A DNA stretch of 64,000 nt from Quadrisphaera setariae (GTDB lineage Bacteria; Actinomycetota; Actinomycetes; Actinomycetales; Quadrisphaeraceae), in contig NZ_VKAC01000001.1 of assembly GCF_008041935.1 (NCBI RefSeq), positions 372,001-436,000 of the forward strand. Direction: 5' to 3'. The translations under genes and the position numbers were made by a program. Shown here piece after piece: positions 1 through 64,000 of this stretch (position 1 is its first letter; the number at the start of each line of letters is the position of its first letter). The notes under the pieces were generated by a model that was not told the DNA's origin, did no database searches, and saw only the letters and a list, made by a program, of their open reading frames with translations.

Positions 1-873
1 GCGCGCGCCCTCGCCACCGGCCGCGGTGGCCTGGTGGGCGTGCTGACCTCCAGCTCGGCCCTGTACGGACCGGCGTCCATCACCGCCGCCCTGGGGCTGG
101 CGGCCACCGAGGCGGGCGTGCACCTGGCGGTGGAGCACGTGGTCGACTTCGACGTCGAGTCCGTGCGGCACGGCCTGTCGCGGCTCGTGGACCAGTACGC
201 CGCTGCCGTGGTGCTGGTGGCCCCGGTGCGGGAGGCCTACGAGGCGCTCGCGGGTGCGCACCCGCTGGTGCCGGTGCCGGTGCTGGCCGTCAGCAGCGGC
301 GGGGTGGGGGCCGTGGAGGTCTCCGTGGATCAGCGCGCCGGGGCTCGCCTGGCGGTGCAGCACCTGCTGGACCTGGGTCACGAGACGGTGTGGCACGTGC
401 GCGGCCCGCAGGGCTGGTACGAGGCCGACCAGCGCGAGGAGGGCTGGCGAGAGGTGCTGCAGGCGGCGGGCCGGGAGGTGCCGCCGGTGCTGGAGGGCGC
501 CTGGTCAGCGGACTCCGGCTACCGCGCAGGGGAGCTGCTGGCGCGGGTGCCGGAGGTGACGGCGGTCTTCGCCGCCAACGACTCCTCGGCCCTCGGGCTG
601 GTGCGGGCGCTCGCCGAGCGCGGCCGCAGCGTGCCCGACGACGTCAGCGTGGTGGGCTTCGACGACGTGCCCGAGAGCGCCCACTTCCTGCCTCCGCTGA
701 CCACCGTGCGCCAGGAGTTCTCCGAGCTGGGACGCGCCGCGCTGCAGCAGGTGCTCCGCATGGTCGACCGCGGAAGCGCCGCTGACGACGACGGCGGGGA
801 GTCGGTCGCGGGATCGGTCCAGCTGCAGCCGGAGCTCGTCGTGCGCAGGAGCAGCACCGCACCACGCCGGTGA
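1..873 (+). CDS. LacI-family transcriptional regulator, 5' truncated by window edge
   Basis: The reading frame is open from base 1, so the gene begins before the window and its DNA-binding HTH domain is not seen. What remains is the periplasmic-binding-protein-like effector domain of LacI/GalR regulators. It includes an internal stretch with FAANDSSALGLVRAL and the C-terminal signature GFDDVPESAHFLPPLTTV, which is typical of this family. The stop at 871-873 is followed by a sugar ABC importer on the same strand, and two LacI-like palindromes lie in the gap. I infer that it represses that operon and is released by the imported sugar. The sugar cannot be read from the sequence. Confidence 0.9.
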   Translation, partial: ARALATGRGGLVGVLTSSSALYGPASITAALGLAATEAGVHLAVEHVVDFDVESVRHGLSRLVDQYAAAVVLVAPVREAYEALAGAHPLVPVPVLAVSSGGVGAVEVSVDQRAGARLAVQHLLDLGHETVWHVRGPQGWYEADQREEGWREVLQAAGREVPPVLEGAWSADSGYRAGELLARVPEVTAVFAANDSSALGLVRALAERGRSVPDDVSVVGFDDVPESAHFLPPLTTVRQEFSELGRAALQQVLRMVDRGSAADDDGGESVAGSVQLQPELVVRRSSTAPRR

Positions 874-882
874 GCGTTATCG
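869..882. promoter_or_regulatory. Candidate LacI-type operator, upstream copy
   Basis: GGTGAGCGTTATCG matches 10 of 14 positions of the reverse complement of the better operator at 916-929. It overlaps the stop codon of the LacI gene. Two sites about 47 bp apart would suit a LacI-family repressor acting on the importer promoter. The functional role is inferred. Confidence 0.4.
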
Positions 883-915
883 ATCCGTGACCGCATTCCC
901 GTTGTCTTCCCAGCG

Positions 916-929
916 TGTTAACGCTCACA
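916..929. promoter_or_regulatory. Candidate LacI-type operator
   Basis: TGTTAACGCTCACA is a near-palindrome centred on CG and differs at only two positions from a typical LacI/GalR-family operator of the form TGTTAGCGCTAACA. It lies between the LacI gene and the importer operon, about 210 bp before the first importer gene. That placement fits autoregulation and control of the importer. Confidence 0.6.
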
Positions 930-1138
930 CTCGGAGCCCAGGGAGCGAGGGACGCTCCCGGACGACGCACGACGCACGACCCCCGGTGGGGACTGGTCCC
1001 TCCTCGCGGACGAGGAGCGAACCGGTCCGCAGGGCGCTGCAACGCCCCGCGGACCGCTCCACCGAGCACTGAGCGCCCGACCACGACAGCACGGCATGCG
1101 CACGTGGCGGGCGGAGGACGCACTCGAGGAGGAGTCAA

Positions 1139-2122
1139 GTGTTCCACGCATCCAGGCGCACCTTCATGTCCGCGATCGCCGCGGGCGGTCTCGCCATCTC
1201 CCTCGCCGCCTGCGGCGGCAGCTCCACCGGCGACGAGGGCGCGCAGGCCGGCTCCGGCGGTGACGGCGCGATCACCGTGGGCTACTCCCAGCTGGGCGCC
1301 GAGAGCGGGTGGCGCACCGCCAACACCGAGTCGGTGAAGCAGAACCTCACGGCCGACAAGGGCTTCAAGCTCACGTTCGTCGACGCCCAGCAGAAGCAGG
1401 AGAACCAGATCAAGGCCCTGCGCGACTTCGTCGCCCAGGACGTCGACGTCATCGCCTTCTCCCCGGTCGTCGAGACCGGCTGGGACGACGTCCTGCAGGA
1501 GATCAAGGACGCGGGCATCCCCGTGGTGCTCGTCGACCGCACCGTCGACACCAAGGTCTCCGACCCCTTCGTCACCCACATCGGCTCCGACTTCAAGGCC
1601 GAGGGCACCAAGGCGGGCGACTGGGTCAAGCAGAACGCCCCCGACGCCAAGATCTTCGAGCTGCAGGGCACGCTCGGGTCCGGCGCCCAGGTGGACCGCG
1701 AGGAGGGCTTCGACGCTGTCGTCGGCAGCCAGGTCATCGGCAAGGCCAGCGGCAACTTCACCCGCGCCGAGGGCCGCACGGCCACCGAGGCCGCGCTGCA
1801 GGCCTACCCCGACATGACCATGATCTTCACCCACAACGACGACATGGGGCTGGGCGCCGTCGAGGCGATCGAGGCCGCCGGCAAGAAGCCCGGCACCGAC
1901 ATCCAGATCGTCTCCGTGGACGCCGTCCGCGACGGCCTGCAGGCCCTCGTGGACAAGAAGTTCAACTACGTCGTGGAGTGCAACCCGGCCTTCGGCGACC
2001 AGCTCGCCGAGCTCATCAAGAAGGTGCACGCCGGCGAGGACGTGCCGAAGGAGACCGTCGTCGAGGAGACGACGTTCGACCAGACCATCACCCAGGCCCA
2101 GGTCGACGCCCGCCCCTACTGA
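1139..2122 (+). CDS. ytfQ: Sugar ABC transporter substrate-binding lipoprotein (YtfQ-like)
   Basis: This 327-residue protein captures a sugar outside the membrane and delivers it to the permeases encoded downstream. The N-terminus is a lipoprotein signal with a lipobox LAAC at about residues 20-23, followed by a Gly/Ser linker. The body is a Peripla_BP_4-type fold with phrases close to galactofuranose-binding YtfQ proteins (VGYSQLGAESGWRTANTES, IFTHNDDMGLGAVEAIEAAG). The GTG start follows the ribosome binding site GAGGAGG at 7-8 bp. An intercistronic hairpin follows and probably raises its expression relative to the rest of the operon. Galactofuranose as substrate is only family-based; other pentoses or hexoses are possible. 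Confidence 0.9.
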   Translation: MFHASRRTFMSAIAAGGLAISLAACGGSSTGDEGAQAGSGGDGAITVGYSQLGAESGWRTANTESVKQNLTADKGFKLTFVDAQQKQENQIKALRDFVAQDVDVIAFSPVVETGWDDVLQEIKDAGIPVVLVDRTVDTKVSDPFVTHIGSDFKAEGTKAGDWVKQNAPDAKIFELQGTLGSGAQVDREEGFDAVVGSQVIGKASGNFTRAEGRTATEAALQAYPDMTMIFTHNDDMGLGAVEAIEAAGKKPGTDIQIVSVDAVRDGLQALVDKKFNYVVECNPAFGDQLAELIKKVHAGEDVPKETVVEETTFDQTITQAQVDARPY

Positions 2123-2148
2123 CGGGCGAGCACCGACCACCGTTCCTC

Positions 2149-2185
2149 CCGGGGCGGCGCCGCGGACACCGCGGCGCCGCCCCGG
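2149..2185 (+). promoter_or_regulatory. Intercistronic hairpin between binding-protein and ATPase genes
   Basis: A perfect 17-bp inverted repeat with a 3-base loop (ACA) lies 27 bp after the binding-protein stop and 20 bp before the ATPase start. Such hairpins after the first gene of an importer operon commonly protect the upstream message or partly terminate transcription, leaving excess binding protein. That role is inferred here. There is no U-tract, so full termination is less likely. Confidence 0.7.
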
Positions 2186-2205
2186 GGCTCCACGGAAGGC
2201 CCACC

Positions 2206-3816
2206 ATGGCGCAGCCAGCCACCCCCACGAGCACCGCCGCCACCACCCCCGTCGTCCAGATGAGGGGCATCACCATCGAGTTCCCGGGCGTGCGCGCCCT
2301 CGACGGCGTCGACCTGCGCCTCTTCCCCGGCGAGGTGCACGCCCTCATGGGCGAGAACGGCGCCGGCAAGTCCACCCTCATCAAGGCCCTCACCGGCGTC
2401 TACTCCATCGACGCCGGCCAGGTGCTGCTCGACGGCGAGCAGGTGCACCTCAAGGACCCGGGCGCGGCGCAGGCCGCGGGCATCTCCACCGTGTACCAGG
2501 AGGTCAACCTCTGCGCGAACCTCTCGGTGGCCGAGAACGTCATGCTCGGCCACGAGGTCCGCCGTGGCCCGTTCGTCGACTGGCGCGCCACCCGGCGCGC
2601 GGCCCGCGAGCAGCTGGCCCGCCTCAGCCTCGACGTCGACCCGCGCTCCCTGCTGGAGTCGCACACCATCGCCGTCCAGCAGCTGGTGGCCATCGCACGC
2701 GCCATGGTGGCGGACGCCAAGGTGCTCATCCTGGACGAGCCGACCTCCAGCCTCGACCGCGCGGAGGTCGACGAGCTCTTCCGCGTGGTGCGCCAGCTGC
2801 GCGACTCCGGCGTCGCGGTGCTGTTCGTCTCCCACTTCATGGACCAGGTCTACGCGATCTCCGACCGCATGACGGTGCTGCGCAACGGCAAGCTCGTCGA
2901 GGAGCGCCTCACCCGCGACCTGCCCCGGCGCGACCTCATCTCCCTGATGATCGGGCGCTCCGGTGACGAGCTGGCCGGCGTGGAGGAGACCGCCAAGGCC
3001 GCGATCTCCCTGCACGAACCCGGGGCCCAGCCCCTGGTCTCGAGCTCCGCGGTCGGCCGCGCCGGCTCCGTGCAGCCCTTCGACCTCGACCTGTACCCGG
3101 GTGAGATCGTCGGCTTCGCCGGCCTCCTCGGCTCCGGGCGCACGGAGGCCGCTCGGCTGCTGTGCGGGGCGGACCGCCCCGACACCGGGCGCCTCGAGGT
3201 GGACGGCGCTCCCGCGCGCCTGGCCACGCCGCTCGCGGCGCTGCAGCGCGGGCTGGCCTACTCCACCGAGGACCGCAAGAAGGAGGGCATCGTCGGTGAC
3301 CTGACGGTCCGCGAGAACATCGCGCTCGCGCTCCAGGCGCGGCGCGGCGCGTGGCGGCCGATCCCGGCGAAGGAGCTCGATGACATCGTCGCGCGGTACA
3401 TGACCGCGCTGAACATCAACCCGAAGAACCCCAACGCCCTCATCAAGAACCTCTCCGGCGGCAACCAGCAGAAGGTGCTGCTGGCGCGCTGGCTGGCCAC
3501 CGACCCCCGTCTGCTCATCCTCGACGAGCCCACCCGCGGCATCGACGTCGGCGCCAAGGCGGAGATCCAGAAGCTGGTCGTCGAGCTGGCGCAGCAGGGG
3601 ATGTCGGTGGTCTTCATCTCCTCCGAGCTGGAGGAGGTGCTGCGCCTGTCCCAGCGCGTCGTGGTCATGCGTGACCGCGTCAAGGTCGCTGAGGTGGTCA
3701 ACGGGGACGACGTCACCACGGAGACCGTGCTGGCCACCATCGCCGCCGAGCCCACCGACGGGCCCGCCGCCCCGCACACCCCGTCTCCCCGGACCTCGAA
3801 GGAGGGGGCCGCATGA
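2206..3816 (+). CDS. ytfR: Sugar ABC transporter ATP-binding protein, dual NBD (YtfR-like)
   Basis: This 536-residue protein has two fused nucleotide-binding domains and powers the importer. The first domain has Walker A GENGAGKST near residue 50 and Walker B LILDEPTSSLD. Its signature motif is degenerate. The second has the relaxed P-loop GLLGSGRTE, a canonical signature LSGGNQQK and Walker B LLILDEPTRGID. This asymmetry is normal for the RbsA/MglA/YtfR subfamily. The open frame runs far upstream inside the preceding gene, so I chose the ATG at 2206, just after the intercistronic hairpin. The 3' end overlaps the next gene by ATGA. Confidence 0.93.
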   Translation: MAQPATPTSTAATTPVVQMRGITIEFPGVRALDGVDLRLFPGEVHALMGENGAGKSTLIKALTGVYSIDAGQVLLDGEQVHLKDPGAAQAAGISTVYQEVNLCANLSVAENVMLGHEVRRGPFVDWRATRRAAREQLARLSLDVDPRSLLESHTIAVQQLVAIARAMVADAKVLILDEPTSSLDRAEVDELFRVVRQLRDSGVAVLFVSHFMDQVYAISDRMTVLRNGKLVEERLTRDLPRRDLISLMIGRSGDELAGVEETAKAAISLHEPGAQPLVSSSAVGRAGSVQPFDLDLYPGEIVGFAGLLGSGRTEAARLLCGADRPDTGRLEVDGAPARLATPLAALQRGLAYSTEDRKKEGIVGDLTVRENIALALQARRGAWRPIPAKELDDIVARYMTALNINPKNPNALIKNLSGGNQQKVLLARWLATDPRLLILDEPTRGIDVGAKAEIQKLVVELAQQGMSVVFISSELEEVLRLSQRVVVMRDRVKVAEVVNGDDVTTETVLATIAAEPTDGPAAPHTPSPRTSKEGAA

Positions 3817-4985
3817 GCGCCACCCCGAGCGGCACCGTCGGCTGGGCCCGGCGCGTCGTGGGCCACACCCTGTTCTGGCCCACCGCGGCGCTGGTGGCGC
3901 TGCTCGTCGCCTGCGCCGTCGCCAGCCCCGGCTTCCTGGACATCACCGTCCGCGAAGGAGCGCTGGTCGGTCAGCCGATCGACCTGCTGCGCAACTCGGT
4001 GACACCGCTGCTGCTGGCCCTGGGCATGTGCCTGGTCATCGCGACCGGCGGCATCGACCTGTCCGTCGGCGCGGTGATGGCCATCTCGCTGGCCGTCTCC
4101 CTGACCTACCTCGACGGTGCGACCGACCCGACGAACCCCGTCACCGTGGCCACCGCTGTGGTGCTGGGCCTCGTCCTGGGCGTGGCCGTCGGAGCCTTCA
4201 ACGGCACCCTCGTCACGGTGCTGGGTGTGCAGCCCTTCATCGCCACGATGATCCTCATGGTGGCCGGCCGCGGCATCGCCATGCTCATCACCAAGGGGCA
4301 GATCACCACCGTCACCAGCCCGCCGTTCAAGGCCCTCGGCGCCGGCTCCGTGCTGGGACTGCCCCAGGCGGTGGTGATCGGGGCCGTGGTGTTCGCGCTC
4401 GTAGCGCTCGTGGTCCGGCGCACCGCCCTGGGCGTGCTGCTGGAGGCCATCGGCGTCAACCGCGAGTCCGCACGGCTGTCGGGGGTGCGCGCCCGCAGCA
4501 CCACCTGGACCGTCTACGTGCTGGCGGGCGTGCTGGCCGCCCTCGCGGGCATCATCTACGGCGCTCCCACCATGGCCGCGGACGCCAACAACATCGGCCT
4601 GTTCTTCGAGCTCAACGCCATCGTCGTGGTGGTGCTCGGCGGCACCAAGCTCGACGGCGGCAGGTTCTACCTGTCGGGCCTGGTGGTCGGCGCGCTGCTG
4701 CTCACCACGATCGAGCGAGCGGTGATCATCTTCCAGCTGCCCTCGACCACCACCAACCTGTTCAAGGCGGCGGTCCTCATCGCCCTGTGCGTCGCGGCGT
4801 CCCCGCGCGCCCGCGGCTGGCTCGCCAGCAGGCGCACGGCCAGCAGCGGGCCCCGTCGTCCCGAGGCCGCCGCCACCACCACCCAGCCGTCGTCGTCGCC
4901 CTCCGGCGCGTCCACGGCGTCGTCCTCGCGGGCGTCCTCGGCGCCGCCGCGACCGTCCACCACCACCAGGGAGGTGGGAGCGTGA
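3813..4985 (+). CDS. ytfT: Sugar ABC transporter permease (YtfT-like)
   Basis: This 390-residue inner-membrane protein has about eight to ten hydrophobic segments and the BPD_transp_2 signature GGIDLSVGAVMAISLAVS near residue 80. It forms half of the translocation channel. The translation start overlaps the ATPase stop (ATGA), which implies translational coupling. The last 60 residues are a hydrophilic Ser/Pro/Thr-rich tail not needed for the fold, and its end overlaps the next gene (GTGA). Family membership is secure, but the transported sugar is not known. Confidence 0.92.
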   Translation: MSATPSGTVGWARRVVGHTLFWPTAALVALLVACAVASPGFLDITVREGALVGQPIDLLRNSVTPLLLALGMCLVIATGGIDLSVGAVMAISLAVSLTYLDGATDPTNPVTVATAVVLGLVLGVAVGAFNGTLVTVLGVQPFIATMILMVAGRGIAMLITKGQITTVTSPPFKALGAGSVLGLPQAVVIGAVVFALVALVVRRTALGVLLEAIGVNRESARLSGVRARSTTWTVYVLAGVLAALAGIIYGAPTMAADANNIGLFFELNAIVVVVLGGTKLDGGRFYLSGLVVGALLLTTIERAVIIFQLPSTTTNLFKAAVLIALCVAASPRARGWLASRRTASSGPRRPEAAATTTQPSSSPSGASTASSSRASSAPPRPSTTTREVGA

Positions 4986-6022
4986 AGCTCCGCCGGCTCG
5001 ACGCCCGGTACCTGCCCGTCGCAGGGACGCTGGTCACCCTGGTGGTGCTGCTGGTGGTGGGCCAGGCCCGCTACAGCACGCCCCGCCAGGACTTCATCTC
5101 GATGAAGCTGGTCTCCAACCTCCTCATCGACAACTCGTTCCTGCTGGTGCTGGCGGTCGGGATGACCTTCGTCATCCTCGCCGGTGGCATCGACCTGTCG
5201 GTCGGAGCGGTGGTGGCGCTCGTCGGCCTCACGGTCGCCCAGCTGTTCATCGCCGGGTGGCCGGCCCCCGTCGTCGTCGTCGCCGGGGTCCTGGTCGGCA
5301 CGGCCTGCGGGACGATCATCGGTGTGCTGGTGCAGTACTTCGACGTGCAACCGTTCATCGCCAGCCTGGCGGTGCTCTTCCTCGCCCGCGGCGCGGCCAC
5401 GGTGCTCGGGACCCGGTCGCTGCCCATCGACGACCCGACCTTCTCGGCGCTGGCCTCGTGGAGCATCAGGTTCGGGGAGGGGCGCACGTCCTGGCGCATC
5501 ACCGCGAGCATCCTCATCGCGCTCGCGGTGCTGGCCATCGCCTACCTCGTGCTCCACCACACCCGCTTCGGGCGCACCGTCTACGGCCTGGGCGCCGCGG
5601 ACCGCGGGAACGCCGTCAACCTCATGGGCCTGCGCGCCGACCGCACCCGCGTGTGGGTCTACGTCATCAGCGGCACCTGCGCCGGCGTGGCCGGCATCCT
5701 CTTCGCGCTCTACACGAAGTCCGGCTACAACCTCACCGGCGTGGGCATGGAGCTCGACGCCATCGCCGCGGTGGTCATCGGCGGCACGCTCCTCACCGGC
5801 GGCTACGGCTACGTGCTGGGCACCGGTGCCGGCGTGCTGGTGTACGGCCTCATCCAGGTGCTCAACTCCCGCGAGGGGCTGGAGTCGTGGTGGACCCGCG
5901 TGGCCATCGGCGCGGTGCTGCTGGCCTTCGTCGTCCTCCAGCGGGTCATCGCCGTGCGCCGCCGTCCCGCGGCCCGCGCCGTGGACGCCAAGGCCCCCCC
6001 TGCTCCGGTGCCAGCGGCCTGA
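4982..6022 (+). CDS. yjfF: Sugar ABC transporter permease (YjfF-like)
   Basis: This is the second permease of the importer, 346 residues, with the same BPD_transp_2 signature (GGIDLSVGAVVALVGLTVA) and about nine membrane spans. I chose the GTG at 4982, which overlaps the preceding stop (GTGA), over a much longer upstream extension of the frame inside ytfT. The GGTGGG of the upstream gene may serve as ribosome binding site. Two different permeases plus one dual ATPase is the YtfQRT-YjfF arrangement. A strong hairpin 50 bp downstream closes the operon. Confidence 0.92.
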   Translation: MKLRRLDARYLPVAGTLVTLVVLLVVGQARYSTPRQDFISMKLVSNLLIDNSFLLVLAVGMTFVILAGGIDLSVGAVVALVGLTVAQLFIAGWPAPVVVVAGVLVGTACGTIIGVLVQYFDVQPFIASLAVLFLARGAATVLGTRSLPIDDPTFSALASWSIRFGEGRTSWRITASILIALAVLAIAYLVLHHTRFGRTVYGLGAADRGNAVNLMGLRADRTRVWVYVISGTCAGVAGILFALYTKSGYNLTGVGMELDAIAAVVIGGTLLTGGYGYVLGTGAGVLVYGLIQVLNSREGLESWWTRVAIGAVLLAFVVLQRVIAVRRRPAARAVDAKAPPAPVPAA

Positions 6023-6072
6023 GAGCAGCCCCCCAGACGTCCCGGGTCCGTCCCCCAGTGGCCCGGTGGCGG

Positions 6073-6116
6073 CACGGCCCCACCTCCACCGCGCGAGCGG
6101 CGGGGGTGGGGCCGTG
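6073..6116 (+). terminator. Operon-terminating hairpin after yjfF-like gene
   Basis: CACGGCCCCACC pairs perfectly with GGTGGGGCCGTG (12-bp stem, about 20-base loop), 50 bp after the last importer gene. There is no long T-run, as is usual in very high-GC actinobacteria. A GTG at 6116 lies at the end of the second arm, so it is unlikely to be the start of the following gene. Confidence 0.7.
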
Positions 6117-6157
6117 TGGTGCCGGTCACCCCGTCACCCGCGCGGGTGACAGGGCCT

Positions 6158-6188
6158 GTCAAGGCGGTCCGCCGGCCTGCCGATCACG
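6158..6188 (+). promoter_or_regulatory. Candidate sigma-28 (FliA/WhiG-type) promoter for the diguanylate cyclase
   Basis: GTCA, then 17 bp, then GCCGATCACG. It resembles the boxes found before all five chemoreceptors in this window. It lies about 50 bp upstream of the preferred GTG start at 6236 and excludes the longer reading frame that would start at 6116. Confidence 0.5.
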
Positions 6189-6235
6189 CGGGGGAGACGG
6201 TGCAGAGAGACGCCGTCTCCCGGTGGAGGACGCGC

Positions 6236-7690
6236 GTGGTGGTTTTCGAGCAGCTGCAGGAACCCGAAGGGCTGCGCGAGCGCCAGCGGCTGCTGCTCGC
6301 CGAGTGCGACCTGCTCGAGCCCGACGACGACGCGGACCTGGCCGCTGCTGCGCGCGTCGCCGCAGCCCTGACCGGGTACCCGGTGGCCATGGTCAACGCG
6401 CTGCTCCCGCTGGAGGCGTGCTCCCTGGCCCGCCAGGGCGATGGGCCCGTGGCGATGGTGCGCGAGGAGTCGCTGTGCCACCGCGCGAGCCTCGTGGGCG
6501 GGCCGGTGGTCTCCGGCGACTGCACCACCGACCCCCTCTTCGCCGACCTGCCCTGGGTGGATGGACGGCTCGGTGCCGTGCGTCGCTACGCCATGGCACC
6601 CCTGCAGGTGGACGGCCTCGTGGTGGGCACGCTGTGCGTGCTCCACGAGGAGCCCGGTGACGCGCTCGGCGAGGAACCGTTGGCGCGGCTGGTGGACCTG
6701 GCCGCGATGACGTCCTCGCTGCTGGAGCGCCGCCGCGAGGCCCGGCGGGCCAGGGCCGCTCGCGAAGAGCACGAGCAGGCCCGCGCCTTCGACGCCGCGC
6801 TGCTGCAGTCGTTGCCCGTGGGGGTGGCCGCTGCTGACGCTCACGGGCACCTCACGCACTTCAACGACGCCGTCCGGGACTGGTACGGCGCCCCTGCGGA
6901 CGCCGATGCCGCAGCTGGTCCTGACGACTCGTCCGCCCACTTCGAGCTCTTCGAGGCGGACGGCGCCACACCGCTCGCGCCCGCGCGGGTGCCGCTGCAA
7001 CGCGTCTTCACCGAGGGGTCGGTGACCGGTCAGGAGTACGTCCTGCGCCGGGCCGGGGCACCGCCGCGCACCCTGTCCGGCTCGGGCACGCAGGTGCGCG
7101 ACAGCGGAGGACGGCTGCTGGGCGCCGTCGTCGTCCTGAGCGACGTCACCGAGCAGCGCGCCCTGGAGGCGCAGCTGCGCTGCGCGGCCACGCACGACGC
7201 GCTCACCGGGCTGCCCCACCGCGCACTGCTCGTGGAGCAGCTCGAGCGGGCGCTGTCGCAGGCGCGGTCTGACGGTCGCGCGCCGTCGCGCGTGGCGGTG
7301 CTCTACTGCGACCTCGACGGCTTCAAGGCCGTCAACGACGGGCACGGCCACGCCGCGGGGGACGCGGTGCTGCTCGCCGTCGCCGGGCGCCTGTCCGCGG
7401 CGCTGCGCCCGCAGGACCTGGTGGCACGGCTCGGGGGAGACGAGTTCGTGCTGGTGTGCCCGGGCGTCGCCGACGCGGCGGAGGCCGACGGCATCGCCGC
7501 GCGGCTCGCGCGGGAGGTGTCCGCCCCGGTGGTGGTCGACGGCGTGGAGCTGCGCGTGGGCGTCAGCGTGGGCGTGGAGCTCAGCGAGCCCGGTGAGGGC
7601 GGTGAGGGCGTCGAACGGCTCCTCTCCGCCGCCGACGCGTCGATGTACGCGCGCAAGCGCGAGCGCCGGGAGCAGCGCGCCGGAGTGTGA
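6236..7690 (+). CDS. GAF-PAS-GGDEF diguanylate cyclase
   Basis: This protein makes c-di-GMP from two GTP. It is 484 residues from the chosen GTG, which has GGTGGAGG six bases upstream; a GTG at 6200 is possible. The order is a GAF-like sensor (about 20-165), a PAS domain (about 185-300) and a GGDEF domain (about 315-480). The active site is GGDEF at 400-404. An RPQD motif at 391-394 sits five residues before it, where the product-inhibition I-site (RxxD) belongs. No transmembrane segment is seen, so it is probably cytosolic. It has its own sigma-28-like promoter and lies beside the chemoreceptors, which suggests a role in motile-sessile control. The ligands of GAF and PAS are unknown. Confidence 0.92.
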   Translation: MVVFEQLQEPEGLRERQRLLLAECDLLEPDDDADLAAAARVAAALTGYPVAMVNALLPLEACSLARQGDGPVAMVREESLCHRASLVGGPVVSGDCTTDPLFADLPWVDGRLGAVRRYAMAPLQVDGLVVGTLCVLHEEPGDALGEEPLARLVDLAAMTSSLLERRREARRARAAREEHEQARAFDAALLQSLPVGVAAADAHGHLTHFNDAVRDWYGAPADADAAAGPDDSSAHFELFEADGATPLAPARVPLQRVFTEGSVTGQEYVLRRAGAPPRTLSGSGTQVRDSGGRLLGAVVVLSDVTEQRALEAQLRCAATHDALTGLPHRALLVEQLERALSQARSDGRAPSRVAVLYCDLDGFKAVNDGHGHAAGDAVLLAVAGRLSAALRPQDLVARLGGDEFVLVCPGVADAAEADGIAARLAREVSAPVVVDGVELRVGVSVGVELSEPGEGGEGVERLLSAADASMYARKRERREQRAGV

Positions 7691-7756
7691 ACCGCAACCG
7701 GACGCCCGGCTGCGGTGCTTCGGGGGGTGGGAACCGCAACTGGACGCCCGGCTGCG
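7689..7756. repeat. Two copies of a 26-bp direct repeat
   Basis: Copies at 7689-7714 and 7731-7756 begin GAACCGCAAC and end GGACGCCCGGCTGCG. They differ at one base (C or T at position 11). They lie between two convergent genes, and the first copy overlaps the stop codon of the diguanylate cyclase gene. No function is evident; this may be a slipped duplication or an extragenic repeat family. Confidence 0.7.
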
Positions 7757-7773
7757 AGGAGGGGGCGGAGAGG

Positions 7774-9333
7774 TCAGGCGAGGATCGCCCGGGTGGTGGC
7801 GACCTGCTCGGCCAGCACCCCGGAGATGACCTCCTGCGTGGCGTTGATCTCGTCGACCACGGCGCTGATCTCGTCCAGCCGGGAGATGACGCCCTCCGTC
7901 TGCTCCTGGATCAGCCGCACCCGCTCGTCCACCTCCGTGGTGGCGCGGGCGGTGCCGTTCGCCAGCTCCTTCACCTCCCCGGCGACGACGGCGAAGCCCT
8001 TCCCCACCTCACCGGCCCGCGCCGCCTCGATGGTGGCGTTCAGCGCCAGCAGGTTGGTCTGGGACGCAATGGCCTGGATGGTCGAGACCACCTGCGAGAT
8101 CCGGGTGCTCGCCTCGCCCAGCCCCGCCACCTCGGCGTTCGCCTCCCGCGTCAGGGCGTGACCGCGCCGCGCGACGGTGGCGGCGGCCGCCACGTTGCGC
8201 TCCACCTCCTCGATGGACCCGACCAGCGCGGCACCGGCGGTGGTGAGGCGCTCGCGGGCGGCGATGCGCTCCAGCGCCTGGCCGAGCAGGTAGGCCGTGT
8301 TGCGCAGGGCGCTCTCGCGGCTCGGCGCCAGCTCCAGGGTGCGGGTGGCGAAGAAGTCCATCGTCCCGACGACCTCGCCGTCCACGAGCACCGGCAGGCA
8401 GACGCCGCTCCTGACGCCGGCGCTGCGGGCGGCGGGTGCGCGCACGCAGTCGGTGACGTCCGCGAGGTCCGGCACGAAGACGACGTCGCGGGTCGACCAC
8501 GCGCGGCCGGCCACGCCGACGCCGCGCGCGAAGCTGGAGGTGGTGGTGACGCGGCGGAACTCGTCGTTGACGGAGCCGACCTCCTGGCCGAACCGCAGCG
8601 CGTCACCGCGCTCGTCGAGCTCCCAGAACGAGCCGTAGTCCCACCCGAAGCCCGACCTCACCGTGGCCAGCGCCAGCCGGACCGCCTCGGCGGAGTCGGT
8701 GGCGCGGGACAGGGTGCGCAGCACGGAGCTCACGGCCTCGACGTCCTGGTCGGCCTCGCCGCGGCGCTCGTCCTCCGCCACGCGCTCCAGCGCCTGGGAG
8801 ACCAGCGCCCCGATGGAGCGCAGCGCGTCCAGGCGCTCGGCGCTCAGCTCGACGGTCTCGGTGGTGAAGAAGTCCATGGTGGCGACGACGGCGCCGCCGG
8901 AGGACAGGGGGAAGCACACGCCGCTGCGCACGCCGGAGCGCTTGGCCTCGGGGGCGCGCACGCAGTCCGTCACGTCGCCGATGTCCTCCACGAAGACGAG
9001 GTCGCGGCGCTGCCACGCGCGTCCGGACAGGCCGACGCCCTCGCGGAACGACGCGGCGTGGGTCACCTGCCGGAACGCCTCGCTGGTGGTGCCGGAGTCC
9101 TGCACGAAGACCAGGGCCGCCTCCGCGCCGGTGCCGCGCACGCGCCAGTACGAGCCGTACGCCCACCCGAACCGGGCGCGGACCGTCTCCAGCGCCGCGC
9201 TGACGGCCTCGGCGGAGGTGGAGGCGGAGGTGACGGCCCGGAGCACCTCGACCACGGCGCGGACGTCGGCCTGCGACTCCGACGCCGTGGTCCGCGCCTC
9301 GGTCAGGGCGGACAGCAGGGCGGATCTCTTCAC
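7774..9333 (-). CDS. Soluble methyl-accepting chemotaxis receptor with two GAF domains
   Basis: This 519-residue protein has no transmembrane segment, so it should be a cytoplasmic chemoreceptor. Two GAF domains (about 25-175 and 190-345) precede a short chemoreceptor signalling domain. The conserved hairpin tip ([18 protein letters not shown]) is near residue 430, and it binds CheA/CheW in this family. Both GAF domains carry VTDCVRAP and, ten residues later, SGVC. These cysteines recur in the neighbouring paralogue and may bind a cofactor or sense redox state. The start is GTG with GGGAG 11 bp upstream. It is a close paralogue of 9499-11058 and has a sigma-28-like promoter at 9397-9426. Confidence 0.9.
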
Positions 9334-9396
9334 AGCTGGTGGTGCTCCCTCGGCGACAGCAGCGCCCAGCGCTGCAGCGGTCCCCCCGACGAGGGA

Positions 9397-9426
9397 TGCA
9401 TCGGCAGTCCTTGATCACTGCTGGAG
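9397..9426 (-). promoter_or_regulatory. Candidate sigma-28 promoter for soluble chemoreceptor at 7774-9333
   Basis: On the minus strand, CTCCAG, then 15 bp, then GCCGATGCA. The -10 core GCCGAT and the spacing match those before the other chemoreceptors; the -35 (TCCA) is less good. It lies 64 bp upstream of the GTG start. Confidence 0.5.
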
Positions 9427-9449
9427 CGGTCCGGCCGTGGAGATCGAGA

Positions 9450-9483
9450 AGGGCCCTGCCTGCCCTTCGGCAGACAGGGCCCT
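9450..9483 (-). terminator. Terminator hairpin of soluble chemoreceptor at 9499-11058
   Basis: The arms AGGGCCCTGCCTGCC and GGCAGACAGGGCCCT pair with one mismatch around a 4-5-base CTTC loop. It lies 16 bp downstream of the minus-strand stop at 9499. Confidence 0.75.
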
Positions 9484-9498
9484 CGGGGGCGCTCGGGG

Positions 9499-11058
9499 TC
9501 AGCCGAGGATGGCCCGGGTGACGGCGACCTGCTCGGTCAGGACGCCGGCGATGACGTTCTGGGTCTCGTTGATCTCGTCGACCACGGAGGTGATCGCTGA
9601 GAGGCGCTCGATGACGTCGTTGACCTGGGTCTGGATGAGCCGGACGCGCTCGTCGACCTCGGTGGTGGCCTTGGCGGTGCCGTTGGCCAGCTCCTTGACC
9701 TCACCGGCGACGACGGCGAAGCCCTTGCCCGCCTCACCGGCCCGGGCTGCCTCGATGGTGGCGTTCAGCGCCAGCAGGTTGGTCTGGGAGGCGATGGCCT
9801 GGATGGTGGCGACGACCTTGGAGATCTGCGCGCTGGACTCACCCAGGCCGGAGACGTCGTGGTTGGCCTCCTCGGTCAGGGCCCGCCCCCGCTCGGCGAC
9901 GGTGGAGGCGGCGATCACGTTGCGCTCGACCTCCTCGATGGAGATGACCAGCTCGCGTCCGGCGACGTCGAGCTTCTCCTTGGCGGCGATGCGCTCCAGG
10001 GCCTGGCCGAGCAGGAAGCCGGTGTTGCGCAGCGCGGACTCGCGGCTGGCGGACATCACCAGGGTGCGGGTGGCGAAGAAGTCCATGGTGCCGACGACCT
10101 CGCCGTCGACGACGATCGGCAGGCAGACGCCGCTCTTGACGCCGGCGCTGCGGGCGGCGGGGGCGCGCACGCAGTCGGTGACCTCGGCGAGGTCCTCGAC
10201 GAAGACGAGGTCGCGGGCGGCCCAGGTGCGCCCGGCCACCCCGACGCCGCGGGCGAAGGTGGCGGTGGTGGTGACGCGGCGGAACTCCTCTCCGACCTGG
10301 CCGACCTCGGTGTCGAAGACGAGGGCGTCGCCGCGGGCGTCGAGCTTCCAGAAGGAGCCGTAGTTCCACCCGAAGCCGGACTTGATGGTCTCCAGGGCGA
10401 AGCGGACCGCGCGGGCGGGGTCTTCGGCCTTGGACAGCTCGCGCAGGACGGCGTTGACGGCCTCGACGTCCTGGGCGGCCTTGGCCTGGACCACGGACTC
10501 GTGGACGCGCTCCAGGGCCTGGGAGACCAGCACCCCGATGGAGCGCAGCACGTCCAGGCGGCGGGGGGAGGGGTCGAGGGTGACGTCGGTGAAGAAGTCC
10601 ATGGTGCCGACGACCTGGCCGTGCTCGACCACGGGGAAGCAGACCCCGGAGCGGACCCCGGCGCGCAGCGCGACGGGGGCGCGCACGCAGTCGGTGAGCT
10701 CGGCGATGTCCTTGATGAAGACCAGGTCGCGGGCCTTCCAGGCGCGCCCGGACAACCCGACGCCCTCGCAGAAGGAGGCGGAGCGGGTGACGGCGCGGAA
10801 CTCCTCACCGGTCTGGCCGGACTCCTGCACGAAGCGCAGCTCTGCACCCGGGCCCTTGCCCTCGACCTTCCAGTAGGAGCCGTAGACCCACCCGAACTGG
10901 GTGCGCACGGCCTCCAGGGCGGTGCTGACGGCCTGCTCGGGGGTGGTCGCCGCGGCGACGGCCTTGACCACCTCGACCACGGCGCGCACGTCGGCCTCGG
11001 CCTCGGCCGCCGAGGCGACGGCCTGGTCCAGGGCGCTGGTTCGGCCCGAGCGCTTCAT
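9499..11058 (-). CDS. Soluble methyl-accepting chemotaxis receptor with two GAF domains, paralogue
   Basis: From the ATG at 11058 the protein is 519 residues, exactly the length of its neighbour at 7774-9333. That ATG has AGGAGAG six bases upstream, so I prefer it to a start nine codons earlier. Architecture is GAF (about 25-175), GAF (190-345), then a chemoreceptor signalling domain with the tip [18 protein letters not shown]. There is no membrane span. Both GAF domains keep DCVRAP and SGVC. Tandem duplication is clear, with the signalling half most conserved. It probably feeds a CheA/CheW array located elsewhere; no che gene is in the window. The stimulus is unknown. Confidence 0.9.
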
Positions 11059-11104
11059 CGACGTCTCTCCTCTGGTGTGCGACACCCCACGGCCGCGATG
11101 TGAG

Positions 11105-11134
11105 GATCATCGGCGCCTCGGGAGATCACCTGTA
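11105..11134 (-). promoter_or_regulatory. Candidate sigma-28 promoter for soluble chemoreceptor at 9499-11058
   Basis: On the minus strand, TACAG, then 15 bp, then GCCGATGATC, about 47 bp before the ATG at 11058. It overlaps the last codons of the carbonic anhydrase gene, so the receptor need not rely on read-through from that gene. Confidence 0.5.
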
Positions 11135-11719
11135 GCGCGCGATCCTCTCGTCCACCGAGAGGACGACCGTTCGGGTGCGCGCGTCGCCGGAGCGCGGCTC
11201 CTGGCGGTCAGGCGCCTCGCCCACCTCGGCGAGCGCACCGGAGGTCACGTCGTAGACGAACCCGCGCACCAGGTCCCGGTGGGGGAGCGCCGGCTCGGAG
11301 CGGATGCGCGCCACGGTGTCGCGCACGTTCTGCTGGACGTCGTCGAAGGCGCCGGCGCTGCGCCACGCCGGCTCTACGCCGGTCTCGTTCCACAGCTCCT
11401 CGCGGAACTCCTCACCGTCGAAGGTGGTCAAGGAGCAGCCGGTGTGCTGGACCACCATGACCTCGCGGGTGCTGAGCTTGCGCTGGCTGACGGTCAACGA
11501 GCGCAGGGCGTCGTCGGTGGCGAGCCCGCCCGCGTTGCGCAGCACGTGCGCGTCGCCCTCGGACAGGCCCAGCAGCCGGAAGACGTCGATGCGCGCGTCC
11601 ATGCAGGTCAACACCGTCGTGGCGAGGGCCGGAGGTCCCGGCAGACGACCAGCGCTGAAGGTGGCCGCGTGGTACTCGGCCTGTGCGGCCAGCCGGTCGA
11701 CGGCGGAGAGGTCGGGCAT
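11126..11719 (-). CDS. Beta-class carbonic anhydrase-like protein
   Basis: This 197-residue protein should interconvert CO2 and bicarbonate in the cytoplasm. Zinc ligands are visible as Cys39 (TCMDAR), His92 and Cys95 (QHTGC), with the Asp41/Arg43 dyad that is standard in beta-carbonic anhydrases. It resembles the short actinobacterial/mycobacterial type. The sequence GCCGATCACC lies just before the ATG and matches the -10 of the sigma-28-like boxes, but its -35 (TCGA) is poor, so I do not call a promoter there. It sits between chemoreceptor and kinase genes, and a link to CO2 sensing is speculative. Confidence 0.88.
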   Translation of the reverse strand: MPDLSAVDRLAAQAEYHAATFSAGRLPGPPALATTVLTCMDARIDVFRLLGLSEGDAHVLRNAGGLATDDALRSLTVSQRKLSTREVMVVQHTGCSLTTFDGEEFREELWNETGVEPAWRSAGAFDDVQQNVRDTVARIRSEPALPHRDLVRGFVYDVTSGALAEVGEAPDRQEPRSGDARTRTVVLSVDERIARYR

Positions 11720-11872
11720 GCACGGGTGATCGGCGCGGTCCGGGCCCTCCTCGACACCAGCGGCAGCGCATCACCCGTCGGGTGCTGGGTGCTACCCCCG
11801 TGAGGGAGACAGATCGAGGGCTCAGGCCCTCGAACGGCCTCTGGGGGGAGGGGTTGGGCCCTCCGGGAGGAG

Positions 11873-13162
11873 ATGATTCGCCTCGTGGGCGAGCTGGCAG
11901 CGGGGGGAGCGGCGCAGGCACCGGTGCGCACGTCCGCGCTGCCGTCGCTGCGCCGCTGGCTCTCCGGGTGGCGCACCGGCTCCGCCCGCGTGGTGCTCGA
12001 GACGGGCGTCGTCGTCCTGTGCGCCCTCGAGGTGCTGGCCTGGCAGGAGGTCAGGGCCGACAGCTACTTCGCGGTGGCCGCGGCCACGCTCGTGGCGGTG
12101 CTCGCCCGGCTGCGCTGGCCGGTGGCGGCCGCGCTGGTGGTCGGGCCGGCACTGGGCTGGACCTCCCTGCTGCTCACCCCTCTGGTGCTGCTCTTCACCG
12201 CGGGGCAGAAGGAGCGCCGCGACGGCGTGGTGGTCGCGCTGGTGGTGTGGACGGTGGTGTCCAGCGCCGCCCTCATGACCTGGCAGGACTCCCGCTACCT
12301 GGTCTCGGACGGCCCACTGCGCCTCATCACCGACGTCGCCGCGGCCATCGCCATGGCCGCCGGGGCCGCTGGCCTGGGGCGCCTGGTGCGGACCCGCCGG
12401 GAGCAGTCGGCGGCGCTGCGGGAGCTGGTGGCCGGCCGTGCGCGCGAGCGGGCGCTCGCCGAGCACGCCGCCCGCGCCGAGGAGCGCGCGCACCTGGCCC
12501 GCGAGATGCACGACGTGGTGGCCTCGCAGGTGACGCTCATCGCCGTGCAGGCCGCCGGGCTGCGGATGCTGCCCGACGTCGACGACCGCACCCGCGCGGT
12601 GGCGGAGACCATCCGCGCGGCGGCGGCGCAGACCACGCGCGAGCTGCGCGAGGTGCTCGCCGACCTGCGCGGCCCCGAGCAGCTGCACGGCCCCGCACCT
12701 CAGGCCCGTGCGGTCTGCCTGGGGGAGCTGGACCGGCTGTGGGCCTCGGCCGGCTGCGCCGGGCAGCTGGTGGTGCAGGTGCCCGACGGCGCTGAGGTGG
12801 CGGCGCCGGTGCAGCGCGCCGCCTACCGGATCCTCCAGGAGGGCCTGACCAACGCCGTGCGCTACGCGCCGGGCGCGGTGGTCAGGGCGGGGGTGGAGGT
12901 GGTGGCCTCCACCCTGGTGGTGTCCGTGGTCAACGGGCCGCCGCCCGCGTCGTCGACGACGACGGCGGCGGCGGGGGAGGCCCCGGTGCCGCAGCCGGCT
13001 GCGCCGGATGCGACAGGGGCGTCGGTGGGCAGGGCGCTGTCCACCGGCAACGGGCTCGTGGGCGTGCGCGAGCGCGCCCAGGCGCTCGGTGGGTACGCGG
13101 GCTGGGGCGCCACCGACGACGGCGGCCACCAGCTCACCGCCGTGCTGCCCCTGAAGGGCTGA
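11873..13162 (+). CDS. Orphan sensor histidine kinase (NarL-associated HisKA_3 type)
   Basis: This 429-residue protein has an N-terminal hydrophobic region (about 40-165) of several membrane segments with short loops and no large sensor domain. Then comes a HisKA_3 dimerisation/phosphoacceptor motif (HLAREMHDVVASQ) and a HATPase_c domain. The N-box is QEGLTNAVRYA and the G2 region is GNGLVGVRERAQALGG. A low-complexity Ala/Pro/Thr insert of about 45 residues sits in the ATP lid region. No response regulator is adjacent, which is unusual because these kinases normally pair with a NarL/FixJ regulator. The ATG at 11873 is directly against GGAGGAG, so a GTG 12 bases later may be the real start. 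Confidence 0.85.
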   Translation: MIRLVGELAAGGAAQAPVRTSALPSLRRWLSGWRTGSARVVLETGVVVLCALEVLAWQEVRADSYFAVAAATLVAVLARLRWPVAAALVVGPALGWTSLLLTPLVLLFTAGQKERRDGVVVALVVWTVVSSAALMTWQDSRYLVSDGPLRLITDVAAAIAMAAGAAGLGRLVRTRREQSAALRELVAGRARERALAEHAARAEERAHLAREMHDVVASQVTLIAVQAAGLRMLPDVDDRTRAVAETIRAAAAQTTRELREVLADLRGPEQLHGPAPQARAVCLGELDRLWASAGCAGQLVVQVPDGAEVAAPVQRAAYRILQEGLTNAVRYAPGAVVRAGVEVVASTLVVSVVNGPPPASSTTTAAAGEAPVPQPAAPDATGASVGRALSTGNGLVGVRERAQALGGYAGWGATDDGGHQLTAVLPLKG

Positions 13163-13185
13163 CCCGCCGCACCTCGCCGTCAGCC

Positions 13186-14769
13186 TCAGACGGTGAAGCG
13201 ACCGGTCAGCTCCTGCAGCTTGCTGGCCGAGGCGGCCAGGCTGCGGGCGGTGTCCGCGGTCGCCCCGGCCCCCTCGCGGTTCTGGTCGGTGCCGCGGGCG
13301 ATGTCGGAGACGTTGGAGGAGATCTGCGCGGAGCCGGTGGAGACCTCGGTGACGTTGCGGACCATCTCGTTGGTGGTGGCGGACTGCTCCTCCACCGCGG
13401 CGGCGATGGTGGCCTGGACGGCGTCGATGCGGGCGATGACCTCACCGATCTCCGTGACCGCGGTGGCCGCCGCGGAGGCGTCGCCCTGGGTGGCGTGGAC
13501 CTTGCTGATGATCTCCTCGGTGGCCTGGGCCGTCTGGCGCGCGAGCTCCTTGACCTCCCCGGCGACCACGGCGAAGCCCTTTCCGAGCTCCCCGGCGCGG
13601 GCGGCCTCGATGGTGGCGTTCAGGGCCAGGAGGTTGGTCTGCTCGGCGATGGAGGTGATGAGCTTGACGACGTCGCCGATCTCCTGGCTGGAGGTGCCGA
13701 GCCGCTCGATGGCGGAGCCGGCAGAGGAGGCGGCGGCCACGGCGCTGGAGGCCATCGCGGAGGCGTCAGAGGTGGCGGTGGCGATCTGGGCGATGGCGGC
13801 GGTCATCTCCTCGCCAGCTGCGGCGACGGTGGAGATGGACACCGAGACCTCCTCGGAGGCGGCGGCCACCACCTGCGTCTGGGCGGCGGCCTCCTGCGCG
13901 CCCGAGGCCATCTGCGCGGAGACGCTGGACAGCGACGCGGAGGCGGCGGCAAGGGAGCGGGCCTCCTCGCCGATCTCACGCATGGCCGTGCCGAGGGAGG
14001 TGACGGTGGAGTCCACGGCGCCGGCCAGCTGGCCGACCTCGTCCTTGGTGGTGAGGCCGACGCGGCGGTCCAGGCGGCCGGCGGCCACGTCGACCATCAC
14101 CGCCATGACGCGGGACAGCGGGCCGCTCACGGACCGGGACACCAGCAGCGCCATCGCCACGGCCAGCACCATGGCGACCACGGCGCAGCCACCCACGAGC
14201 AGCACGGACGTGCGGTAGGCGGCCTTGCCCTCGGCGGCCATGTCGCCCGCGGTGGCCAGCTCGGTGTGGGTGATGGCGTCGATGGCGGCGAAGGCCGCCT
14301 TGGCCGGGGGAGTGGCCTTCTCCTTGCGGACCTCGACGAAGCCCTCGGCGTCGCCCGCCTTCGCCAGCGGCACCATCTCGGCCAGAGCCGCTCGGTACTG
14401 GGCCAGGGCGGTGGTGAAGGCGGCCTGCTGCTCGCCGGTCGCTGCGGGCTTGGAGTCCGTGTAGGCCTTCCACGCGACGTCGAGGGCGGTGTCGCTCTTC
14501 GTCAGCACCTCCACCGCGGCGGTGACGCCGTCGCCCTTGGCGAGGGCGAGGTTGGCCACGTCGAAGCGGACCTGGAGCAGGGCCAGGGACGCGCGGTCCG
14601 CGGTGTCGACGGAGACCAGGCCGGAGCTCGCCAGCGAGTCGAGGTCCGCCTGGGCCGACGCGAGGCGCGTGAGGGCCAGGCCGCTGACCACCGCCAGGAG
14701 GAGGCAGACCACGCCGAAGCCGGCGAAGAGCTTGTGCGCGATGCGCAGGTCGGCGAGGCGACGGACCAC
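13186..14769 (-). CDS. Transmembrane methyl-accepting chemotaxis receptor A
   Basis: Classical chemoreceptor of 527 residues: TM1 (about 9-33), an extracellular four-helix-bundle-like domain (34-170), TM2 (about 173-200), HAMP, and a signalling domain. The hairpin tip ([19 protein letters not shown]) is near residue 375. I chose the GTG at 14769 because GGAGG lies six bases upstream. Receptors B and C have the same arrangement and then come out at 528 residues each. An ATG 14 codons earlier lacks a ribosome binding site. The extracellular domain differs most between the three paralogues, so they probably sense different ligands. Confidence 0.92.
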
Positions 14770-14863
14770 GGGGATCCTCCGGGGTTGCAGAAGAAGGGGT
14801 GACTCCTTCATCGGTCGCCGGCGGATCCCCTTGAGGGGATGCGACACCTGTGTCGGTCCCTCT

Positions 14864-14894
14864 TCATGATCGGCAGGAACCGCCGAGATCTGAA
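14864..14894 (-). promoter_or_regulatory. Candidate sigma-28 promoter for chemoreceptor A
   Basis: On the minus strand, TTCAG, then 15 bp, then GCCGATCATGA. The same -10 is found before receptor B. It lies about 95 bp upstream of the GTG start. Confidence 0.6.
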
Positions 14895-14940
14895 CCACCT
14901 GTGAACAGCAGATCTGTGGGGAGACCCGGAGCAGGACGAC

Positions 14941-14988
14941 GACGAAGGCCACTGGGCGGCGTGGTAGCGCCGCCCGGTGGCCCTCGTC
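14941..14988 (-). terminator. Terminator hairpin of chemoreceptor B
   Basis: A long inverted repeat with core GGCCACTGGGCGGCG / CGCCGCCCGGTGGCC around a six-base loop TGGTAG lies 20 bp downstream of the minus-strand stop at 15008. The stem extends outward through GACGA/TCGTC. It separates receptor B from the promoter of receptor A. Confidence 0.75.
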
Positions 14989-15007
14989 GAGGCCTCGGAG
15001 CCCGACC

Positions 15008-16594
15008 TCAGACGGTGAAGCGCCCGGTGAGCGCCTGCAGCGCCTCGGCCGAGGCCGCCAGAGAGCGGGCGGTCGCGGCGGTGTGCCCGGCGCCCTCGCG
15101 GTTCTGGTCGGTGCCGCGGGCGATGTCGGAGACGTTCGCCGAGATCTGTGCCGAGCCGGTGGAGACCTCGGTGACGTTGCGGACCATCTCCGACGTCGTC
15201 GCGGACTGCTCCTCCACGGCCGCGGCGATGGTGGCCTGCACCTCGTCGATGCGGGAGATGACCTCACCGATCTCGGTCACCGCGGCCGCAGCGGCCGCGG
15301 TGTCGCTCTGGGTGGCCGAGACCTTGCTGATGATCTCCTCGGTGGCCTGCGCGGTCTGGCGGGCCAGCTCCTTGACCTCCCCGGCGACCACGGCGAAGCC
15401 CTTGCCGAGCTCCCCGGCGCGGGCGGCCTCGATGGTGGCGTTCAGGGCGAGCAGGTTGGTCTGCTCGGCGATGGAGGTGATGAGCTTGACGACGTCGCCG
15501 ATCTCCTTCGAGGAGACCCCGAGCCGCTCGATGGCGTCACCGGCCGAGCTCGCGGCCGTGACCGCGGACGCCGCCATGGACGACGCCTCTGACGTGGCGG
15601 TGGCGATCTGCGCGATGGCGGCGGTCATCTCCTCTCCGGCGGCGGCGACGGTGGAGATGGACATCGACACCTCCTCGGACGCGGCGGAGACGACCTGCGT
15701 CTGGGTGGCGGCCTCCTCGGCGCCGCTGGAGATCTGCGCGGCCACGCCGGACAGCGCGGACGACGCCGTCGCCAGGGACCGCGCCTCCGCGCTGATGTCG
15801 CGCATCGCGGTGCTCAGCGACCCGATGGTCGCGTCCGTGGCGGCGCCGAGCTGGCCGACCTCGTCGCGGGTGCCGAGGCCGACGAGGCGGTCGAGGCGGC
15901 CCTGGGACACGCCGGTCATGACCTCGACCACCCGGGCCAGGGGGCGGGTCACCGAGCGCGAGACCACGAGGGCCATCGCCACGGCCAGGGCGACGGCGAG
16001 GGCGGCGCAACCCACGAGCAGCGCCACCGCGGCGCGGTAGGCGGACTCGCCGTGGTCAGCGGTGGCGGCCGCCGCTTCGGTCTCGGCCTTGGTGAGGTCG
16101 GCCAGCGCGGTGGCGGCAGCCGCGGCCTCGGGGAAGACCTTCTCCGCGCGCTGCTCGACGAAGCCCGAGAGGTCGTTCGCCTTGGCCAACGGGATGACGC
16201 CCTCCACCGCAGTGCGCCACCGGGCCAGCGCGGAGGTGAAGGCCTCCTGCTGCGCGGGCGTGCTCGCGGGTGAGCTGCCGCGGTAGGCCTTCCACTGCTC
16301 GTCGAGCTTCTTCTGGTCCGCGTCGAGCGTCGCGAGGGCCTTGTCGGTGCCCGCGGCGTCGGGGGTGAGGGCGGCGTTGGCGAGGTCGAACTTCAGCGTC
16401 ACGAAGGCGGTGGCGGTCTTGTCGACGGCGTCGACGGAGGCCAGGCCGCTCTCGGAGAGCGTGCGGAGGTTCTCTTGCGCCTGCCCGAGCCTCACCACGC
16501 CGATGCCTGCGACGGCGACCAGCAGGATGCAGACGACGCCGAAGCCGGCGAAGAGCTTGTGCGCGACCCGGAGGTCGGCGAGGCGACGGAGCAC
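15008..16594 (-). CDS. Transmembrane methyl-accepting chemotaxis receptor B
   Basis: This 528-residue protein has the same order as receptor A: TM1 within [17 protein letters not shown], a variable extracellular helical domain, TM2 within the run [23 protein letters not shown], and a signalling domain with the [19 protein letters not shown] tip. The GTG start has GGGGGA upstream; starts further up (ATG at 16639 or earlier) have no binding site. The signalling half is almost the same as in A, while the ligand domain is diverged. That pattern suggests tandem duplication followed by sensory divergence, perhaps with gene conversion of the C-terminal half. Confidence 0.92.
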
Positions 16595-16692
16595 GGAGTT
16601 CCCCCGGGGGTTGCAGAGAGAGGACGACGAGTCCTCCATCGGTCTGCATGCGGCCTTCTTGAGGGAGGCACCAGGGAAGTCATGGGCCGCTC

Positions 16693-16723
16693 TCATGATC
16701 GGCGAGATCGGCACGGACTTGAG
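16693..16723 (-). promoter_or_regulatory. Candidate sigma-28 promoter for chemoreceptor B
   Basis: On the minus strand, CTCAA, then 15 bp, then GCCGATCATGA. This is the best example in the window and fits the flagellar sigma-28 form (CTCA or TAAA, 15-16 bp, GCCGAT). It lies about 100 bp before the GTG start. Confidence 0.65.
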
Positions 16724-16760
16724 CAACTCGTGAACAAGTCCGCCAGGCCGAGGGGTGCGC

Positions 16761-18347
16761 TCACACGGTGAAGCGGCTCGTCAGCTCGGCCAGGCGCGAG
16801 GCCGCCGCCGTGAGGTCGGCAGCGGTGTCGGCCGTGTGGGCGGCGCTGTCCTTGTTCTGCTCGCTGCCGGCCGCGATCCCGGCGATGTTCTCCGAGATCT
16901 GCCCCGAGCCCACCGACACCTCGGTGACGTTGCGGACCATCTCCGAGGTGGTCGCGGACTGCTCCTCCACCGCGGCGGCGATGGTGGACTGCAGCGCGTC
17001 GACCTCGGCGATGACCCCACCGATCTGCAGCACCGCCTCCGCGGCCGCGGAGGCGTCGCCCTGGGTGGCGGAGACCTTGGCGACGATGTCGTCGGTGGCC
17101 TTGGCGGTCTGGCGGGCCAGCTCCTTGACCTCTCCGGCGACCACGGCGAAGCCCTTGCCCATCTCGCCCGCGCGGGCGGCCTCGATGGTGGCGTTCAGGG
17201 CGAGGAGGTTGGTCTGCTCGGCGATGGTGGTGATGAGCTTGACGACGTCGCCGATCTCGCGGGAGGAGACCCCGAGGCGCTCGATGGCGGAGCCGGCCTG
17301 GCCTGCGGCGGCCACGGCGCAGGCGGCCTTGGTGGAGGCGGTGGAGGTGGCGGTGGCGATCTGGGCGATGGCGGCGGTCATCTCCTCTCCGGCGGCGGCG
17401 ACGGTGGAGATGGAGACCGAGACCTCCTCGGAGGCGGCGGCCACGACCTGGGACTGGGTGGCGGCCTCGTGGGCGCCGGAGGCGAGCTGGGTGGAGACGC
17501 TGGACAGGGAGGTGGCGGAGGTGGCCAGGGCGCTGGCCTCGGTGGTGATGTCGCGCATGGCGCTGGCCAGGGCGTCCAGGGAGGTGTCGGTGGAGGCGGC
17601 CAGCTGGCCGACCTCGTCCTTGCGGTCCAGGCCGACGCGCACGTCGAGGCGGCCGGTGGCCACGCCGGCCATGACCTCCACCACCTTCCTCAGCGGGCGG
17701 GTGATCGAGCGGGAGACCACCACGGCGATCGCCCCGGCCAGCGCCAGCGCCAGCAGCGTGCAGGTGGTGAGGACGGCCACGGCCTCGCGGTAGGTGGCCT
17801 CGTCCTTCGCGGCCAGCGCGTCGGCGGCGTCCTGCTCGGCCCGGGTGACGGCCTTGATGGCCGTCAGGGAGGCCTTCGCCGCGGGCGTGGTGGTGGTGTT
17901 GCGGGCTTGGACGAAGCCGGCGAGGTCGTTCGCCTTCGCCAGGGAGACCAGCGTCGGCACGCCGCTCTCGAACTGCTGCAGGGACGTCGCGAACGCCTGC
18001 TGCTGCTCGGTGGAGCTGGCGGGGCCGGAGTCGAGGTAGGCCTTCCAGGCCGCGTCCAGGTCCGTGAGCGCGGACTCGGTGGCGGCGGCGGCCTCCCGCA
18101 CCTGCGCGGGGTCGTTGACGAGTGCGAGGTTCGCCAGCTGGAGGCGGACCTGCATGAGCGCGAGGGCGGTGTCCTTGGACGCCACCACGGAGGGGATGAC
18201 CGACGTGCTGACGGAGGAGAGGTCGTGCTGGGCGGCGCGGAGCTTGACGAAGCTGACACCGCTGACCACGGCGAGCAGCACGCAGACCACGCCGAAGCCG
18301 GCGAACAGCTTGGTCGAGACCTTGAGGTCGGCGAGCGTGCGCAGCAC
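16761..18347 (-). CDS. Transmembrane methyl-accepting chemotaxis receptor C
   Basis: This third tandem chemoreceptor is 528 residues from the GTG at 18347 (GGAGG five bases upstream). Domains are TM1, a variable extracellular helical bundle, TM2, HAMP and a signalling domain with the tip [19 protein letters not shown]. The open frame continues hundreds of codons upstream, antisense to nothing real and through the 3' end of the GGDEF-EAL gene. An ATG at 18395 lies inside the putative promoter -10 and is therefore rejected. Receptors A, B and C share start context, length and promoter type, so they are a recent tandem family. Confidence 0.92.
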
Positions 18348-18385
18348 GGGGTCCTCCGGGGGACGGTGTGGGGAGACGCGGGTGA

Positions 18386-20773
18386 TCACTTCCATGATCG
18401 ACCGGGTGTCATCACTCCTTGAGGGGACGGCTGCACCTCGGCGGCAGCGCGCCCTGGCGCGCCCCACCAGACGGCCAGCTGGTCGGCCGGCATCGGCCTG
18501 GCGAAGAGGTACCCCTGGATCTCGTCGCAGCCCAGGGCCACCAGGCACGCCAGCGTGTCGGGGTCCTCCACGCCCTCGGCCACCACGCTGAGCCCGAGCG
18601 CGTGGGCGAGGGAGACCGTGCTCCCGACGATCGTGCGGGCCCGCTCGTCGTCCAGCAGGCCGTGGGTGAAGGACGCGTCCAGCTTCAGCTCGTCCACGGG
18701 GAGTCCGCGCAGGCGGGCGAGGGAGGAGTAGCCGGTGCCGAAGTCGTCGATGCTCACCCGGGCCCCGGCGGCCCGCAGCGCCTGCACCACCGCGCTGGAG
18801 CGCTCGGGGTCTCTCAGCAGCGCCGACTCCGTCACCTCGAGCACGAGGTCGCTGGCGGGCACGCCGTGCGCGGCCAGGAGCTCGGCCACGCGGCGCGGCA
18901 GGTCGACGTCGCGCAGGGCGCTGGCGGGGAGGTTCACCGACATCCGCGTGACCAGCCCGGCGCGCCGCCACACCGCCTGCTGCTCCACCCCGAGCCGCAG
19001 GACCTCCTCGGTGAGCAGGCCCATGAGGCCGTGCGTCTCGGCGAGGTCGAGGAACGCCGCGGGGCCGAGCAGCCCGAGCGCGGGGTGCTGCCAGCGCACG
19101 AGCGCCTCCACCCCCACGGGCTCTCCTGTGGTCGCGGCCACCTGCGGCTGGTGGTGGAGCACGAGCTGCCGCTGGGCCAGCGCCACGCGCAGGTCCGCCA
19201 CGCGCTCCAGCTGGCCGGCGGTGTCTCCGTGGCGAGCCGGGTCGTGGGCCGTCCACCCGCCACCGGAGCGCTTGGCGTCGTACATCGCCGTGTCGGCGGC
19301 GCGCAGCAGCCGTGCCGCCAGCTCGGACGGGTCGTCGTCGTCCTCAGCGGAGGTGGGGGAGGGCGACGGCGGCAGCCAGACGGCGGTGCCGGTGCTCGCC
19401 CCCACCAGCACGCTCACGGCGCTCAGCTGCACCGGTGCGTCGAGGCACGTCACCACGGCGGCCCCGAGCACAGCGGCGCGGACGACGGGGGAGGCGTCGG
19501 GGTCGCACGGGGCCACCACCACGAACTCGTCGCCGCCGAGGCGGGCCACCACCTCACCGGGCTGCAGCAGACCGCTCAGGCGGGCAGCCACGGTGCGCAG
19601 CAGCACGTCTCCGGCGGCGTGGCCGAGGGAGTCGTTGACCTCCTTGAAGCGCGTCAGGTCGATCACCGCCACCACCACGGGGCGCTGCTGCACGAGCGCC
19701 TGCACCAGCAGCGCCGTCACGGCGCGGCGGTTGGGCAGGCCGGTGAGCTCGTCGGTGAAGGAGGAGCGGCGGTTGGCGACCAGCTGCCGCAGCTCGCGCA
19801 CGTCGAGCAGCAGCCGGCCCCCGCAGGCGAGCGCGGCGAGGCCCGCGACAGCTGCCACCCACGGCATGTGCTGGAGCAGGGCGACGGCGACGACGGGCAG
19901 CGACACCGCCAGGACCGCGTAGCCGGTGACGCTGCTGATGACCACGTCCTGGCGCTCGTGAGCGCGCGGCACCTCCGGGAGCCCGGCGCAGACCACCAGC
20001 GCCAGCGGCCAGGCCAGCCGCACCAGCAGCGCCCACGGGGTCAGGGGGATGGGGGTCAGCACCAGCACGGCCGTGCCGGCGGCCACGACGAACAGCGCGG
20101 TGCCCATGAGGAGGGGGCGCGGGTCTCCGCGGCGCAGGGAGCCGCGGTTGGTGGCGGCGAGCACGCCGATCACCACGAGGTTGGCGCAGATGGCGACCAC
20201 GCCGGGCAGCTCGGTGCCGAAGCCGAGACCGCTGCCGCCGCTGAGCAGGTGCGAGAGGACCTGCACGCCCGCCGTCATCACGACGACGGCGCAGAGGGTG
20301 CCGACCACGTGGTCGGGGTCGACCCCGCGGCCGCCCAGGGCGGGCCGAGTCCAGCGGATGACCGCCAGGTACGTCAGCGCCATCATCGCCATCACCGCGG
20401 CGCACAGCACCGCGGTGATGACCGCCTCCGGCAGCGCCTTGGCCGTGGCGGCCCAGACCCCCAGGACGCCCGCGACGACCGCCCACAGCGACGCGCGGAG
20501 CCCGCGCCACAGCTGGTGCTCGGTCTGCGTGCGCCGCAGCCGCCGCTGGATCGCGAGGCCCGCGGTGACCACCAGGGCGAGGTACCCGATGGCGGCGCCG
20601 CTGGCGCCGACCGGTCCCGGCACCGCGAAGGGGCTCACGACGACGACGAGCGCTGACGCCACGGCCGCGCTCAGCGCTGCGCGTGGCGCCCTGCCGGCGC
20701 TGGAGCGGGGACGGTGCACACCCCTGGATCGACCGGCGGGCCTGGCTGGTCGAGCACGGCGGGTGCTGCTCAC
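18386..20773 (-). CDS. Membrane GGDEF-EAL c-di-GMP turnover protein
   Basis: This 795-residue protein has an N-terminal region (about 25-300) of eight to ten hydrophobic segments, then GGDEF (motif near 414) and EAL (near 555). The GGDEF motif is intact, but the I-site position reads QPGE, so product inhibition is probably lost. The EAL domain keeps EALVRW, a catalytic Asn (SVNLPAS), [24 protein letters not shown] and EGVED. It should therefore hydrolyse c-di-GMP and may be bifunctional. The GTG start has no strong binding site. It may oppose the cyclase at 6236-7690. Its 3' end contains the promoter region of chemoreceptor C. Confidence 0.9.
18392..18423 (-). promoter_or_regulatory. Candidate sigma-28 promoter for chemoreceptor C
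   Basis: On the minus strand, CTCAA, then 16 bp, then GTCGATCATGG. It differs from the A and B boxes by one base in the -10 core and one extra spacer base. It lies immediately downstream of the GGDEF-EAL stop codon at 18386-18388 within that gene's last codons. Confidence 0.5.
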
Positions 20774-20821
20774 CCGTCTGATCGAACGGTGCAGGCGTTG
20801 GTCAACGAGTGTCAGCGAGTG

Positions 20822-20962
20822 TCAGTGGTGGGGCTGGGAGCAGGCCGGCGGCCACACGAGCAGGCGCACGCGCTGCATGAACCCGGCGAGCTTGGGCGTG
20901 GTGACGCGCGTGTCGGTCTCGAAGCCGTCGAACACCGCGCCGAGGGTCAGGTCAGAGCTCAT
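20822..20962 (-). CDS. Possible small protein or gene remnant, 46 residues
   Basis: This short frame reads MSSDLTLGAVFDGFETD and continues to a tryptophan-containing C-terminus. Composition looks more protein-like than a random high-GC shadow frame, and AGGGAC lies directly before the ATG. I do not recognise the family. It fills most of the 278-bp gap between the GGDEF-EAL gene and hipA, and could equally be a remnant of a larger gene. The rest of the gap shows no clear site. Confidence 0.2.
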   Translation of the reverse strand: MSSDLTLGAVFDGFETDTRVTTPKLAGFMQRVRLLVWPPACSQPHH

Positions 20963-21051
20963 GTCCCTGCGTCGGCACCTGGCCGCCAGGTCTTCGGCGC
21001 TGCGGCCGGAAGGCACCCGATCGGGTCTTCGCGCTGCCTGCTCCAGGACCT

Positions 21052-22431
21052 TCAGGAGTCCCAGGGCTCCTCGGGTGCTTCTCGCACCGAGGCTCCTACG
21101 GCGCTCACGGGGAGGGTCGGAGCTTCCAGCGTCTTGACGAACGGTGTGGTCAGTCGCCCACTGCTCCGTCTCGTCGACGTGAGCCCAGCAAGGGTCTGCC
21201 GGGCCACCGCTGCGATGAGCGGTGCCGTGCGGCTGGCGACCTCGTCGGCCTCGGCTGCGGGCGACTCGGCCACCGCTGTGTCGAAGGCCGCGGGCAGAGA
21301 TTCCGCGAGCTCAGCCACCCACTCGAGGACACGTGCCGCGGGGACGCCCGCGGCGCGGGCCAACCGCTCCCAGTGCGGCCGCTCGACGTCACCGAAGTGG
21401 CGTTCGCCGCCGACGGACATGGCTCCCCTGGTCCAGCGCAGTCGTCCACCATCGCTGGGGACGAGCCCGGTGGCGACGTCGTACAGGGGGGCCAGGGTCA
21501 CGGTCTTCGCGATGAGCAGCAGTCCGTAGTTCTTGCCGTGGGCGTCCGGCGCGCCGAGCACCTGGTTGGCGATGACGGCGCGCACGAAGCCCTCGAGGGA
21601 CGGGGCGGCGGCCACGGAGCGCAGCAGGTCAGCCACCTGCTTCACCCCTGGTCCTCCGTCGGACTCGTACTTCCGCCGAGGGTCGAGGGCGAAGGCCTGG
21701 AGGAGGTCCTCCTGGTGCACCCTCGCCACTCCCTTCGCGTGGGTGCGCCGGTCGAACCTCGTGACGACGACGGCGTCCTGGTCCTCGAAGGTCAGGTGCT
21801 GCGTCTCGGCCACGTCCAGCCCGGCGATGGCCAGGGCTCGCATCGTCAGGTGCTCCAGCAGCGCCTGTCCTGGAATGCGCCCGATCCCTGGCTTGACGAT
21901 GTGGGTGGACGGCGCGCTGCCCTCGGGGAAGGCCCAGCCGTGCTCGGTCCGGGCGAGCGTGAACTTGGACTGCGCGCCGGCCAGGCTCCACGGCTCCTCG
22001 TCCTCGTCGTCCTGCCAGGCCGCCTCGTCCTGCCGGAACCGGCGCAGACGTGCTGCGATGGTGGCGTCATCGGCAGCCTCGAGGGTTCCCGGACGCGTGA
22101 GGGCGTCGTGGATCTCGCTCTCAGGGGCGAAGATCGCGCCTCCTGAGACGTCGAGTCCCACGTGGGCCACCAGCCCCAGGGTGTCGCCTGGGCGGACACC
22201 CGCCTTCAACGCCCAGCGCGCTCGGACCTCGTCACGGTCAGGCAGCAACCCTCGGAGGTAGGCCTCGATGGGGCGCTTCGTCGCGACGGTGTCGCTGACG
22301 GGCAGGGACAAGGACAGCGGAGTGGAGTTGTGCAGCTCGCGGTACTCCCGCTCGTAGCGCAGGGTCAGCCGTCCGCCGTCACGCTCGATGACTCCCGCGA
22401 CGCGCCCGTAGAGGGCGAAGGCGATCCTCAC
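21052..22431 (-). CDS. hipA: HipA-family serine/threonine kinase toxin
   Basis: This 459-residue protein matches HipA toxins, which phosphorylate a cellular target and arrest growth unless bound by HipB. The N-terminal HipA_1 subdomain covers about 1-110. In the kinase region GAQSKFTL and HIVKPGIG correspond to the ATP-binding part. VLGAPDAHGKN carries the catalytic Asp and the following DxHxKN signature. LYDVATG supplies the metal-binding Asp. The start overlaps the hipB stop (ATGA), as expected for a toxin-antitoxin pair. All key residues appear intact, so it should be active. The target (for example a tRNA synthetase) cannot be read from sequence. Confidence 0.92.
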   Translation of the reverse strand: MRIAFALYGRVAGVIERDGGRLTLRYEREYRELHNSTPLSLSLPVSDTVATKRPIEAYLRGLLPDRDEVRARWALKAGVRPGDTLGLVAHVGLDVSGGAIFAPESEIHDALTRPGTLEAADDATIAARLRRFRQDEAAWQDDEDEEPWSLAGAQSKFTLARTEHGWAFPEGSAPSTHIVKPGIGRIPGQALLEHLTMRALAIAGLDVAETQHLTFEDQDAVVVTRFDRRTHAKGVARVHQEDLLQAFALDPRRKYESDGGPGVKQVADLLRSVAAAPSLEGFVRAVIANQVLGAPDAHGKNYGLLLIAKTVTLAPLYDVATGLVPSDGGRLRWTRGAMSVGGERHFGDVERPHWERLARAAGVPAARVLEWVAELAESLPAAFDTAVAESPAAEADEVASRTAPLIAAVARQTLAGLTSTRRSSGRLTTPFVKTLEAPTLPVSAVGASVREAPEEPWDS

Positions 22432-22691
22432 AGATCACCGAGGAGCTCTGCGAGCGCGTCTTCCGGGGTCTGCGAGCGGTGGTCGACGAGTGTGACCGCG
22501 GCGTCTAAGGCCTTGATCACGGCGAAGACCCTGACGAGCTCAGCGCGAGGACGCAGTCCCCGTTCTAGACCGATGACGAAGCTGCGGGAGACGCCGGCGC
22601 GCTCGGCGAGCTCACCCTGTGTCAGGCGTGCGCGTTCTCGCCGGGACTTGAGGGCTGCGCCGAGCTCTTTCTCCTGGGTGACGACCATCAT
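22428..22691 (-). CDS. hipB: HipB-family HTH antitoxin
   Basis: This 87-residue protein has an HTH_3/Xre domain (LTQGELAERAGVSRSFVIGL at about 26-45) and overlaps hipA by four bases. It should neutralise HipA and repress the pair. I start at 22691; the next codon is also ATG. A longer frame from 22739 would begin inside the middle operator and is unlikely. No Shine-Dalgarno is seen before 22691, so the mRNA may be leaderless. Three palindromes lie immediately upstream. Confidence 0.9.
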   Translation of the reverse strand: MMVVTQEKELGAALKSRRERARLTQGELAERAGVSRSFVIGLERGLRPRAELVRVFAVIKALDAAVTLVDHRSQTPEDALAELLGDL

Positions 22692-22694
22692 GTG

Positions 22695-22764
22695 TGTCAC
22701 GGTACCGCGACAATGCACATTGTCACGGTTCCATGACATCTCCCATTGTCACGGTGCCGTGACA
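22695..22764. promoter_or_regulatory. Three phased HipB operators
   Basis: Three 18-bp palindromes of the form TGTCACGGTNCCRTGACA lie at 22695-22712, 22721-22738 and 22747-22764. The third is a perfect inverted repeat, the second has one deviating pair, and the first ends CCGCGACA. Starts are exactly 26 bp apart, about 2.5 helical turns. The site nearest hipB ends four bases before its ATG, and the farthest contains the stop codon of the nuclease gene. HipB binding is inferred from position and from known autoregulation of HipB proteins. Confidence 0.85.
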
Positions 22765-24500
22765 CTAGAACGTCCTGGTGGTGTTGCCAGCACCTGCTCG
22801 ATGAACTCAGGGTGGACTCGGACTGCGACGACGGCGCGCCGACCGGTCAGGAAGCGCAAGCGCACCACCGACTGCAGTGGCCGTGCCCCTGTGGCGGCGA
22901 TGTCCCCGCGCGACCGGAGTCGGTTGACCACTCGGGTGAGCGCCCCACTGCGGCTGTTGAAAGCTGTTCCTGGCTGGTCGCCGAGCAGGGTGCGCACGTC
23001 GTCGCGCTTGAGCCGGCCGCCAGCACGGGCTGCGGCGTGCATCACGGTCAGCGCTTCGTGAGCTGACGACAAGCGGCGGGCGTCGTCGGCAAGCTCGTAG
23101 AGCACCAGTTTCACGTCGTCGACGTCCCACGACGACGCGTCCTCGTCATCGCCGTCGTCGTGCTCCTCGTCGTCGTGGTCCTGATCAGCATCGAGGTGGT
23201 CTTCGTCGACCTCGCGGTGCCCGTCGCCGGCGTCGGCGTGCTCTGGCGGTTCCGCGCCAGGGAGAGGCTCCGAAGCCGGTGGCGACGATGCTGAGGAGGG
23301 CGCCACGACCTGCTCCCCGTCGTCAGCGGGTGCTGGCTCGGGAAGCAGAGCTGCAGGCGGGATGGCGACGGCGGGTTCCACCGAGACGCAGCGCAGCGCC
23401 ATCTGCTGACCGTTGGCGTCGACGCCGGGCGGGTCCGCCAGGCGGTAGACCAGAGTGATGGGCTGGCCGTTCCAGAAGAACGTCAGTCGTTCGCGTCGAC
23501 CGTCCTCCGTCAGCGGCGCACCGGCCGTGGTGAGGAGGCTGTGCTCCAGCAGCGCTGGGACTCCCACCCTCAGGTGGAAGGGGCGCGTCGGGTCCTGCGA
23601 GGAGAAGACCCAGTCGCCGCCGTCCAGCGGGTCCGCGGAGACCGGGTCGAACGCGTACAGGCTCGGCACCTCGCGGGTCCGGCTCTCCTGCGCCAGGGCG
23701 GAGAGCGCTGCGAGGTCCGCGTCGCCGTCAGGGCGGATGACCAGCATCATGCGCCCGCTGGTGTGGGCGATGAGCAGTGACCGCTCGTGCAGGTCCGCGA
23801 GGCTCGAGAAGGCGTCGACCAGGGCTTCCACCTGCTCCAGGCTCACGAGTCCCTGCGCCAGTCGAGACTGGGCCGCGGCCAGGACGCGCTGGTCGGGTTG
23901 CAGGGGTGGGAGCGGCTGGACCGGGCCGGTGGACGTCGGTGTGCCGAGCGCTTCGCGGAGCAGCTGCCGGGCCCAGGGGAGGGGTACGGACCGTCCCGCG
24001 GAGACGAGGATCGTGCCGAGGGCGTCGGCGGTGGTCTCCACACCGTGACGCAGCAGCTGCCACGCCTTGCCGGTGAAGTCCTGCAGGGAGATGCCGTGCG
24101 CGTCGGCGAACCGCTGGGCGTCCGTGGAGTAGCCACCCGTGGAGAAGAAGACGCTCTGGTGGTCGTAGCGTCGCCGGCCGCTGCCCGGCACGAACTGGTT
24201 GACGTCGGCGAGGACCGCGTAGGAGCTGCGCACGGCGGGCAGTCCGACCTTGTCGGCGCGGTGCTTCGCCTCGACGAAGAGGCGCAGGCGGTAGCCGAAC
24301 GGCACGACCGCGGTGAGCAGTGCGAGCACGTCCGCCTGGTGATCACCTCCGCGACCGCGCACGGCCAGACCGTTCCCCTTGCGGACGAGGCCCTCGGCAT
24401 CGTCCTCGACCTGGGTGACGAGCTGGTACCCGGCCGTGTGGAGCAGGCGTGCCAGCGCCTCTTCCATGACGTACCCGCGGAGACTCTCCTTCGAGACCAC
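22749..24500 (-). CDS. PD-(D/E)XK restriction-endonuclease-like protein with C-terminal acidic linker and wHTH-like tail
   Basis: This 583-residue protein is counted from the GTG at 24500, chosen because it keeps the conserved opening LRGYVMEEALARLL. Residues 1-160 look like an Mrr-type nuclease: Asp56 (HQADVL) and Glu76-Ala-Lys78 (FVEAKHR) form a D...ExK site. A central beta-rich region (about 300-400) follows. Then comes a strongly acidic stretch rich in Asp, Glu and His. The tail starts SSWDVDDVK and resembles a winged helix. A diverged, truncated relative lies at 29551-30625. It sits between the HNH gene and hipBA on the same strand. A defence role is inferred. Confidence 0.75.
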   Translation of the reverse strand: MVSKESLRGYVMEEALARLLHTAGYQLVTQVEDDAEGLVRKGNGLAVRGRGGDHQADVLALLTAVVPFGYRLRLFVEAKHRADKVGLPAVRSSYAVLADVNQFVPGSGRRRYDHQSVFFSTGGYSTDAQRFADAHGISLQDFTGKAWQLLRHGVETTADALGTILVSAGRSVPLPWARQLLREALGTPTSTGPVQPLPPLQPDQRVLAAAQSRLAQGLVSLEQVEALVDAFSSLADLHERSLLIAHTSGRMMLVIRPDGDADLAALSALAQESRTREVPSLYAFDPVSADPLDGGDWVFSSQDPTRPFHLRVGVPALLEHSLLTTAGAPLTEDGRRERLTFFWNGQPITLVYRLADPPGVDANGQQMALRCVSVEPAVAIPPAALLPEPAPADDGEQVVAPSSASSPPASEPLPGAEPPEHADAGDGHREVDEDHLDADQDHDDEEHDDGDDEDASSWDVDDVKLVLYELADDARRLSSAHEALTVMHAAARAGGRLKRDDVRTLLGDQPGTAFNSRSGALTRVVNRLRSRGDIAATGARPLQSVVRLRFLTGRRAVVAVRVHPEFIEQVLATPPGRSSVTAP

Positions 24501-24604
24501 ACCTGGGCATCGGCGTGTCGGTGGGTCCCGCGCAGGTCCACCTGCGGGGGACGACGCACGGGAGGCTGCCTCTGGCTCGTCGATGAGGAGTCCGCGCTGC
24601 TGCA

Positions 24605-24632
24605 TCCGGCCCCGAAGACGTCGGGGGCCGGA
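24605..24632 (-). terminator. Terminator hairpin of DUF222-HNH gene
   Basis: TCCGGCCCCGA pairs with TCGGGGGCCGGA (one bulged base) around a five-base loop. It lies about 50 bp downstream of the minus-strand stop at 24684 and before the nuclease gene. Confidence 0.6.
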
Positions 24633-24683
24633 CGTGTCACGCGCTGCTGCGCTGACGCACTGCAGAGCGCCGCAGCGCGGGTG

Positions 24684-26141
24684 TCATGCCGCTTCGGCGT
24701 CTGCGATGTCCTGGTGGTCGGGTGGCGCGCCGGGTGCTTCGTCGGGTGGTCGGCGCAGGTCGGCCGCCGCGGCGCGCGTCGCGGCGATCCGCTGGTGGAA
24801 GGAGTTGCGCAGCGGCCGCTGCGCCGCGTCGACCCACGGTGGCGGCACGAACCAGGGCACTGCGTCGCGCACGGTGATCGTCCAGTGACCGAGGTGGATC
24901 TCCGTGTGGTGTCGCGAGCACAGCAGCACCAGGTTGGGGACGTCGGTGGCGCCGCCCTGGCTCCAGAAGACGATGTGGTGGGCCTCGCACCACGTGGCTG
25001 GGGCGCTGCACTGCGGGAAGGCGCACCCGCCGTCCCGCGCGGCGAGCGCGCGGCGCTGCGCGCGCGTGGCCAGCCGTCCGAGGGACTCCATGCGGACCAC
25101 GGCGCCGCGGCGGTCGAGCACCACCCTGTCGACCACCGCGTCGCAGGCGTGTCGCCGCAGGGCGGTGGCGGACAGCGGGTCGGGGTCGTGCGTGCAGACC
25201 GCGCCTCCGGCGCCAGGCTCCTCGGCCAGCTGGGCCTCGGTCGCGACGACCACCAGCCGTCCCACCTCGACCTCGAGGTCTCCCGGCGCGCTCTCGCCGC
25301 GCCGCACCAGCTCGGTGAAGGCGTCGGCGTTGCGCTGGGTGGTGGTGCGCGCGTCCACGGGGACCACCGCGTCGGGGTCGGCGTCGTCGTCCTGGTCATC
25401 GGAAACGGGAGAGGGGCAGCGCGTGGGGGCGGCCAGACCTGACAGGGCGGCGGTGAGCGGCTTCGCGTCGGCCTCGGGCACGGAGAAGCGGAACTGCACC
25501 ATGCCCGTCCAGTCGGTGTACCAGCTGCCCTGTCGGCGCTCGTAGCTGGCGGCGGGCGGTTCGGGCCAGCCGTCGGAGGCGTCGTCGTCGGCGCAGACCG
25601 CGCGGCGCAGGTGCTTGGCGAGGGTGTCGGTGTCGCCGGGGGAGAAGCCGCGGGCCTGCTCGGTGAGGTGGTCGTCGACCTCCTCGCGCCGCTCGTCGAG
25701 CACGCGCTGCGGCAGGCGCGGGAGCAGGCGCGTCGCCACCTCGACGTGCTGGCGAGACACCTCACCCGCCGCCAGTGCCGCTCCGAGGCCGCGCAGCGCA
25801 CCGCACGCGGGGTCGGTGGCGCGCGCTGCGGCCACCTCGGTGGAGGCCGCACCGCGCCCGAGGCGGGCAGCGCGTTCCAGCCAGCCCTTGGTCTGCGTGC
25901 CCGGTGCCTTGCGGCGGTGGGGGCGCTCGTGCTCGACGAGCACGCGGGTCAGGTGGAGCTGGGCGGCCGCCACCGCGGCCTGGGCCGCCTGCAGCTCGAG
26001 GTAGGCGGCCTGCAGCTCGGCCAGCGACAGCGACGCCCCCGAGCTGGCCAGGAGAGACCCCGCCGCATCGGCGATCTCCCGGGGTGCGCACAGGACGGGG
26101 TGCGTGGGAGCACACCCGCCGGGCACCTCGCCGTCGATCAC
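24684..26141 (-). CDS. DUF222 / HNH endonuclease domain protein (13E12-type repeat family)
   Basis: This 485-residue protein belongs to the multi-copy actinobacterial DUF222-HNH family. An N-terminal helical DUF222 region occupies most of the length. The C-terminal HNH site reads RDGGCAFPQCSAP, then CEAHHIVFWSQGG, then LLCSRHHTEIH, with all metal-binding His and Cys residues. The GTG at 26141 is the last good start before the conserved part; the frame otherwise runs into the 3' end of the KAP gene. A second, diverged member lies at 55285-56760. The biochemical role of this family is poorly known; nicking or selfish-element activity is possible. Confidence 0.88.
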   Translation of the reverse strand: MIDGEVPGGCAPTHPVLCAPREIADAAGSLLASSGASLSLAELQAAYLELQAAQAAVAAAQLHLTRVLVEHERPHRRKAPGTQTKGWLERAARLGRGAASTEVAAARATDPACGALRGLGAALAAGEVSRQHVEVATRLLPRLPQRVLDERREEVDDHLTEQARGFSPGDTDTLAKHLRRAVCADDDASDGWPEPPAASYERRQGSWYTDWTGMVQFRFSVPEADAKPLTAALSGLAAPTRCPSPVSDDQDDDADPDAVVPVDARTTTQRNADAFTELVRRGESAPGDLEVEVGRLVVVATEAQLAEEPGAGGAVCTHDPDPLSATALRRHACDAVVDRVVLDRRGAVVRMESLGRLATRAQRRALAARDGGCAFPQCSAPATWCEAHHIVFWSQGGATDVPNLVLLCSRHHTEIHLGHWTITVRDAVPWFVPPPWVDAAQRPLRNSFHQRIAATRAAAADLRRPPDEAPGAPPDHQDIADAEAA

Positions 26142-26214
26142 GTGTCTGAACCTAGAGGTCACCACCGACAGCCCGGGATCATCGTCCGGCCACTGTGAAA
26201 GGGCCCCGCAGTGA

Positions 26215-29200
26215 TCAGGCGCTTGCACTCTGCCGAGCTGCGGCCTGCACCGCTGCGTCGACCGCGGCGTCGACGCCTCGGCGGTACTCGGCGTCGCGCA
26301 GCCATCGGGCGAGCAGCTCAGCGGTGAAGAGGAAGGCCGGCCCGCCCACGTCGCCCGAGCGGAGCGCCCGGACGTCCGTCGTCTCGGCGGACCAGCGGAA
26401 CTGCGTCGCGCCCGACGTCGTCTGCCGATGCGGGAGGTTGAGTTCGACCACTGCAGCGATGTCATCGCTGCAGATCAAGGCGATGTGGACGACTGCACTC
26501 CGGTTGGGGACGGTCAAGTCGAGCGCAGCGCCAGGCACTGAGCCGCGCGAAGTGAGCGCTAGATCCGCAGACCGCACGGCTGCCAACACCGCGGCGGCGA
26601 GGTCTTCGAGGAAGACGGGCTCCATGACGCGGTGCCTGACCTGGTGCCCTTCTGAGATCTGCTCGGTCCGCGAGATCCTTGGCAGGCGTAGTCCCAGGGA
26701 GATGACGACGGAGCACCCCACCGTTGGTTCCTCCGAGCCGGACGACACCACGGTCCCCGGCATGACCTGCACGAAGACCTGGCGCTGCCCGTCATCGGTC
26801 GCCCCGGGGGCCCCGATGGGGATGGAGCCGGGGTCGTGCTCGCGGACCGCCTCGAGCCTGGACAGGGCGATCCAGTGCCCGCGAGAGCTCCTCTCGTCCC
26901 AGCCGGGCGTCCCATCGGCACCCGCGGTTCCCGAGAGTCCTGCGAGCAGCCACGCCGCTGCTGGGCTTGCGCGGACGGCGCGCTTCACGTCGTCCTCCCA
27001 GTGGTCGACCCAGCGCAGTGTGCCGAGGGCTTCTGGCGCGTCACCGAGCTCAGCGAAGGGCAGGGGGGCGGCGGGGGCAGCCACGGTCACGACCACCCTG
27101 ACGTCGACCGCCTCGGAGGCCCCGCGGGCGACGTCCTCGTGTCGGGTGGCACCCGCGAGGGAGGAGGGCGTGAGCGCCCCGGTAGGCCTGGACGGTCGTG
27201 TGAGGGCGACACGACCTGCGAGCAGTCGACTGCTCGCCCGACGCCGGGTGGCCGCCCACCCCCCACCCGTCGGCGCAGTGCTTGCCGCGGTGCGAATGCC
27301 CTCTTCGCCGACCGCGCCGACAGCCGCGTCGAGCACCGCTGCTACCAGGGCTTCACTGCCGTCGGAGATGACGGCGCCGTCGTCGCCTACGGTCCCGCTT
27401 GGACGCAGCGGCAGCAGCATGCTGACCAAGCGGACGAGGTCAGCCCTTCCCACGGCAGCTCGACCGAGCTGGCGCTCGAGGTCGGAGGGCTCCGAGAGTC
27501 CCACCAGCCATGGGCCGAGCCCGTCTGGTGGGGCGTCGTCGATCAGCTGGAGGGAGCAGTCCACCAGGTGCTGCCAGCAGGCGTCGACGAGGTGGCTCCA
27601 CAGTCCCTGGACGCTCGTCTGTCGAACCACTGGCACACCACGGCTGCAGGCCTGGGCCAACAGCCACAGCGCGGCACCTGTTGAGGGCCGGTGGCCCGGA
27701 TGCAGGGGCTGGTCGTCGCTCAGCGCCTCGACGACATCGCTCCACGCAGGCTCGGCACTGCTGCCGACACGGGCCAGCAGCTCTCCGACGAGGACGATTG
27801 CGTGCTGCTCGGAGTCATCGCTCGCCACGCGCGGGTACGGCGCGATCCGGCAGAAGGTCACGGCGAGCGCACAGGCGGCCTCCGGTGACAGCGAGGCGGT
27901 GGCGATGTGCTCGGCGCTGCGGCGCAGCAGCCGACGTGCCGCGAGCACCGCCCGTCGGTCGATTCCCGGTGCCAGGAGGACGTCGAGGAACTCGTCGGCT
28001 GGGAGCGTGCTCCGTCCCTCTGCGATGGCGTCGAGCGCTCCGCGGACGCTGATGGCGCCGACGTCGCCCTCCAAGGGGGACAGCGCGAAGTAGCGGTCGA
28101 CGTAGTCGGGGTCTTGCGCGCGGTTGCGTCGAGGCGTGGCTGCCAGCCTCGAGAAGGCGGTGGCGTCTTTCTGCCCGGCTGTGCGGGGGAACAGGCGGTG
28201 GACGGCGTCGACCACGGGCTGCCAGTCGCCAGCGAGGACGGACGACGGTCGCCGGAGCATCACCTCGATTCGCCGCTGCGCGTCGGGGGAGGTGTCTGGG
28301 GGGTTCTCCGCGGTCAGGAGGCGACGCTCGTTCGACAGCGACCGGTAGACCTGCGGGTGGTGGAGCCTGAGCACGGTGAGCACGGCGACATCGGTCACGT
28401 CCACCGTGTGCGGCCGGACGAGCGTGAGCAGCAGGTCCAGCTGGGCGAAGAAGCGGTGGATGACCCGCGGTGTGGTGAGCACATGGCGAAGCAGCACCTC
28501 TGCCTCGTGCGTGAAGGCGTCGTCGTCGGTGGTGGTGAACGGACCGCAACGTGCTGACGTGCTCGCCCATCCACCCGCGAGCAGGTCGTCGACTTGGTCT
28601 TCGGTGACCTCGGGCTGCTCCAGACGGAGCGGCACCATCTTCTCGAGGTAGGCGAGCGCCCGGTCCCGGCGGTGGTGCGCCACAGGGGTCTGGGTCAGCA
28701 GATCCAGCAGCGTCTCTTCGTCGTACGCGAGCAGGTAGTGGACGTAGGGAAGGCGCCCGAGGAGCCTCACCGCCTTGAAGAGCCCGAGGACCTCGGCGGG
28801 TTGCAGTCTGTCGACGTCGTCGATGACCACGAGCACGCCGCGCGCGTGCTCGGCGAGGTGGGTCGACAGAGACTCCGCCGCTTGCTGGAGCGTCGCCGGG
28901 CGCGACTCCGATGCGGTGGCACGGTCTTCGTTCGTGTCCACCAGAGCTGCCACCACGCCGCCGGCGGCACTGCCCAGCTCTTCGCCTCCCAGGAACCCCT
29001 GCTGACTGACGTAGGCACCTCCGACGGCGGCCGCCCCCTTCACCACTGCGCGGACCGCCGCCGCGAAGTACCCCCGCGCCGCACTGGCGACGGCCGGTGC
29101 GACACCTGCCGCGGTGAGCGCGGTGGTGACAGCGGCCACGACCTCCTCGGCGACTCCGTCAGGGCCCGAGACCATCCACGGGTTGATCCTGACTACGACA

Positions 29201-29430
29201 TGCTCGACGTCGAGCTCCTCGAGGATGAAGCCGAGGGTGCTGGACTTCCCACTGCCCCACGGGCCGACCAGGGCCGCGACGACGCTCTCTGAGCTGGTCA
29301 GGACTTCGTTGAGCAGGGTCGCAGCGCTGCTGGTGAACGGCCCGCGGTGAAGCGCATCGGCTGCCTGGTGCAGGACAGGTGCATCTGCCCAGACGTGCGC
29401 TCGCCCCTCAGCCGGGGTGGTTCGACCCAT
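26215..29430 (-). CDS. KAP-family P-loop NTPase
   Basis: This 1071-residue protein has Walker A GPWGSGKSS at 56-64 and Walker B VLVVIDDVDR at 199-208. Between them lies an Ala/Gly/Val-rich segment (about 113-165) that could hold the membrane insert characteristic of KAP NTPases. NTPase sensor regions and a long C-terminal part of about 700 residues without recognisable domains follow. KAP proteins occur in several phage-defence systems and often act at the membrane. It heads a same-strand series with an HNH protein, a nuclease and hipBA. The two N-terminal codons after GTG/ATG give no strong ribosome binding site (start taken at 29430). Confidence 0.85.
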   Translation of the reverse strand: MGRTTPAEGRAHVWADAPVLHQAADALHRGPFTSSAATLLNEVLTSSESVVAALVGPWGSGKSSTLGFILEELDVEHVVVRINPWMVSGPDGVAEEVVAAVTTALTAAGVAPAVASAARGYFAAAVRAVVKGAAAVGGAYVSQQGFLGGEELGSAAGGVVAALVDTNEDRATASESRPATLQQAAESLSTHLAEHARGVLVVIDDVDRLQPAEVLGLFKAVRLLGRLPYVHYLLAYDEETLLDLLTQTPVAHHRRDRALAYLEKMVPLRLEQPEVTEDQVDDLLAGGWASTSARCGPFTTTDDDAFTHEAEVLLRHVLTTPRVIHRFFAQLDLLLTLVRPHTVDVTDVAVLTVLRLHHPQVYRSLSNERRLLTAENPPDTSPDAQRRIEVMLRRPSSVLAGDWQPVVDAVHRLFPRTAGQKDATAFSRLAATPRRNRAQDPDYVDRYFALSPLEGDVGAISVRGALDAIAEGRSTLPADEFLDVLLAPGIDRRAVLAARRLLRRSAEHIATASLSPEAACALAVTFCRIAPYPRVASDDSEQHAIVLVGELLARVGSSAEPAWSDVVEALSDDQPLHPGHRPSTGAALWLLAQACSRGVPVVRQTSVQGLWSHLVDACWQHLVDCSLQLIDDAPPDGLGPWLVGLSEPSDLERQLGRAAVGRADLVRLVSMLLPLRPSGTVGDDGAVISDGSEALVAAVLDAAVGAVGEEGIRTAASTAPTGGGWAATRRRASSRLLAGRVALTRPSRPTGALTPSSLAGATRHEDVARGASEAVDVRVVVTVAAPAAPLPFAELGDAPEALGTLRWVDHWEDDVKRAVRASPAAAWLLAGLSGTAGADGTPGWDERSSRGHWIALSRLEAVREHDPGSIPIGAPGATDDGQRQVFVQVMPGTVVSSGSEEPTVGCSVVISLGLRLPRISRTEQISEGHQVRHRVMEPVFLEDLAAAVLAAVRSADLALTSRGSVPGAALDLTVPNRSAVVHIALICSDDIAAVVELNLPHRQTTSGATQFRWSAETTDVRALRSGDVGGPAFLFTAELLARWLRDAEYRRGVDAAVDAAVQAAARQSASA

Positions 29431-29550
29431 GTCGGGACCTCCTCAGGCGAGCCTGGCACGCGCAGCCCGCATGCGTGCGGATGCATGTCGGGGGACACGG
29501 AGCGCGGAGACGTCGTGGCGCGGCTGTGCGCGTCGCCCTCTGGCGACGTG

Positions 29551-30625
29551 ACCAGGCCTTCTCGCTGGTGTCGATGCGCCGGCAGTCGGCCGCCCTGCCC
29601 GGAACGTCAGAGGAGTCCTGGTCGTCCGAGTCCGGCTGGCCTTCTCCCCGGTCAGCGCGCCAGATGCGCTGCCTTCAACGGACGGCGACGCCGGTGACTG
29701 GGTGGTGGAGCCGGAAGACGGTTCCGGCGACTTCCGCCTGCGCGTCGGCCTGCCGCAGGGCTTCGAGCGCACCCTGCTCACCTCCGACGGCGCTGCGGCG
29801 ACCAGGGGAGAGCGCACCGGGAGCATCGCCATCTACCGGCACGGGACTCCGTACCGGCTGGAGTTCGCGCTCGAGGTGCGCACGGGCTCTCCTGAGCACG
29901 ACGACGAGCGGCCGCCCCTGCGCAGCGAGCGCGCCGAGGAGGCGCTGGCCATCACTCCGGCAGCCCAGGCGCCGGAGGGGCGTGGTCGGACAGCGACTCG
30001 CCGCGCCGATGCTGCTCCAACCCCTGCTTCCGCTCCCGCTCCGGCGCGTCCCGAGCGCGCTGACCGGCCCGTACCTGTTGACGCACCAGCCGCCGAGCCG
30101 GAGGAGGAGGACACCTCGTGGGACGACGACGAGGTCAAGGCCCTCCTGGCGCTGCTCGAGCAGCAGGCCACGGCAGCGCCGGGGAAGAGGAGGTCCTCCA
30201 CCCTCGAGGACAAGCGCCAGACGGCCGAGGAGGCACTGGGTCTGCTCCACGCGTTGGCGAAAGCCCGGGGCGAGTTGAGCCGCGAAGAGGTCTGTCAGCG
30301 CCTGGGCACCGACCCAGGCCAGCGGTTCAGCCGGCGGGCGGGTGCCGTGACCTCAGCCGCCAAGACGCTCAAGGACAGGGGCGTCGTCGCCCGGTCACGC
30401 GCTGACGTGCTGGTCAGCCAGTACAAGGGACGCCGCGCTGGCAGCAACGGCGTCACGCACGTCCACGTGCGCTCTGAGTTCGTCAAGCCGCTGAGGTCGC
30501 AGGCCCGTCGACTCGCGCAGGCGCAGCAGCAGACGCCAGCACGGGTCGGCGTGAAGCCCCCGACAGCATCTCGGGCTGCCGCAGCGGTGCCTCGCCAGCG
30601 CACGCGAGCTGCGGTGACGCGCTGA
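29551..30625 (+). pseudogene. 5'-truncated relative of the nuclease gene at 22749-24500
   Basis: The open frame runs from just after a TGA at 29548-29550 to 30625, about 357 codons. Its first GTG is at 29702, inside a conserved region. Translated residues before that GTG (LAFSPVSAPDAL...GDWV) still align with YAFDPVSADPLDGGDWV of the intact nuclease gene. After it, FRLRVGLPQGFERTLLT matches FHLRVGVPALLEHSLLT, then an acidic linker and SWDDDEVK, then the wHTH-like tail. The nuclease half is missing. Similarity is moderate, so the duplication is old. The tail may still be expressed as a 307-residue protein from 29702, which would make it a stand-alone partner and not a dead gene. Confidence 0.6.
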
Positions 30626-30818
30626 CCCACGAGGTCCACCGGCGGCTTCGGCTGCACAGGGCCGGGCAGAACCAAGGCCGCTGATGCCTGCGTGGCGTGC
30701 CCGGAGGGGTCTGCTGCCACACCGTGACGGCCCTCGACCGGCTGGCGCCTCCGCCCGTGACGGAACGCCGCTTTCAGCTTCGGCAAGTCGTCGGCCCCCG
30801 ATCGGCGGCATCTCTGGG

Positions 30819-30834
30819 GTCACAGAGAGTGACG
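30819..30834. promoter_or_regulatory. GTCAC-N5-GTGAC element, candidate response-regulator site
   Basis: GTCACAGAGAGTGACG. The same core in the other orientation (GTGACAGAGAGTGATC) lies upstream of the next CWB2 gene at 35229-35244. The GTNAC-N5-GTNAC spacing is reminiscent of direct-repeat sites bound by OmpR-type regulators such as MtrA. That assignment is a guess. Confidence 0.35.
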
Positions 30835-31248
30835 AACCGGCGTCGGGTGCCGGTTCAGGGCGTCTCGACAGGTGAGTCGGGGTGAAATTGCAGGTTGCGA
30901 GCGTCGATCTGTCCGTATTGGTGGGCATTTCTGCCCTTATCGCCATTCCTGTGACTCACGTGACGAGCGAGACACAACAAGTTTTCCGAGTCGTTTGAGG
31001 CGTGTCGCGACGCGTGGCGTGTCGCGGTCGGGCACTGTTCTCGTACGCCGAACGGGGGAGCTTCTCCTGACTCCCGGGAGGCGTGCTCCGCCTCGGCGAC
31101 GCCGCCGCGACACGCGCGGACCACAACGATGTGGTTCGTCGTCACCGCAGGTCAGCGGCTTTTTCTGCCGTGCTGCGACACGCCGACACGCGCCATGTTT
31201 GGAAATCCCACGTCTGGGGCAGCCGGGCGCGTAACTTCTTCCATGTCG

Positions 31249-31359
31249 TCACCGAGAGGTGAGGAAGCAACACAGTCCGTAATGTCCGGATCCGCCGGAC
31301 GGCGGATCTGGAAGACCCGGAACCCCGGGTCCTTCCCAGGCCCGGGGACCTGCGTCCCC
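31249..31359 (+). promoter_or_regulatory. Four consecutive stem-loops in the S-layer-like mRNA leader
   Basis: Hairpins: 31249-31262 (TCACC/GGTGA); 31285-31312 (TCCGGATCCGCC/GGCGGATCTGGA, loop GGAC); 31314-31331 (GACCCGG/CCGGGTC); 31344-31359 (GGGGAC/GTCCCC, loop CTGC). They end 14 bp before the ribosome binding site. They could stabilise the message or control translation. They are not followed by T-runs, so termination seems less likely. Confidence 0.6.
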
Positions 31360-31388
31360 AACCGTTCACTTCCATGGAGGACATTCAC

Positions 31389-34097
31389 ATGTCTGCTCGC
31401 AACATGGCGAAGCGCACCGCTGCGGGGACGCTTGCTCTCGCCGTCTGCCTCGGTGGTGGCGCCATCGCCCTCGCCTCGGCCGCTTCCGCTGACGCCAACT
31501 TCAAGTTCGACCAGCGCATCCAGGGCGATGACCGCTACGGCACCGCGATCGCCGCCTCCAAGGCCGCGTTCGACAAGGCCGACAACGTCATCCTCGTCAA
31601 CGGCTACGCCACGGTCGACGGCCTCACCGCCTCCTACCTGGCCGGTGTCGCCAACGCCCCGATCCTCTACGTGAGCGACAAGGGCGCCGACGACGCGACC
31701 AAGGCCGAGATCAAGCGCCTCGGCGCCAAGAACATCTGGCTGGTCGGTGGCACCACCGTCATCCCGACCTCGGTCGAGACCGCCATCAAGGGCGACGGCT
31801 ACAACGTCTCCCGCATCAACGGCTCGGACCGCTACGAGACCGCCGCGATGATCGCCGAGGCCGGCATCAAGCTCAACGGTGGCAAGAAGCCCTCCAAGGT
31901 CTTCGTCGCCTCGGGCACCTCCTTCGCCGACGCGCTCGCCGTCTCCCCGGTGGCCTTCGTCAAGGGCTACCCGGTCATCCTGACCGACAAGGACTCGACC
32001 TCCGACTTCTCCAAGAAGGAGCTCGGCAACATCGGGACCGACAACAAGATCCTCGTCGGTGGCGAGGCTGTCGTCTCCAAGAAGGTCCAGGCCGACCTGT
32101 CCATCAAGGACGAGCAGCGCGTGGCCGGTGCTGACCGCGCCGTTACCGCCAACCTGGTCTCCGACTGGGCCAAGAAGTCCGAGGGCTTCAACCCCGCCAA
32201 CGCCGCTCTGGTCGGTGGCACCAACGGCAACGGCGCTGACTCGCTCGTGGCCGCCCCGCTGCTGGGCAAGTCCTTCACCACGCTGCACTTCGCTGGCTGG
32301 GACGCCACCGCGGTGTACATGAAGGACCACTCCGCTGAGCTGACCGGCAAGGGCTTCGTCTTCGGTGGCAAGGCCGCCGTCTCCGACGGCCAGGTCTCCT
32401 CGGCTCAGTCCGCCGCCCAGTCCGTCGCCGCCGCTGTCGGCATGGTTGTCACGGCGATCCCGACCGGTAGCAGCACCACCTTCTCCTACGCTGACCCGGT
32501 CACCCAGGCGGCGAAGAAGGTCACGACCAAGAGCACCGACAAGTTCATGGTTGGTGGCTCGGCTGCGACCCAGGGCGCCTTCGTCAGCTCCCTCCAGGTG
32601 GGTGGCACCGTCTCGGTCGTCGCCAACTCTGACGGCACGACGAGCTACGCCTACACGGCGCTCGCCAGCAGCGGGTACACCTCTGGCCTGGTCGGTGCCT
32701 TCGCACTGAGCAGCACGCACACCCTGACGGTTGTGGAGCCCATCACCGGTACCGCTCTTCCCTTCATGGGCACCACGGCTGGCTCGCCGGCTTGGGACTA
32801 CACCAGCAACGGCACCTCCTTCATCAACTACACGGTGGATGGCCAGAGCGTTTCGAAGGGCATCTTCGAGGGGGCGCTCAGCCTGGGAGACTCGATCTCC
32901 GTCAAGGGCACTGGCGCTGACCTCAACAACATCCGCACCGTCGCGCTGACCAGCGGCAGCCTGGTCGGCACGGTTGCTGGGGTCACGATGAGCGGTACCG
33001 CGGGTAGCACGGGCGTCCTGACCAGCTTCACGGTCAAGACGGCTGCGGGCGCGACCCTGACCCAGGCGATCACGCCCGCCTCGGGTGACACCTACATGAT
33101 CGATGGGACCTCGGCGGCCCAGGCAGCCTTCGTCGGAAGCGGCAACCTCGGGTCGAGCACCGCGAGCCCCGTCTCCAAGGGTGACCAGATCACGTACTCC
33201 CAGGCCGGTGGCGTTCAGAAGTTCGCCCTGGTCAACTCCGCGCCGGCCAAGACCTCTGGTGTGGTGGCGAAGACGGTCGGTGGAAACAACACCGACACCA
33301 GCGGTGTCGCTTGGTGGGGCGCGAACAGCGCCCAGGGCTACGCGGCCTACAGCGGCGTGACCCGTTACATCATCGACGGCACGATTGCTTCGCCTTCCGA
33401 CTTCCAGGCTGCCGTCAACCCTGGTGACCTGGTCACCTTCCAGGCTGCCGACGCCACCACCAACACGGCCGCCACGCTCTCTCTCACGAGCAAGCCGCTC
33501 TCTGGCACGGTCGCTGCTGCGGACTCCTCGGCCCGTACGGTCAGCATCCAGGACGCTGACAGCAACCAGATCTCGGCGACGAACCTTTCCTACAGCAACG
33601 TGACGAACTCGACCAGCGTCTTCGGTGCCGGAACCAGCACCGTCTACACGATCGACGGCGCCACCAGCACGCTGGCTCAGTTCGACGCCATGATTGGTCG
33701 TATCTCGTCGGGCGCTCGTACCGGCACTGCTCAGGTGAGCATCAACGGCGGGGTCGTGACTTGGTCTCTCGCCACCTCGGTCTTCTCGGCGGCTCCGAGC
33801 ATCACGTCGGCTGCCAACGTGCACGGCAACGCCTCGATCGTTCTCACCTTCAACAAGCCGGTGACCAACGCTACGACCGCTGCCAACTCGGAGTGGACCG
33901 TGACCGGAGCGACTCTGTCCGCGACCGCTCCTTCGTGGAACGCCGACAAGACGGTGCTCACGCTCAACACCTCGTCGACCACGGTTGCGGGGGCGACCAT
34001 CACCGTCGCGCCGGCTTCTTCCACCGCCGCCGCGAACTACGTGGACACCTACGGGACGGCGATCAGCACCAGCTCGATCACCTTCACCATCAGCTGA
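31389..34097 (+). CDS. S-layer-like CWB2 cell-wall-binding protein with five internal beta repeats
   Basis: This is a 902-residue secreted protein. The ATG at 31389 has GGAGG eight bases upstream; an ATG at 31374 is the site of that ribosome binding sequence. A signal peptide ends near residue 34 (SAASADA). Residues about 38-330 form three CWB2 repeats (RIQGDDRYGTA, RINGSDRYETA, RVAGADRAVTA). Residues 384-800 contain five copies of an unnamed unit of about 90 residues, each opening like YxIDG...F...GDxV. The last 100 residues resemble an SbsA-type Ig-like domain (IVLTFNKPVTNAT). Codon choice is strongly biased (GTC, AAG, AAC) as in abundant proteins. It probably forms or decorates the surface layer. 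Confidence 0.88.
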   Translation: MSARNMAKRTAAGTLALAVCLGGGAIALASAASADANFKFDQRIQGDDRYGTAIAASKAAFDKADNVILVNGYATVDGLTASYLAGVANAPILYVSDKGADDATKAEIKRLGAKNIWLVGGTTVIPTSVETAIKGDGYNVSRINGSDRYETAAMIAEAGIKLNGGKKPSKVFVASGTSFADALAVSPVAFVKGYPVILTDKDSTSDFSKKELGNIGTDNKILVGGEAVVSKKVQADLSIKDEQRVAGADRAVTANLVSDWAKKSEGFNPANAALVGGTNGNGADSLVAAPLLGKSFTTLHFAGWDATAVYMKDHSAELTGKGFVFGGKAAVSDGQVSSAQSAAQSVAAAVGMVVTAIPTGSSTTFSYADPVTQAAKKVTTKSTDKFMVGGSAATQGAFVSSLQVGGTVSVVANSDGTTSYAYTALASSGYTSGLVGAFALSSTHTLTVVEPITGTALPFMGTTAGSPAWDYTSNGTSFINYTVDGQSVSKGIFEGALSLGDSISVKGTGADLNNIRTVALTSGSLVGTVAGVTMSGTAGSTGVLTSFTVKTAAGATLTQAITPASGDTYMIDGTSAAQAAFVGSGNLGSSTASPVSKGDQITYSQAGGVQKFALVNSAPAKTSGVVAKTVGGNNTDTSGVAWWGANSAQGYAAYSGVTRYIIDGTIASPSDFQAAVNPGDLVTFQAADATTNTAATLSLTSKPLSGTVAAADSSARTVSIQDADSNQISATNLSYSNVTNSTSVFGAGTSTVYTIDGATSTLAQFDAMIGRISSGARTGTAQVSINGGVVTWSLATSVFSAAPSITSAANVHGNASIVLTFNKPVTNATTAANSEWTVTGATLSATAPSWNADKTVLTLNTSSTTVAGATITVAPASSTAAANYVDTYGTAISTSSITFTIS

Positions 34098-34114
34098 TCA
34101 TTCTCTAGCTGCGA

Positions 34115-34152
34115 CAGAGCGGGTCGGGACCTTTGGGTCTCGGCCCGCTCTG
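34115..34152 (+). terminator. Terminator of S-layer-like gene
   Basis: CAGAGCGGGTCGGGACC pairs with GGGTCTCGGCCCGCTCTG around a TTT loop, 18 bp after the stop codon. Strong stem with a mismatch or two near the top. Confidence 0.8.
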
Positions 34153-34298
34153 CTGTGCGGGGAGGTGCTTGCCGGCCACCCTCGACCGGTGAAGGCACCG
34201 CTGCTATCAGAACAGCTAGCGGCAGCGCATCGTGGCCCTGCTTCCGTCAATGCGGTTGACGCCTTGACTCGGACGGCGCAGCGGCCGATGACCACGAC

Positions 34299-34931
34299 AT
34301 GGATTTCATCTCGGTGGAGGCGCTGCTGAAGAACGCGGTGCGCGCTCTCGTGCGCGACGACCGTCGCCTGCTGGACGAGCTTCGCGGGGCTCCAGCGGCC
34401 TCGGCAGAGCGGGTGCTCGCCGCTGCGGCGGCGCGGCAGGTCGCCCGACTGCTGCCCGAGGGCTGGGACGTTGCCTGCACTGACCGGCGCCCCACTGTGG
34501 TGACGGCGCCTGGTCACCGGGTCGACGTCCTCGACCCCGTCCCCTCGCCGGCCCGTCCGCTGGACGACGCGCCTGCCCAGGCGTTTGAGCCTGTCGAGCT
34601 CGCGGGGCCCGATGTGGTGGTCCGCCTCGGCGGGCCGGCTGAGGGCGACGCTGCGCTGCTGGCGCTGGCGGTCCGGGCGTCCCAGCCGGTGCGCGGCGGC
34701 GACCCCGGGGGTGCGGTCTGGCGCGCCCTGACCGGCTTCGTGGCCGACGGGCACCACCAGCACGGCGTGGTGCTCCACCTCGGGCTCGACCACCCCCGTG
34801 GTGCACACCCGGCCTGGCAGTGGGCGGCCTCGGGTGCTGCCGCCGCCGACGTGGCTCCCGTGCGCGTCTTCAGCGAGTCCGAGCTCGACTCGCTCCTCGC
34901 CAGCCGCGGGGCGGCGCTGCAGAGCGCCTGA
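34299..34931 (+). CDS. Hypothetical protein
   Basis: This 210-residue protein belongs to no family I recognise. It starts MDFISVEALLKNAVRALVRD, is Ala/Val/Asp-rich and has no signal peptide or membrane segment. The C-terminal part contains HHQHGVVLHLGLDHP and ends with SESELDSLLASRGAAL. No good ribosome binding site precedes the ATG, and a GTG at 34314 is an alternative. It stands alone between two CWB2 genes. Third-position GC is high, as in its neighbours, which supports real coding. Confidence 0.6.
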   Translation: MDFISVEALLKNAVRALVRDDRRLLDELRGAPAASAERVLAAAAARQVARLLPEGWDVACTDRRPTVVTAPGHRVDVLDPVPSPARPLDDAPAQAFEPVELAGPDVVVRLGGPAEGDAALLALAVRASQPVRGGDPGGAVWRALTGFVADGHHQHGVVLHLGLDHPRGAHPAWQWAASGAAAADVAPVRVFSESELDSLLASRGAALQSA

Positions 34932-35370
34932 GGCACGCTCCGCCGGGTGCGGCCCGCGAAGTGCTGGTGACTCGGTGATCGGTGGCGTCCAAGGCCGTTC
35001 GTCCCGTCACCGTGGAGGTGGCACGTGCGGATCCGGTGGCGGTCGCTTCGACGGACGGAGCGCGAGCGAGGAGGCGCGCGACCCAGCGGCGGGAGTGCGA
35101 GGTGGGCACCTGCGTGGCCAGCACCCCTGTCGAGATCACCGGTGAACCAGAGGCACGTCGTCTTCATCGCCCTCCGAGCCTCACGTGATCACCGATGGTG
35201 GTCGAGAGGGGGTCCCGCGGGCGCAAACGATCACTCTCTGTCACCGTTAGGCGGCGTGTCTTTCGGTGTGGGAGCGCCCTCGTCGAGCACGCTCGGAGGA
35301 GTCCTCAGGACCGTCGGCAGAGCCCGGTCCTTCCTCTTGCACGCCTGCGTGCCGCACACGGAGGTGCTCC
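34932..35370. other. Gene-free stretch before the glycine-rich CWB2 gene
   Basis: No convincing coding region is seen in 439 bases. A 68-codon frame at 34982 has neither a ribosome binding site nor protein-like composition. The only site I note is the GTGAC-N5-GTGAT element at 35229-35244. A ribosome binding site for the next gene is at 35360-35364. Confidence 0.5.
35229..35244. promoter_or_regulatory. Second copy of the GTNAC-N5-GTNAC element
   Basis: On the minus strand GTGACAGAGAGTGATC; it matches the element at 30819 at 14 of 16 positions in the opposite orientation. It lies about 130 bp before the GTG start of the next CWB2 gene. Shared control of the two surface-protein genes is inferred. 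Confidence 0.35.
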
Positions 35371-37860
35371 GTGCCCCTCGTCACACTCCCCTCCACGTCG
35401 ACGGCTCCGCCTCGCCGCGCCTCTCGTCAGCGCCTCGCGAGGTCCCTCGCCGTGTGCCTGCTCGGTGGCGCAGTGCTGCCCGGGGTCGCGACGTCTCCCG
35501 CGCTCGCGACAGGAGTCGACGCGACATGGGACATGACCCACGCGGGGACGGCGAGCGCCACCTCCTACGGGGCGGACAACGCGTTCACGGTGCCCGCAGT
35601 CGCCAACCTCTGCGGCATCGAGTGGGAGGTCGCGGGCGCGCGGGGCGGCAACGGCTTCAGCGGCGGCGTCGGAGGAAGCGGCGGTGACTTCACCGCGATC
35701 CTCCCGGCCGCTGCCGGAGACCACTTCACCGTCCTCGTGGGGACCCGGGGCACCGACTCCCCGGCGCTCAACGGGCTCGCCAGCAACGGCACCAGCGGTA
35801 GCGACGGGAGCCGCGGAAGGGGTGCCTCGGGGCAGTCGGGGAGTGGTGGTGGCGGCGGAGCGTCCTCCGTCTGGGCCGGATCACCCATTCCCGCCGGTTC
35901 CCAGCCGCTGCTCGTCGCCGGTGGCGGTGGCGGCGCTGGGACCACCGTGGCGGGCGGGGACGTCGGCGCGAACGGGCAGGGCGCCGGCGCCTTCACCGGA
36001 GGCGGCGGCGGAGCCAACGGTGCGATGTTCGGCCAGGGCGGCGGCGGCGGTGGTGGGGGCGGTGGCTACAACGGTGGTCGTGCTGGTGGTGGCGACTACT
36101 CGTCCACCGGGGCAGGAGGTGGTGGCGGGTCGAACGGGGCGGTAGCCGGGGCCAGCGTCACGCCGTTGTCCCCGAACACCGGCGACGGCTACGTGCTGGC
36201 CACCTACCTGACCTGCCCGTCCGCTCCGACGGCGATGACGTTCAGCGGCACCGCGACGACGTCCACCACGGTGACCTTCACGCCGGGCGCTGTGAACGGC
36301 GCGACGGTGACCGGCTGGGAGTACAGCCTCAACGGCACCTCGTGGAGCTCGCTGAGCACCAGCGCCGCGAGCGGCAGCGACCTGCAGGCGACCATCACGG
36401 GTCTGCCCGCCGGAACGGGTTCAGGTGTCCGGGTGCGGGCCGTCACCAGCAACGCGGGCCTGTACGGCGCCACCGGCCTCGAGACCGTCACGACCCCCGC
36501 TGCGACTCCCGGAGCTCCGACGGCCGTGACGGCTGTCGCCGGGAACGGCCAGGCGGGTCTGTCCTGGACCGCTCCGCTCGTCACCGGCGCCGGCCCCGTC
36601 ACCGACTACGAGGTCACCCCCACGGCGGTCGGAGGGGCGGCGCTCGCGCCGGTGCTGGTCGGCTCGGCCGCCACGACGACGACCATCACCGGGCTCACGA
36701 ACGGCACCGGCTACACCTTCACGGTCAAGGCCAAGAACAGCGCCGGGCTGGGCACGGCCTCCGCGGCGTCGACGGCGGTCACTCCGGCTGCGCCCCCAGC
36801 TGCTCCCGCACCTCCCGCCTCACCGGTCAAGGCGCCCGAGCCGGGATCGCACCGCTTCGCCGGCGAGTCGAGGGTGCAGACCTCCACCTCGGTCTCCCAG
36901 CAGATCTTCCCCATCGCGCGGTCCGCGCCGCGCGTGGTCCTCACCACCAGCGCGACCTACGCCGACGCACTGGCCGGTGCGCGCCTGGCGGCGTCGTCCC
37001 AGGCGCCTCTGCTCATGACCGGCGGAGCCTCGCTGGACGCCGACGTCGTCACCGAGATCAACCGCGTCCTCGCCTTCGGTGGCACCGTCGACGTGCTGGG
37101 CGGTGACCAGGCGCTCTCGCCAGCCGTGGCCGCTGCGCTCGCGGGGACCAGCGCCGGAGACCGCGTGCACCGGATCGCCGGGGAGGACCGCTTCGCGACA
37201 GCGCTCCAGATCGCGGGCACGGTGCAGGCCACGGTCGCGGCCAAGGCAGTGGTCCCAGCCGCTGAGCACGGCGTGCTCGCGGCGACGACCGTGACCGGCG
37301 GCCAGCCGATCTTCCTCGTCTCCGGCACGGACTACCCGGACGGTCTCGTGGTCTCGTCGCTGGCTGCGCGCACGGGCGGCATCGTCGTCCTCTCAGACGG
37401 TGCCCGCCTGCCGGCCTCGACGCGTGCCTACCTGAACGCCAACGACCCGGCCGGCGCCCGCACGATCCCCGTGGGTGGCCCGGCTGCCGCAGCGGCCAGG
37501 ACCCTCGGTGGTGATGCTGCTGCGTCGACCGCCCGCGCGGCGATCGTCGGTGCTGACCGCTACGACACCGCCCGCAAGGTCGCCGCGCGCTTCGCCGAGG
37601 TCTCCGGATCCTCGCGCCCCGGTGCCGTCGGCCTGGCGACGGGACAGGACTGGCCGGACGCCCTCGTGGGCTCCGCCGCCATGGGCAACCTCTCGGGGCC
37701 GCTGCTCCTGACGACGACGGACGAGCTGTCCCCGGCTGCTGCCCAGGCGCTGGAGGCGATGGCGGCGAAGGGCCAGGTGACCACCGGCATCGTCTTCGGT
37801 GGATCGCGCGCCGTCTCCGCCGACGCCACGAGCGCCTTCACGAGCCGCATCAAGGGCTGA
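35371..37860 (+). CDS. Secreted glycine-rich / Fn3 / CWB2 surface protein
   Basis: This is 829 residues from the GTG at 35371, which has GGAGG six bases upstream; the frame extends 35 codons further without a better start. A signal peptide ends near residue 50 (ATSPALA). Residues about 85-265 are a glycine-rich domain (runs such as [14 protein letters not shown]) like those of bacterial Gly-rich surface proteins. Two Fn3-like domains follow (about 285-370 and 375-470), then an Ala/Pro linker. Three CWB2 repeats (HRFAGESRVQTS, HRIAGEDRFATA, AIVGADRYDTA) anchor the C-terminus. CWB2 at the C-terminus contrasts with the N-terminal placement in 31389-34097. Adhesion or matrix function is plausible but unproven. 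Confidence 0.85.
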   Translation: MPLVTLPSTSTAPPRRASRQRLARSLAVCLLGGAVLPGVATSPALATGVDATWDMTHAGTASATSYGADNAFTVPAVANLCGIEWEVAGARGGNGFSGGVGGSGGDFTAILPAAAGDHFTVLVGTRGTDSPALNGLASNGTSGSDGSRGRGASGQSGSGGGGGASSVWAGSPIPAGSQPLLVAGGGGGAGTTVAGGDVGANGQGAGAFTGGGGGANGAMFGQGGGGGGGGGGYNGGRAGGGDYSSTGAGGGGGSNGAVAGASVTPLSPNTGDGYVLATYLTCPSAPTAMTFSGTATTSTTVTFTPGAVNGATVTGWEYSLNGTSWSSLSTSAASGSDLQATITGLPAGTGSGVRVRAVTSNAGLYGATGLETVTTPAATPGAPTAVTAVAGNGQAGLSWTAPLVTGAGPVTDYEVTPTAVGGAALAPVLVGSAATTTTITGLTNGTGYTFTVKAKNSAGLGTASAASTAVTPAAPPAAPAPPASPVKAPEPGSHRFAGESRVQTSTSVSQQIFPIARSAPRVVLTTSATYADALAGARLAASSQAPLLMTGGASLDADVVTEINRVLAFGGTVDVLGGDQALSPAVAAALAGTSAGDRVHRIAGEDRFATALQIAGTVQATVAAKAVVPAAEHGVLAATTVTGGQPIFLVSGTDYPDGLVVSSLAARTGGIVVLSDGARLPASTRAYLNANDPAGARTIPVGGPAAAAARTLGGDAAASTARAAIVGADRYDTARKVAARFAEVSGSSRPGAVGLATGQDWPDALVGSAAMGNLSGPLLLTTTDELSPAAAQALEAMAAKGQVTTGIVFGGSRAVSADATSAFTSRIKG

Positions 37861-37868
37861 CGAGCACC

Positions 37869-37907
37869 GACCGCCCGGACGACGGAGACGCCGACGTCCG
37901 GGCGGTC
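37869..37907 (+). terminator. Terminator after glycine-rich CWB2 gene
   Basis: GACCGCCCGGACG pairs perfectly with CGTCCGGGCGGTC (13-bp stem, 13-base loop), starting 9 bp after the stop. The rest of the 309-bp gap to the next gene (to 38169) holds no gene that I can support. Confidence 0.8.
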
Positions 37908-38169
37908 AGCCGGTCATCCCTCGCGTCCTGCGCTCAGGCGGAGGCGCCCGGCCAGAAGCCCCTCTCGCCACAGGGGAACCACCGGCCTCTTGCGTACCCT
38001 GACCTGCTGCTTTGTCCCCCTTCCTGCCTCTCGGTGGCCCCGCGCGCCTCCGCTGGACCGCCCTGTCGGCTGCCTAGCGTCGAAGACCTGGCCCCGTCGC
38101 CGCGTCCACCAGTGGAGCGCCCGCGTCGGTACCTCCACGACGGAGCACCACCCGACGAGAGCAGGACCC

Positions 38170-40953
38170 GTGCGCACCACCGCTGGCCGGACCACCACCA
38201 CTCGCGCCCTCGCGCTCGCCATGGTCCTGGCGATCCCACTGCTGAGCGCGTGCCAACCCGACCGGGGCGCGGGACTCCCCGAGGTGAGTGGCACCGCCGG
38301 CGAGCTGCACGTGCTGATCGGTGCCACGGGGCAGGGAGAGCACGCCGGCTCGAGCGCCGAGGCGCAGGGACAGGTGCTCGACGCCCCCGGCGGTGTCGCC
38401 GTCAACGAGGGCGTGCGCTACGTCGCCGACACCGGCCACCAGCGCGTGCTCCGCTTCACCCAGGGCGGCACCTGCGTGGTCATGGCCGGCCCCCAGGCTG
38501 CGGTCGCTCCCTCCTCCTGGTGCATGGGCGAACGGAGAGCGCCGCTGATGCTGCACCCCACGGCGATCGCCGTCGACGAGAACAGCGACGTCTTCGTCGC
38601 TGACCCGCAGGCGAAGCGCGTCTTCATGACCGGGCCCACGACTGCCGGCGTCATCACGGTCGCAGGCAACGGGCAGCCGGGAACGCCTGCGGATGGTGCG
38701 CAGGCCAGCGCGACACCGCTCAGCTCACCCACCGGCCTGGCCGTCACACGTGACGGCGCCCAGCTGTACATCGCCGACGCCGGCGCCCACCAGGTGCTCG
38801 TCGTCGACACGAGCGGGCTGGTCGAGGACGCCGTCCCCTCGCCCCTCAGGAGCGGCGGACCCAGCCTGCAGACGCCGCCCCAGCCCAGCCAGACCTCCTC
38901 AGCACCGACCGCCTCAGGCACGGGCTCGCCCACGCCGTCAGCCCCCTCGCAGTCGTCGTCCACCGCCACGGGGTCGGCGTCCTCGACGGTCGACTCCACG
39001 GACGGCGACCCCGAGTACACCCCCGCCACCGACGGTGCTGAGCGCTTCGCCGCCGTGCCGGTGCAGAGCCTCGACGAGGAGAGCGACGGTCCCGCCGAGA
39101 CGGGTCGCGCCACCCCGTCGAGCGGGGCCACCAGCGAGGGCGACGAGGGCGTCCAGTCCAGCGGTTCGCCGTCCCCGACCCAGAGCACCGCCGGGCGCCT
39201 GTTCGTGGTGGCCGGTCCCGGCTGCGCTCCCGGCCCCGGTGGTCGACCCGTGCTCGGCGCGACGGTGCAGGCGCTCACCGCCGGCCTGTCCTCGCCGTCC
39301 GCCCTCGTGGTGGCCGAGGGAGTCGAGTCCACGCCCGAGCTGTACGTGGCCGACCGCTCGAACCACCAGGTCTACGCCATCACCATCCCCTTCGGAGCGG
39401 TGGACCAGCCGCGTGACCTCACCACGGTCTCCAGCGACGACCCGGCGCTCACCGAGCCCGTGGCGCTCGCGGTCGGCTCCCGCCAGGGGCCGGTCGCACT
39501 GGTCGCTGCCGACGCCAAGACGCACGCCGTGGTCGTGTCAGACCTGGGCGGGCCCTCCCTGGAGTGGGCGCCCCTGACCTCGGAGCTGCAGGCGCCCAGC
39601 GCCCTGGCCGGCGACCGCATGTCGGTCCTCGTGGCCGACAGCGACGCTGACGCCGTCTACGGGGTTCCGCTGGAGGGCACTGCGTCGTCGTCGTCCTCGA
39701 GCCCGTCGGAGTCGTCGTCCTCACCCGACCCCTCACCCAGCCAGGTGAGGCTGCTCTCCGCGGGGGTACCGCTGGCCGCCGACCCGGCCGAGGTCACCGC
39801 CTCCAGCGCCTCGGCCAGCGCCGCTGCCTGCGGCGCCACCCCCACGCCCACCCCCACGTCGACGACCACGACCACGACCACGCCGGTCACCGGGAACCGC
39901 GGCACGCCGGACCCCGACTTCACGCCGCGCTCCGACCCGAGCCCCTCCCGGCCCAAGGTGCCCGGCAACGCCGTGGACCCGGGGCCGGGCACGCACCGCT
40001 TCTCCGGCAACGACCGCGTCGCCACCTCGGTGGACACCTCGCAGAAGCTGTTCCCCAAGGCCGGGTCGGTGCCCGTGGTGGTCATCTCCTCGGCGAGCTC
40101 CTACGCCGACTCCGCCGGGGGAGCGCGCTACGCCGCGGAGAAGGGCGGCTCGCTGCTGCTGACCCCGGGCAAGGCGCTGGACCCGGCGGTCGAGGCCGAG
40201 GTGCGGCGCTCCCTGGCCGCCGGCGGGTCGATCGTCGTGACCGGCCGCGAGGACGCCATCACGCCGTCCGTCTTCTCCGCGCTGGAGGCCATCGCGCCCG
40301 GGCGCACCGAGCGGATCGGCGGGGTCGACCGCTACGAGACGGCCACCAAGCTGGCGCAGCGCCTGGCCGACCAGATGACGACGACGGCGACCGGCCCCAT
40401 CTACCTCGTCACCGGCGCCGACTACCCGGACGCGCTGGTGGTGGTGTCGCTGGCGCGGCGCACCGGCGGCCTCATCGTGCTGTCCAAGGACGGCGTGCTG
40501 CCGCCCGTGACGAAGGCGCTGCTGCAGCAGATGGACCCGACGGGCGTGCGGACGGTCCCCGTGGGCGGTGCGGCTGCTGCCGCCGCCGCGAGCCTGGGCG
40601 GAGACGCCGGGCGCACCGCCGCGGCGGCCGCCGTGGTCGGCAGCGACCGCTACGAGACCGCCCGCAAGGTCGCCGAGCGCTTCGTGGCCCTCGACACCGC
40701 CGCCGGCGCCCGCACCGACGTGGTGGGCCTCGCCACCGGCACCACCTGGCCGGACGCGCTGGTGGGGTCCACGGCGATGGGCACGCTCGTCGGTCCGCTG
40801 CTGCTCACCCACGGCGACCAGCTCGACCCCAACGTGGTGAAGGCGCTCGCGGCCATCCCGAGCAGCCGGCCCAGCACCGCGGTGGTGTTCGGCGGGGAGT
40901 CCGCTGTCCCGGCGTCGGTCATGGCGGCCTTCGGGGCTGCGGCGAAGGGCTGA
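38170..40953 (+). CDS. Lipoprotein with NHL-type beta-propeller and C-terminal CWB2 repeats
   Basis: This is 927 residues from the GTG at 38170; the frame is open 60 codons further up but without signal-peptide sense. A lipobox LLSAC lies near residue 26. NHL-like blades follow (PGGVAVNEGVRYVADTGHQ, SPTGLAVTRDGAQLYIADAG, SPSALVVAEG...LYVADRSNHQ). They are interrupted by long Ser/Thr/Pro/Asp-rich linkers at about 235-345 and again around 500 and 560-600. Three CWB2 repeats (HRFSGNDRVATS, ERIGGVDRYETA, AVVGSDRYETA) end the protein. The propeller may bind a partner or a glycan, while CWB2 and the lipid would hold it at both wall and membrane. That double anchoring is unusual. Confidence 0.83.
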   Translation: MRTTAGRTTTTRALALAMVLAIPLLSACQPDRGAGLPEVSGTAGELHVLIGATGQGEHAGSSAEAQGQVLDAPGGVAVNEGVRYVADTGHQRVLRFTQGGTCVVMAGPQAAVAPSSWCMGERRAPLMLHPTAIAVDENSDVFVADPQAKRVFMTGPTTAGVITVAGNGQPGTPADGAQASATPLSSPTGLAVTRDGAQLYIADAGAHQVLVVDTSGLVEDAVPSPLRSGGPSLQTPPQPSQTSSAPTASGTGSPTPSAPSQSSSTATGSASSTVDSTDGDPEYTPATDGAERFAAVPVQSLDEESDGPAETGRATPSSGATSEGDEGVQSSGSPSPTQSTAGRLFVVAGPGCAPGPGGRPVLGATVQALTAGLSSPSALVVAEGVESTPELYVADRSNHQVYAITIPFGAVDQPRDLTTVSSDDPALTEPVALAVGSRQGPVALVAADAKTHAVVVSDLGGPSLEWAPLTSELQAPSALAGDRMSVLVADSDADAVYGVPLEGTASSSSSSPSESSSSPDPSPSQVRLLSAGVPLAADPAEVTASSASASAAACGATPTPTPTSTTTTTTTPVTGNRGTPDPDFTPRSDPSPSRPKVPGNAVDPGPGTHRFSGNDRVATSVDTSQKLFPKAGSVPVVVISSASSYADSAGGARYAAEKGGSLLLTPGKALDPAVEAEVRRSLAAGGSIVVTGREDAITPSVFSALEAIAPGRTERIGGVDRYETATKLAQRLADQMTTTATGPIYLVTGADYPDALVVVSLARRTGGLIVLSKDGVLPPVTKALLQQMDPTGVRTVPVGGAAAAAAASLGGDAGRTAAAAAVVGSDRYETARKVAERFVALDTAAGARTDVVGLATGTTWPDALVGSTAMGTLVGPLLLTHGDQLDPNVVKALAAIPSSRPSTAVVFGGESAVPASVMAAFGAAAKG

Positions 40954-40977
40954 CAGCGCTGGCTCTCGGAGGGCCCC

Positions 40978-40994
40978 GGCCTGGGTGCCAGGCC
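40978..40994 (+). terminator. Small hairpin after NHL-CWB2 gene
   Basis: GGCCTGG pairs with CCAGGCC around GTG, 25 bp downstream of the stop and just before the Fic gene inverted repeats. Probably a weak terminator. Confidence 0.5.
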
Positions 40995-41000
40995 ATCAAG

Positions 41001-41067
41001 CGAGAACGACCTTGAGGTTGTTCTCGTTTGTGTCGACAACCGAGAACAAGGAGAGGATTGTTCTCGG
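41001..41067. promoter_or_regulatory. Two inverted repeats before the Fic gene (GAGAAC / GTTCTC)
   Basis: Repeat 1 (41001-41026) has outer arms CGAGAAC and GTTCTCG. Repeat 2 (41040-41067) has arms CCGAGAACAA and TTGTTCTCGG around eight bases that include AAGGAGAGG-like sequence. Half-sites match between the two repeats. They occupy the promoter and reach to 12 bp before the chosen ATG, so a bound repressor would block transcription. The winged-helix part of the Fic protein itself is one candidate. Confidence 0.65.
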
Positions 41068-41079
41068 GTGGAGGTGTTC

Positions 41080-42279
41080 ATGAGCGGCGCTCCCCTCGAT
41101 CCATCGGTTCCGCCGCACGGCGACGAGGTCCTGCCGTGGACGTCGCTCAGCGGGCGCAGGTCTGAGATGAGCACCTACACGGCCAGCATCCCCCCCGAGA
41201 TCGCCCGCCGTGAGCTGCTCGTGCCGGCGGGCCTCCGGGAGGCCTGTCGTGCCGCGGCGGTGGACATCGGGGTGCTCGAGCGGCGCTGGGCGGCTGAGGT
41301 CTCCGTGCTCGAGCCCTTCCTCCTGCGGACGGAGGCCATCGCCTCCTCGCGCATCGAGGACGAGCTGACCACCGTGGACCAGCTGGCCCGGGTCCAGCAC
41401 GGCGACAAGGGATCGCGGTCAGCGAGGACGGTCCTGGGGGCTGTTCGGGCGCTGGAGCTCCTCGTCTCCCGTGCAGCGGGTGGGATCGAGCTCGAGGACG
41501 TGCTCGCGGCTCACCGACCGCTCATGGCCGACGACCCGCACGAGAGGCACGACGCGGGCGCGCTGAGGAGGGTGCAGAACTGGATCGGCGGTTCCGACCG
41601 CTCGCCGCTCGGGGCTCTGCATGTTCCGCCCACCCCCGGGCGGGTCCCCGCGCTCATGGAGGACCTCATCGCCTTCATGCGACGGACGGACCTCGACCCG
41701 CTGGTGCAGGCGGCAGTCGCCCACGCCCAGTTCGAGTCGATCCACCCCTTCACCGACGGCAACGGTCGCATCGGCCGAGCTCTCGTCAACGCCCTGTGGC
41801 GCTACAGGGGCGTCACCACGCAGATGGCAGTCCCGATCGCCTCGGCGATCGTCGCGGACCGGGACGAGTACTTCTCGCTGGTGGACCAGTACAGGACGGG
41901 CGACGCCGCCGCGTTCGCCCACTACCTCGCGGTGACCACCTCGCGGTGCGTCGAAGAGTCCCACGTCTCCGCGCAGCGCCTCGCTGAGCTCCCTGAGCGG
42001 TGGCGTGAGGCCGTCCGTCCGCGGTCGGGATCGGCGGCGGCGGTCCTGCTGGGCCTCCTCACGCGCACCCCGGTGGTCGACGCCGACGACGTGGCCCGTC
42101 TGACGGGAGCGTCGACCGCCCGCGCGTACGCGACCATCGACAGGCTCGTCAGTGCTGGCGTGCTGCGTCCGATCACCGAGTCGAAGCGGAACGCCGTGTG
42201 GGCGGCTGGTGACGTGCTCGACGAGGCTGACCTGCTGGTCGACCGTCTGCGGCTGAGGCGCCTGCAGGCCGGAAGCTGA
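41080..42279 (+). CDS. Fic-family protein with C-terminal winged-helix domain
   Basis: This is 399 residues from the ATG at 41080 (GGAGG five bases upstream). Fic proteins usually transfer AMP from ATP to a hydroxyl group on a target protein. The Fic motif HPFTDGNGRIGR is intact at 222-233. The N-terminal Fic_N part contains SSRIED at 89-94. This matches the self-inhibitory form SxxxE(G/N) except that Asp replaces Gly or Asn. Residues about 320-395 look like a winged helix (ADDVARLTGASTARAYATIDRL). No separate antitoxin is adjacent, which fits a self-inhibited class II enzyme. The target is unknown. Confidence 0.9.
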   Translation: MSGAPLDPSVPPHGDEVLPWTSLSGRRSEMSTYTASIPPEIARRELLVPAGLREACRAAAVDIGVLERRWAAEVSVLEPFLLRTEAIASSRIEDELTTVDQLARVQHGDKGSRSARTVLGAVRALELLVSRAAGGIELEDVLAAHRPLMADDPHERHDAGALRRVQNWIGGSDRSPLGALHVPPTPGRVPALMEDLIAFMRRTDLDPLVQAAVAHAQFESIHPFTDGNGRIGRALVNALWRYRGVTTQMAVPIASAIVADRDEYFSLVDQYRTGDAAAFAHYLAVTTSRCVEESHVSAQRLAELPERWREAVRPRSGSAAAVLLGLLTRTPVVDADDVARLTGASTARAYATIDRLVSAGVLRPITESKRNAVWAAGDVLDEADLLVDRLRLRRLQAGS

Positions 42280-42372
42280 GTGGGGAGCCCCAGTCCCGGT
42301 GGGGAGGCTGACTCCCGCTTCCCGGGCTGGATCCGGGACTGAGCCTCCCCACCGGGACCCAGGTTCCCCACC
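42279..42372. repeat. Long imperfect inverted repeat, 31-bp arms
   Basis: The arms 42279-42309 and 42342-42372 pair over 31 bp with few mismatches. The inner 17 bp (GTCCCGGTGGGGAGGCT / AGCCTCCCCACCGGGAC) is perfect, with a 32-base spacer. The unit GTGGGGA occurs twice in each arm. It follows the Fic stop directly and may terminate transcription, but it is larger than other terminators here and could be a REP- or MITE-like element. Downstream, CCCATGATCAC occurs twice (about 42398 and 42429). Confidence 0.65.
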
Positions 42373-42511
42373 GGCGGCGGGCACGGTGTTCGCAACTCCC
42401 ATGATCACAGCGGGTTGTGCCGGTGACGCCCATGATCACGGAGGGTGGTCTGGACGGGTGGTGCCCGCCCGGGCGGCTGCTGAGCGTGCACGGGGACGTC
42501 GATGACGCGGT

Positions 42512-44668
42512 GTGAGCCGACGCCGGGTGCTGCAGACCGCCTCCGCAGCGGTGCTGCTGCTCCTGGCGACCTCCGGCGCGGCCAGTGCTGGACCGGCACC
42601 GGAGCAGACCTACGTGGTCAGCGTGGACGACCTCGCCGACGTCGCGGGGGCCGCGACCGCCGCTGACCGGCTGGGCGAGGTGCTCGCCGTCCACGACGAG
42701 ACCGGCAGCGTGGTCGTGCGCACCACCGCCGCCCGCGCGCAGCGCCTCGAGCGGCTCGACGCCGCCACGGACGTCGAGCCCGACGCGCTCTTCACCCCCA
42801 CCGCCGAGACCTCCACGCCCGCCGGTGACTACTTCACCCGGGCGTCCACCTCGCCCGCGTCCGCAGCCGTGCCGTGGCACCTGGACCGCATCGACCAGGC
42901 GTCGCTGCCGCTCGACGGGCAGTACCGGCCCGGCGGCGAGGGAGCCGGGGTGACCGCGTACGTGGTGGACACCGGCCTGCGCGCCAGCCACGCCGCCTTC
43001 ACCGGCAGGGTGCGCCCCGGCGCCGACTTCTCCGGCAGCGGCAGCACCTCCGACTGCAACGGCCACGGCACCTCGGTGGCCGGTGCACTCGCCGGCCGGC
43101 TGGTCGGAGCGGCCCCGCAGGCCACGCTCGTCCCCCTGCGCGTCAGCGGGTGCGCGGGCTCTGCCCGCAGCAGCTCGCTCATCGCCGCCGTCGCCTGGGC
43201 CGTGGCCGACCACCCCGCCGGCGCCCCCGCCGTCCTCAACGTCAGCTACGGCGGCCCACCCTCGGACGGGCTGGACCGCGCGCTGCGCGCCGCCGTCGCC
43301 GACGGCATCACCGTGGTGGTCGCGGCCGGCAACGAGGGCTCCGACGCGTGCGGCACCAGTCCCGCCCGCGAGCCGTCCGCCATCACCGTCGGCGCCAGCA
43401 CCGCCAGCGACTCCGTGGCCGGCTTCTCCAACCGCGGGCCGTGCGTGGACCTGCTGGCACCCGGCGCGAGCATCGTCAGCGCCGGCTCCGACAGCGACAC
43501 CTCCGCCGTGGTCACCAGCGGCACGTCGCTCTCGTCGCCCATCACCGCTGGGGCGGCGGCCGTGCTCCTCGGCGCCCGTCCGTCGCTGTCGCCGGCGCAG
43601 GTGGCCGCCGCGCTGGTGGCGGGCTCGTCCCGCGTGGCGAGCCCGCTCGCCGGCACCACCGACCACCTGCTGCGGACCCTCACGACGACGACGGCGGACA
43701 GCGGATCCCCGGCCGCAGGCGGCCCCGACGCCGTCGTGGCCGTCGGCGGGCAGGACCTCATCAGCGACACCTCGCTGGCGGCGCTGGCCGGTGGGCGCGC
43801 CGTCGAGCGGATCGCCGGCGGTGATGCGTACGCGACCAGCGCGCTGCTCTCGGCCCGGGCCTTCCCCGACGGCGCCGACCACGTCTACCTCGCCACCGGC
43901 ACGGCCTTCGCCGACGCGCTCGGCGCGGCCGCCGCCGCCGTCGGCAGCTCCGCGCCGGTGCTCCTCACCCGTCCCGACGCCGTGCCGGCGTCCGTGCTCG
44001 CCGAGCTGGCGCGCCTGCACCCCGCCACGGTCACCGCCACGGGTGGTCCCCAGGCGATCAGCGACGCCGTGCTCGAGCAGGTCCGCCAGGCCACCGGCGC
44101 GGCCGTGGTCCGCGCTGCCGGCGACGACAGGTACGCCACCGCCCGGGCCGTCGCCCTCGACGCGCTCGGAGAGGCGCCCGGTGGTGGGTCCGGCGATGTG
44201 GCTGGTGCCGCGCCGGACACCGTGTACCTCGTCTCGGGGGAAGCCTTCCCCGACGCCCTGTCCGCCGCCGGCGCGGCCGGGCGCAGCGGCGCCCCGCTGC
44301 TGCTGACGCAGGCCGCGGCGCTGCCCGCGGCGACGGCGGAGCAGCTGGCGCGGTGGAGGCCGGCGCGCGTCGTCGTCGTGGGAGGTCCGGCCGCCGTCTC
44401 CGACGAGGTGGTCCGCCAGGTGCTCACCGCCACCGGCGGCACCGCGACGCGCGTGGCCGGGGCGAGCCGCTACGAGACGGCCGCCGCCGTGCTCGCCTCC
44501 GGTCCGCCGCCGGCGACCGTGTGGCTGGCCAGCGGCGAGGCCTACGGCGAGGCGCTCAGCGGCGCCGCCGCCGCGGCGGCCCTCGGCGGGGCGCTGGTGG
44601 TGGTGCCGCCGGGCGGTCCCGCCGGCAGCCTCCGCGACGGCGTCAGAGCGGCGCTCGCACCCCGCTGA
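42512..44668 (+). CDS. Secreted subtilisin-like (S8) protease with C-terminal CWB2 repeats
   Basis: This 718-residue protein has a signal peptide (to about residue 26), an inhibitor_I9-like propeptide (about 30-95) and an S8 catalytic domain (about 120-375). The triad Asp153 (VVDTG), His185 (NGHGTSVAG) and Ser339 (GTSLSSP) is complete, with oxyanion Asn274 (AAGNEG). Three CWB2 repeats (ERIAGGDAYATS, RAAGDDRYATA, RVAGASRYETA) hold it to the wall. The GTG start has only a weak binding site. Its place beside three other CWB2 proteins suggests processing of surface proteins or peptide release for nutrition; neither is proven. Confidence 0.9.
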   Translation: MSRRRVLQTASAAVLLLLATSGAASAGPAPEQTYVVSVDDLADVAGAATAADRLGEVLAVHDETGSVVVRTTAARAQRLERLDAATDVEPDALFTPTAETSTPAGDYFTRASTSPASAAVPWHLDRIDQASLPLDGQYRPGGEGAGVTAYVVDTGLRASHAAFTGRVRPGADFSGSGSTSDCNGHGTSVAGALAGRLVGAAPQATLVPLRVSGCAGSARSSSLIAAVAWAVADHPAGAPAVLNVSYGGPPSDGLDRALRAAVADGITVVVAAGNEGSDACGTSPAREPSAITVGASTASDSVAGFSNRGPCVDLLAPGASIVSAGSDSDTSAVVTSGTSLSSPITAGAAAVLLGARPSLSPAQVAAALVAGSSRVASPLAGTTDHLLRTLTTTTADSGSPAAGGPDAVVAVGGQDLISDTSLAALAGGRAVERIAGGDAYATSALLSARAFPDGADHVYLATGTAFADALGAAAAAVGSSAPVLLTRPDAVPASVLAELARLHPATVTATGGPQAISDAVLEQVRQATGAAVVRAAGDDRYATARAVALDALGEAPGGGSGDVAGAAPDTVYLVSGEAFPDALSAAGAAGRSGAPLLLTQAAALPAATAEQLARWRPARVVVVGGPAAVSDEVVRQVLTATGGTATRVAGASRYETAAAVLASGPPPATVWLASGEAYGEALSGAAAAAALGGALVVVPPGGPAGSLRDGVRAALAPR

Positions 44669-44750
44669 CGCGGCCAGCGGTCCCGAGCGGGCCGGGTCGT
44701 CGTCGAGCTGCCCTTCCGTGGCGCTCCACCCCCGGCGGAGATCGCCGATT

Positions 44751-44762
44751 ACTGTCAACAGT
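44751..44762. promoter_or_regulatory. GntR operator, copy 1
   Basis: ACTGTCAACAGT, a near-perfect palindrome 28 bp before the regulator's GTG. The same palindrome (ACTGTTAACAGT) precedes the catabolic operon. Position in front of the regulator implies autoregulation. Confidence 0.75.
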
Positions 44763-44790
44763 GGACAGTGGCGACGATCGAGGAGGACGA

Positions 44791-45435
44791 GTGGTTGACG
44801 TGCGCCCGCTGGCGATGGGGGAGCAGATCGCCCACCAGCTCCGGCGGGAGATCCTGACCGGGGCTGTCGAGGACGGGCTGCACCTGGCCGAGGACGCCCT
44901 CGCCGCTCGCTTCGACGTCAGCCGCGGCCCGGTGCGCGACGCGCTGCGCCAGCTCGAGATCGAGGGGCTGGTGGAGAACCGCCGCAAGCGGCTCTACGCC
45001 CGGCCCCTGGACATGGAGGAGCTGGACGAGCTGTACGCCCTGCGGGGCGCGCTGGAGGGGCTGGCCATCCGGCTGGCCGTGGAGCGCGCCGAGCCGCAGG
45101 AGTGGGACGCGGTGCAGCGCGTGGTCGACCGGATGCGCACCGCCGCCGAGACGGGTGATGGCGAGGCCTTCGCCACCGCCGACATGGACTTCCACGGCAG
45201 CTTCTACGCCCTGGCCCGCAACCGGCGCCTGCTGGAGGCGTGGAAGCCGTACCACCGCACGTTCTCCGTCCTGGTGCAGATGAGCGACACCCGGGACCTG
45301 GCCGCTGCCACCGAGGACCACCAGGAGTTCCTCGACGTGGTCCGCACGGGCGACGTCTCGGCCGCGGTGGCACGCCTGGACCAGCACCTGCAGTCCGCCA
45401 AGGGGCGGCTGCGCGACGTGCTCGGCGCCGCCTGA
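44791..45435 (+). CDS. GntR-family (FadR/FCD type) transcriptional regulator
   Basis: This is 214 residues from the GTG at 44791, with GAGGAGGA three to four bases upstream; the open frame extends into the preceding gene but has no sense there. An N-terminal winged helix (ALAARFDVSRGPVRDALRQL) is followed by a helical FCD ligand domain. That domain holds Asp and His residues (DMDFHGSFY, TEDHQEFLD) of the kind that bind metal and small carboxylates. It lies directly upstream of a sugar or sugar-acid catabolic operon on the same strand, and both are preceded by the same palindrome. It most likely represses that operon until an intermediate binds. Confidence 0.92.
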   Translation: MVDVRPLAMGEQIAHQLRREILTGAVEDGLHLAEDALAARFDVSRGPVRDALRQLEIEGLVENRRKRLYARPLDMEELDELYALRGALEGLAIRLAVERAEPQEWDAVQRVVDRMRTAAETGDGEAFATADMDFHGSFYALARNRRLLEAWKPYHRTFSVLVQMSDTRDLAAATEDHQEFLDVVRTGDVSAAVARLDQHLQSAKGRLRDVLGAA

Positions 45436-45489
45436 ACCCAGCCCCTCGGGCGGGCTGCCTTGACTCCGCCATGCCCCCTCTCTATGTTG

Positions 45490-45501
45490 ACTGTTAACAG
45501 T
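45490..45501. promoter_or_regulatory. GntR operator, copy 2
   Basis: ACTGTTAACAGT, a perfect 12-bp palindrome, 58 bp before the first gene of the catabolic operon. It differs at one base from the copy at 44751. It gives a search motif, ACTGTYAACAGT, for the regulon. Confidence 0.8.
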
Positions 45502-45559
45502 TTGGTCGACGGGGACCGGGGCGCCGCCCCGCGCCCGTCTGAGGCGGAGCGGAGACGGC

Positions 45560-46573
45560 ATGGACCAGCCCGGTGGTCACGACCACAGCGACCAGGACCG
45601 GTGCGCGGCGGTGGGCCGTGGACGCCGCGTGATCGTGGGACCCGTCAGGTACCCCGAGCTGTGCGCGCGGGGCCGCCAGCTGCTCCTCGACCACGGCTTC
45701 ACGCTGGTGGAGAACTCCTCCACCGTCCCGTGGACCGACGAGCAGCTGCACGCCCTGCTCCCCGGCGCTGACGCCGCCGTCGCCGGCGTGGAGGTGTACG
45801 ACGAGGCCGCCCTGGAGGTCGCCGACGACCTGCGCATCATCAGCCGCCTGGGCGTGGGCCTGGACAACGTCGACCTCAAGGTGGCGCGGACCCGCGGCGT
45901 CGACGTCGTCAACGTCCCCGGCGGCAACGCCGCGGCGGTCGCCGAGCTGGCCGTGGGCTTCATGCTCGCCCTGGCCCGCCAGCTGCCGGCGATGAACACC
46001 GCCTCCCGCGAGGGGCGCTGGGACCGCTACGTGGGCGTGGAGCTGGCCGGCAAGAGCGTCGCCCTGCTCGGCTTCGGCGCCATCGCCCGGCTGGTGGCCC
46101 GCCGCCTGTCCGGGTTCGACGTGGAGCTGAAGGTCTACGACCCCTTCGTCGACGCCGACGACGTCGCGGCGGCCGGCGGCCGCCTGGTCGGCCTCGAGGA
46201 GGCGGTGGCCGACGTCGACGTGGTCAGCGTCCACGTGCCGCACACCCCCTCCACGCACCACCTCGTCGACGACGCGCTCATCGCCCGCATGCGCCCCGGC
46301 ACGCTGCTGGTGAACACCAGCCGCGGCGGGCTGGTCGACCAGTCCGCCCTGGTGCGGGGCCTGGCCTCCGGCCGGGTCGGCGGCGCCGGTCTGGACGTCT
46401 TCGAGCAGGAGCCCGTGGACGCCTCCAACCCGCTCTTCGCCTTCGACACCGTCATCACGAGCCCCCACGCGGCGGCGGACACCGTCGAGGCCTACGACCG
46501 CATCGGCTGGGCCACCGCCCAGGCCGTCGTCGACGTCTTCAGCGGCCGCACGCCGGCCAACGTCGCCAACTGA
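45560..46573 (+). CDS. D-isomer-specific 2-hydroxyacid dehydrogenase
   Basis: This 337-residue protein should interconvert a D-2-hydroxyacid and its 2-keto acid with NAD(P). The nucleotide motif is GFGAIA at 171-176, where the last Gly of GxGxxG is Ala, a common variant. Catalytic Arg255 (NTSRGG), Glu282/284 (DVFEQEP) and His303 (SPHAAA) are present. The ATG follows GGAGACGGC. It is the first gene of the operon behind the GntR palindrome. The substrate may be a sugar acid formed in the same pathway; it is not likely to be SerA, since it lacks the regulatory ACT domain. Confidence 0.9.
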   Translation: MDQPGGHDHSDQDRCAAVGRGRRVIVGPVRYPELCARGRQLLLDHGFTLVENSSTVPWTDEQLHALLPGADAAVAGVEVYDEAALEVADDLRIISRLGVGLDNVDLKVARTRGVDVVNVPGGNAAAVAELAVGFMLALARQLPAMNTASREGRWDRYVGVELAGKSVALLGFGAIARLVARRLSGFDVELKVYDPFVDADDVAAAGGRLVGLEEAVADVDVVSVHVPHTPSTHHLVDDALIARMRPGTLLVNTSRGGLVDQSALVRGLASGRVGGAGLDVFEQEPVDASNPLFAFDTVITSPHAAADTVEAYDRIGWATAQAVVDVFSGRTPANVAN

Positions 46574-46639
46574 CGCACCACCTCCACCAGCAGCACCCAC
46601 GCCAGACCCCGGCAGCCCCGCCCCTCGAGAGGAACACCG

Positions 46640-47947
46640 ATGTTCACCCTCAGCCCCTCGCGCAGGTCGTTCCTCGCGGCCGCGAGCGCCGGCGCGCTCA
46701 CCCTGACCCTGGCCGCCTGCAGCGGCGGCTCCGCGGAGCAGACGGCACCCGAGGACGTGAAGACCCTCACCGTCATCGCCGCGAACAGCCCGTGGACCGA
46801 GGGCCTCAAGACGCTGGCCACCGAGTACCAGCAGAAGACCGGCGTGCAGGTCAAGATCGAGGCGTACGGCAACGAGCAGCTCAACGACACCTACAAGGTC
46901 AAGCTCAACGCCTCCTCCTCGGACTTCGACGTCATGGCCTTCCAGGTGCAGGACGTCATGCGGGAGTTCTCCCGCAACGGCTGGCTCACCGACATGACGG
47001 ACTACGTCAGCAGCGACGCCGACTGGGACTGGGAGGACTTCCAGCAGCCCGCCCGTGAGGCCGTGCAGCTCGACGACGTCGTCTACGGCGTCCCGGTGAT
47101 GACCGAGCGCGAGATCGTCTACTACCGCAAGGACCTCCTGCAGCAGGCCGGCATCCCCGTGCCGAAGACCCTCGACGAGCTCAAGACCGCCGTCTCGACG
47201 CTCAACGACCCGGCCACCGGCACCTTCGGCATCGCGATGCGCGGGTCGCGGGTGCCGCTGGTCACGCAGTACTCCTCCTTCCTCTACAGCTTCGGTGGCG
47301 ACTTCCAGGGGAAGGACGGCGAGGCCACCATCGACTCGCCGGAGGCGCAGCAGGCCTTCCAGTTCTACGGCGACCTGCTGCGCAGCGACGGTCCGCCCGG
47401 GGTGACCAACATGGGCTGGGTCGAGGCCTCGGCGCTGTTCGCCCAGGGCAAGTCGGCCTTCTACATCGACGCCGACAGCCAGGCGTACACCTTCCTCGAC
47501 CCCACGAAGAGCTCCGTGGTGGACACGGTGGGCTTCGCGCAGTTCCCCGCCGGCCCGGCCGGGTCGAAGTTCTACAACATCGTCCCGCAGACGGTGGGCA
47601 TCAACGAGTTCTCCACCAAGAAGGACGCCGCCTGGGAGTTCATCAAGTGGGCCACCAGCAAGGAGAACACCGCCCGCCTGCTCTCGGAGAACACCGTGCC
47701 GGGCGCGCGGGAGTCGGCGTGGGCCGACGCCTCGGCGGCCGAGGCCTTCCCGGCCGAGCTGGTGGACATCATCCGCAACGCCGGGGAGTCCGGGGTGGGC
47801 CACGACCGCCCGCAGCTGGAGCAGGTGGCCCAGGCCCGCGAGATCGTCGGTGGCCCGGCCATCGCCGCGATCGAGGGCGGTGACGTCGCCGCGGCGGCGA
47901 AGGACGCCCAGAAGCAGTTCCAGGACCTGCTCGACTCCGAGGGGTGA
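46640..47947 (+). CDS. Carbohydrate ABC transporter substrate-binding lipoprotein
   Basis: This 435-residue protein is an SBP family 1 (MalE-like) binding protein. The N-terminus has a twin-Arg-like start (SRRSFLAAASAGALTLTLAAC) with a lipobox LAAC at about 26-29. The SBP fold is supported by VIAANSPWTEGLK, YGVPVMTEREIVYYRKDLL and FIKWATSKENTARLLSE. The ribosome binding site is GAGAGGAA. A hairpin follows the stop. Two permease genes are downstream, but no ATPase is in the operon, so a shared MsiK-like ATPase elsewhere is likely, as is usual in actinobacteria. Confidence 0.92.
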   Translation: MFTLSPSRRSFLAAASAGALTLTLAACSGGSAEQTAPEDVKTLTVIAANSPWTEGLKTLATEYQQKTGVQVKIEAYGNEQLNDTYKVKLNASSSDFDVMAFQVQDVMREFSRNGWLTDMTDYVSSDADWDWEDFQQPAREAVQLDDVVYGVPVMTEREIVYYRKDLLQQAGIPVPKTLDELKTAVSTLNDPATGTFGIAMRGSRVPLVTQYSSFLYSFGGDFQGKDGEATIDSPEAQQAFQFYGDLLRSDGPPGVTNMGWVEASALFAQGKSAFYIDADSQAYTFLDPTKSSVVDTVGFAQFPAGPAGSKFYNIVPQTVGINEFSTKKDAAWEFIKWATSKENTARLLSENTVPGARESAWADASAAEAFPAELVDIIRNAGESGVGHDRPQLEQVAQAREIVGGPAIAAIEGGDVAAAAKDAQKQFQDLLDSEG

Positions 47948-47953
47948 GCCGGC

Positions 47954-47986
47954 GGCCGCCGGGTCCCGTCCGCGGACCCGGCGGCC
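47954..47986 (+). promoter_or_regulatory. Intercistronic hairpin between binding protein and permease genes
   Basis: GGCCGCCGGGTCC pairs perfectly with GGACCCGGCGGCC around a seven-base loop, 7 bp after the binding-protein stop. The importer at 1139-6022 has the same kind of hairpin at the same place. Probably keeps the binding protein in excess. Confidence 0.7.
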
Positions 47987-48053
47987 CGCACCCGCGCACT
48001 CCCACCCGCCCGCTGCCGCGGGCGCCCCAGCACCACCGGACCGAGGAGGACCG

Positions 48054-48998
48054 TTGGCCGTCTCCACCACGTCGCCCGCACCCGCGGCGGCTCGTCCCAG
48101 CACCCGGCGGTCGTTCGTCGACCGGGTGGACGCCCACCTGAAGTGGGTGCTGATCGTCCCGTCGGTGGCCTTCGTCGGGCTGCTGATCGCCTTCCCCATC
48201 GCCTACACGGCGTACCTGTCCTTCACCAACGCCTCCGGGTCCGTCAGCAGGCCCAAGCGCTTCGTCGGCCTGGAGAACTACACGCGCTGGCTCACCGACG
48301 CCGACAGGTTCTGGCCGGCCGTGGGCCGCACCGCCTACTTCACCGGCGCCGCCCTGGTGCTGGAGCTGGTCATCGGACTGGCCATCGCCCTGCTGCTGCG
48401 CAAGACCTTCCGCGGTCAGGGGGTGGTGCGCGTGCTGATCCTGCTGCCCCTGGTGGCCACGCCCGTCGCCGTCGGCATGATGTGGCTCCTGATCTTCGAG
48501 CCGACCATCGGCTTCGCCAACCTCGTGCTCGGGTGGTTCGGGATCCCGGCGCAGGGCTGGCTCTCGGACCCCTCCACGGCGCTCAACACGCTGATCTTCA
48601 TCGACGTGTGGCAGTGGACGCCGATGGTGGTGCTCATCCTGCTGGCCGGGCTCACCACCCTCCCCGAGGAGCCGGACGAGGCCGCCCGCGTGGACGGCGC
48701 CGGCGCCTGGCAGCGCTTCCGGCACATCACCCTGCCGCTGCTGGCGCCCGTCATCGGGGCCGCGGCCATCCTGCGCTCCATCGACGCGCTCAAGACCTTC
48801 GACATCATCTACGCCACCAAGGGCGTCGGCGGTGGCTCCAGCCACGAGGCCGAGACGCTCAACGTCCTCGCCTACGGGCAGGCCTTCCAGTTCTCCCAGT
48901 ACGGGCGGGCCTCGGCGCTGCTGATGCTCTTCTTCCTGCTCATCGTCATCGTCCTGGCGACGCTCGCCATCCTCCGCAAGAAGGCGGACCAGTCATGA
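48054..48998 (+). CDS. Carbohydrate ABC transporter permease 1 (MalF-like)
   Basis: This 314-residue inner-membrane protein has six predicted spans and the EAA loop (EEPDEAARVDGAGAWQRFRH) at about 202-221. The start is taken as TTG at 48054, because GAGGAGGA lies just before it and no ATG or GTG is near; the frame otherwise runs into the preceding gene. It forms a heterodimer with the next gene product. The last codons overlap the next start (ATGA). Confidence 0.9.
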   Translation: MAVSTTSPAPAAARPSTRRSFVDRVDAHLKWVLIVPSVAFVGLLIAFPIAYTAYLSFTNASGSVSRPKRFVGLENYTRWLTDADRFWPAVGRTAYFTGAALVLELVIGLAIALLLRKTFRGQGVVRVLILLPLVATPVAVGMMWLLIFEPTIGFANLVLGWFGIPAQGWLSDPSTALNTLIFIDVWQWTPMVVLILLAGLTTLPEEPDEAARVDGAGAWQRFRHITLPLLAPVIGAAAILRSIDALKTFDIIYATKGVGGGSSHEAETLNVLAYGQAFQFSQYGRASALLMLFFLLIVIVLATLAILRKKADQS

Positions 48999-49921
48999 CC
49001 GCGACCGCCCACCAGCCGGCCCGCCCGTCGGCGTCGCGCTCCCCGCGCGCGCCCGGCGCCTCCACGCCCGAGGAGCTCGCCGCCATCCCGGAGCGCAGAC
49101 CGCTGCGCCCCGCACAGCGCGCCGCAGGCGTCGCGCGCGCCGTCGGCATCGTCCTGGTGGTGCTCGCGTTCCTGGTGCCGCTGCTGTGGATGCTGCTGGC
49201 CAGCTTCAAGACCAACCTCGACGTGGTCGACCCCGCCAAGACGTTCACCTTCAGCCCCACCACCGCCAACTACGGCACCGTCTTCGGGGCGCAGGCCTTC
49301 GGCGACTTCATCGTCAACAGCGTGGTGGTGGGCATCGGGTCGACCCTGCTCGCGCTGGTCATCGGGGTGCCTGCCGCCTACGCCGTCTCCCGCTACCGGG
49401 TGCGCAGCGCCACCGGCTTCCTGCTGCTGGCCCGCGTCATCCCCGGCGTCAGCCTGCTGATCCCCTGGTACTACCTGTTCTCGCAGGTCCAGCTGGTCGG
49501 CACCTACGCCGTGCTGGTGCTCACCCACATCTTCGTGACGATGCCCCTGGTCGTGGCGATCATGTCGAGCTTCTTCGAGGGCGTCCCCGGTGAGCTGGAG
49601 GAGGCCGCGCAGATCGACGGCTGCAGCCGCATCGGCGCCTTCGCCCGCGTGGTGCTGCCGCTGTCGGTGCCCGGCATCGCCACCTCGGCGATCCTGTCCT
49701 TCATCTTCAGCTGGAACAACTTCCTCTTCGCCCTGGTGCTGTCCGACCAGGAGACCCGCACCCTGCCGGTGGCGATCGTCAACTTCACCAGCTACGCCTC
49801 GGTGGACTGGGGAGGCCTCATGGCCGCCGCCGTCATCATCACCGTGCCCGTGATGCTCGTGGCGCTGGTCGCGCAGCGGTACGTGGTCAGCGGTCTCACC
49901 GCCGGCGCCACCAAGGGATGA
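48995..49921 (+). CDS. Carbohydrate ABC transporter permease 2 (MalG-like)
   Basis: This 308-residue protein has six spans and the EAA loop (GELEEAAQIDGCSRIGAFAR). The ATG at 48995 overlaps the stop of permease 1. The first 45 residues are a hydrophilic Ala/Pro/Arg-rich stretch before TM1. It overlaps the SDR gene by ATGA, which ties transport and catabolism into one transcript. Confidence 0.92.
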   Translation: MTATAHQPARPSASRSPRAPGASTPEELAAIPERRPLRPAQRAAGVARAVGIVLVVLAFLVPLLWMLLASFKTNLDVVDPAKTFTFSPTTANYGTVFGAQAFGDFIVNSVVVGIGSTLLALVIGVPAAYAVSRYRVRSATGFLLLARVIPGVSLLIPWYYLFSQVQLVGTYAVLVLTHIFVTMPLVVAIMSSFFEGVPGELEEAAQIDGCSRIGAFARVVLPLSVPGIATSAILSFIFSWNNFLFALVLSDQETRTLPVAIVNFTSYASVDWGGLMAAAVIITVPVMLVALVAQRYVVSGLTAGATKG

Positions 49922-50676
49922 GCGGCACCACCTGGGTGCTCGGCGGCGGTTCGGGGATCGGCCGCGCGTGCGCCCTGTCCCTGGCCGCGGCATCCGACCT
50001 CGTGGTGGTCTCCGGCCGCCGCGCGGACCACCTGGAGGAGACGGCCGCCGCGGTGGCGGCCACCGGGTGCCCGGCGCTGGCCCTGCCCCTCGACGTCACC
50101 GACGACGACGCCGTGGCCCGCGCCGGTGCAGCCGTCGAGGACCGGGGCGGGCCTGTGGCGCGCCTGGTCTACAGCGCCGGCACCAACACCCCGCGCCGCG
50201 CCTGGTCGCAGCTGTCGGGAACCGCCTTCGCCGGCGTCGTCGACACCAACCTCACCGGCGTCGTGCGCGCCGCCTCCGCGGTGCTGCCCGGCATGCGCTC
50301 CCGGGGCGGGGGCCACGTGGTGCTCGTCTCCTCCTGGGCCGGCTGGACCTTCTCGCCCGGCGCCGGCGCCGCCTACTCCGCGAGCAAGACGGCCATGGGC
50401 TCCCTCGCCGAGACGCTGAACCAGCAGGAGCGGCACCACGGCGTGCGGGCCACGCACCTGTGCCCCGGCGAGGTGGCCACCGACATCCTGCGCACCCGCC
50501 CGGTGCCGCCCACCGACGCCGAGACCTCGCTCATGCTCGCCCCGGAGGACGTCGCCTCGGCGGTGGCGTGGGTGTGCTCCCAGCCGGGACGCGTCTGCGT
50601 CAACGAGCTGGTCATCACGCCCACCGCCAACGCCTCCTACGCCGCGCCCGTGCCCGTCCCGGCGGGTGCGCGGTGA
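49918..50676 (+). CDS. Short-chain dehydrogenase/reductase
   Basis: This 252-residue protein is a classical SDR. The cofactor motif is GGGSGIG (9-15), the catalytic Tyr153-x3-Lys157 is in YSASK, and Ser138/139 precedes it. It oxidises or reduces a hydroxyl group with NAD(P). It overlaps the upstream permease (ATGA) and the downstream kinase (GTGA). In this operon it may work with the 2-hydroxyacid dehydrogenase on the same carbon skeleton. The substrate is not deducible. Confidence 0.9.
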   Translation: MSGTTWVLGGGSGIGRACALSLAAASDLVVVSGRRADHLEETAAAVAATGCPALALPLDVTDDDAVARAGAAVEDRGGPVARLVYSAGTNTPRRAWSQLSGTAFAGVVDTNLTGVVRAASAVLPGMRSRGGGHVVLVSSWAGWTFSPGAGAAYSASKTAMGSLAETLNQQERHHGVRATHLCPGEVATDILRTRPVPPTDAETSLMLAPEDVASAVAWVCSQPGRVCVNELVITPTANASYAAPVPVPAGAR

Positions 50677-51617
50677 CGGGCCGCGCGACGGGCGCGGTGG
50701 TGGTGCTGGGCAGCGCCAACGCCGACCTCGTGGTCCGGGCACCGCGCCTCGCCGGCCCGGGGGAGACCCTCTCCGCCACCTCGGCCACCACCGGCGCCGG
50801 CGGCAAGGGCCTCAACCAGGCCGTCGCCGCCGCACGAGCTGGCGCCCGGGTCGCCTTCGCGGGGGCGGTGGGGGAGGACCCCCACGGGCAGCTGCTGCGC
50901 GGCGTGCTGCAGCGAGACGGCGTGGACACCGCGCTCCTGCGCACCGACGGCGCTCGTGCCACGGGCCTGGCGGTGGTGACCGTCACCGACGACGGCGAGA
51001 ACAGCATCCTCGTCGTCCCCGGCGCCAACGCCCTCGACGACCTGACCGACGACGACCGGCGCGCCGTCGCCGCCGCCAGCCACCTCGTGCTGCAGCTCGA
51101 GCGGCCGAGGGAGCTGGTGCGCCGCGCGCTGCGGGTGGCCCGCGAGCACGGCACGACGACGGTGCTGACGCCCGCACCCGTGAGCGACGGCCTCGACGAG
51201 CTCGTCGCGCTCACCGACCTGCTGGTGCTCAACGCCGGCGAGGCGGAGGAGCTGAGCGGCGAGCCCGGCGTCGAGCGCGCCGCGGAGGCGCTGAGCCGTT
51301 CGGCCACCACCGTGGTCGTCACGCTCGGGGCCGACGGCGCACTGGTCGCCACCGGCGGGGCAGTGGTGCGGCGCGTGCCCGCACGCCCCGCCGCGGCAGT
51401 GGACACCACCGGCGCCGGGGACACCTTCGCCGGGGTGCTCGTGGCCCTGCTCGCCGAGGGCGCACGGCTGGAGCGCGCCCTCGCCGCGGCGACGACCGCG
51501 GCGTCGCTGTCGGTGGAGCGGCCCGGCGCCGCCGCCTCGATGCCGACCCGCGCGGAGATCACCGCCGCGCTGCCCGACCTGCCCGACCCGACCCGCCTCC
51601 AGGAGGCCACGCCATGA
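50673..51617 (+). CDS. PfkB-family carbohydrate kinase (ribokinase-like)
   Basis: This 314-residue protein phosphorylates a sugar or sugar acid with ATP. PfkB signatures are GAGGKGLNQAVAAARAG near residue 40 and DTTGAGDTFAG with catalytic Asp250. The GTG at 50673 overlaps the SDR stop; the frame is open further up only as an antiphase of the SDR gene. It overlaps the next gene by ATGA. The ribokinase-like N-terminus (VLGSANADLVVRAPRLAGPG) does not settle the substrate: ribose, KDG or a deoxy-ketose are options. Confidence 0.9.
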   Translation: MTGRATGAVVVLGSANADLVVRAPRLAGPGETLSATSATTGAGGKGLNQAVAAARAGARVAFAGAVGEDPHGQLLRGVLQRDGVDTALLRTDGARATGLAVVTVTDDGENSILVVPGANALDDLTDDDRRAVAAASHLVLQLERPRELVRRALRVAREHGTTTVLTPAPVSDGLDELVALTDLLVLNAGEAEELSGEPGVERAAEALSRSATTVVVTLGADGALVATGGAVVRRVPARPAAAVDTTGAGDTFAGVLVALLAEGARLERALAAATTAASLSVERPGAAASMPTRAEITAALPDLPDPTRLQEATP

Positions 51618-52474
51618 CCGACCACCTCATCAGCGCCGTCCCCGTGCCCTTCACCGCCGACGGCGCGCTCGACGAGTCCGCCTTCGAGAAGGTGCTGGCC
51701 ACCCTCGAGCCCCACGTCGACGCCGTGCTCGTCGCCGGTACCACGGGTGAGTTCCCCGCCCTGGACGACGACGAGCGGGTCGGCGCCTTCCGCACCGCGG
51801 TCGCCGTGCTCGGTGCTCCCCGGGTCATCGCGCACGTCGGCCACGCCTCCTCCCGGCAGGTGCTGCGGGTCTCGGCCGCGGCGCGCGAGCTGGGGGTGGA
51901 CAGGCTGGCGCTGCTCAACCCCTACTACCTGCCCACCGACGACGCCGGGACGGTCGCCTTCTTCGCCGCGCTCTCCGCCGAGCACGCCGACGCCGACCTG
52001 TACGGCTACTTCTTCCCCGAGCGCACCGGCGCGGTGGTCCCCGTCGACGTCGTCGCCCAGGTGCTCGCGCTGCCCGGGATGGCGGGCATGAAGCTGTCCG
52101 GCGGTGCCTCCACCCTCCTGGCCGAGCACCTCGCGGTGGCCCGGCCCGGCCAGTCGGTGTGGTCCGGGGACGACGCGACGTTCGGGAAGGTGCTCGCCGC
52201 CGGTGGCACCGGCGTGGTCTCCGGGGTCTCCGCGCTCTTCCCCCAGACGTTCGGCGCGCTCCGCCGCGCGCTGGTGGAGGGCGACGCCACCGAGGCCGAG
52301 CGGCTGCAGGCCGTCGTCGAGCGCGTCGTCGGCCTCACCGGTCCCTCCGTCGCCCGCCTCAAGACCGGCCTGTCGCTGCGCACCGGCTCGCCGTGGGCCG
52401 CGCGCATGGCCCAGCCGGCCGTCGGCCCCGAGCTGCGCGACGAGATCGCCGCCGCTGTCGCCGAGCACGCCTGA
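51614..52474 (+). CDS. DapA/NanA-family aldolase or lyase
   Basis: This 286-residue class I aldolase is of the dihydrodipicolinate synthase superfamily. The Schiff-base Lys160 lies in GMKLSGG, Tyr132 in YFFPERTG, and the pyruvate-carboxylate-binding GTTGE is at 42-46. In a catabolic operon this family usually splits a 2-keto-3-deoxy sugar acid (releasing pyruvate) and is not lysine synthesis. The ATG overlaps the kinase stop. No sugar-acid dehydratase is encoded nearby, so how a keto-deoxy substrate would arise is unclear. Confidence 0.88.
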   Translation: MTDHLISAVPVPFTADGALDESAFEKVLATLEPHVDAVLVAGTTGEFPALDDDERVGAFRTAVAVLGAPRVIAHVGHASSRQVLRVSAAARELGVDRLALLNPYYLPTDDAGTVAFFAALSAEHADADLYGYFFPERTGAVVPVDVVAQVLALPGMAGMKLSGGASTLLAEHLAVARPGQSVWSGDDATFGKVLAAGGTGVVSGVSALFPQTFGALRRALVEGDATEAERLQAVVERVVGLTGPSVARLKTGLSLRTGSPWAARMAQPAVGPELRDEIAAAVAEHA

Positions 52475-52534
52475 CCCAGCGCCCCGCCCCGCTGACGCCC
52501 CGACCCGACCCGCCTCACGACCCCGGGAGCTCCG

Positions 52535-54181
52535 ATGACGTACGCCCTGCCGACCCTGCACGAGCCGCCCGCTGCCGCCGACGGCGCCGTCTACCTGGTC
52601 GCCTCCGGCGACCTGCGCGAGAGCGCCAACACCGCCGGCTGGGGCGTCCAGCAGCAGCTGGAGGCGCAGATCGGCGCGGCGCTGGCGCAGCTCGGGCGCA
52701 CCCTGGTGCGCGCCCACGACGTCGACCCCAGCACCGGGCACGGGTTCATCTCCAGCCAGCGGATGGGCCTGGAGGTCTTCCGGTCGGTGCCTCCCACCGC
52801 TCCGCTGGTGGTGGCCGAGGCCGTGTGGCAGTACTCCCACCACGTGCTCGCCGGGCTGCGCGACCACCGGGGGCCGATCCTGGTGGCCGGCAACTGGGAG
52901 CCGGACTGGCCGGGGCTGGTGGGGATGCTCAACCTCAACGGCTCCCTGGCCAAGGCGGGCATCGCCTACTCCACGCTGTGGAGCAAGGACTGGACCGACG
53001 ACTACGCGGTGCAGGGCCTGCGGACCTGGCTGGCCACCGGCGAGCTGCACCACGACGCCTCCCACGTGAGGGCCCTGCCGGCGCTGGCCGACCTGCCCGA
53101 CAGCGCCGAGAAGGAGCTGGGGACCGCGCTGGCGCGCCAGCTGCGCACCGAGAAGGCGATCATCGGCGTCTTCGACGAGGGCTGCATGGGCATGTACAAC
53201 GCGATCTTCGACGACGAGCTGCTCAACGCCATCGGCGTCTACAAGGAGCGCCTCTCCCAGTCGGCGCTGTGGGCGGAGATGCAGACGGTCTCCGACGCCG
53301 AGGCCGACGAGGTGGGCCACTGGCTCAAGGCGGCCGGGATGACCTTCCGGCTGGGCAGCGACGAGGCCACCGAGCTGACCGAGGCGCAGCTGACGTGGCA
53401 GCACAAGATGTACGTGGCAGCGGTCCGCATCGCTGACGACTTCGGCTGCGACGCCATCGGGATCCAGTACCAGCAGGGCCTCAAGGACCTGTGCCCGGCC
53501 TCCGACCTCGTCGAGGGCCTGCTCAACAACGTCGACCGCCCGCCGGTGACCTCCCGCGACGGCTCGCGGGTGCTCTTCGAGGGGCGGGCGCTGCCGCACT
53601 TCAACGAGGTCGACGAGGGCGTCGCCGTGGACTCGCTGGTCACCAACCGGGTGTGGACGGCGATGGGGCTGGACCCCGCGACCACCCTGCACGACGTGCG
53701 CTGGGGCGAGTACTACGACGGCATGTTCGTGTGGACCTTCGAGATCTCGGGCTCGGTGCCGCCCTCCCACCTGGGTGGCTACCCGAGTGCCGAGGGGTGG
53801 CGCCAGGACCCGGTGTTCTTCCCCGCCGGTGGGTCGACGATCCGCGGGGTGTCCAAGCCCGGAGAGGTCGTGTGGTCGCGGGTGTACCTGGCCGAGGGGC
53901 AGCTGCAGGTGGACCTGGGCCGCGCGCACGTCGTGGCGCTCCCCAAGGCGGAGACCGAGCGGCGCTGGGCGGCGACCAACCCGGAGTGGCCGATCGCCCA
54001 CGTGGTGATGCACGGCACCACCCGCAACCAGTTCATGGGCCGGCACAAGGCCAACCACGCCAACATCGCGTACGCGCCCGACGTGGCCACGGCGGACAGG
54101 GCGCTGCTGGCGAAGGCCACCGCCTTCGCCGAGCTGGGCCTGCGGGTGCACCTGTGCGGGGACGTGCCGCTGCCCGCCTGA
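52535..54181 (+). CDS. L-fucose isomerase-like protein
   Basis: This 548-residue protein matches the FucI-fold isomerases, which interconvert aldoses and ketoses with Mn2+. It is a little shorter than E. coli FucI (about 590). Likely metal or catalytic positions lie in IGIQYQQGLKDLCPASDL (about 310-328) and in a C-terminal His within KANHANIAY. The N-terminal part (VYLVASGDLRESANTAGWG) is typical of a FucI-like subgroup of unknown substrate. It ends the operon that begins at 45560. The ATG has GGGAG six bases upstream. Confidence 0.8.
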   Translation: MTYALPTLHEPPAAADGAVYLVASGDLRESANTAGWGVQQQLEAQIGAALAQLGRTLVRAHDVDPSTGHGFISSQRMGLEVFRSVPPTAPLVVAEAVWQYSHHVLAGLRDHRGPILVAGNWEPDWPGLVGMLNLNGSLAKAGIAYSTLWSKDWTDDYAVQGLRTWLATGELHHDASHVRALPALADLPDSAEKELGTALARQLRTEKAIIGVFDEGCMGMYNAIFDDELLNAIGVYKERLSQSALWAEMQTVSDAEADEVGHWLKAAGMTFRLGSDEATELTEAQLTWQHKMYVAAVRIADDFGCDAIGIQYQQGLKDLCPASDLVEGLLNNVDRPPVTSRDGSRVLFEGRALPHFNEVDEGVAVDSLVTNRVWTAMGLDPATTLHDVRWGEYYDGMFVWTFEISGSVPPSHLGGYPSAEGWRQDPVFFPAGGSTIRGVSKPGEVVWSRVYLAEGQLQVDLGRAHVVALPKAETERRWAATNPEWPIAHVVMHGTTRNQFMGRHKANHANIAYAPDVATADRALLAKATAFAELGLRVHLCGDVPLPA

Positions 54182-54605
54182 GCCGGCCTCCTCCCGTGGT
54201 CGTGGGCGCTGTGCGCGCTCGGCTGCTCTCGCAGTCCGCGATCACGAAGGGGGAGGTCGGGCGGCATCGTCCCCAGCCGCCGGTCGGGCGCCGCTCGCCG
54301 TCGTCCGCGGGGAGGCGGGAGCGGGGTGGCGGACGTGGACGGCCACCGCCGCGGAGGTGGCGAGAGCGTCTGCTGGTGGAACAGCGGACCGTCGTGCTCG
54401 CGTCGTCCACCGCCCCACCTGCGCTGAGCACCGTCGTAGAAGGCCACAGCAACCTTCGACAACGCGTGCACGCCAGGTCTGCCAGAGGCGGCCCGCGCGG
54501 CGGGGCTCCTGGGGATCGCGCGGCCTCGTGTCGGGCGGGGGCCCTCCGGGGGCGACGTCCGCGGTTCTGCGGACGACGTCCCGAGGGCCCTGCCACGCTC
54601 ACCCG
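54182..54605. other. Gene-free stretch after the catabolic operon
   Basis: No gene is supported in 424 bases. The right end holds a strong hairpin (54539-54590). The left part has no recognisable promoter or repeat. Confidence 0.5.
54539..54590. terminator. Strong hairpin before the small CWB2-like gene
   Basis: The arms begin GGGCCCTCCGGGGGCGAC and end GACGTCCCGAGGGCCC and pair over about 22 bp with small bulges. It lies 358 bp after the operon and only 16 bp before the GTG at 54606. It may terminate read-through, or fold in the leader of the next mRNA. Confidence 0.55.
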
Positions 54606-55163
54606 GTGACCTCTTCTCGCCGCACCCGCTCCGCTCTCGTCGGCGGTGCCATGTGCGCTGCGCTGCTCGCCGCCACGTCGGCGTCGACCGCCGTCGCCAG
54701 CACCTCCCAGCGGCCCGAGGATGACTTCCTCGAGGTGCTCGCCCCGGTGAGCGGCTCCTTCTTCAACCACGACAACGGTCGAGTGGTGTTGGAGCCCGGA
54801 GTGGAGTACGCCGTCGTCACCAGCGGCAGCGACCGCCACCTGGTCGACTCCCTCGCCGCCGCCCCGCTGGCAGCGGCCCTCGGCGCGCCCGTGCTCCTGG
54901 CTGGTGACGGCGCCAGCGGGGCGACGCACCCGGGCTACTACCAGTCCGGCCGGCTGCGGTACGACAAGCGCGAGGTGCGCTACGTCGTGGTGGGGCAGGC
55001 CGCCTTCGACGACGGCCTGGTGACGATGCTCGACGGGGAGCTCAGAGCCCGCACTGGCACCCAGCACACCGTGGTGGGTCTGGTGAAGGGCGGGGACCGC
55101 TACGACACCGCCGACGCGCTCGCGGAGCTGTCGGAGCGGGCGCGGCAGGCGAAGGGCGTCTGA
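54606..55163 (+). CDS. Small secreted protein with one CWB2-like unit
   Basis: This is 185 residues from the GTG at 54606, with a signal peptide ending near residue 31 (STAVAS). The body resembles one CWB2 repeat plus part of another: AVVTSGSDRHLVDSLAAAPL and APVLLAGDG fit the family, and GDRYDTADALAEL near the C-terminus matches the RYxTA motif. All other CWB2 proteins in this window have three repeats, so this is a degraded or minimal member. It may be secreted but bind the wall poorly, or be a remnant. Confidence 0.65.
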   Translation: MTSSRRTRSALVGGAMCAALLAATSASTAVASTSQRPEDDFLEVLAPVSGSFFNHDNGRVVLEPGVEYAVVTSGSDRHLVDSLAAAPLAAALGAPVLLAGDGASGATHPGYYQSGRLRYDKREVRYVVVGQAAFDDGLVTMLDGELRARTGTQHTVVGLVKGGDRYDTADALAELSERARQAKGV

Positions 55164-55284
55164 CCGTCACCGCCCGTGCTGCGCTGGGCCGGAAGGGTGG
55201 TCCTCAAGTTGCGCGGATCATGCTCCTGTGCAGTACCTCTGCACGCCCGTTCGACTGTCGGCGGTGCCCCCTAGCGTCTGGGAC

Positions 55285-56760
55285 ATGACCTCGACCACCC
55301 CCTCGAGCGGGCGCCTCGGTGCCGCGCTCGCGGACGCGCAGGTCGCTCTGCGCGAGGTGGTCGAGGCGTGCGGCTGGGTGGGCGCGCTGTCGCCGGCTGA
55401 CCGGTCGGGGGCGCTGCAGGAAGCCGTGGTGCTCGGGCGCATGGTCGACGCCGCGGTGCTGCAGCTCATGGCGACCTTCTCCCGCAGCGACCTCGACGAG
55501 GTCGGCGCGGCGAACCCCGTCGGGCTGCTCACCGGGTCCGCCGGGTACGGCCCCGCCGCCGCCAAGCGCCTGGAGCTGGTCTCGCGCGCCACCGGGGCGG
55601 GAGACCCGCAGCAGCCGCCCATGCCCGAGGTCGCTGCGCTGCACGCCGCGGGGCGCATCTCCACCGACGTGTTCGACCTGGCCGCGCGCCTTCTGCGGTC
55701 GCTGCCCCGGGCTGTGCGCCGCGAGTGCGGGGACGAGCTGGACCGCGCCCTCGCGCAGGACCTGCCCGGCCGCACCTACGCCGAGGCCGTCCAGCTGTGC
55801 CGGGAGCTGCGCGACCTGCTCGACCCGAAGCGCGCCGACGGCAGCTTCGACCCCGACGCGCTGGAGAAGCGCGGACTCGACTACACCGTGCACGACGACG
55901 GCTGGGTGTCGGTGCGCGGCAACCTCGACCCCCTCAACGGGGCGCAGTTCATCGCAGCGACCGACCACTTCAGCAGGCCCGCCCCCACCGTCGAGGCGGA
56001 GGTCGTCGACGACGATGACACCGGGTCCGGTCCCTGGGGTGCCGAGCCGCAGGTGGCCACGACCGTGAGGGACGAGCGGACCGCGTCCCAGCGGCGCGCC
56101 GACGCCCTGGGGCTCATCGCCCTGGCGGCCTCCGACCCCGCCTCCACGCGCGGCGGTGAGCCCCCGCGGATCATCGTCACCGCGACACCGGAGCAGATCC
56201 GCGAGCTCGAGGGCGCGGGGCGGGCCGAGTGCGAGCAGACCGGACCGCTGCCGATTGCGGTGCTGCGGACGGTGGTGGCCAGGGGCGTGCTGCAGGCCGT
56301 GGTGCTCTCCGCGGAGGGCGCCGGTGCCACCGTGCTCGCGCTCGGGCGGTCGGTGCGGTGCTTCACCCCGCCGCAGCGGCGGGCGTTGTACGCCCGTGAC
56401 GGCGGATGCGTCGTCCCCGGCTGCGACGCGAAGCTCGCCTGGCTGGAGGCCCACCACGTGGTGGAGTGGCAGGCCGGCGGCCCCACCGACGTCGACAACG
56501 GGGTGCTCCTCTGCCCGCGTCATCACCTGCAGGTGGGCATGGGCGTGTGGGAGGTGCGCGTGGTGGACGGCGTGTCGCAGGTCAGGCCGCCCGCCACCGT
56601 CGACGCCCTGCGGCGGTGGCTCGTGAACCCGCGGAGAGCGGTGCGGGAGACCGCCCGCGAGCGAGCGCAGCAACTGCGGCTGGACGACCCACCAGGGCCG
56701 TCGGCCTGGTCACCACCGCGCCCCGCCGCCTCCGTCGTCCCCTCCGAAGCGCCCTGCTGA
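55285..56760 (+). CDS. DUF222 / HNH endonuclease domain protein, second copy
   Basis: This is 491 residues from the ATG at 55285. It has the same design as 24684-26141: a helical DUF222 region, then an HNH site with RDGGCVVPGCDAK, LEAHHVVEWQAGG and LLCPRHHLQVG. The two proteins are clearly related but not recent copies. This one stands alone with no defence neighbours, which suggests that the copy inside the island is not necessarily part of it. The frame can be extended 19 codons upstream to 55228, but without a binding site. Confidence 0.88.
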   Translation: MTSTTPSSGRLGAALADAQVALREVVEACGWVGALSPADRSGALQEAVVLGRMVDAAVLQLMATFSRSDLDEVGAANPVGLLTGSAGYGPAAAKRLELVSRATGAGDPQQPPMPEVAALHAAGRISTDVFDLAARLLRSLPRAVRRECGDELDRALAQDLPGRTYAEAVQLCRELRDLLDPKRADGSFDPDALEKRGLDYTVHDDGWVSVRGNLDPLNGAQFIAATDHFSRPAPTVEAEVVDDDDTGSGPWGAEPQVATTVRDERTASQRRADALGLIALAASDPASTRGGEPPRIIVTATPEQIRELEGAGRAECEQTGPLPIAVLRTVVARGVLQAVVLSAEGAGATVLALGRSVRCFTPPQRRALYARDGGCVVPGCDAKLAWLEAHHVVEWQAGGPTDVDNGVLLCPRHHLQVGMGVWEVRVVDGVSQVRPPATVDALRRWLVNPRRAVRETARERAQQLRLDDPPGPSAWSPPRPAASVVPSEAPC

Positions 56761-56901
56761 CGCGTGCCTGCGGGACTGCTGCGTGCTGTCGCGCTGCAAG
56801 GTCGTCCCCCGGGCGGGGGCGATCCTCGACGGCGCGCCCGCCGGCGAGGATGCTGGTCACGGCGCTGGTCGTGGGGGACGTCCGCGCCGGAGGAGGCAGC
56901 G

Positions 56902-57864
56902 GTGGCGGCGGCAGACCAGGACCCGGGTGGAACCCGTGACGCAGCCGGGAGCCCGGCCGGAAGTGCAGCCGGTGACTTCCCCACGCTGCTGCCGCCCGAG
57001 CGGGTCGCGGAGGCCGAGGCGACCTACCAGCGGGTGGTCCAGGAGTTCACCCTGGAGTTCCGCCTGGCCAACGCCCTCGCCTACCTGCGCACGTACGCCT
57101 CGCCCCGGGTCGCCGCGCTGCTCCTGCACACCGGGCACGTGCAGCACGCCTCCACCGAGCGGGCCGTCGACACCGCCCTGTTCGTCTACGAGCTGGTGCA
57201 CCACGGCATCGACTCCGAGCAGGGCCAGGAGGTGGTGCGGCGGCTCAACGCCATGCACGGCCGCTGGAGCATCCGCAACGACGACTCGCTCTGGGTGCTC
57301 GGCACCTTCGCCGTGCTCGGCCCGCAGATGATCGACGCGCTCGGCTGGCGCCGGCTCACCGACGACGAGCGGCAGGCGTGCGTCGACTGGTGGCGCGAGG
57401 TCGGCACGCGGATGGGCATCACCGGCATCCCCGAGACGCACGCCGAGTTCGCCGACGCCTTCCGCGCCTACGAGCTCGCCCACCTGCGCCGCACCGACGC
57501 CGGTCGGGTGCTGCTCGAGGCCAGCTGGGACGTCATGGTCTCCGACCTCCCCGAGCCGCTGCGGCCCGTCTCCCGGCTGCTCGCCGCGGCGCTCACCGAC
57601 GAACCGGCCCGCAGCGCCCTCGGCCTGCCGCGCGTGGGAGCACCGGTGCGGACCGCCCTCCGGCTCGGGCTCGTCACGCGCGGGCTGCTGTCGCCCACCC
57701 GGGGGAGGCCCGTGCCCGGGTGGTTCACCCCCGGCGCGCCCCTCGGTCCGTACCCGGAGGGCTACTCCCTGGCCGACCTCGGTGTGGGCGAGCACCACCG
57801 GCACCCTGCGGTGGTGCGAGTGGTGCAGGAGGGGCGCCAGGTGCGGGCGAGACGTCCGGTGTAG
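56902..57864 (+). CDS. MpaB/DUF2236-family oxygenase-like protein
   Basis: This is 320 residues from the GTG at 56902 (GGAGGAGG five bases upstream). It is helical and matches the DUF2236 (MpaB, latex-clearing-protein-like) family, whose characterised members bind b-type haem and cleave or oxidise hydrocarbons. Candidate His ligands are in LVHHGID and TGHVQHA, and the hydrophilic WSIRNDDSLWVLGTFAVLG is typical. There is no signal peptide. The physiological substrate is unknown. Confidence 0.8.
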   Translation: MAAADQDPGGTRDAAGSPAGSAAGDFPTLLPPERVAEAEATYQRVVQEFTLEFRLANALAYLRTYASPRVAALLLHTGHVQHASTERAVDTALFVYELVHHGIDSEQGQEVVRRLNAMHGRWSIRNDDSLWVLGTFAVLGPQMIDALGWRRLTDDERQACVDWWREVGTRMGITGIPETHAEFADAFRAYELAHLRRTDAGRVLLEASWDVMVSDLPEPLRPVSRLLAAALTDEPARSALGLPRVGAPVRTALRLGLVTRGLLSPTRGRPVPGWFTPGAPLGPYPEGYSLADLGVGEHHRHPAVVRVVQEGRQVRARRPV

Positions 57865-57929
57865 ACCGGTCTGCGTCGCGCCCGGCGCGCCTCCGGGGCC
57901 GCAGCCCTCCGCCCGGTCACGATCATCGG

Positions 57930-59273
57930 GTGCGTGCTGCCCCGCCCCGGAGCGCACGTCGCCTGACCCTGGCCTCGGCCGGAGTCGCCGCGCTGCTCGC
58001 CGCCCTCGCGGTGGCTGCGCCGGCCTCCGCCAGCGCCGCTGGCCGCCAGGACGCGGCCAGCAGCCCCAGCGCCAGCCCCAGCACGACCAGCACGACCACC
58101 ACCCCGCGCGCCACGAGCAGCGCCACCCCGAGCCCGTCGGTGTCGGCTTCCATCCCGGCGCAGCGCTCGGACGGCTCGGCGCAGCCCGCGAGCGGTGGCT
58201 CGCCCTCCAGCTCCGGCGGTTCGGACGCGGCGTCGACCCCGGGGACGGCGAGCCCGTCGCCGTCGTCGTCCTCCGCCTCACCGTCCGCCTCACCGTCCGC
58301 CACGGCGTTCCGGCCCAGGACGGCGGCCGGCGTGACGGGCGTCGTGTACGCCGTGCTGCCCCACCCGGACGACGAGTTCCAGGTGTGGTCGCAGGTGGAG
58401 CAGACCCCCGACCTGTTCAAGGTGTTCGTGCTGCTCACGCACGGGGAGGAGTCGTCCAACTGCGACCCCGACCTGCCCGGCTGGGACCGCGGCGTCGAGG
58501 CCGCCCCGGACGTGCTGCCGCAGGGCAGGTGGACGGACTCGTGCGAGCAGGCCCGGCTCGACTCCTGGCGGGGCTTCTTCACCGACATGGCCGCCACCGA
58601 CTCCTCCGTTCCCGCCCGCTTCACCGACCGCGGCGAGGTCTCCCGGCTGGTCGGCTCCCGCAGCACCCCCGTGTGCCGCGTCGACGCGACGCCCGGCACC
58701 TGCGCCCGGCGGGACCGCAGCGCCCACCTGTGGACCGACGACGGCGGGCGCGGGGCGCTGGTGGTCTTCGACCTCGGCGACCGCGACCTCACCCGCGACG
58801 AGGTGGTGTGGGCCGTGGAGTCCGTCCGCGACAACCGCAGCCGCCTCGGCATCGACCCGACGCTGCCGAGCCGCGGTGTGGTGGGCGCCTACTACGACGA
58901 GGTCACCGCCACCGGGTTCCGCTACCCCCACCCCGACCACCGGGCCGTGGCCGACGCGCTGTCGTCCACCGACCTCCGCCTCGGCCCGCAGCTCGGCGCC
59001 ACCGCCGCGGACGACCCCCGCGTGCGGGTGACCACGGCCGTCAGCGACCAGGCCGTGACGTCGGCCTTCGGGTGGGGCGGGTGCACGGGTGCGCACGCCC
59101 GCCACTACGGCTGGCTGTGGCACGCCGACGTCGACCCGGCCACCGGCGGCCCCGAGCAGTGCTTCCAGGTGGACCGCGGCGGACAGCCCCGCCTCTTCAG
59201 CCGCATGCAGTACTTCTGGCGGGAGTTCGCCCCGGCGGCGTCGAGCACGTCGACCGCCGAGGCCGCCCGCTGA
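57930..59273 (+). CDS. Secreted PIG-L-family deacetylase
   Basis: This is 447 residues from the GTG at 57930. A signal peptide (to about 33) is followed by a Ser/Thr/Pro-rich linker of about 95 residues. The LmbE/PIG-L domain starts near 135. Metal motifs are H145-P-D-D-E149 (LPHPDDE) and H334-x-D336-H337 (PHPDH). Such enzymes remove acetyl groups from N-acetylglucosaminyl compounds. Several Cys residues (SSNCDPD, DSCEQ, PVCRV, GTCARR) could form disulfides outside the cell. Unlike MshB, it is exported, so the target may be a wall or environmental amino sugar. Confidence 0.85.
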   Translation: MRAAPPRSARRLTLASAGVAALLAALAVAAPASASAAGRQDAASSPSASPSTTSTTTTPRATSSATPSPSVSASIPAQRSDGSAQPASGGSPSSSGGSDAASTPGTASPSPSSSSASPSASPSATAFRPRTAAGVTGVVYAVLPHPDDEFQVWSQVEQTPDLFKVFVLLTHGEESSNCDPDLPGWDRGVEAAPDVLPQGRWTDSCEQARLDSWRGFFTDMAATDSSVPARFTDRGEVSRLVGSRSTPVCRVDATPGTCARRDRSAHLWTDDGGRGALVVFDLGDRDLTRDEVVWAVESVRDNRSRLGIDPTLPSRGVVGAYYDEVTATGFRYPHPDHRAVADALSSTDLRLGPQLGATAADDPRVRVTTAVSDQAVTSAFGWGGCTGAHARHYGWLWHADVDPATGGPEQCFQVDRGGQPRLFSRMQYFWREFAPAASSTSTAEAAR

Positions 59274-59289
59274 CCCCGGGCCGACTCGC

Positions 59290-60306
59290 TCAGGCGTCGG
59301 CGGGCGGCGGGCGGGTCGCAGCCCGGCGCGCCGCCAGGGGCGTGCGGTCGAAGTGCTGTCGGAACACCGTGGCGAAGTACTGGCTGGAGGAGTACCCGCA
59401 CGAGAGGGCGATGTCGGCCACGGTGGCGTCCGTGCCGGCCAGCAGGCGCAGTCCGTGCTCCATGCGCAACCCGGTGAGGTACTCCAGCGGCGTGGTGTTC
59501 ACGAGCTGGCGGCAGTGGTGGGTGAAGCGCGTGCGACCCAGCCCGCACGCCTCGGCCATGCTGCCCACCGTCCACGGCTCGGCCACCCTCGTGCGCAGGC
59601 CGGCGAGGAAGACCTCGACGGTCCGCTCCGCCGAGGTGAGGTAGGGGTCGGCCGCGACGTCCTCGCCCTCCAGGACGTCGACCAGCTCCAGGAGGACCTC
59701 CGACATCCGCAGGCCCAGCCGGGACGTCGCGCGCTGACCGGGGCTGCGCAGCGCCAGCTCCAGCCGGTCCACCGCCTGCTCCATCCCGGCCCCGATCCGC
59801 CACGCCGTCCGGTCGCGTCCGCGCAGGAGGCCCGCGAGGTGGTCGAGGTCCGCCTGCGGCAGGGCCACCCACGGCGGCCAGCTCCACGCCTGGTTGGGGC
59901 GCTGGGCGCCCACCTCCACCACGAACCACCCCAGGGTGCACGCCGTCACGTGGGGCAGGCCGACGCGGTGGCGCTGCCACGGCCGGGTCACCGTGATCCA
60001 CCCGCGGCCCAGCTCGTGCTGGGTGGCGCCGCTGGCGAAGCCGACGCGCCCGTGGGTCACGAACGTGACCTCCACGCCCTCGTTCAGGTGCCAGTCGAGA
60101 CCCCAGTCCTGGTCCGCGGTCACCTCCCACAGGCCGGTGCTCAGCAGACCCGGCAGCACTCCCTCCTCGAGCGCCAGCCCGGGGTAGTCGGCGCGGCCCC
60201 ACGCCCACAGCCCGATGTCACCGCGGGCACCGGCCCGCCGCAGCGGGGCGTTCGGATCGTCCCGGTACGTCCCGTCCGACCCTCGGAACATCGCGCGCTC
60301 GCGCAC
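59290..60306 (-). CDS. AraC-family transcriptional regulator
   Basis: This 338-residue protein has an N-terminal cupin-like sensing domain with His-rich beta strands (about 40-130), a linker, and a C-terminal pair of HTH motifs (WTVGSMAEACGLGRTRFTHH and VADIALSCGYSSSQYFATVF). It is divergent from the operon starting at 60611 and most likely activates it when the sugar is present. The GTG at 60306 is used; an ATG five codons later is possible. It converges with the PIG-L gene, leaving 16 bp between stops. Confidence 0.9.
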   Translation of the reverse strand: MRERAMFRGSDGTYRDDPNAPLRRAGARGDIGLWAWGRADYPGLALEEGVLPGLLSTGLWEVTADQDWGLDWHLNEGVEVTFVTHGRVGFASGATQHELGRGWITVTRPWQRHRVGLPHVTACTLGWFVVEVGAQRPNQAWSWPPWVALPQADLDHLAGLLRGRDRTAWRIGAGMEQAVDRLELALRSPGQRATSRLGLRMSEVLLELVDVLEGEDVAADPYLTSAERTVEVFLAGLRTRVAEPWTVGSMAEACGLGRTRFTHHCRQLVNTTPLEYLTGLRMEHGLRLLAGTDATVADIALSCGYSSSQYFATVFRQHFDRTPLAARRAATRPPPADA

Positions 60307-60610
60307 CCCGGACCACCGCCCTCGAACCCGGCGCGGTGGAGCGCCGTCGAGCTGCAGCTGCTCACCGCTGACGCTGCCGACCAGGTCAACCGCAGGGCGA
60401 GACCGGACGGCGGTGTCCAGCGCCGACCGTAGCGGTCAGGTCAGCTCCCCGTCTGGCGGTGCCGCCGGACGAGGCGCCCGCGGCCGCGGGGCTGTTCGAC
60501 ATCGGCCAGCGACCTCCAGCGGACGACACCGCTCGGGGCTCGCCCGCAGGCTCGAGAGCACGAAACGGGGGGCGTCGTCGCTCCCTCTCCGCAAGCTCGA
60601 AGGAGCGCTC
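60307..60610. other. Divergent promoter region between AraC regulator and operon
   Basis: This 304-bp region has no gene that I can support. It should hold both promoters and the AraC sites. I see GGTCAGGTCAG-like repeats near 60436 but no convincing paired direct repeat. AAGGAG at 60600-60605 is the ribosome binding site of the next gene. Confidence 0.4.
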
Positions 60611-61462
60611 GTGGCCATCACCGTCGGTTGCTTCGCCCTCGTCGACCCCTTCTCGACGCTCGACCACCAGCTCGACCGCATCCGCGACTGGGGGTTCACC
60701 ACCGCGGACGTCACGGACACCGGAGACGGAGCCGTCCTGGGCAACCACTTCGGCTTCAGCGCGGTCGCCAGCCTGGACGCGAACCCGCACGACCTGCGCC
60801 GGCTCTTCGCCGACCGCGGACTGCGCATCACCAGCTTCTGCGCCCACGCGGACCTGCTCGACCCCGCCGCTCCGTGGCGCTACGGCACAGCGGAGGTCAT
60901 CAAGGCCGTGCGCGCCGCCGCTGCGATCGGTGTGCCGCACGTCGTCACCACCGAGGGAGAGCCGGAGACCGGCTTCGGGCGGGGGCTCACCCGCGAGCAG
61001 CGCATCTTCACGGTGCTGGAGAAGCTCCACGAGCCGCTGCGCGTGGCGGAGGACCACGGCGTGAAGGTGCTGCTCGAGCCGCACGGGCCCGTGACCGGGG
61101 ACCCGACGGCCATGGAGGAGCTGCTCGAGCGCTCCGGCTCTCCGGCCCTCGGTGTCAACCTCGACACCGGCAACAGCTGGCTCGCCGGAGCAGACCCCGT
61201 CGAGTACGTCCACCGCTTCGGCGACCGCATCGAGCACGTCCACTGGAAGGACCTCGGACCGGAGTGGGAGGCCCAGCGCGGGGAGGTCTTCGGCTGCGGC
61301 ATGACGACCACCGCGCTCGGCACCGGCGTGGTCGACGTCGGAGGCGTGTACTCCGCGCTCGCCGCCGCTGGCTTCGACGGCGCCACGACCCTCGAGGTGG
61401 CTGGCGACGACGCGGTGCTCGCATCCGCCGCCTACCTCGAGGGCCTGGGGGCCACCCGATGA
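60611..61462 (+). CDS. Sugar phosphate isomerase/epimerase-like TIM-barrel protein
   Basis: This is 283 residues from the GTG at 60611, with AAGGAG five bases upstream. It belongs to the AP_endonuc_2 (xylose isomerase-like TIM barrel) family. Metal-binding positions are suggested by LLEPHG, LGVNLDTGN, EHVHWKD and TLEVAGDD. Such proteins act as isomerases, epimerases or dehydratases in inositol and rare-sugar breakdown. It is the first gene of an operon and overlaps the next by ATGA. Confidence 0.88.
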   Translation: MAITVGCFALVDPFSTLDHQLDRIRDWGFTTADVTDTGDGAVLGNHFGFSAVASLDANPHDLRRLFADRGLRITSFCAHADLLDPAAPWRYGTAEVIKAVRAAAAIGVPHVVTTEGEPETGFGRGLTREQRIFTVLEKLHEPLRVAEDHGVKVLLEPHGPVTGDPTAMEELLERSGSPALGVNLDTGNSWLAGADPVEYVHRFGDRIEHVHWKDLGPEWEAQRGEVFGCGMTTTALGTGVVDVGGVYSALAAAGFDGATTLEVAGDDAVLASAAYLEGLGATR

Positions 61463-62637
61463 CCACCGAGCGCACGCGCGCCGGCGCCGCGGCCGCCTGG
61501 GGCATCGGCCAGGTCGGCCTGGGCAGCATCACGACCGCCCACCGCGAGGGCTACCGGCTCTACGGCCAGCCGGTCGTGGCCGGGTACGACCCCGACCCCG
61601 CCGCACGGGCCCGGCTGGCGGCGGACACCCCAGCGGCCGTGGTCCACGGCGACCTCGCGGACCTGCTCGCAGACCCCGCTGTCGGCGTCGTCGACCTGGC
61701 CACGCCCCACCACCGATCCACCCGCCTCCCCGTGGTGGAGCAGATCGCGGCGGCCGGCAAGCCCTTCCTCGTGCAGAAGCCGATGGCCATGAGCTACGCC
61801 GACGCCCTGGAGCTGGTCGAGGTCGCCGAGGCCGCGGGCGTGACCGGCATGGTCAACCAGAACATGTGCTTCACGCCCTCGGCGATCGCCCTCTCGAGAG
61901 CCCTCCTCGACGACCGGGTGGTCGGGGAGCCCAGCTACGCGCAGCTGGTGGCCCAGTACCAGTTCGACCTCCCCGACCACCCGTGGTTCGGCAAGGACGA
62001 GCGCTGGTGGACCGCCGGGCTGACCGTGCACCACCTCGGGCTGCTGCAGATGCTCTTCGGCCCGCCTGAGCAGGTGCACGCCATGACCGGTCACGACGTC
62101 TCCCAGCCCGGCGTCACCTCGGACGGCTGGGGCCACCTCGCCCTCCGCTACCGCAGCGGCCTCCAGCTGGTGCTCGTCTCCACGGGCACCTACTACGGCA
62201 CCGAACCGGTCCCGCACGGGAACGAGGCCGTGTGGGTCCAGGGCCCCGAGGGGCTCGTGGACTGGCGCCCCGAGGGTGACGTGGTGGTCTCCACCCGGGT
62301 CGGCGGCGGCAGCCAGGTGGAGCGGCGCTCCATCGCCCCGCACGTGCGCGGCACCTGGTTCCCGCACGCGTTCGGCCTGACCATGGCGCACCTGCGGCAG
62401 GCGCTGGCCGCCGGCCGCACGCCCCTGTGCTCGGTCCAGGACAACCTCGCGGTGATGGCCGTCCTGGAGGCGACGTACACCTCCGGCCAGCAGCGGCGCG
62501 TCGTCGAGGTGGCCGAGGTCATGGGTGACCGCTACGACCCCGCCTACGGCAGCGGCTGGTCCCACGGCTTCTCCGGCTGGGAGCCTCCGCTGCCGGTCAC
62601 GGCCCCCGAGACCGCCGCGGCCCAGGCCCTCGCATGA
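61459..62637 (+). CDS. Gfo/Idh/MocA-family oxidoreductase
   Basis: This 392-residue protein has an N-terminal Rossmann fold (GIGQVGLGSIT) and the family motif QKPMAM, where Gln replaces the usual Glu of EKP while the catalytic Lys is kept. The C-terminal alpha/beta domain includes DERWWTAGLTVHHLGLL with a probable catalytic His. It oxidises or reduces a sugar carbon with NAD(P). The ATG overlaps the isomerase stop and its own end overlaps the next gene by ATGA. The group of genes suggests sugar oxidation to a 3-keto or lactone form. Confidence 0.9.
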   Translation: MTTERTRAGAAAAWGIGQVGLGSITTAHREGYRLYGQPVVAGYDPDPAARARLAADTPAAVVHGDLADLLADPAVGVVDLATPHHRSTRLPVVEQIAAAGKPFLVQKPMAMSYADALELVEVAEAAGVTGMVNQNMCFTPSAIALSRALLDDRVVGEPSYAQLVAQYQFDLPDHPWFGKDERWWTAGLTVHHLGLLQMLFGPPEQVHAMTGHDVSQPGVTSDGWGHLALRYRSGLQLVLVSTGTYYGTEPVPHGNEAVWVQGPEGLVDWRPEGDVVVSTRVGGGSQVERRSIAPHVRGTWFPHAFGLTMAHLRQALAAGRTPLCSVQDNLAVMAVLEATYTSGQQRRVVEVAEVMGDRYDPAYGSGWSHGFSGWEPPLPVTAPETAAAQALA

Positions 62638-63563
62638 GGGCCGGCCTGACGTGGGAGCCGGGTCCGGGGGAGACGGGCGCCCTGGTCGGCCCTTCCGGCC
62701 AGCCCCTGGCCACGTTCCACTGGGGCAGCCGCGCCAACCACCCCTACGTCGACGACCTGCGCCCCCTGGCGCACCGCGGCGTGCTGACGGCGCACGCCCC
62801 GCACGACCACCGCTGGCACCACGGCCTGTGGTGGTCGTGGAAGTTCGTCGACGACGTCCTGTTCTGGGAGGACCACCCGGGGTACGGGGGCAACCGCACC
62901 GGCCTCGGGCGGAGCCTCGTGCGCGAGCACGCCGTGCACGAGGACGACGGGCGGGTCCGCGTGACCGAGCGCCTCGACTGGGTGGTCGACGCCACCGGGG
63001 AGGTCCTCCTCTCCGAGCAGCGCGTGGTGACGGCGGGTCTCGACCCGGTGCTGCCGGGGGCGTGGGTGCTCGACTGGGACCAGCGCTGGCGGGCCACCCG
63101 CGAGGTGGTGCTGTCCACCACCCCCTGGCCGCAGACCAGCTGGGGCGGGTACGCCGGCCTCAGCTACCGCGCCGCCCGCGCCATGGTGGGCGAGGAGGAG
63201 GTCCTCGCCTCCGGAGACCGCCGAGGCGCTGCAGCGGTGCACGGCGAGCGAGCCGCGTGGGCCGCGTACACCGGCCTCGTGGACGGCGCCGAGGTGGACG
63301 AGCCCGCCGTCCCCGGCCGCGGTGGGGTGGCGCTGCTGCCCCACCCCGACGACGAGGGGACTCCGCACCCCGTCTACGCCGCGACGGCCACCGACGGCTT
63401 CGGCTTCCTCGCCACCGCCCCCCTCATGCACGGCGACCGGACGCTCGCCGCGGACGAGGACCTGCGGCTCCGCACCCGCGTCGTCGTCCTGCCCGGCCGC
63501 GCCGATCCCGACGTCCTGGACGCGGCGCTCACCGCCTGGTCCGGGCGGGCCGTCCCCGCCTGA
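62634..63563 (+). CDS. DUF6807 / PmoA-like protein
   Basis: This 309-residue protein carries the histidine-rich motif HDHRWHHGLWWSW near residue 55, typical of DUF6807 (called PmoA-like in databases, though unrelated to methane monooxygenase activity). There is no signal peptide. The family is regularly found next to Gfo/Idh/MocA dehydrogenases and TIM-barrel isomerases, as here, and it probably acts on the same sugar or glycoside. The enzymatic reaction is not established. Confidence 0.8.
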   Translation: MRAGLTWEPGPGETGALVGPSGQPLATFHWGSRANHPYVDDLRPLAHRGVLTAHAPHDHRWHHGLWWSWKFVDDVLFWEDHPGYGGNRTGLGRSLVREHAVHEDDGRVRVTERLDWVVDATGEVLLSEQRVVTAGLDPVLPGAWVLDWDQRWRATREVVLSTTPWPQTSWGGYAGLSYRAARAMVGEEEVLASGDRRGAAAVHGERAAWAAYTGLVDGAEVDEPAVPGRGGVALLPHPDDEGTPHPVYAATATDGFGFLATAPLMHGDRTLAADEDLRLRTRVVVLPGRADPDVLDAALTAWSGRAVPA

Positions 63564-63614
63564 GCGGCCTCCACCGCTCACCCTCCACCAGCACCACCAC
63601 CCGAGAGGTCGATG

Positions 63615-64000
63615 ATGACTCGCACCAGCCCCCGCCGCGCCGTCCTGGCCGCCGTGCTCGCCCTGCCGCTCGTGCTCGGAGCCTGCTCCGGGTCCTCCGG
63701 CGGCAGCGACGACGGCGGCCCGCTCGAGCTGACGGCCCTGGACTACTACACCGACGAGCCCTCGCACAGCGACACCGAGAAGCGCCTCAGCGACTGCGCG
63801 GAGCAGGCGGGGGCCACCATCTCCCACTCCAGCGTCCCCTCCAGCCAGTACAACGCCAGGGTCCTGCAGCAGATCTCGGCGAAGACCGTGCCCGACGTCG
63901 TCATGGTCAACAACCCGGACCTGCCGCAGTTCGCCTCCACCGGGGCGCTGGCGCCGCTCACGGACCTCGACGTGGACACGAGCCGGTACCTGCCGTCGGT
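63615..64000 (+). CDS. Carbohydrate ABC transporter substrate-binding lipoprotein, 3' truncated by window edge
   Basis: The reading frame is open to the end of the window (about 128 codons visible). A lipoprotein signal with lipobox LGAC (about residue 22) is followed by a Gly/Ser/Asp linker and the start of an SBP fold (NARVLQQISAKTVPDVVMVNNPDLPQFAS). I chose the second ATG (63615) because GAGAGG lies six bases before it; an ATG at 63612 is the alternative. It probably supplies the substrate for the isomerase/dehydrogenase operon, with permease genes expected beyond the window. Confidence 0.85.
   Translation, partial: MTRTSPRRAVLAAVLALPLVLGACSGSSGGSDDGGPLELTALDYYTDEPSHSDTEKRLSDCAEQAGATISHSSVPSSQYNARVLQQISAKTVPDVVMVNNPDLPQFASTGALAPLTDLDVDTSRYLPS

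Follow-up and report, generated by a model that had tools for sequence, protein, structure and literature searches.

Promoter boxes at the diguanylate cyclase locus

A diguanylate cyclase (DGC) gene lies beside five chemoreceptor genes in this part of a Quadrisphaera (Kineosporiaceae) genome, which raises the question of whether c-di-GMP synthesis is written into the motility regulon here and, if so, which sigma factor would read it. The window, meaning the whole 64,000-nucleotide stretch that was analysed, corresponds to C1:372001-436000 of a 4.9 Mb genome in 33 contigs, and gene starts were taken from a simple gene caller. The GGDEF signature and RxxD I-site of the DGC are intact as judged by eye from its sequence. 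The original prediction placed a sigma-28-like promoter before each of the six genes, and all six boxes were present, either exactly at the predicted sites or within a few bases of them. The features are as follows, with the score of each box in brackets.

6157-6189 (+): predicted sigma-28/WhiG-type promoter of the DGC gene; -35 TCAAG at 6159-6163, -10 GCCGAT at 6179-6184 (held-out score 17.7)
6236-7690 (+): DGC, GAF-PAS-GGDEF, 484 aa (Pfam)
7774-9333 (-): soluble GAF-GAF chemoreceptor (Pfam MCPsignal, GAF_2)
9395-9427 (-): box of chemoreceptor 7774-9333; -35 TCCAG, -10 GCCGAT (19.5)
9499-11058 (-): soluble GAF-GAF chemoreceptor (Pfam; start from gene caller)
11104-11136 (-): box of chemoreceptor 9499-11058; -35 TACAG, -10 GCCGAT (16.5); overlaps the 3′ end of a carbonic-anhydrase-like gene, 11126-11719
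13186-14769 (-): TarH/4HB-HAMP-MCP chemoreceptor (Pfam)
14805-14836 (-): nearer box of chemoreceptor 13186-14769, CCTCAAG-N-ACCGATG (22.4)
14864-14896 (-): farther, weaker box of the same gene, TTCAG-N-GCCGATCATGA (13.9)
15008-16594 (-): TarH/4HB-HAMP-MCP chemoreceptor (Pfam)
16633-16664 (-): nearer box of chemoreceptor 15008-16594 (19.9)
16693-16724 (-): farther box of the same gene, GCTCAAG-N-GCCGATCATGA (22.3)
16761-18347 (-): TarH/4HB-HAMP-MCP chemoreceptor (Pfam)
18392-18424 (-): box of chemoreceptor 16761-18347 (20.3); within the 3′ end of the GGDEF-EAL gene 18386-20662
18386-20662 (-): GGDEF-EAL protein, directly upstream of chemoreceptor 16761-18347; its own box is weak (12.8)

Some details of the prediction needed correction. 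A YTCA-like -35 element had been described for all six boxes, but those at 9397 and 11105 read TCCAG and TACAG. A single box had been assigned to each gene, overlooking the nearer boxes at 14805-14836 and 16633-16664, the first of which is stronger than the farther box that had been chosen at 14864-14896. The two tandem pairs (14805-14896 and 16633-16724) share the same layout, with boxes about 60 bases apart, suggesting that a chemoreceptor gene was duplicated along with its promoter. Beside the GGDEF-EAL gene lie a HipA-like gene (21052-22431, -) and an Mrr-type endonuclease-like gene (22749-24605, -).

Enrichment of the box

Taken literally, the proposed consensus CTCA-N-GCCGAT is not a significant signal, as CTCA-N15-18-GCCGAT matched once in the window against 0.53 matches expected by chance. 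It was therefore set aside as a test, and a gapped matrix was built instead from the sequences upstream of 21 chemoreceptor genes located outside the window, using TCA[AG]-N15/16-GCCGA as the seed. The trained consensus is [GC][CA]TCAAG-N15/16-GCCGATG. As background we used 447 genes from 500 kb of contigs C4 and C6 with GGDEF and chemoreceptor genes removed, three of which scored above 16. All six held-out window genes exceeded this score (17.7 for the DGC; 19.5, 16.5, 22.4, 22.3 and 20.3 for the chemoreceptors; Fisher p = 7e-12), and 1000 dinucleotide shuffles of each upstream region gave p values of 0.001-0.003 for every one of them. The box is therefore not equally common before unrelated genes, one of the outcomes that the original prediction had named as refuting it. 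Across the genome, 22/25 chemoreceptor genes scored above 16 (20 of the 25 had been used in training), and this fell to 0-2 when the spacer was shifted by 4-10 bases. Occasional matches occur in coding DNA, such as 10110-10141 and 32102-32134, at roughly background density. A reversed-pattern control of the genome pattern search (43 vs 4 matches) was discarded as evidence, since codon bias alone could produce the difference.

Compared with the sigma-28/WhiG class (a TAAA-like -35, about 15-16 bp, and -10 GCCGATAA), the GCCGAT element agrees, whereas the -35 here is TCAAG rather than TAAA. Taken with the enrichment before chemoreceptor and flagellar genes, the sequences support assignment of the boxes to the sigma-28/WhiG-type promoter class.

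Conservation and extent of the proposed regulon

Orthologues of the DGC, 60-77% identical, were detected in four further Quadrisphaera genomes (G001, G002, G003 and G005), and its closest named relatives are from Quadrisphaera granulorum and 'Streptomyces' sp. NP160. A box reading TCAAG-N-GCCGAT or GCCGAC (score 15.6-17.1) precedes 4/4 of the Quadrisphaera orthologues, 82-104 bases ahead of the called start, and the upstream neighbours vary in some. With the promoter class enriched and the DGC box conserved in four other species, the core of the original prediction, a sigma-28-type promoter class shared by motility genes and the DGC gene, is supported. The box was also looked for, without success, before the more distant DGC orthologues of Geodermatophilaceae, for which RsiG has been reported; this counts against the explanation we favour below.

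On the flagellar contig, boxes were found before flgB, fliM, flhA, cheB, flgN (weak), a gene for a FliA-like sigma factor and fliC (weak), and flagellin genes carry boxes in 8 genomes of three genera, with a best score per genome of 12.6-21.1. The genes pilM and that of a T2SSE/MshEN (pilB-like) ATPase carry them as well. The proposed link to 'late' flagellar expression is thus too narrow, as flgB, fliM and flhA are early flagellar genes and pilus genes are also included.

The most striking extension concerns c-di-GMP enzymes. Among the 56 GGDEF genes of the genome, 16 scored above 16 and 21 above 14, an enrichment with p = 5e-14 relative to the full background and 3.5e-10 when only background genes with 100 or more intergenic bases are used for comparison; two of the strong matches initially obtained on C6 proved to be GGDEF genes. 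The DGC does belong to the set as predicted, but it is no special case, being one of about 16-21 boxed GGDEF genes. The boxed genes encode both GGDEF-EAL (C10:115701) and GGDEF-only proteins (C6:289500, C6:290631). About two thirds of GGDEF genes are without a strong box, which again counts against our favoured explanation. In the relatives, 23/44 GGDEF genes and 18/27 chemoreceptor genes scored above 14, dropping to 0 with the spacer shifted by 6; in this GGDEF set one gene counts twice (two G005 loci), and the four DGC orthologues are part of it.

In ten GGDEF genes a box scoring above 13 sits 35-37 bases ahead of the start codon. Position played no part in the training, and among background genes scoring above 10 none had its best site in this interval. 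This spacing puts the -10 element near -14 and the expected transcription start at the start codon, implying that these ten genes would yield leaderless mRNAs.

Sigma factors and RsiG

The prediction also needs correcting as regards the sigma factor, as the genome encodes two FliA/WhiG-type sigma factors. It also encodes RsiG, the anti-sigma factor of WhiG that is armed by c-di-GMP, which had been overlooked. WhiG, on C7, scores 415 bits against the NCBIfam WhiG equivalog cut-off of 343, adjoins genes reading as rpsB-tsf-pyrH and is closest to the Streptomyces venezuelae WhiG of structure 6pfj. The other factor lies on C10 in the flagellar cluster, among flgL, flgK, flgN and fliC. At 169-170 bits it falls below the TIGR02479 FliA/WhiG cut-off of 189.6, so we treat it as a divergent relative and call it FliA-like. 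It is only about 35% identical to WhiG, though both share the RIRGA..DELR and ESR motifs, and its gene carries a box (13.9) that is also found in several relatives.

Searching for the E(X)3S(X)2R(X)3Q(X)3D motif led to RsiG, a protein of 166 aa. It scores 73.6 bits with Pfam PF22802 (cut-off 27), matches the solved RsiG of 6pfj at 8.6e-15, and is present in 13/13 family genomes searched. The first of its two repeats of this motif is complete; in the second, E, S, R and Q are retained but D is replaced by G or S throughout the genus. In the G012 homologue (L282, genus g4) the first c-di-GMP repeat has lost S, Q and D, and this protein may have lost c-di-GMP control. Given the missing D of the second repeat and the losses in G012, c-di-GMP binding by RsiG is not certain, a further point against the explanation favoured below.

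Residues K57, G61 and R62 of WhiG contact c-di-GMP (PMC8325347). All three are kept in 8/8 WhiG sequences, whereas in 9/9 FliA-like sequences, from 9 genomes, K57 is replaced by G, R62 by E, and G61 by S, N or R. WhiG is therefore the likely partner of RsiG, if RsiG acts with c-di-GMP here. The box sequence does not discriminate use by WhiG from use by FliA-like, and the whiG and rsiG genes have no box of their own; both results count against our favoured explanation. By eye, no clear subclass set flagellar boxes apart from GGDEF boxes in a way that might distinguish the two sigma factors. One genome, G006, seemingly without flagellin and FliA-like, looked like a possible natural experiment on WhiG acting by itself, but was set aside on account of its 9 chemoreceptor matches and a completeness of only 90%.

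A proposed c-di-GMP-gated regulon and its alternatives

The explanation we favour, with a probability of roughly 0.6, is a WhiG/FliA regulon in which RsiG would provide a c-di-GMP gate and the regulon's GGDEF genes would supply feedback. The computations show that the promoter class is enriched and conserved, that WhiG, FliA-like and RsiG are all encoded, and that the c-di-GMP contacts are retained in WhiG and lost from FliA-like. Chemoreceptor and flagellar genes, together with a sizeable fraction of the GGDEF genes, would make up the regulon both in Quadrisphaera and in further genera of its family, joined in this genome by a few type IV pilus genes. WhiG would read the boxes, possibly joined or followed by FliA-like. 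At high c-di-GMP, RsiG together with c-di-GMP would hold WhiG and keep the regulon off; as c-di-GMP falls, WhiG would be released, and motility proteins would be made along with many GGDEF enzymes, including the DGC of the window. Their products would alter c-di-GMP, and its turnover would feed back on the RsiG-WhiG switch. Promoter use, the identity of the sigma factor, c-di-GMP binding by RsiG and the sign of the feedback are points that we infer.

The boxes could instead be real promoters of GGDEF genes whose activities are mixed or opposing, giving co-expression and no meaningful feedback. The occurrence of GGDEF-EAL as well as GGDEF-only proteins among the boxed genes speaks for this, but boxed GGDEF genes are over-represented in at least two genera, a pattern suggestive of selection for the link, and we find this reading doubtful. 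Another arrangement would have FliA-like alone reading the boxes, leaving WhiG and RsiG to serve other genes and motility free of a c-di-GMP gate. Such a division would suit a factor that lacks the c-di-GMP contact residues, shares the RIRGA..DELR and ESR motifs with WhiG, and is encoded among flgL, flgK, flgN and fliC by a gene that itself has a box, in several relatives too. Its low identity to WhiG and sub-threshold family score argue the other way, as WhiG is the canonical member; WhiG also has the promoter specificity of flagellar sigma factors, and promoters of this kind precede DGC/PDE and pilus genes in Rubrobacter (PMC8325347). We therefore consider use by FliA-like alone unlikely. 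Chance similarity in GC-rich DNA would fit the failure of the literal consensus to be enriched in the window. It is hard to square with the enrichment among held-out genes, the dependence on the spacer, the fixed leaderless position and the conservation between species, and we regard it as highly improbable.

A bolder form of the c-di-GMP-gated regulon, offered tentatively, is that in flagellated Kineosporiaceae RsiG replaces FlgM, such that c-di-GMP acting through RsiG-WhiG would gate flagella, chemotaxis, pili and about one third of the GGDEF genes in a genome-wide feedback loop, with the c-di-GMP-blind FliA-like reading the same promoters as a bypass.

Comparison with known systems

The nearest precedent is Rubrobacter, where 5 of the 12 WhiG-type promoters that were mapped lie before DGC/PDE genes and a feedback has been proposed (PMC8325347). 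As in our case, RsiG is present and WhiG-type promoters stand upstream of type IV pilus genes and of several DGC/PDE genes. The 12 promoters mapped there belong to an organism with pili, no reported flagella or chemotaxis, and a single-motif RsiG, unlike the present genome with its flagella, chemotaxis, about 16 boxed GGDEF genes, a second, FliA-like sigma factor and a twin-motif RsiG with a degenerate second repeat. The RsiG-WhiG pair of S. venezuelae (6pfj, 6pfv) has an orthologous WhiG and a twin-motif RsiG, but governs sporulation in a non-motile organism. In Actinoplanes missouriensis, WhiG-like FliA-family sigma factors direct flagellar and pilus genes (PMC8325347, PMC13293333), a likeness in flagellar sigma factors; the difference is that three FliA factors operate there and RsiG is missing (PMC8325347). 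The FliA-FlgM systems of enterobacteria and Bacillus likewise place a sigma-28-type promoter before chemotaxis and flagellin genes, but FlgM is the brake there, and it is reported to be absent from Kineococcus (2008; PMC2587704) and from later actinobacterial classes (2023; PMC10746217).

What WhiG does in simple motile actinobacteria had not been studied according to a 2013 paper (PMC4255298), and flagellated actinobacteria have unusually many c-di-GMP enzymes for a reason that is not known (PMC2587704, PMC4255298, PMC10746217). A WhiG/FliA regulon holding many such enzymes, with RsiG as candidate brake, would unite these two observations with the reported absence of FlgM, and an RsiG-WhiG feedback loop could explain how flagella are controlled without FlgM in such soil actinobacteria. 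The case thereby combines the facts from Rubrobacter, Actinoplanes and the absence of FlgM into one testable system. No paper linking RsiG to flagella was found in the literature searched, which left most subscription journals and bioRxiv outside.

Other genes preceded by boxes

A leaderless box at C9:42108-42133 (-; L028) precedes the gene of a T2SSE ATPase that has an MshEN domain; in MshE-type ATPases this domain binds c-di-GMP. The strongest exact-pattern box (25.2), at C3:343892-343917 (-; L017), has leaderless spacing and lies before a gene for a 68 aa protein without a Pfam match. Elsewhere on C3, a box scoring 21.9 (201269-201294, -; L016) precedes the gene of an ECF-sized protein with sigma-70 regions 2 and 4, and with a sigma-type gene in this position the regulon may pass on to another sigma factor.
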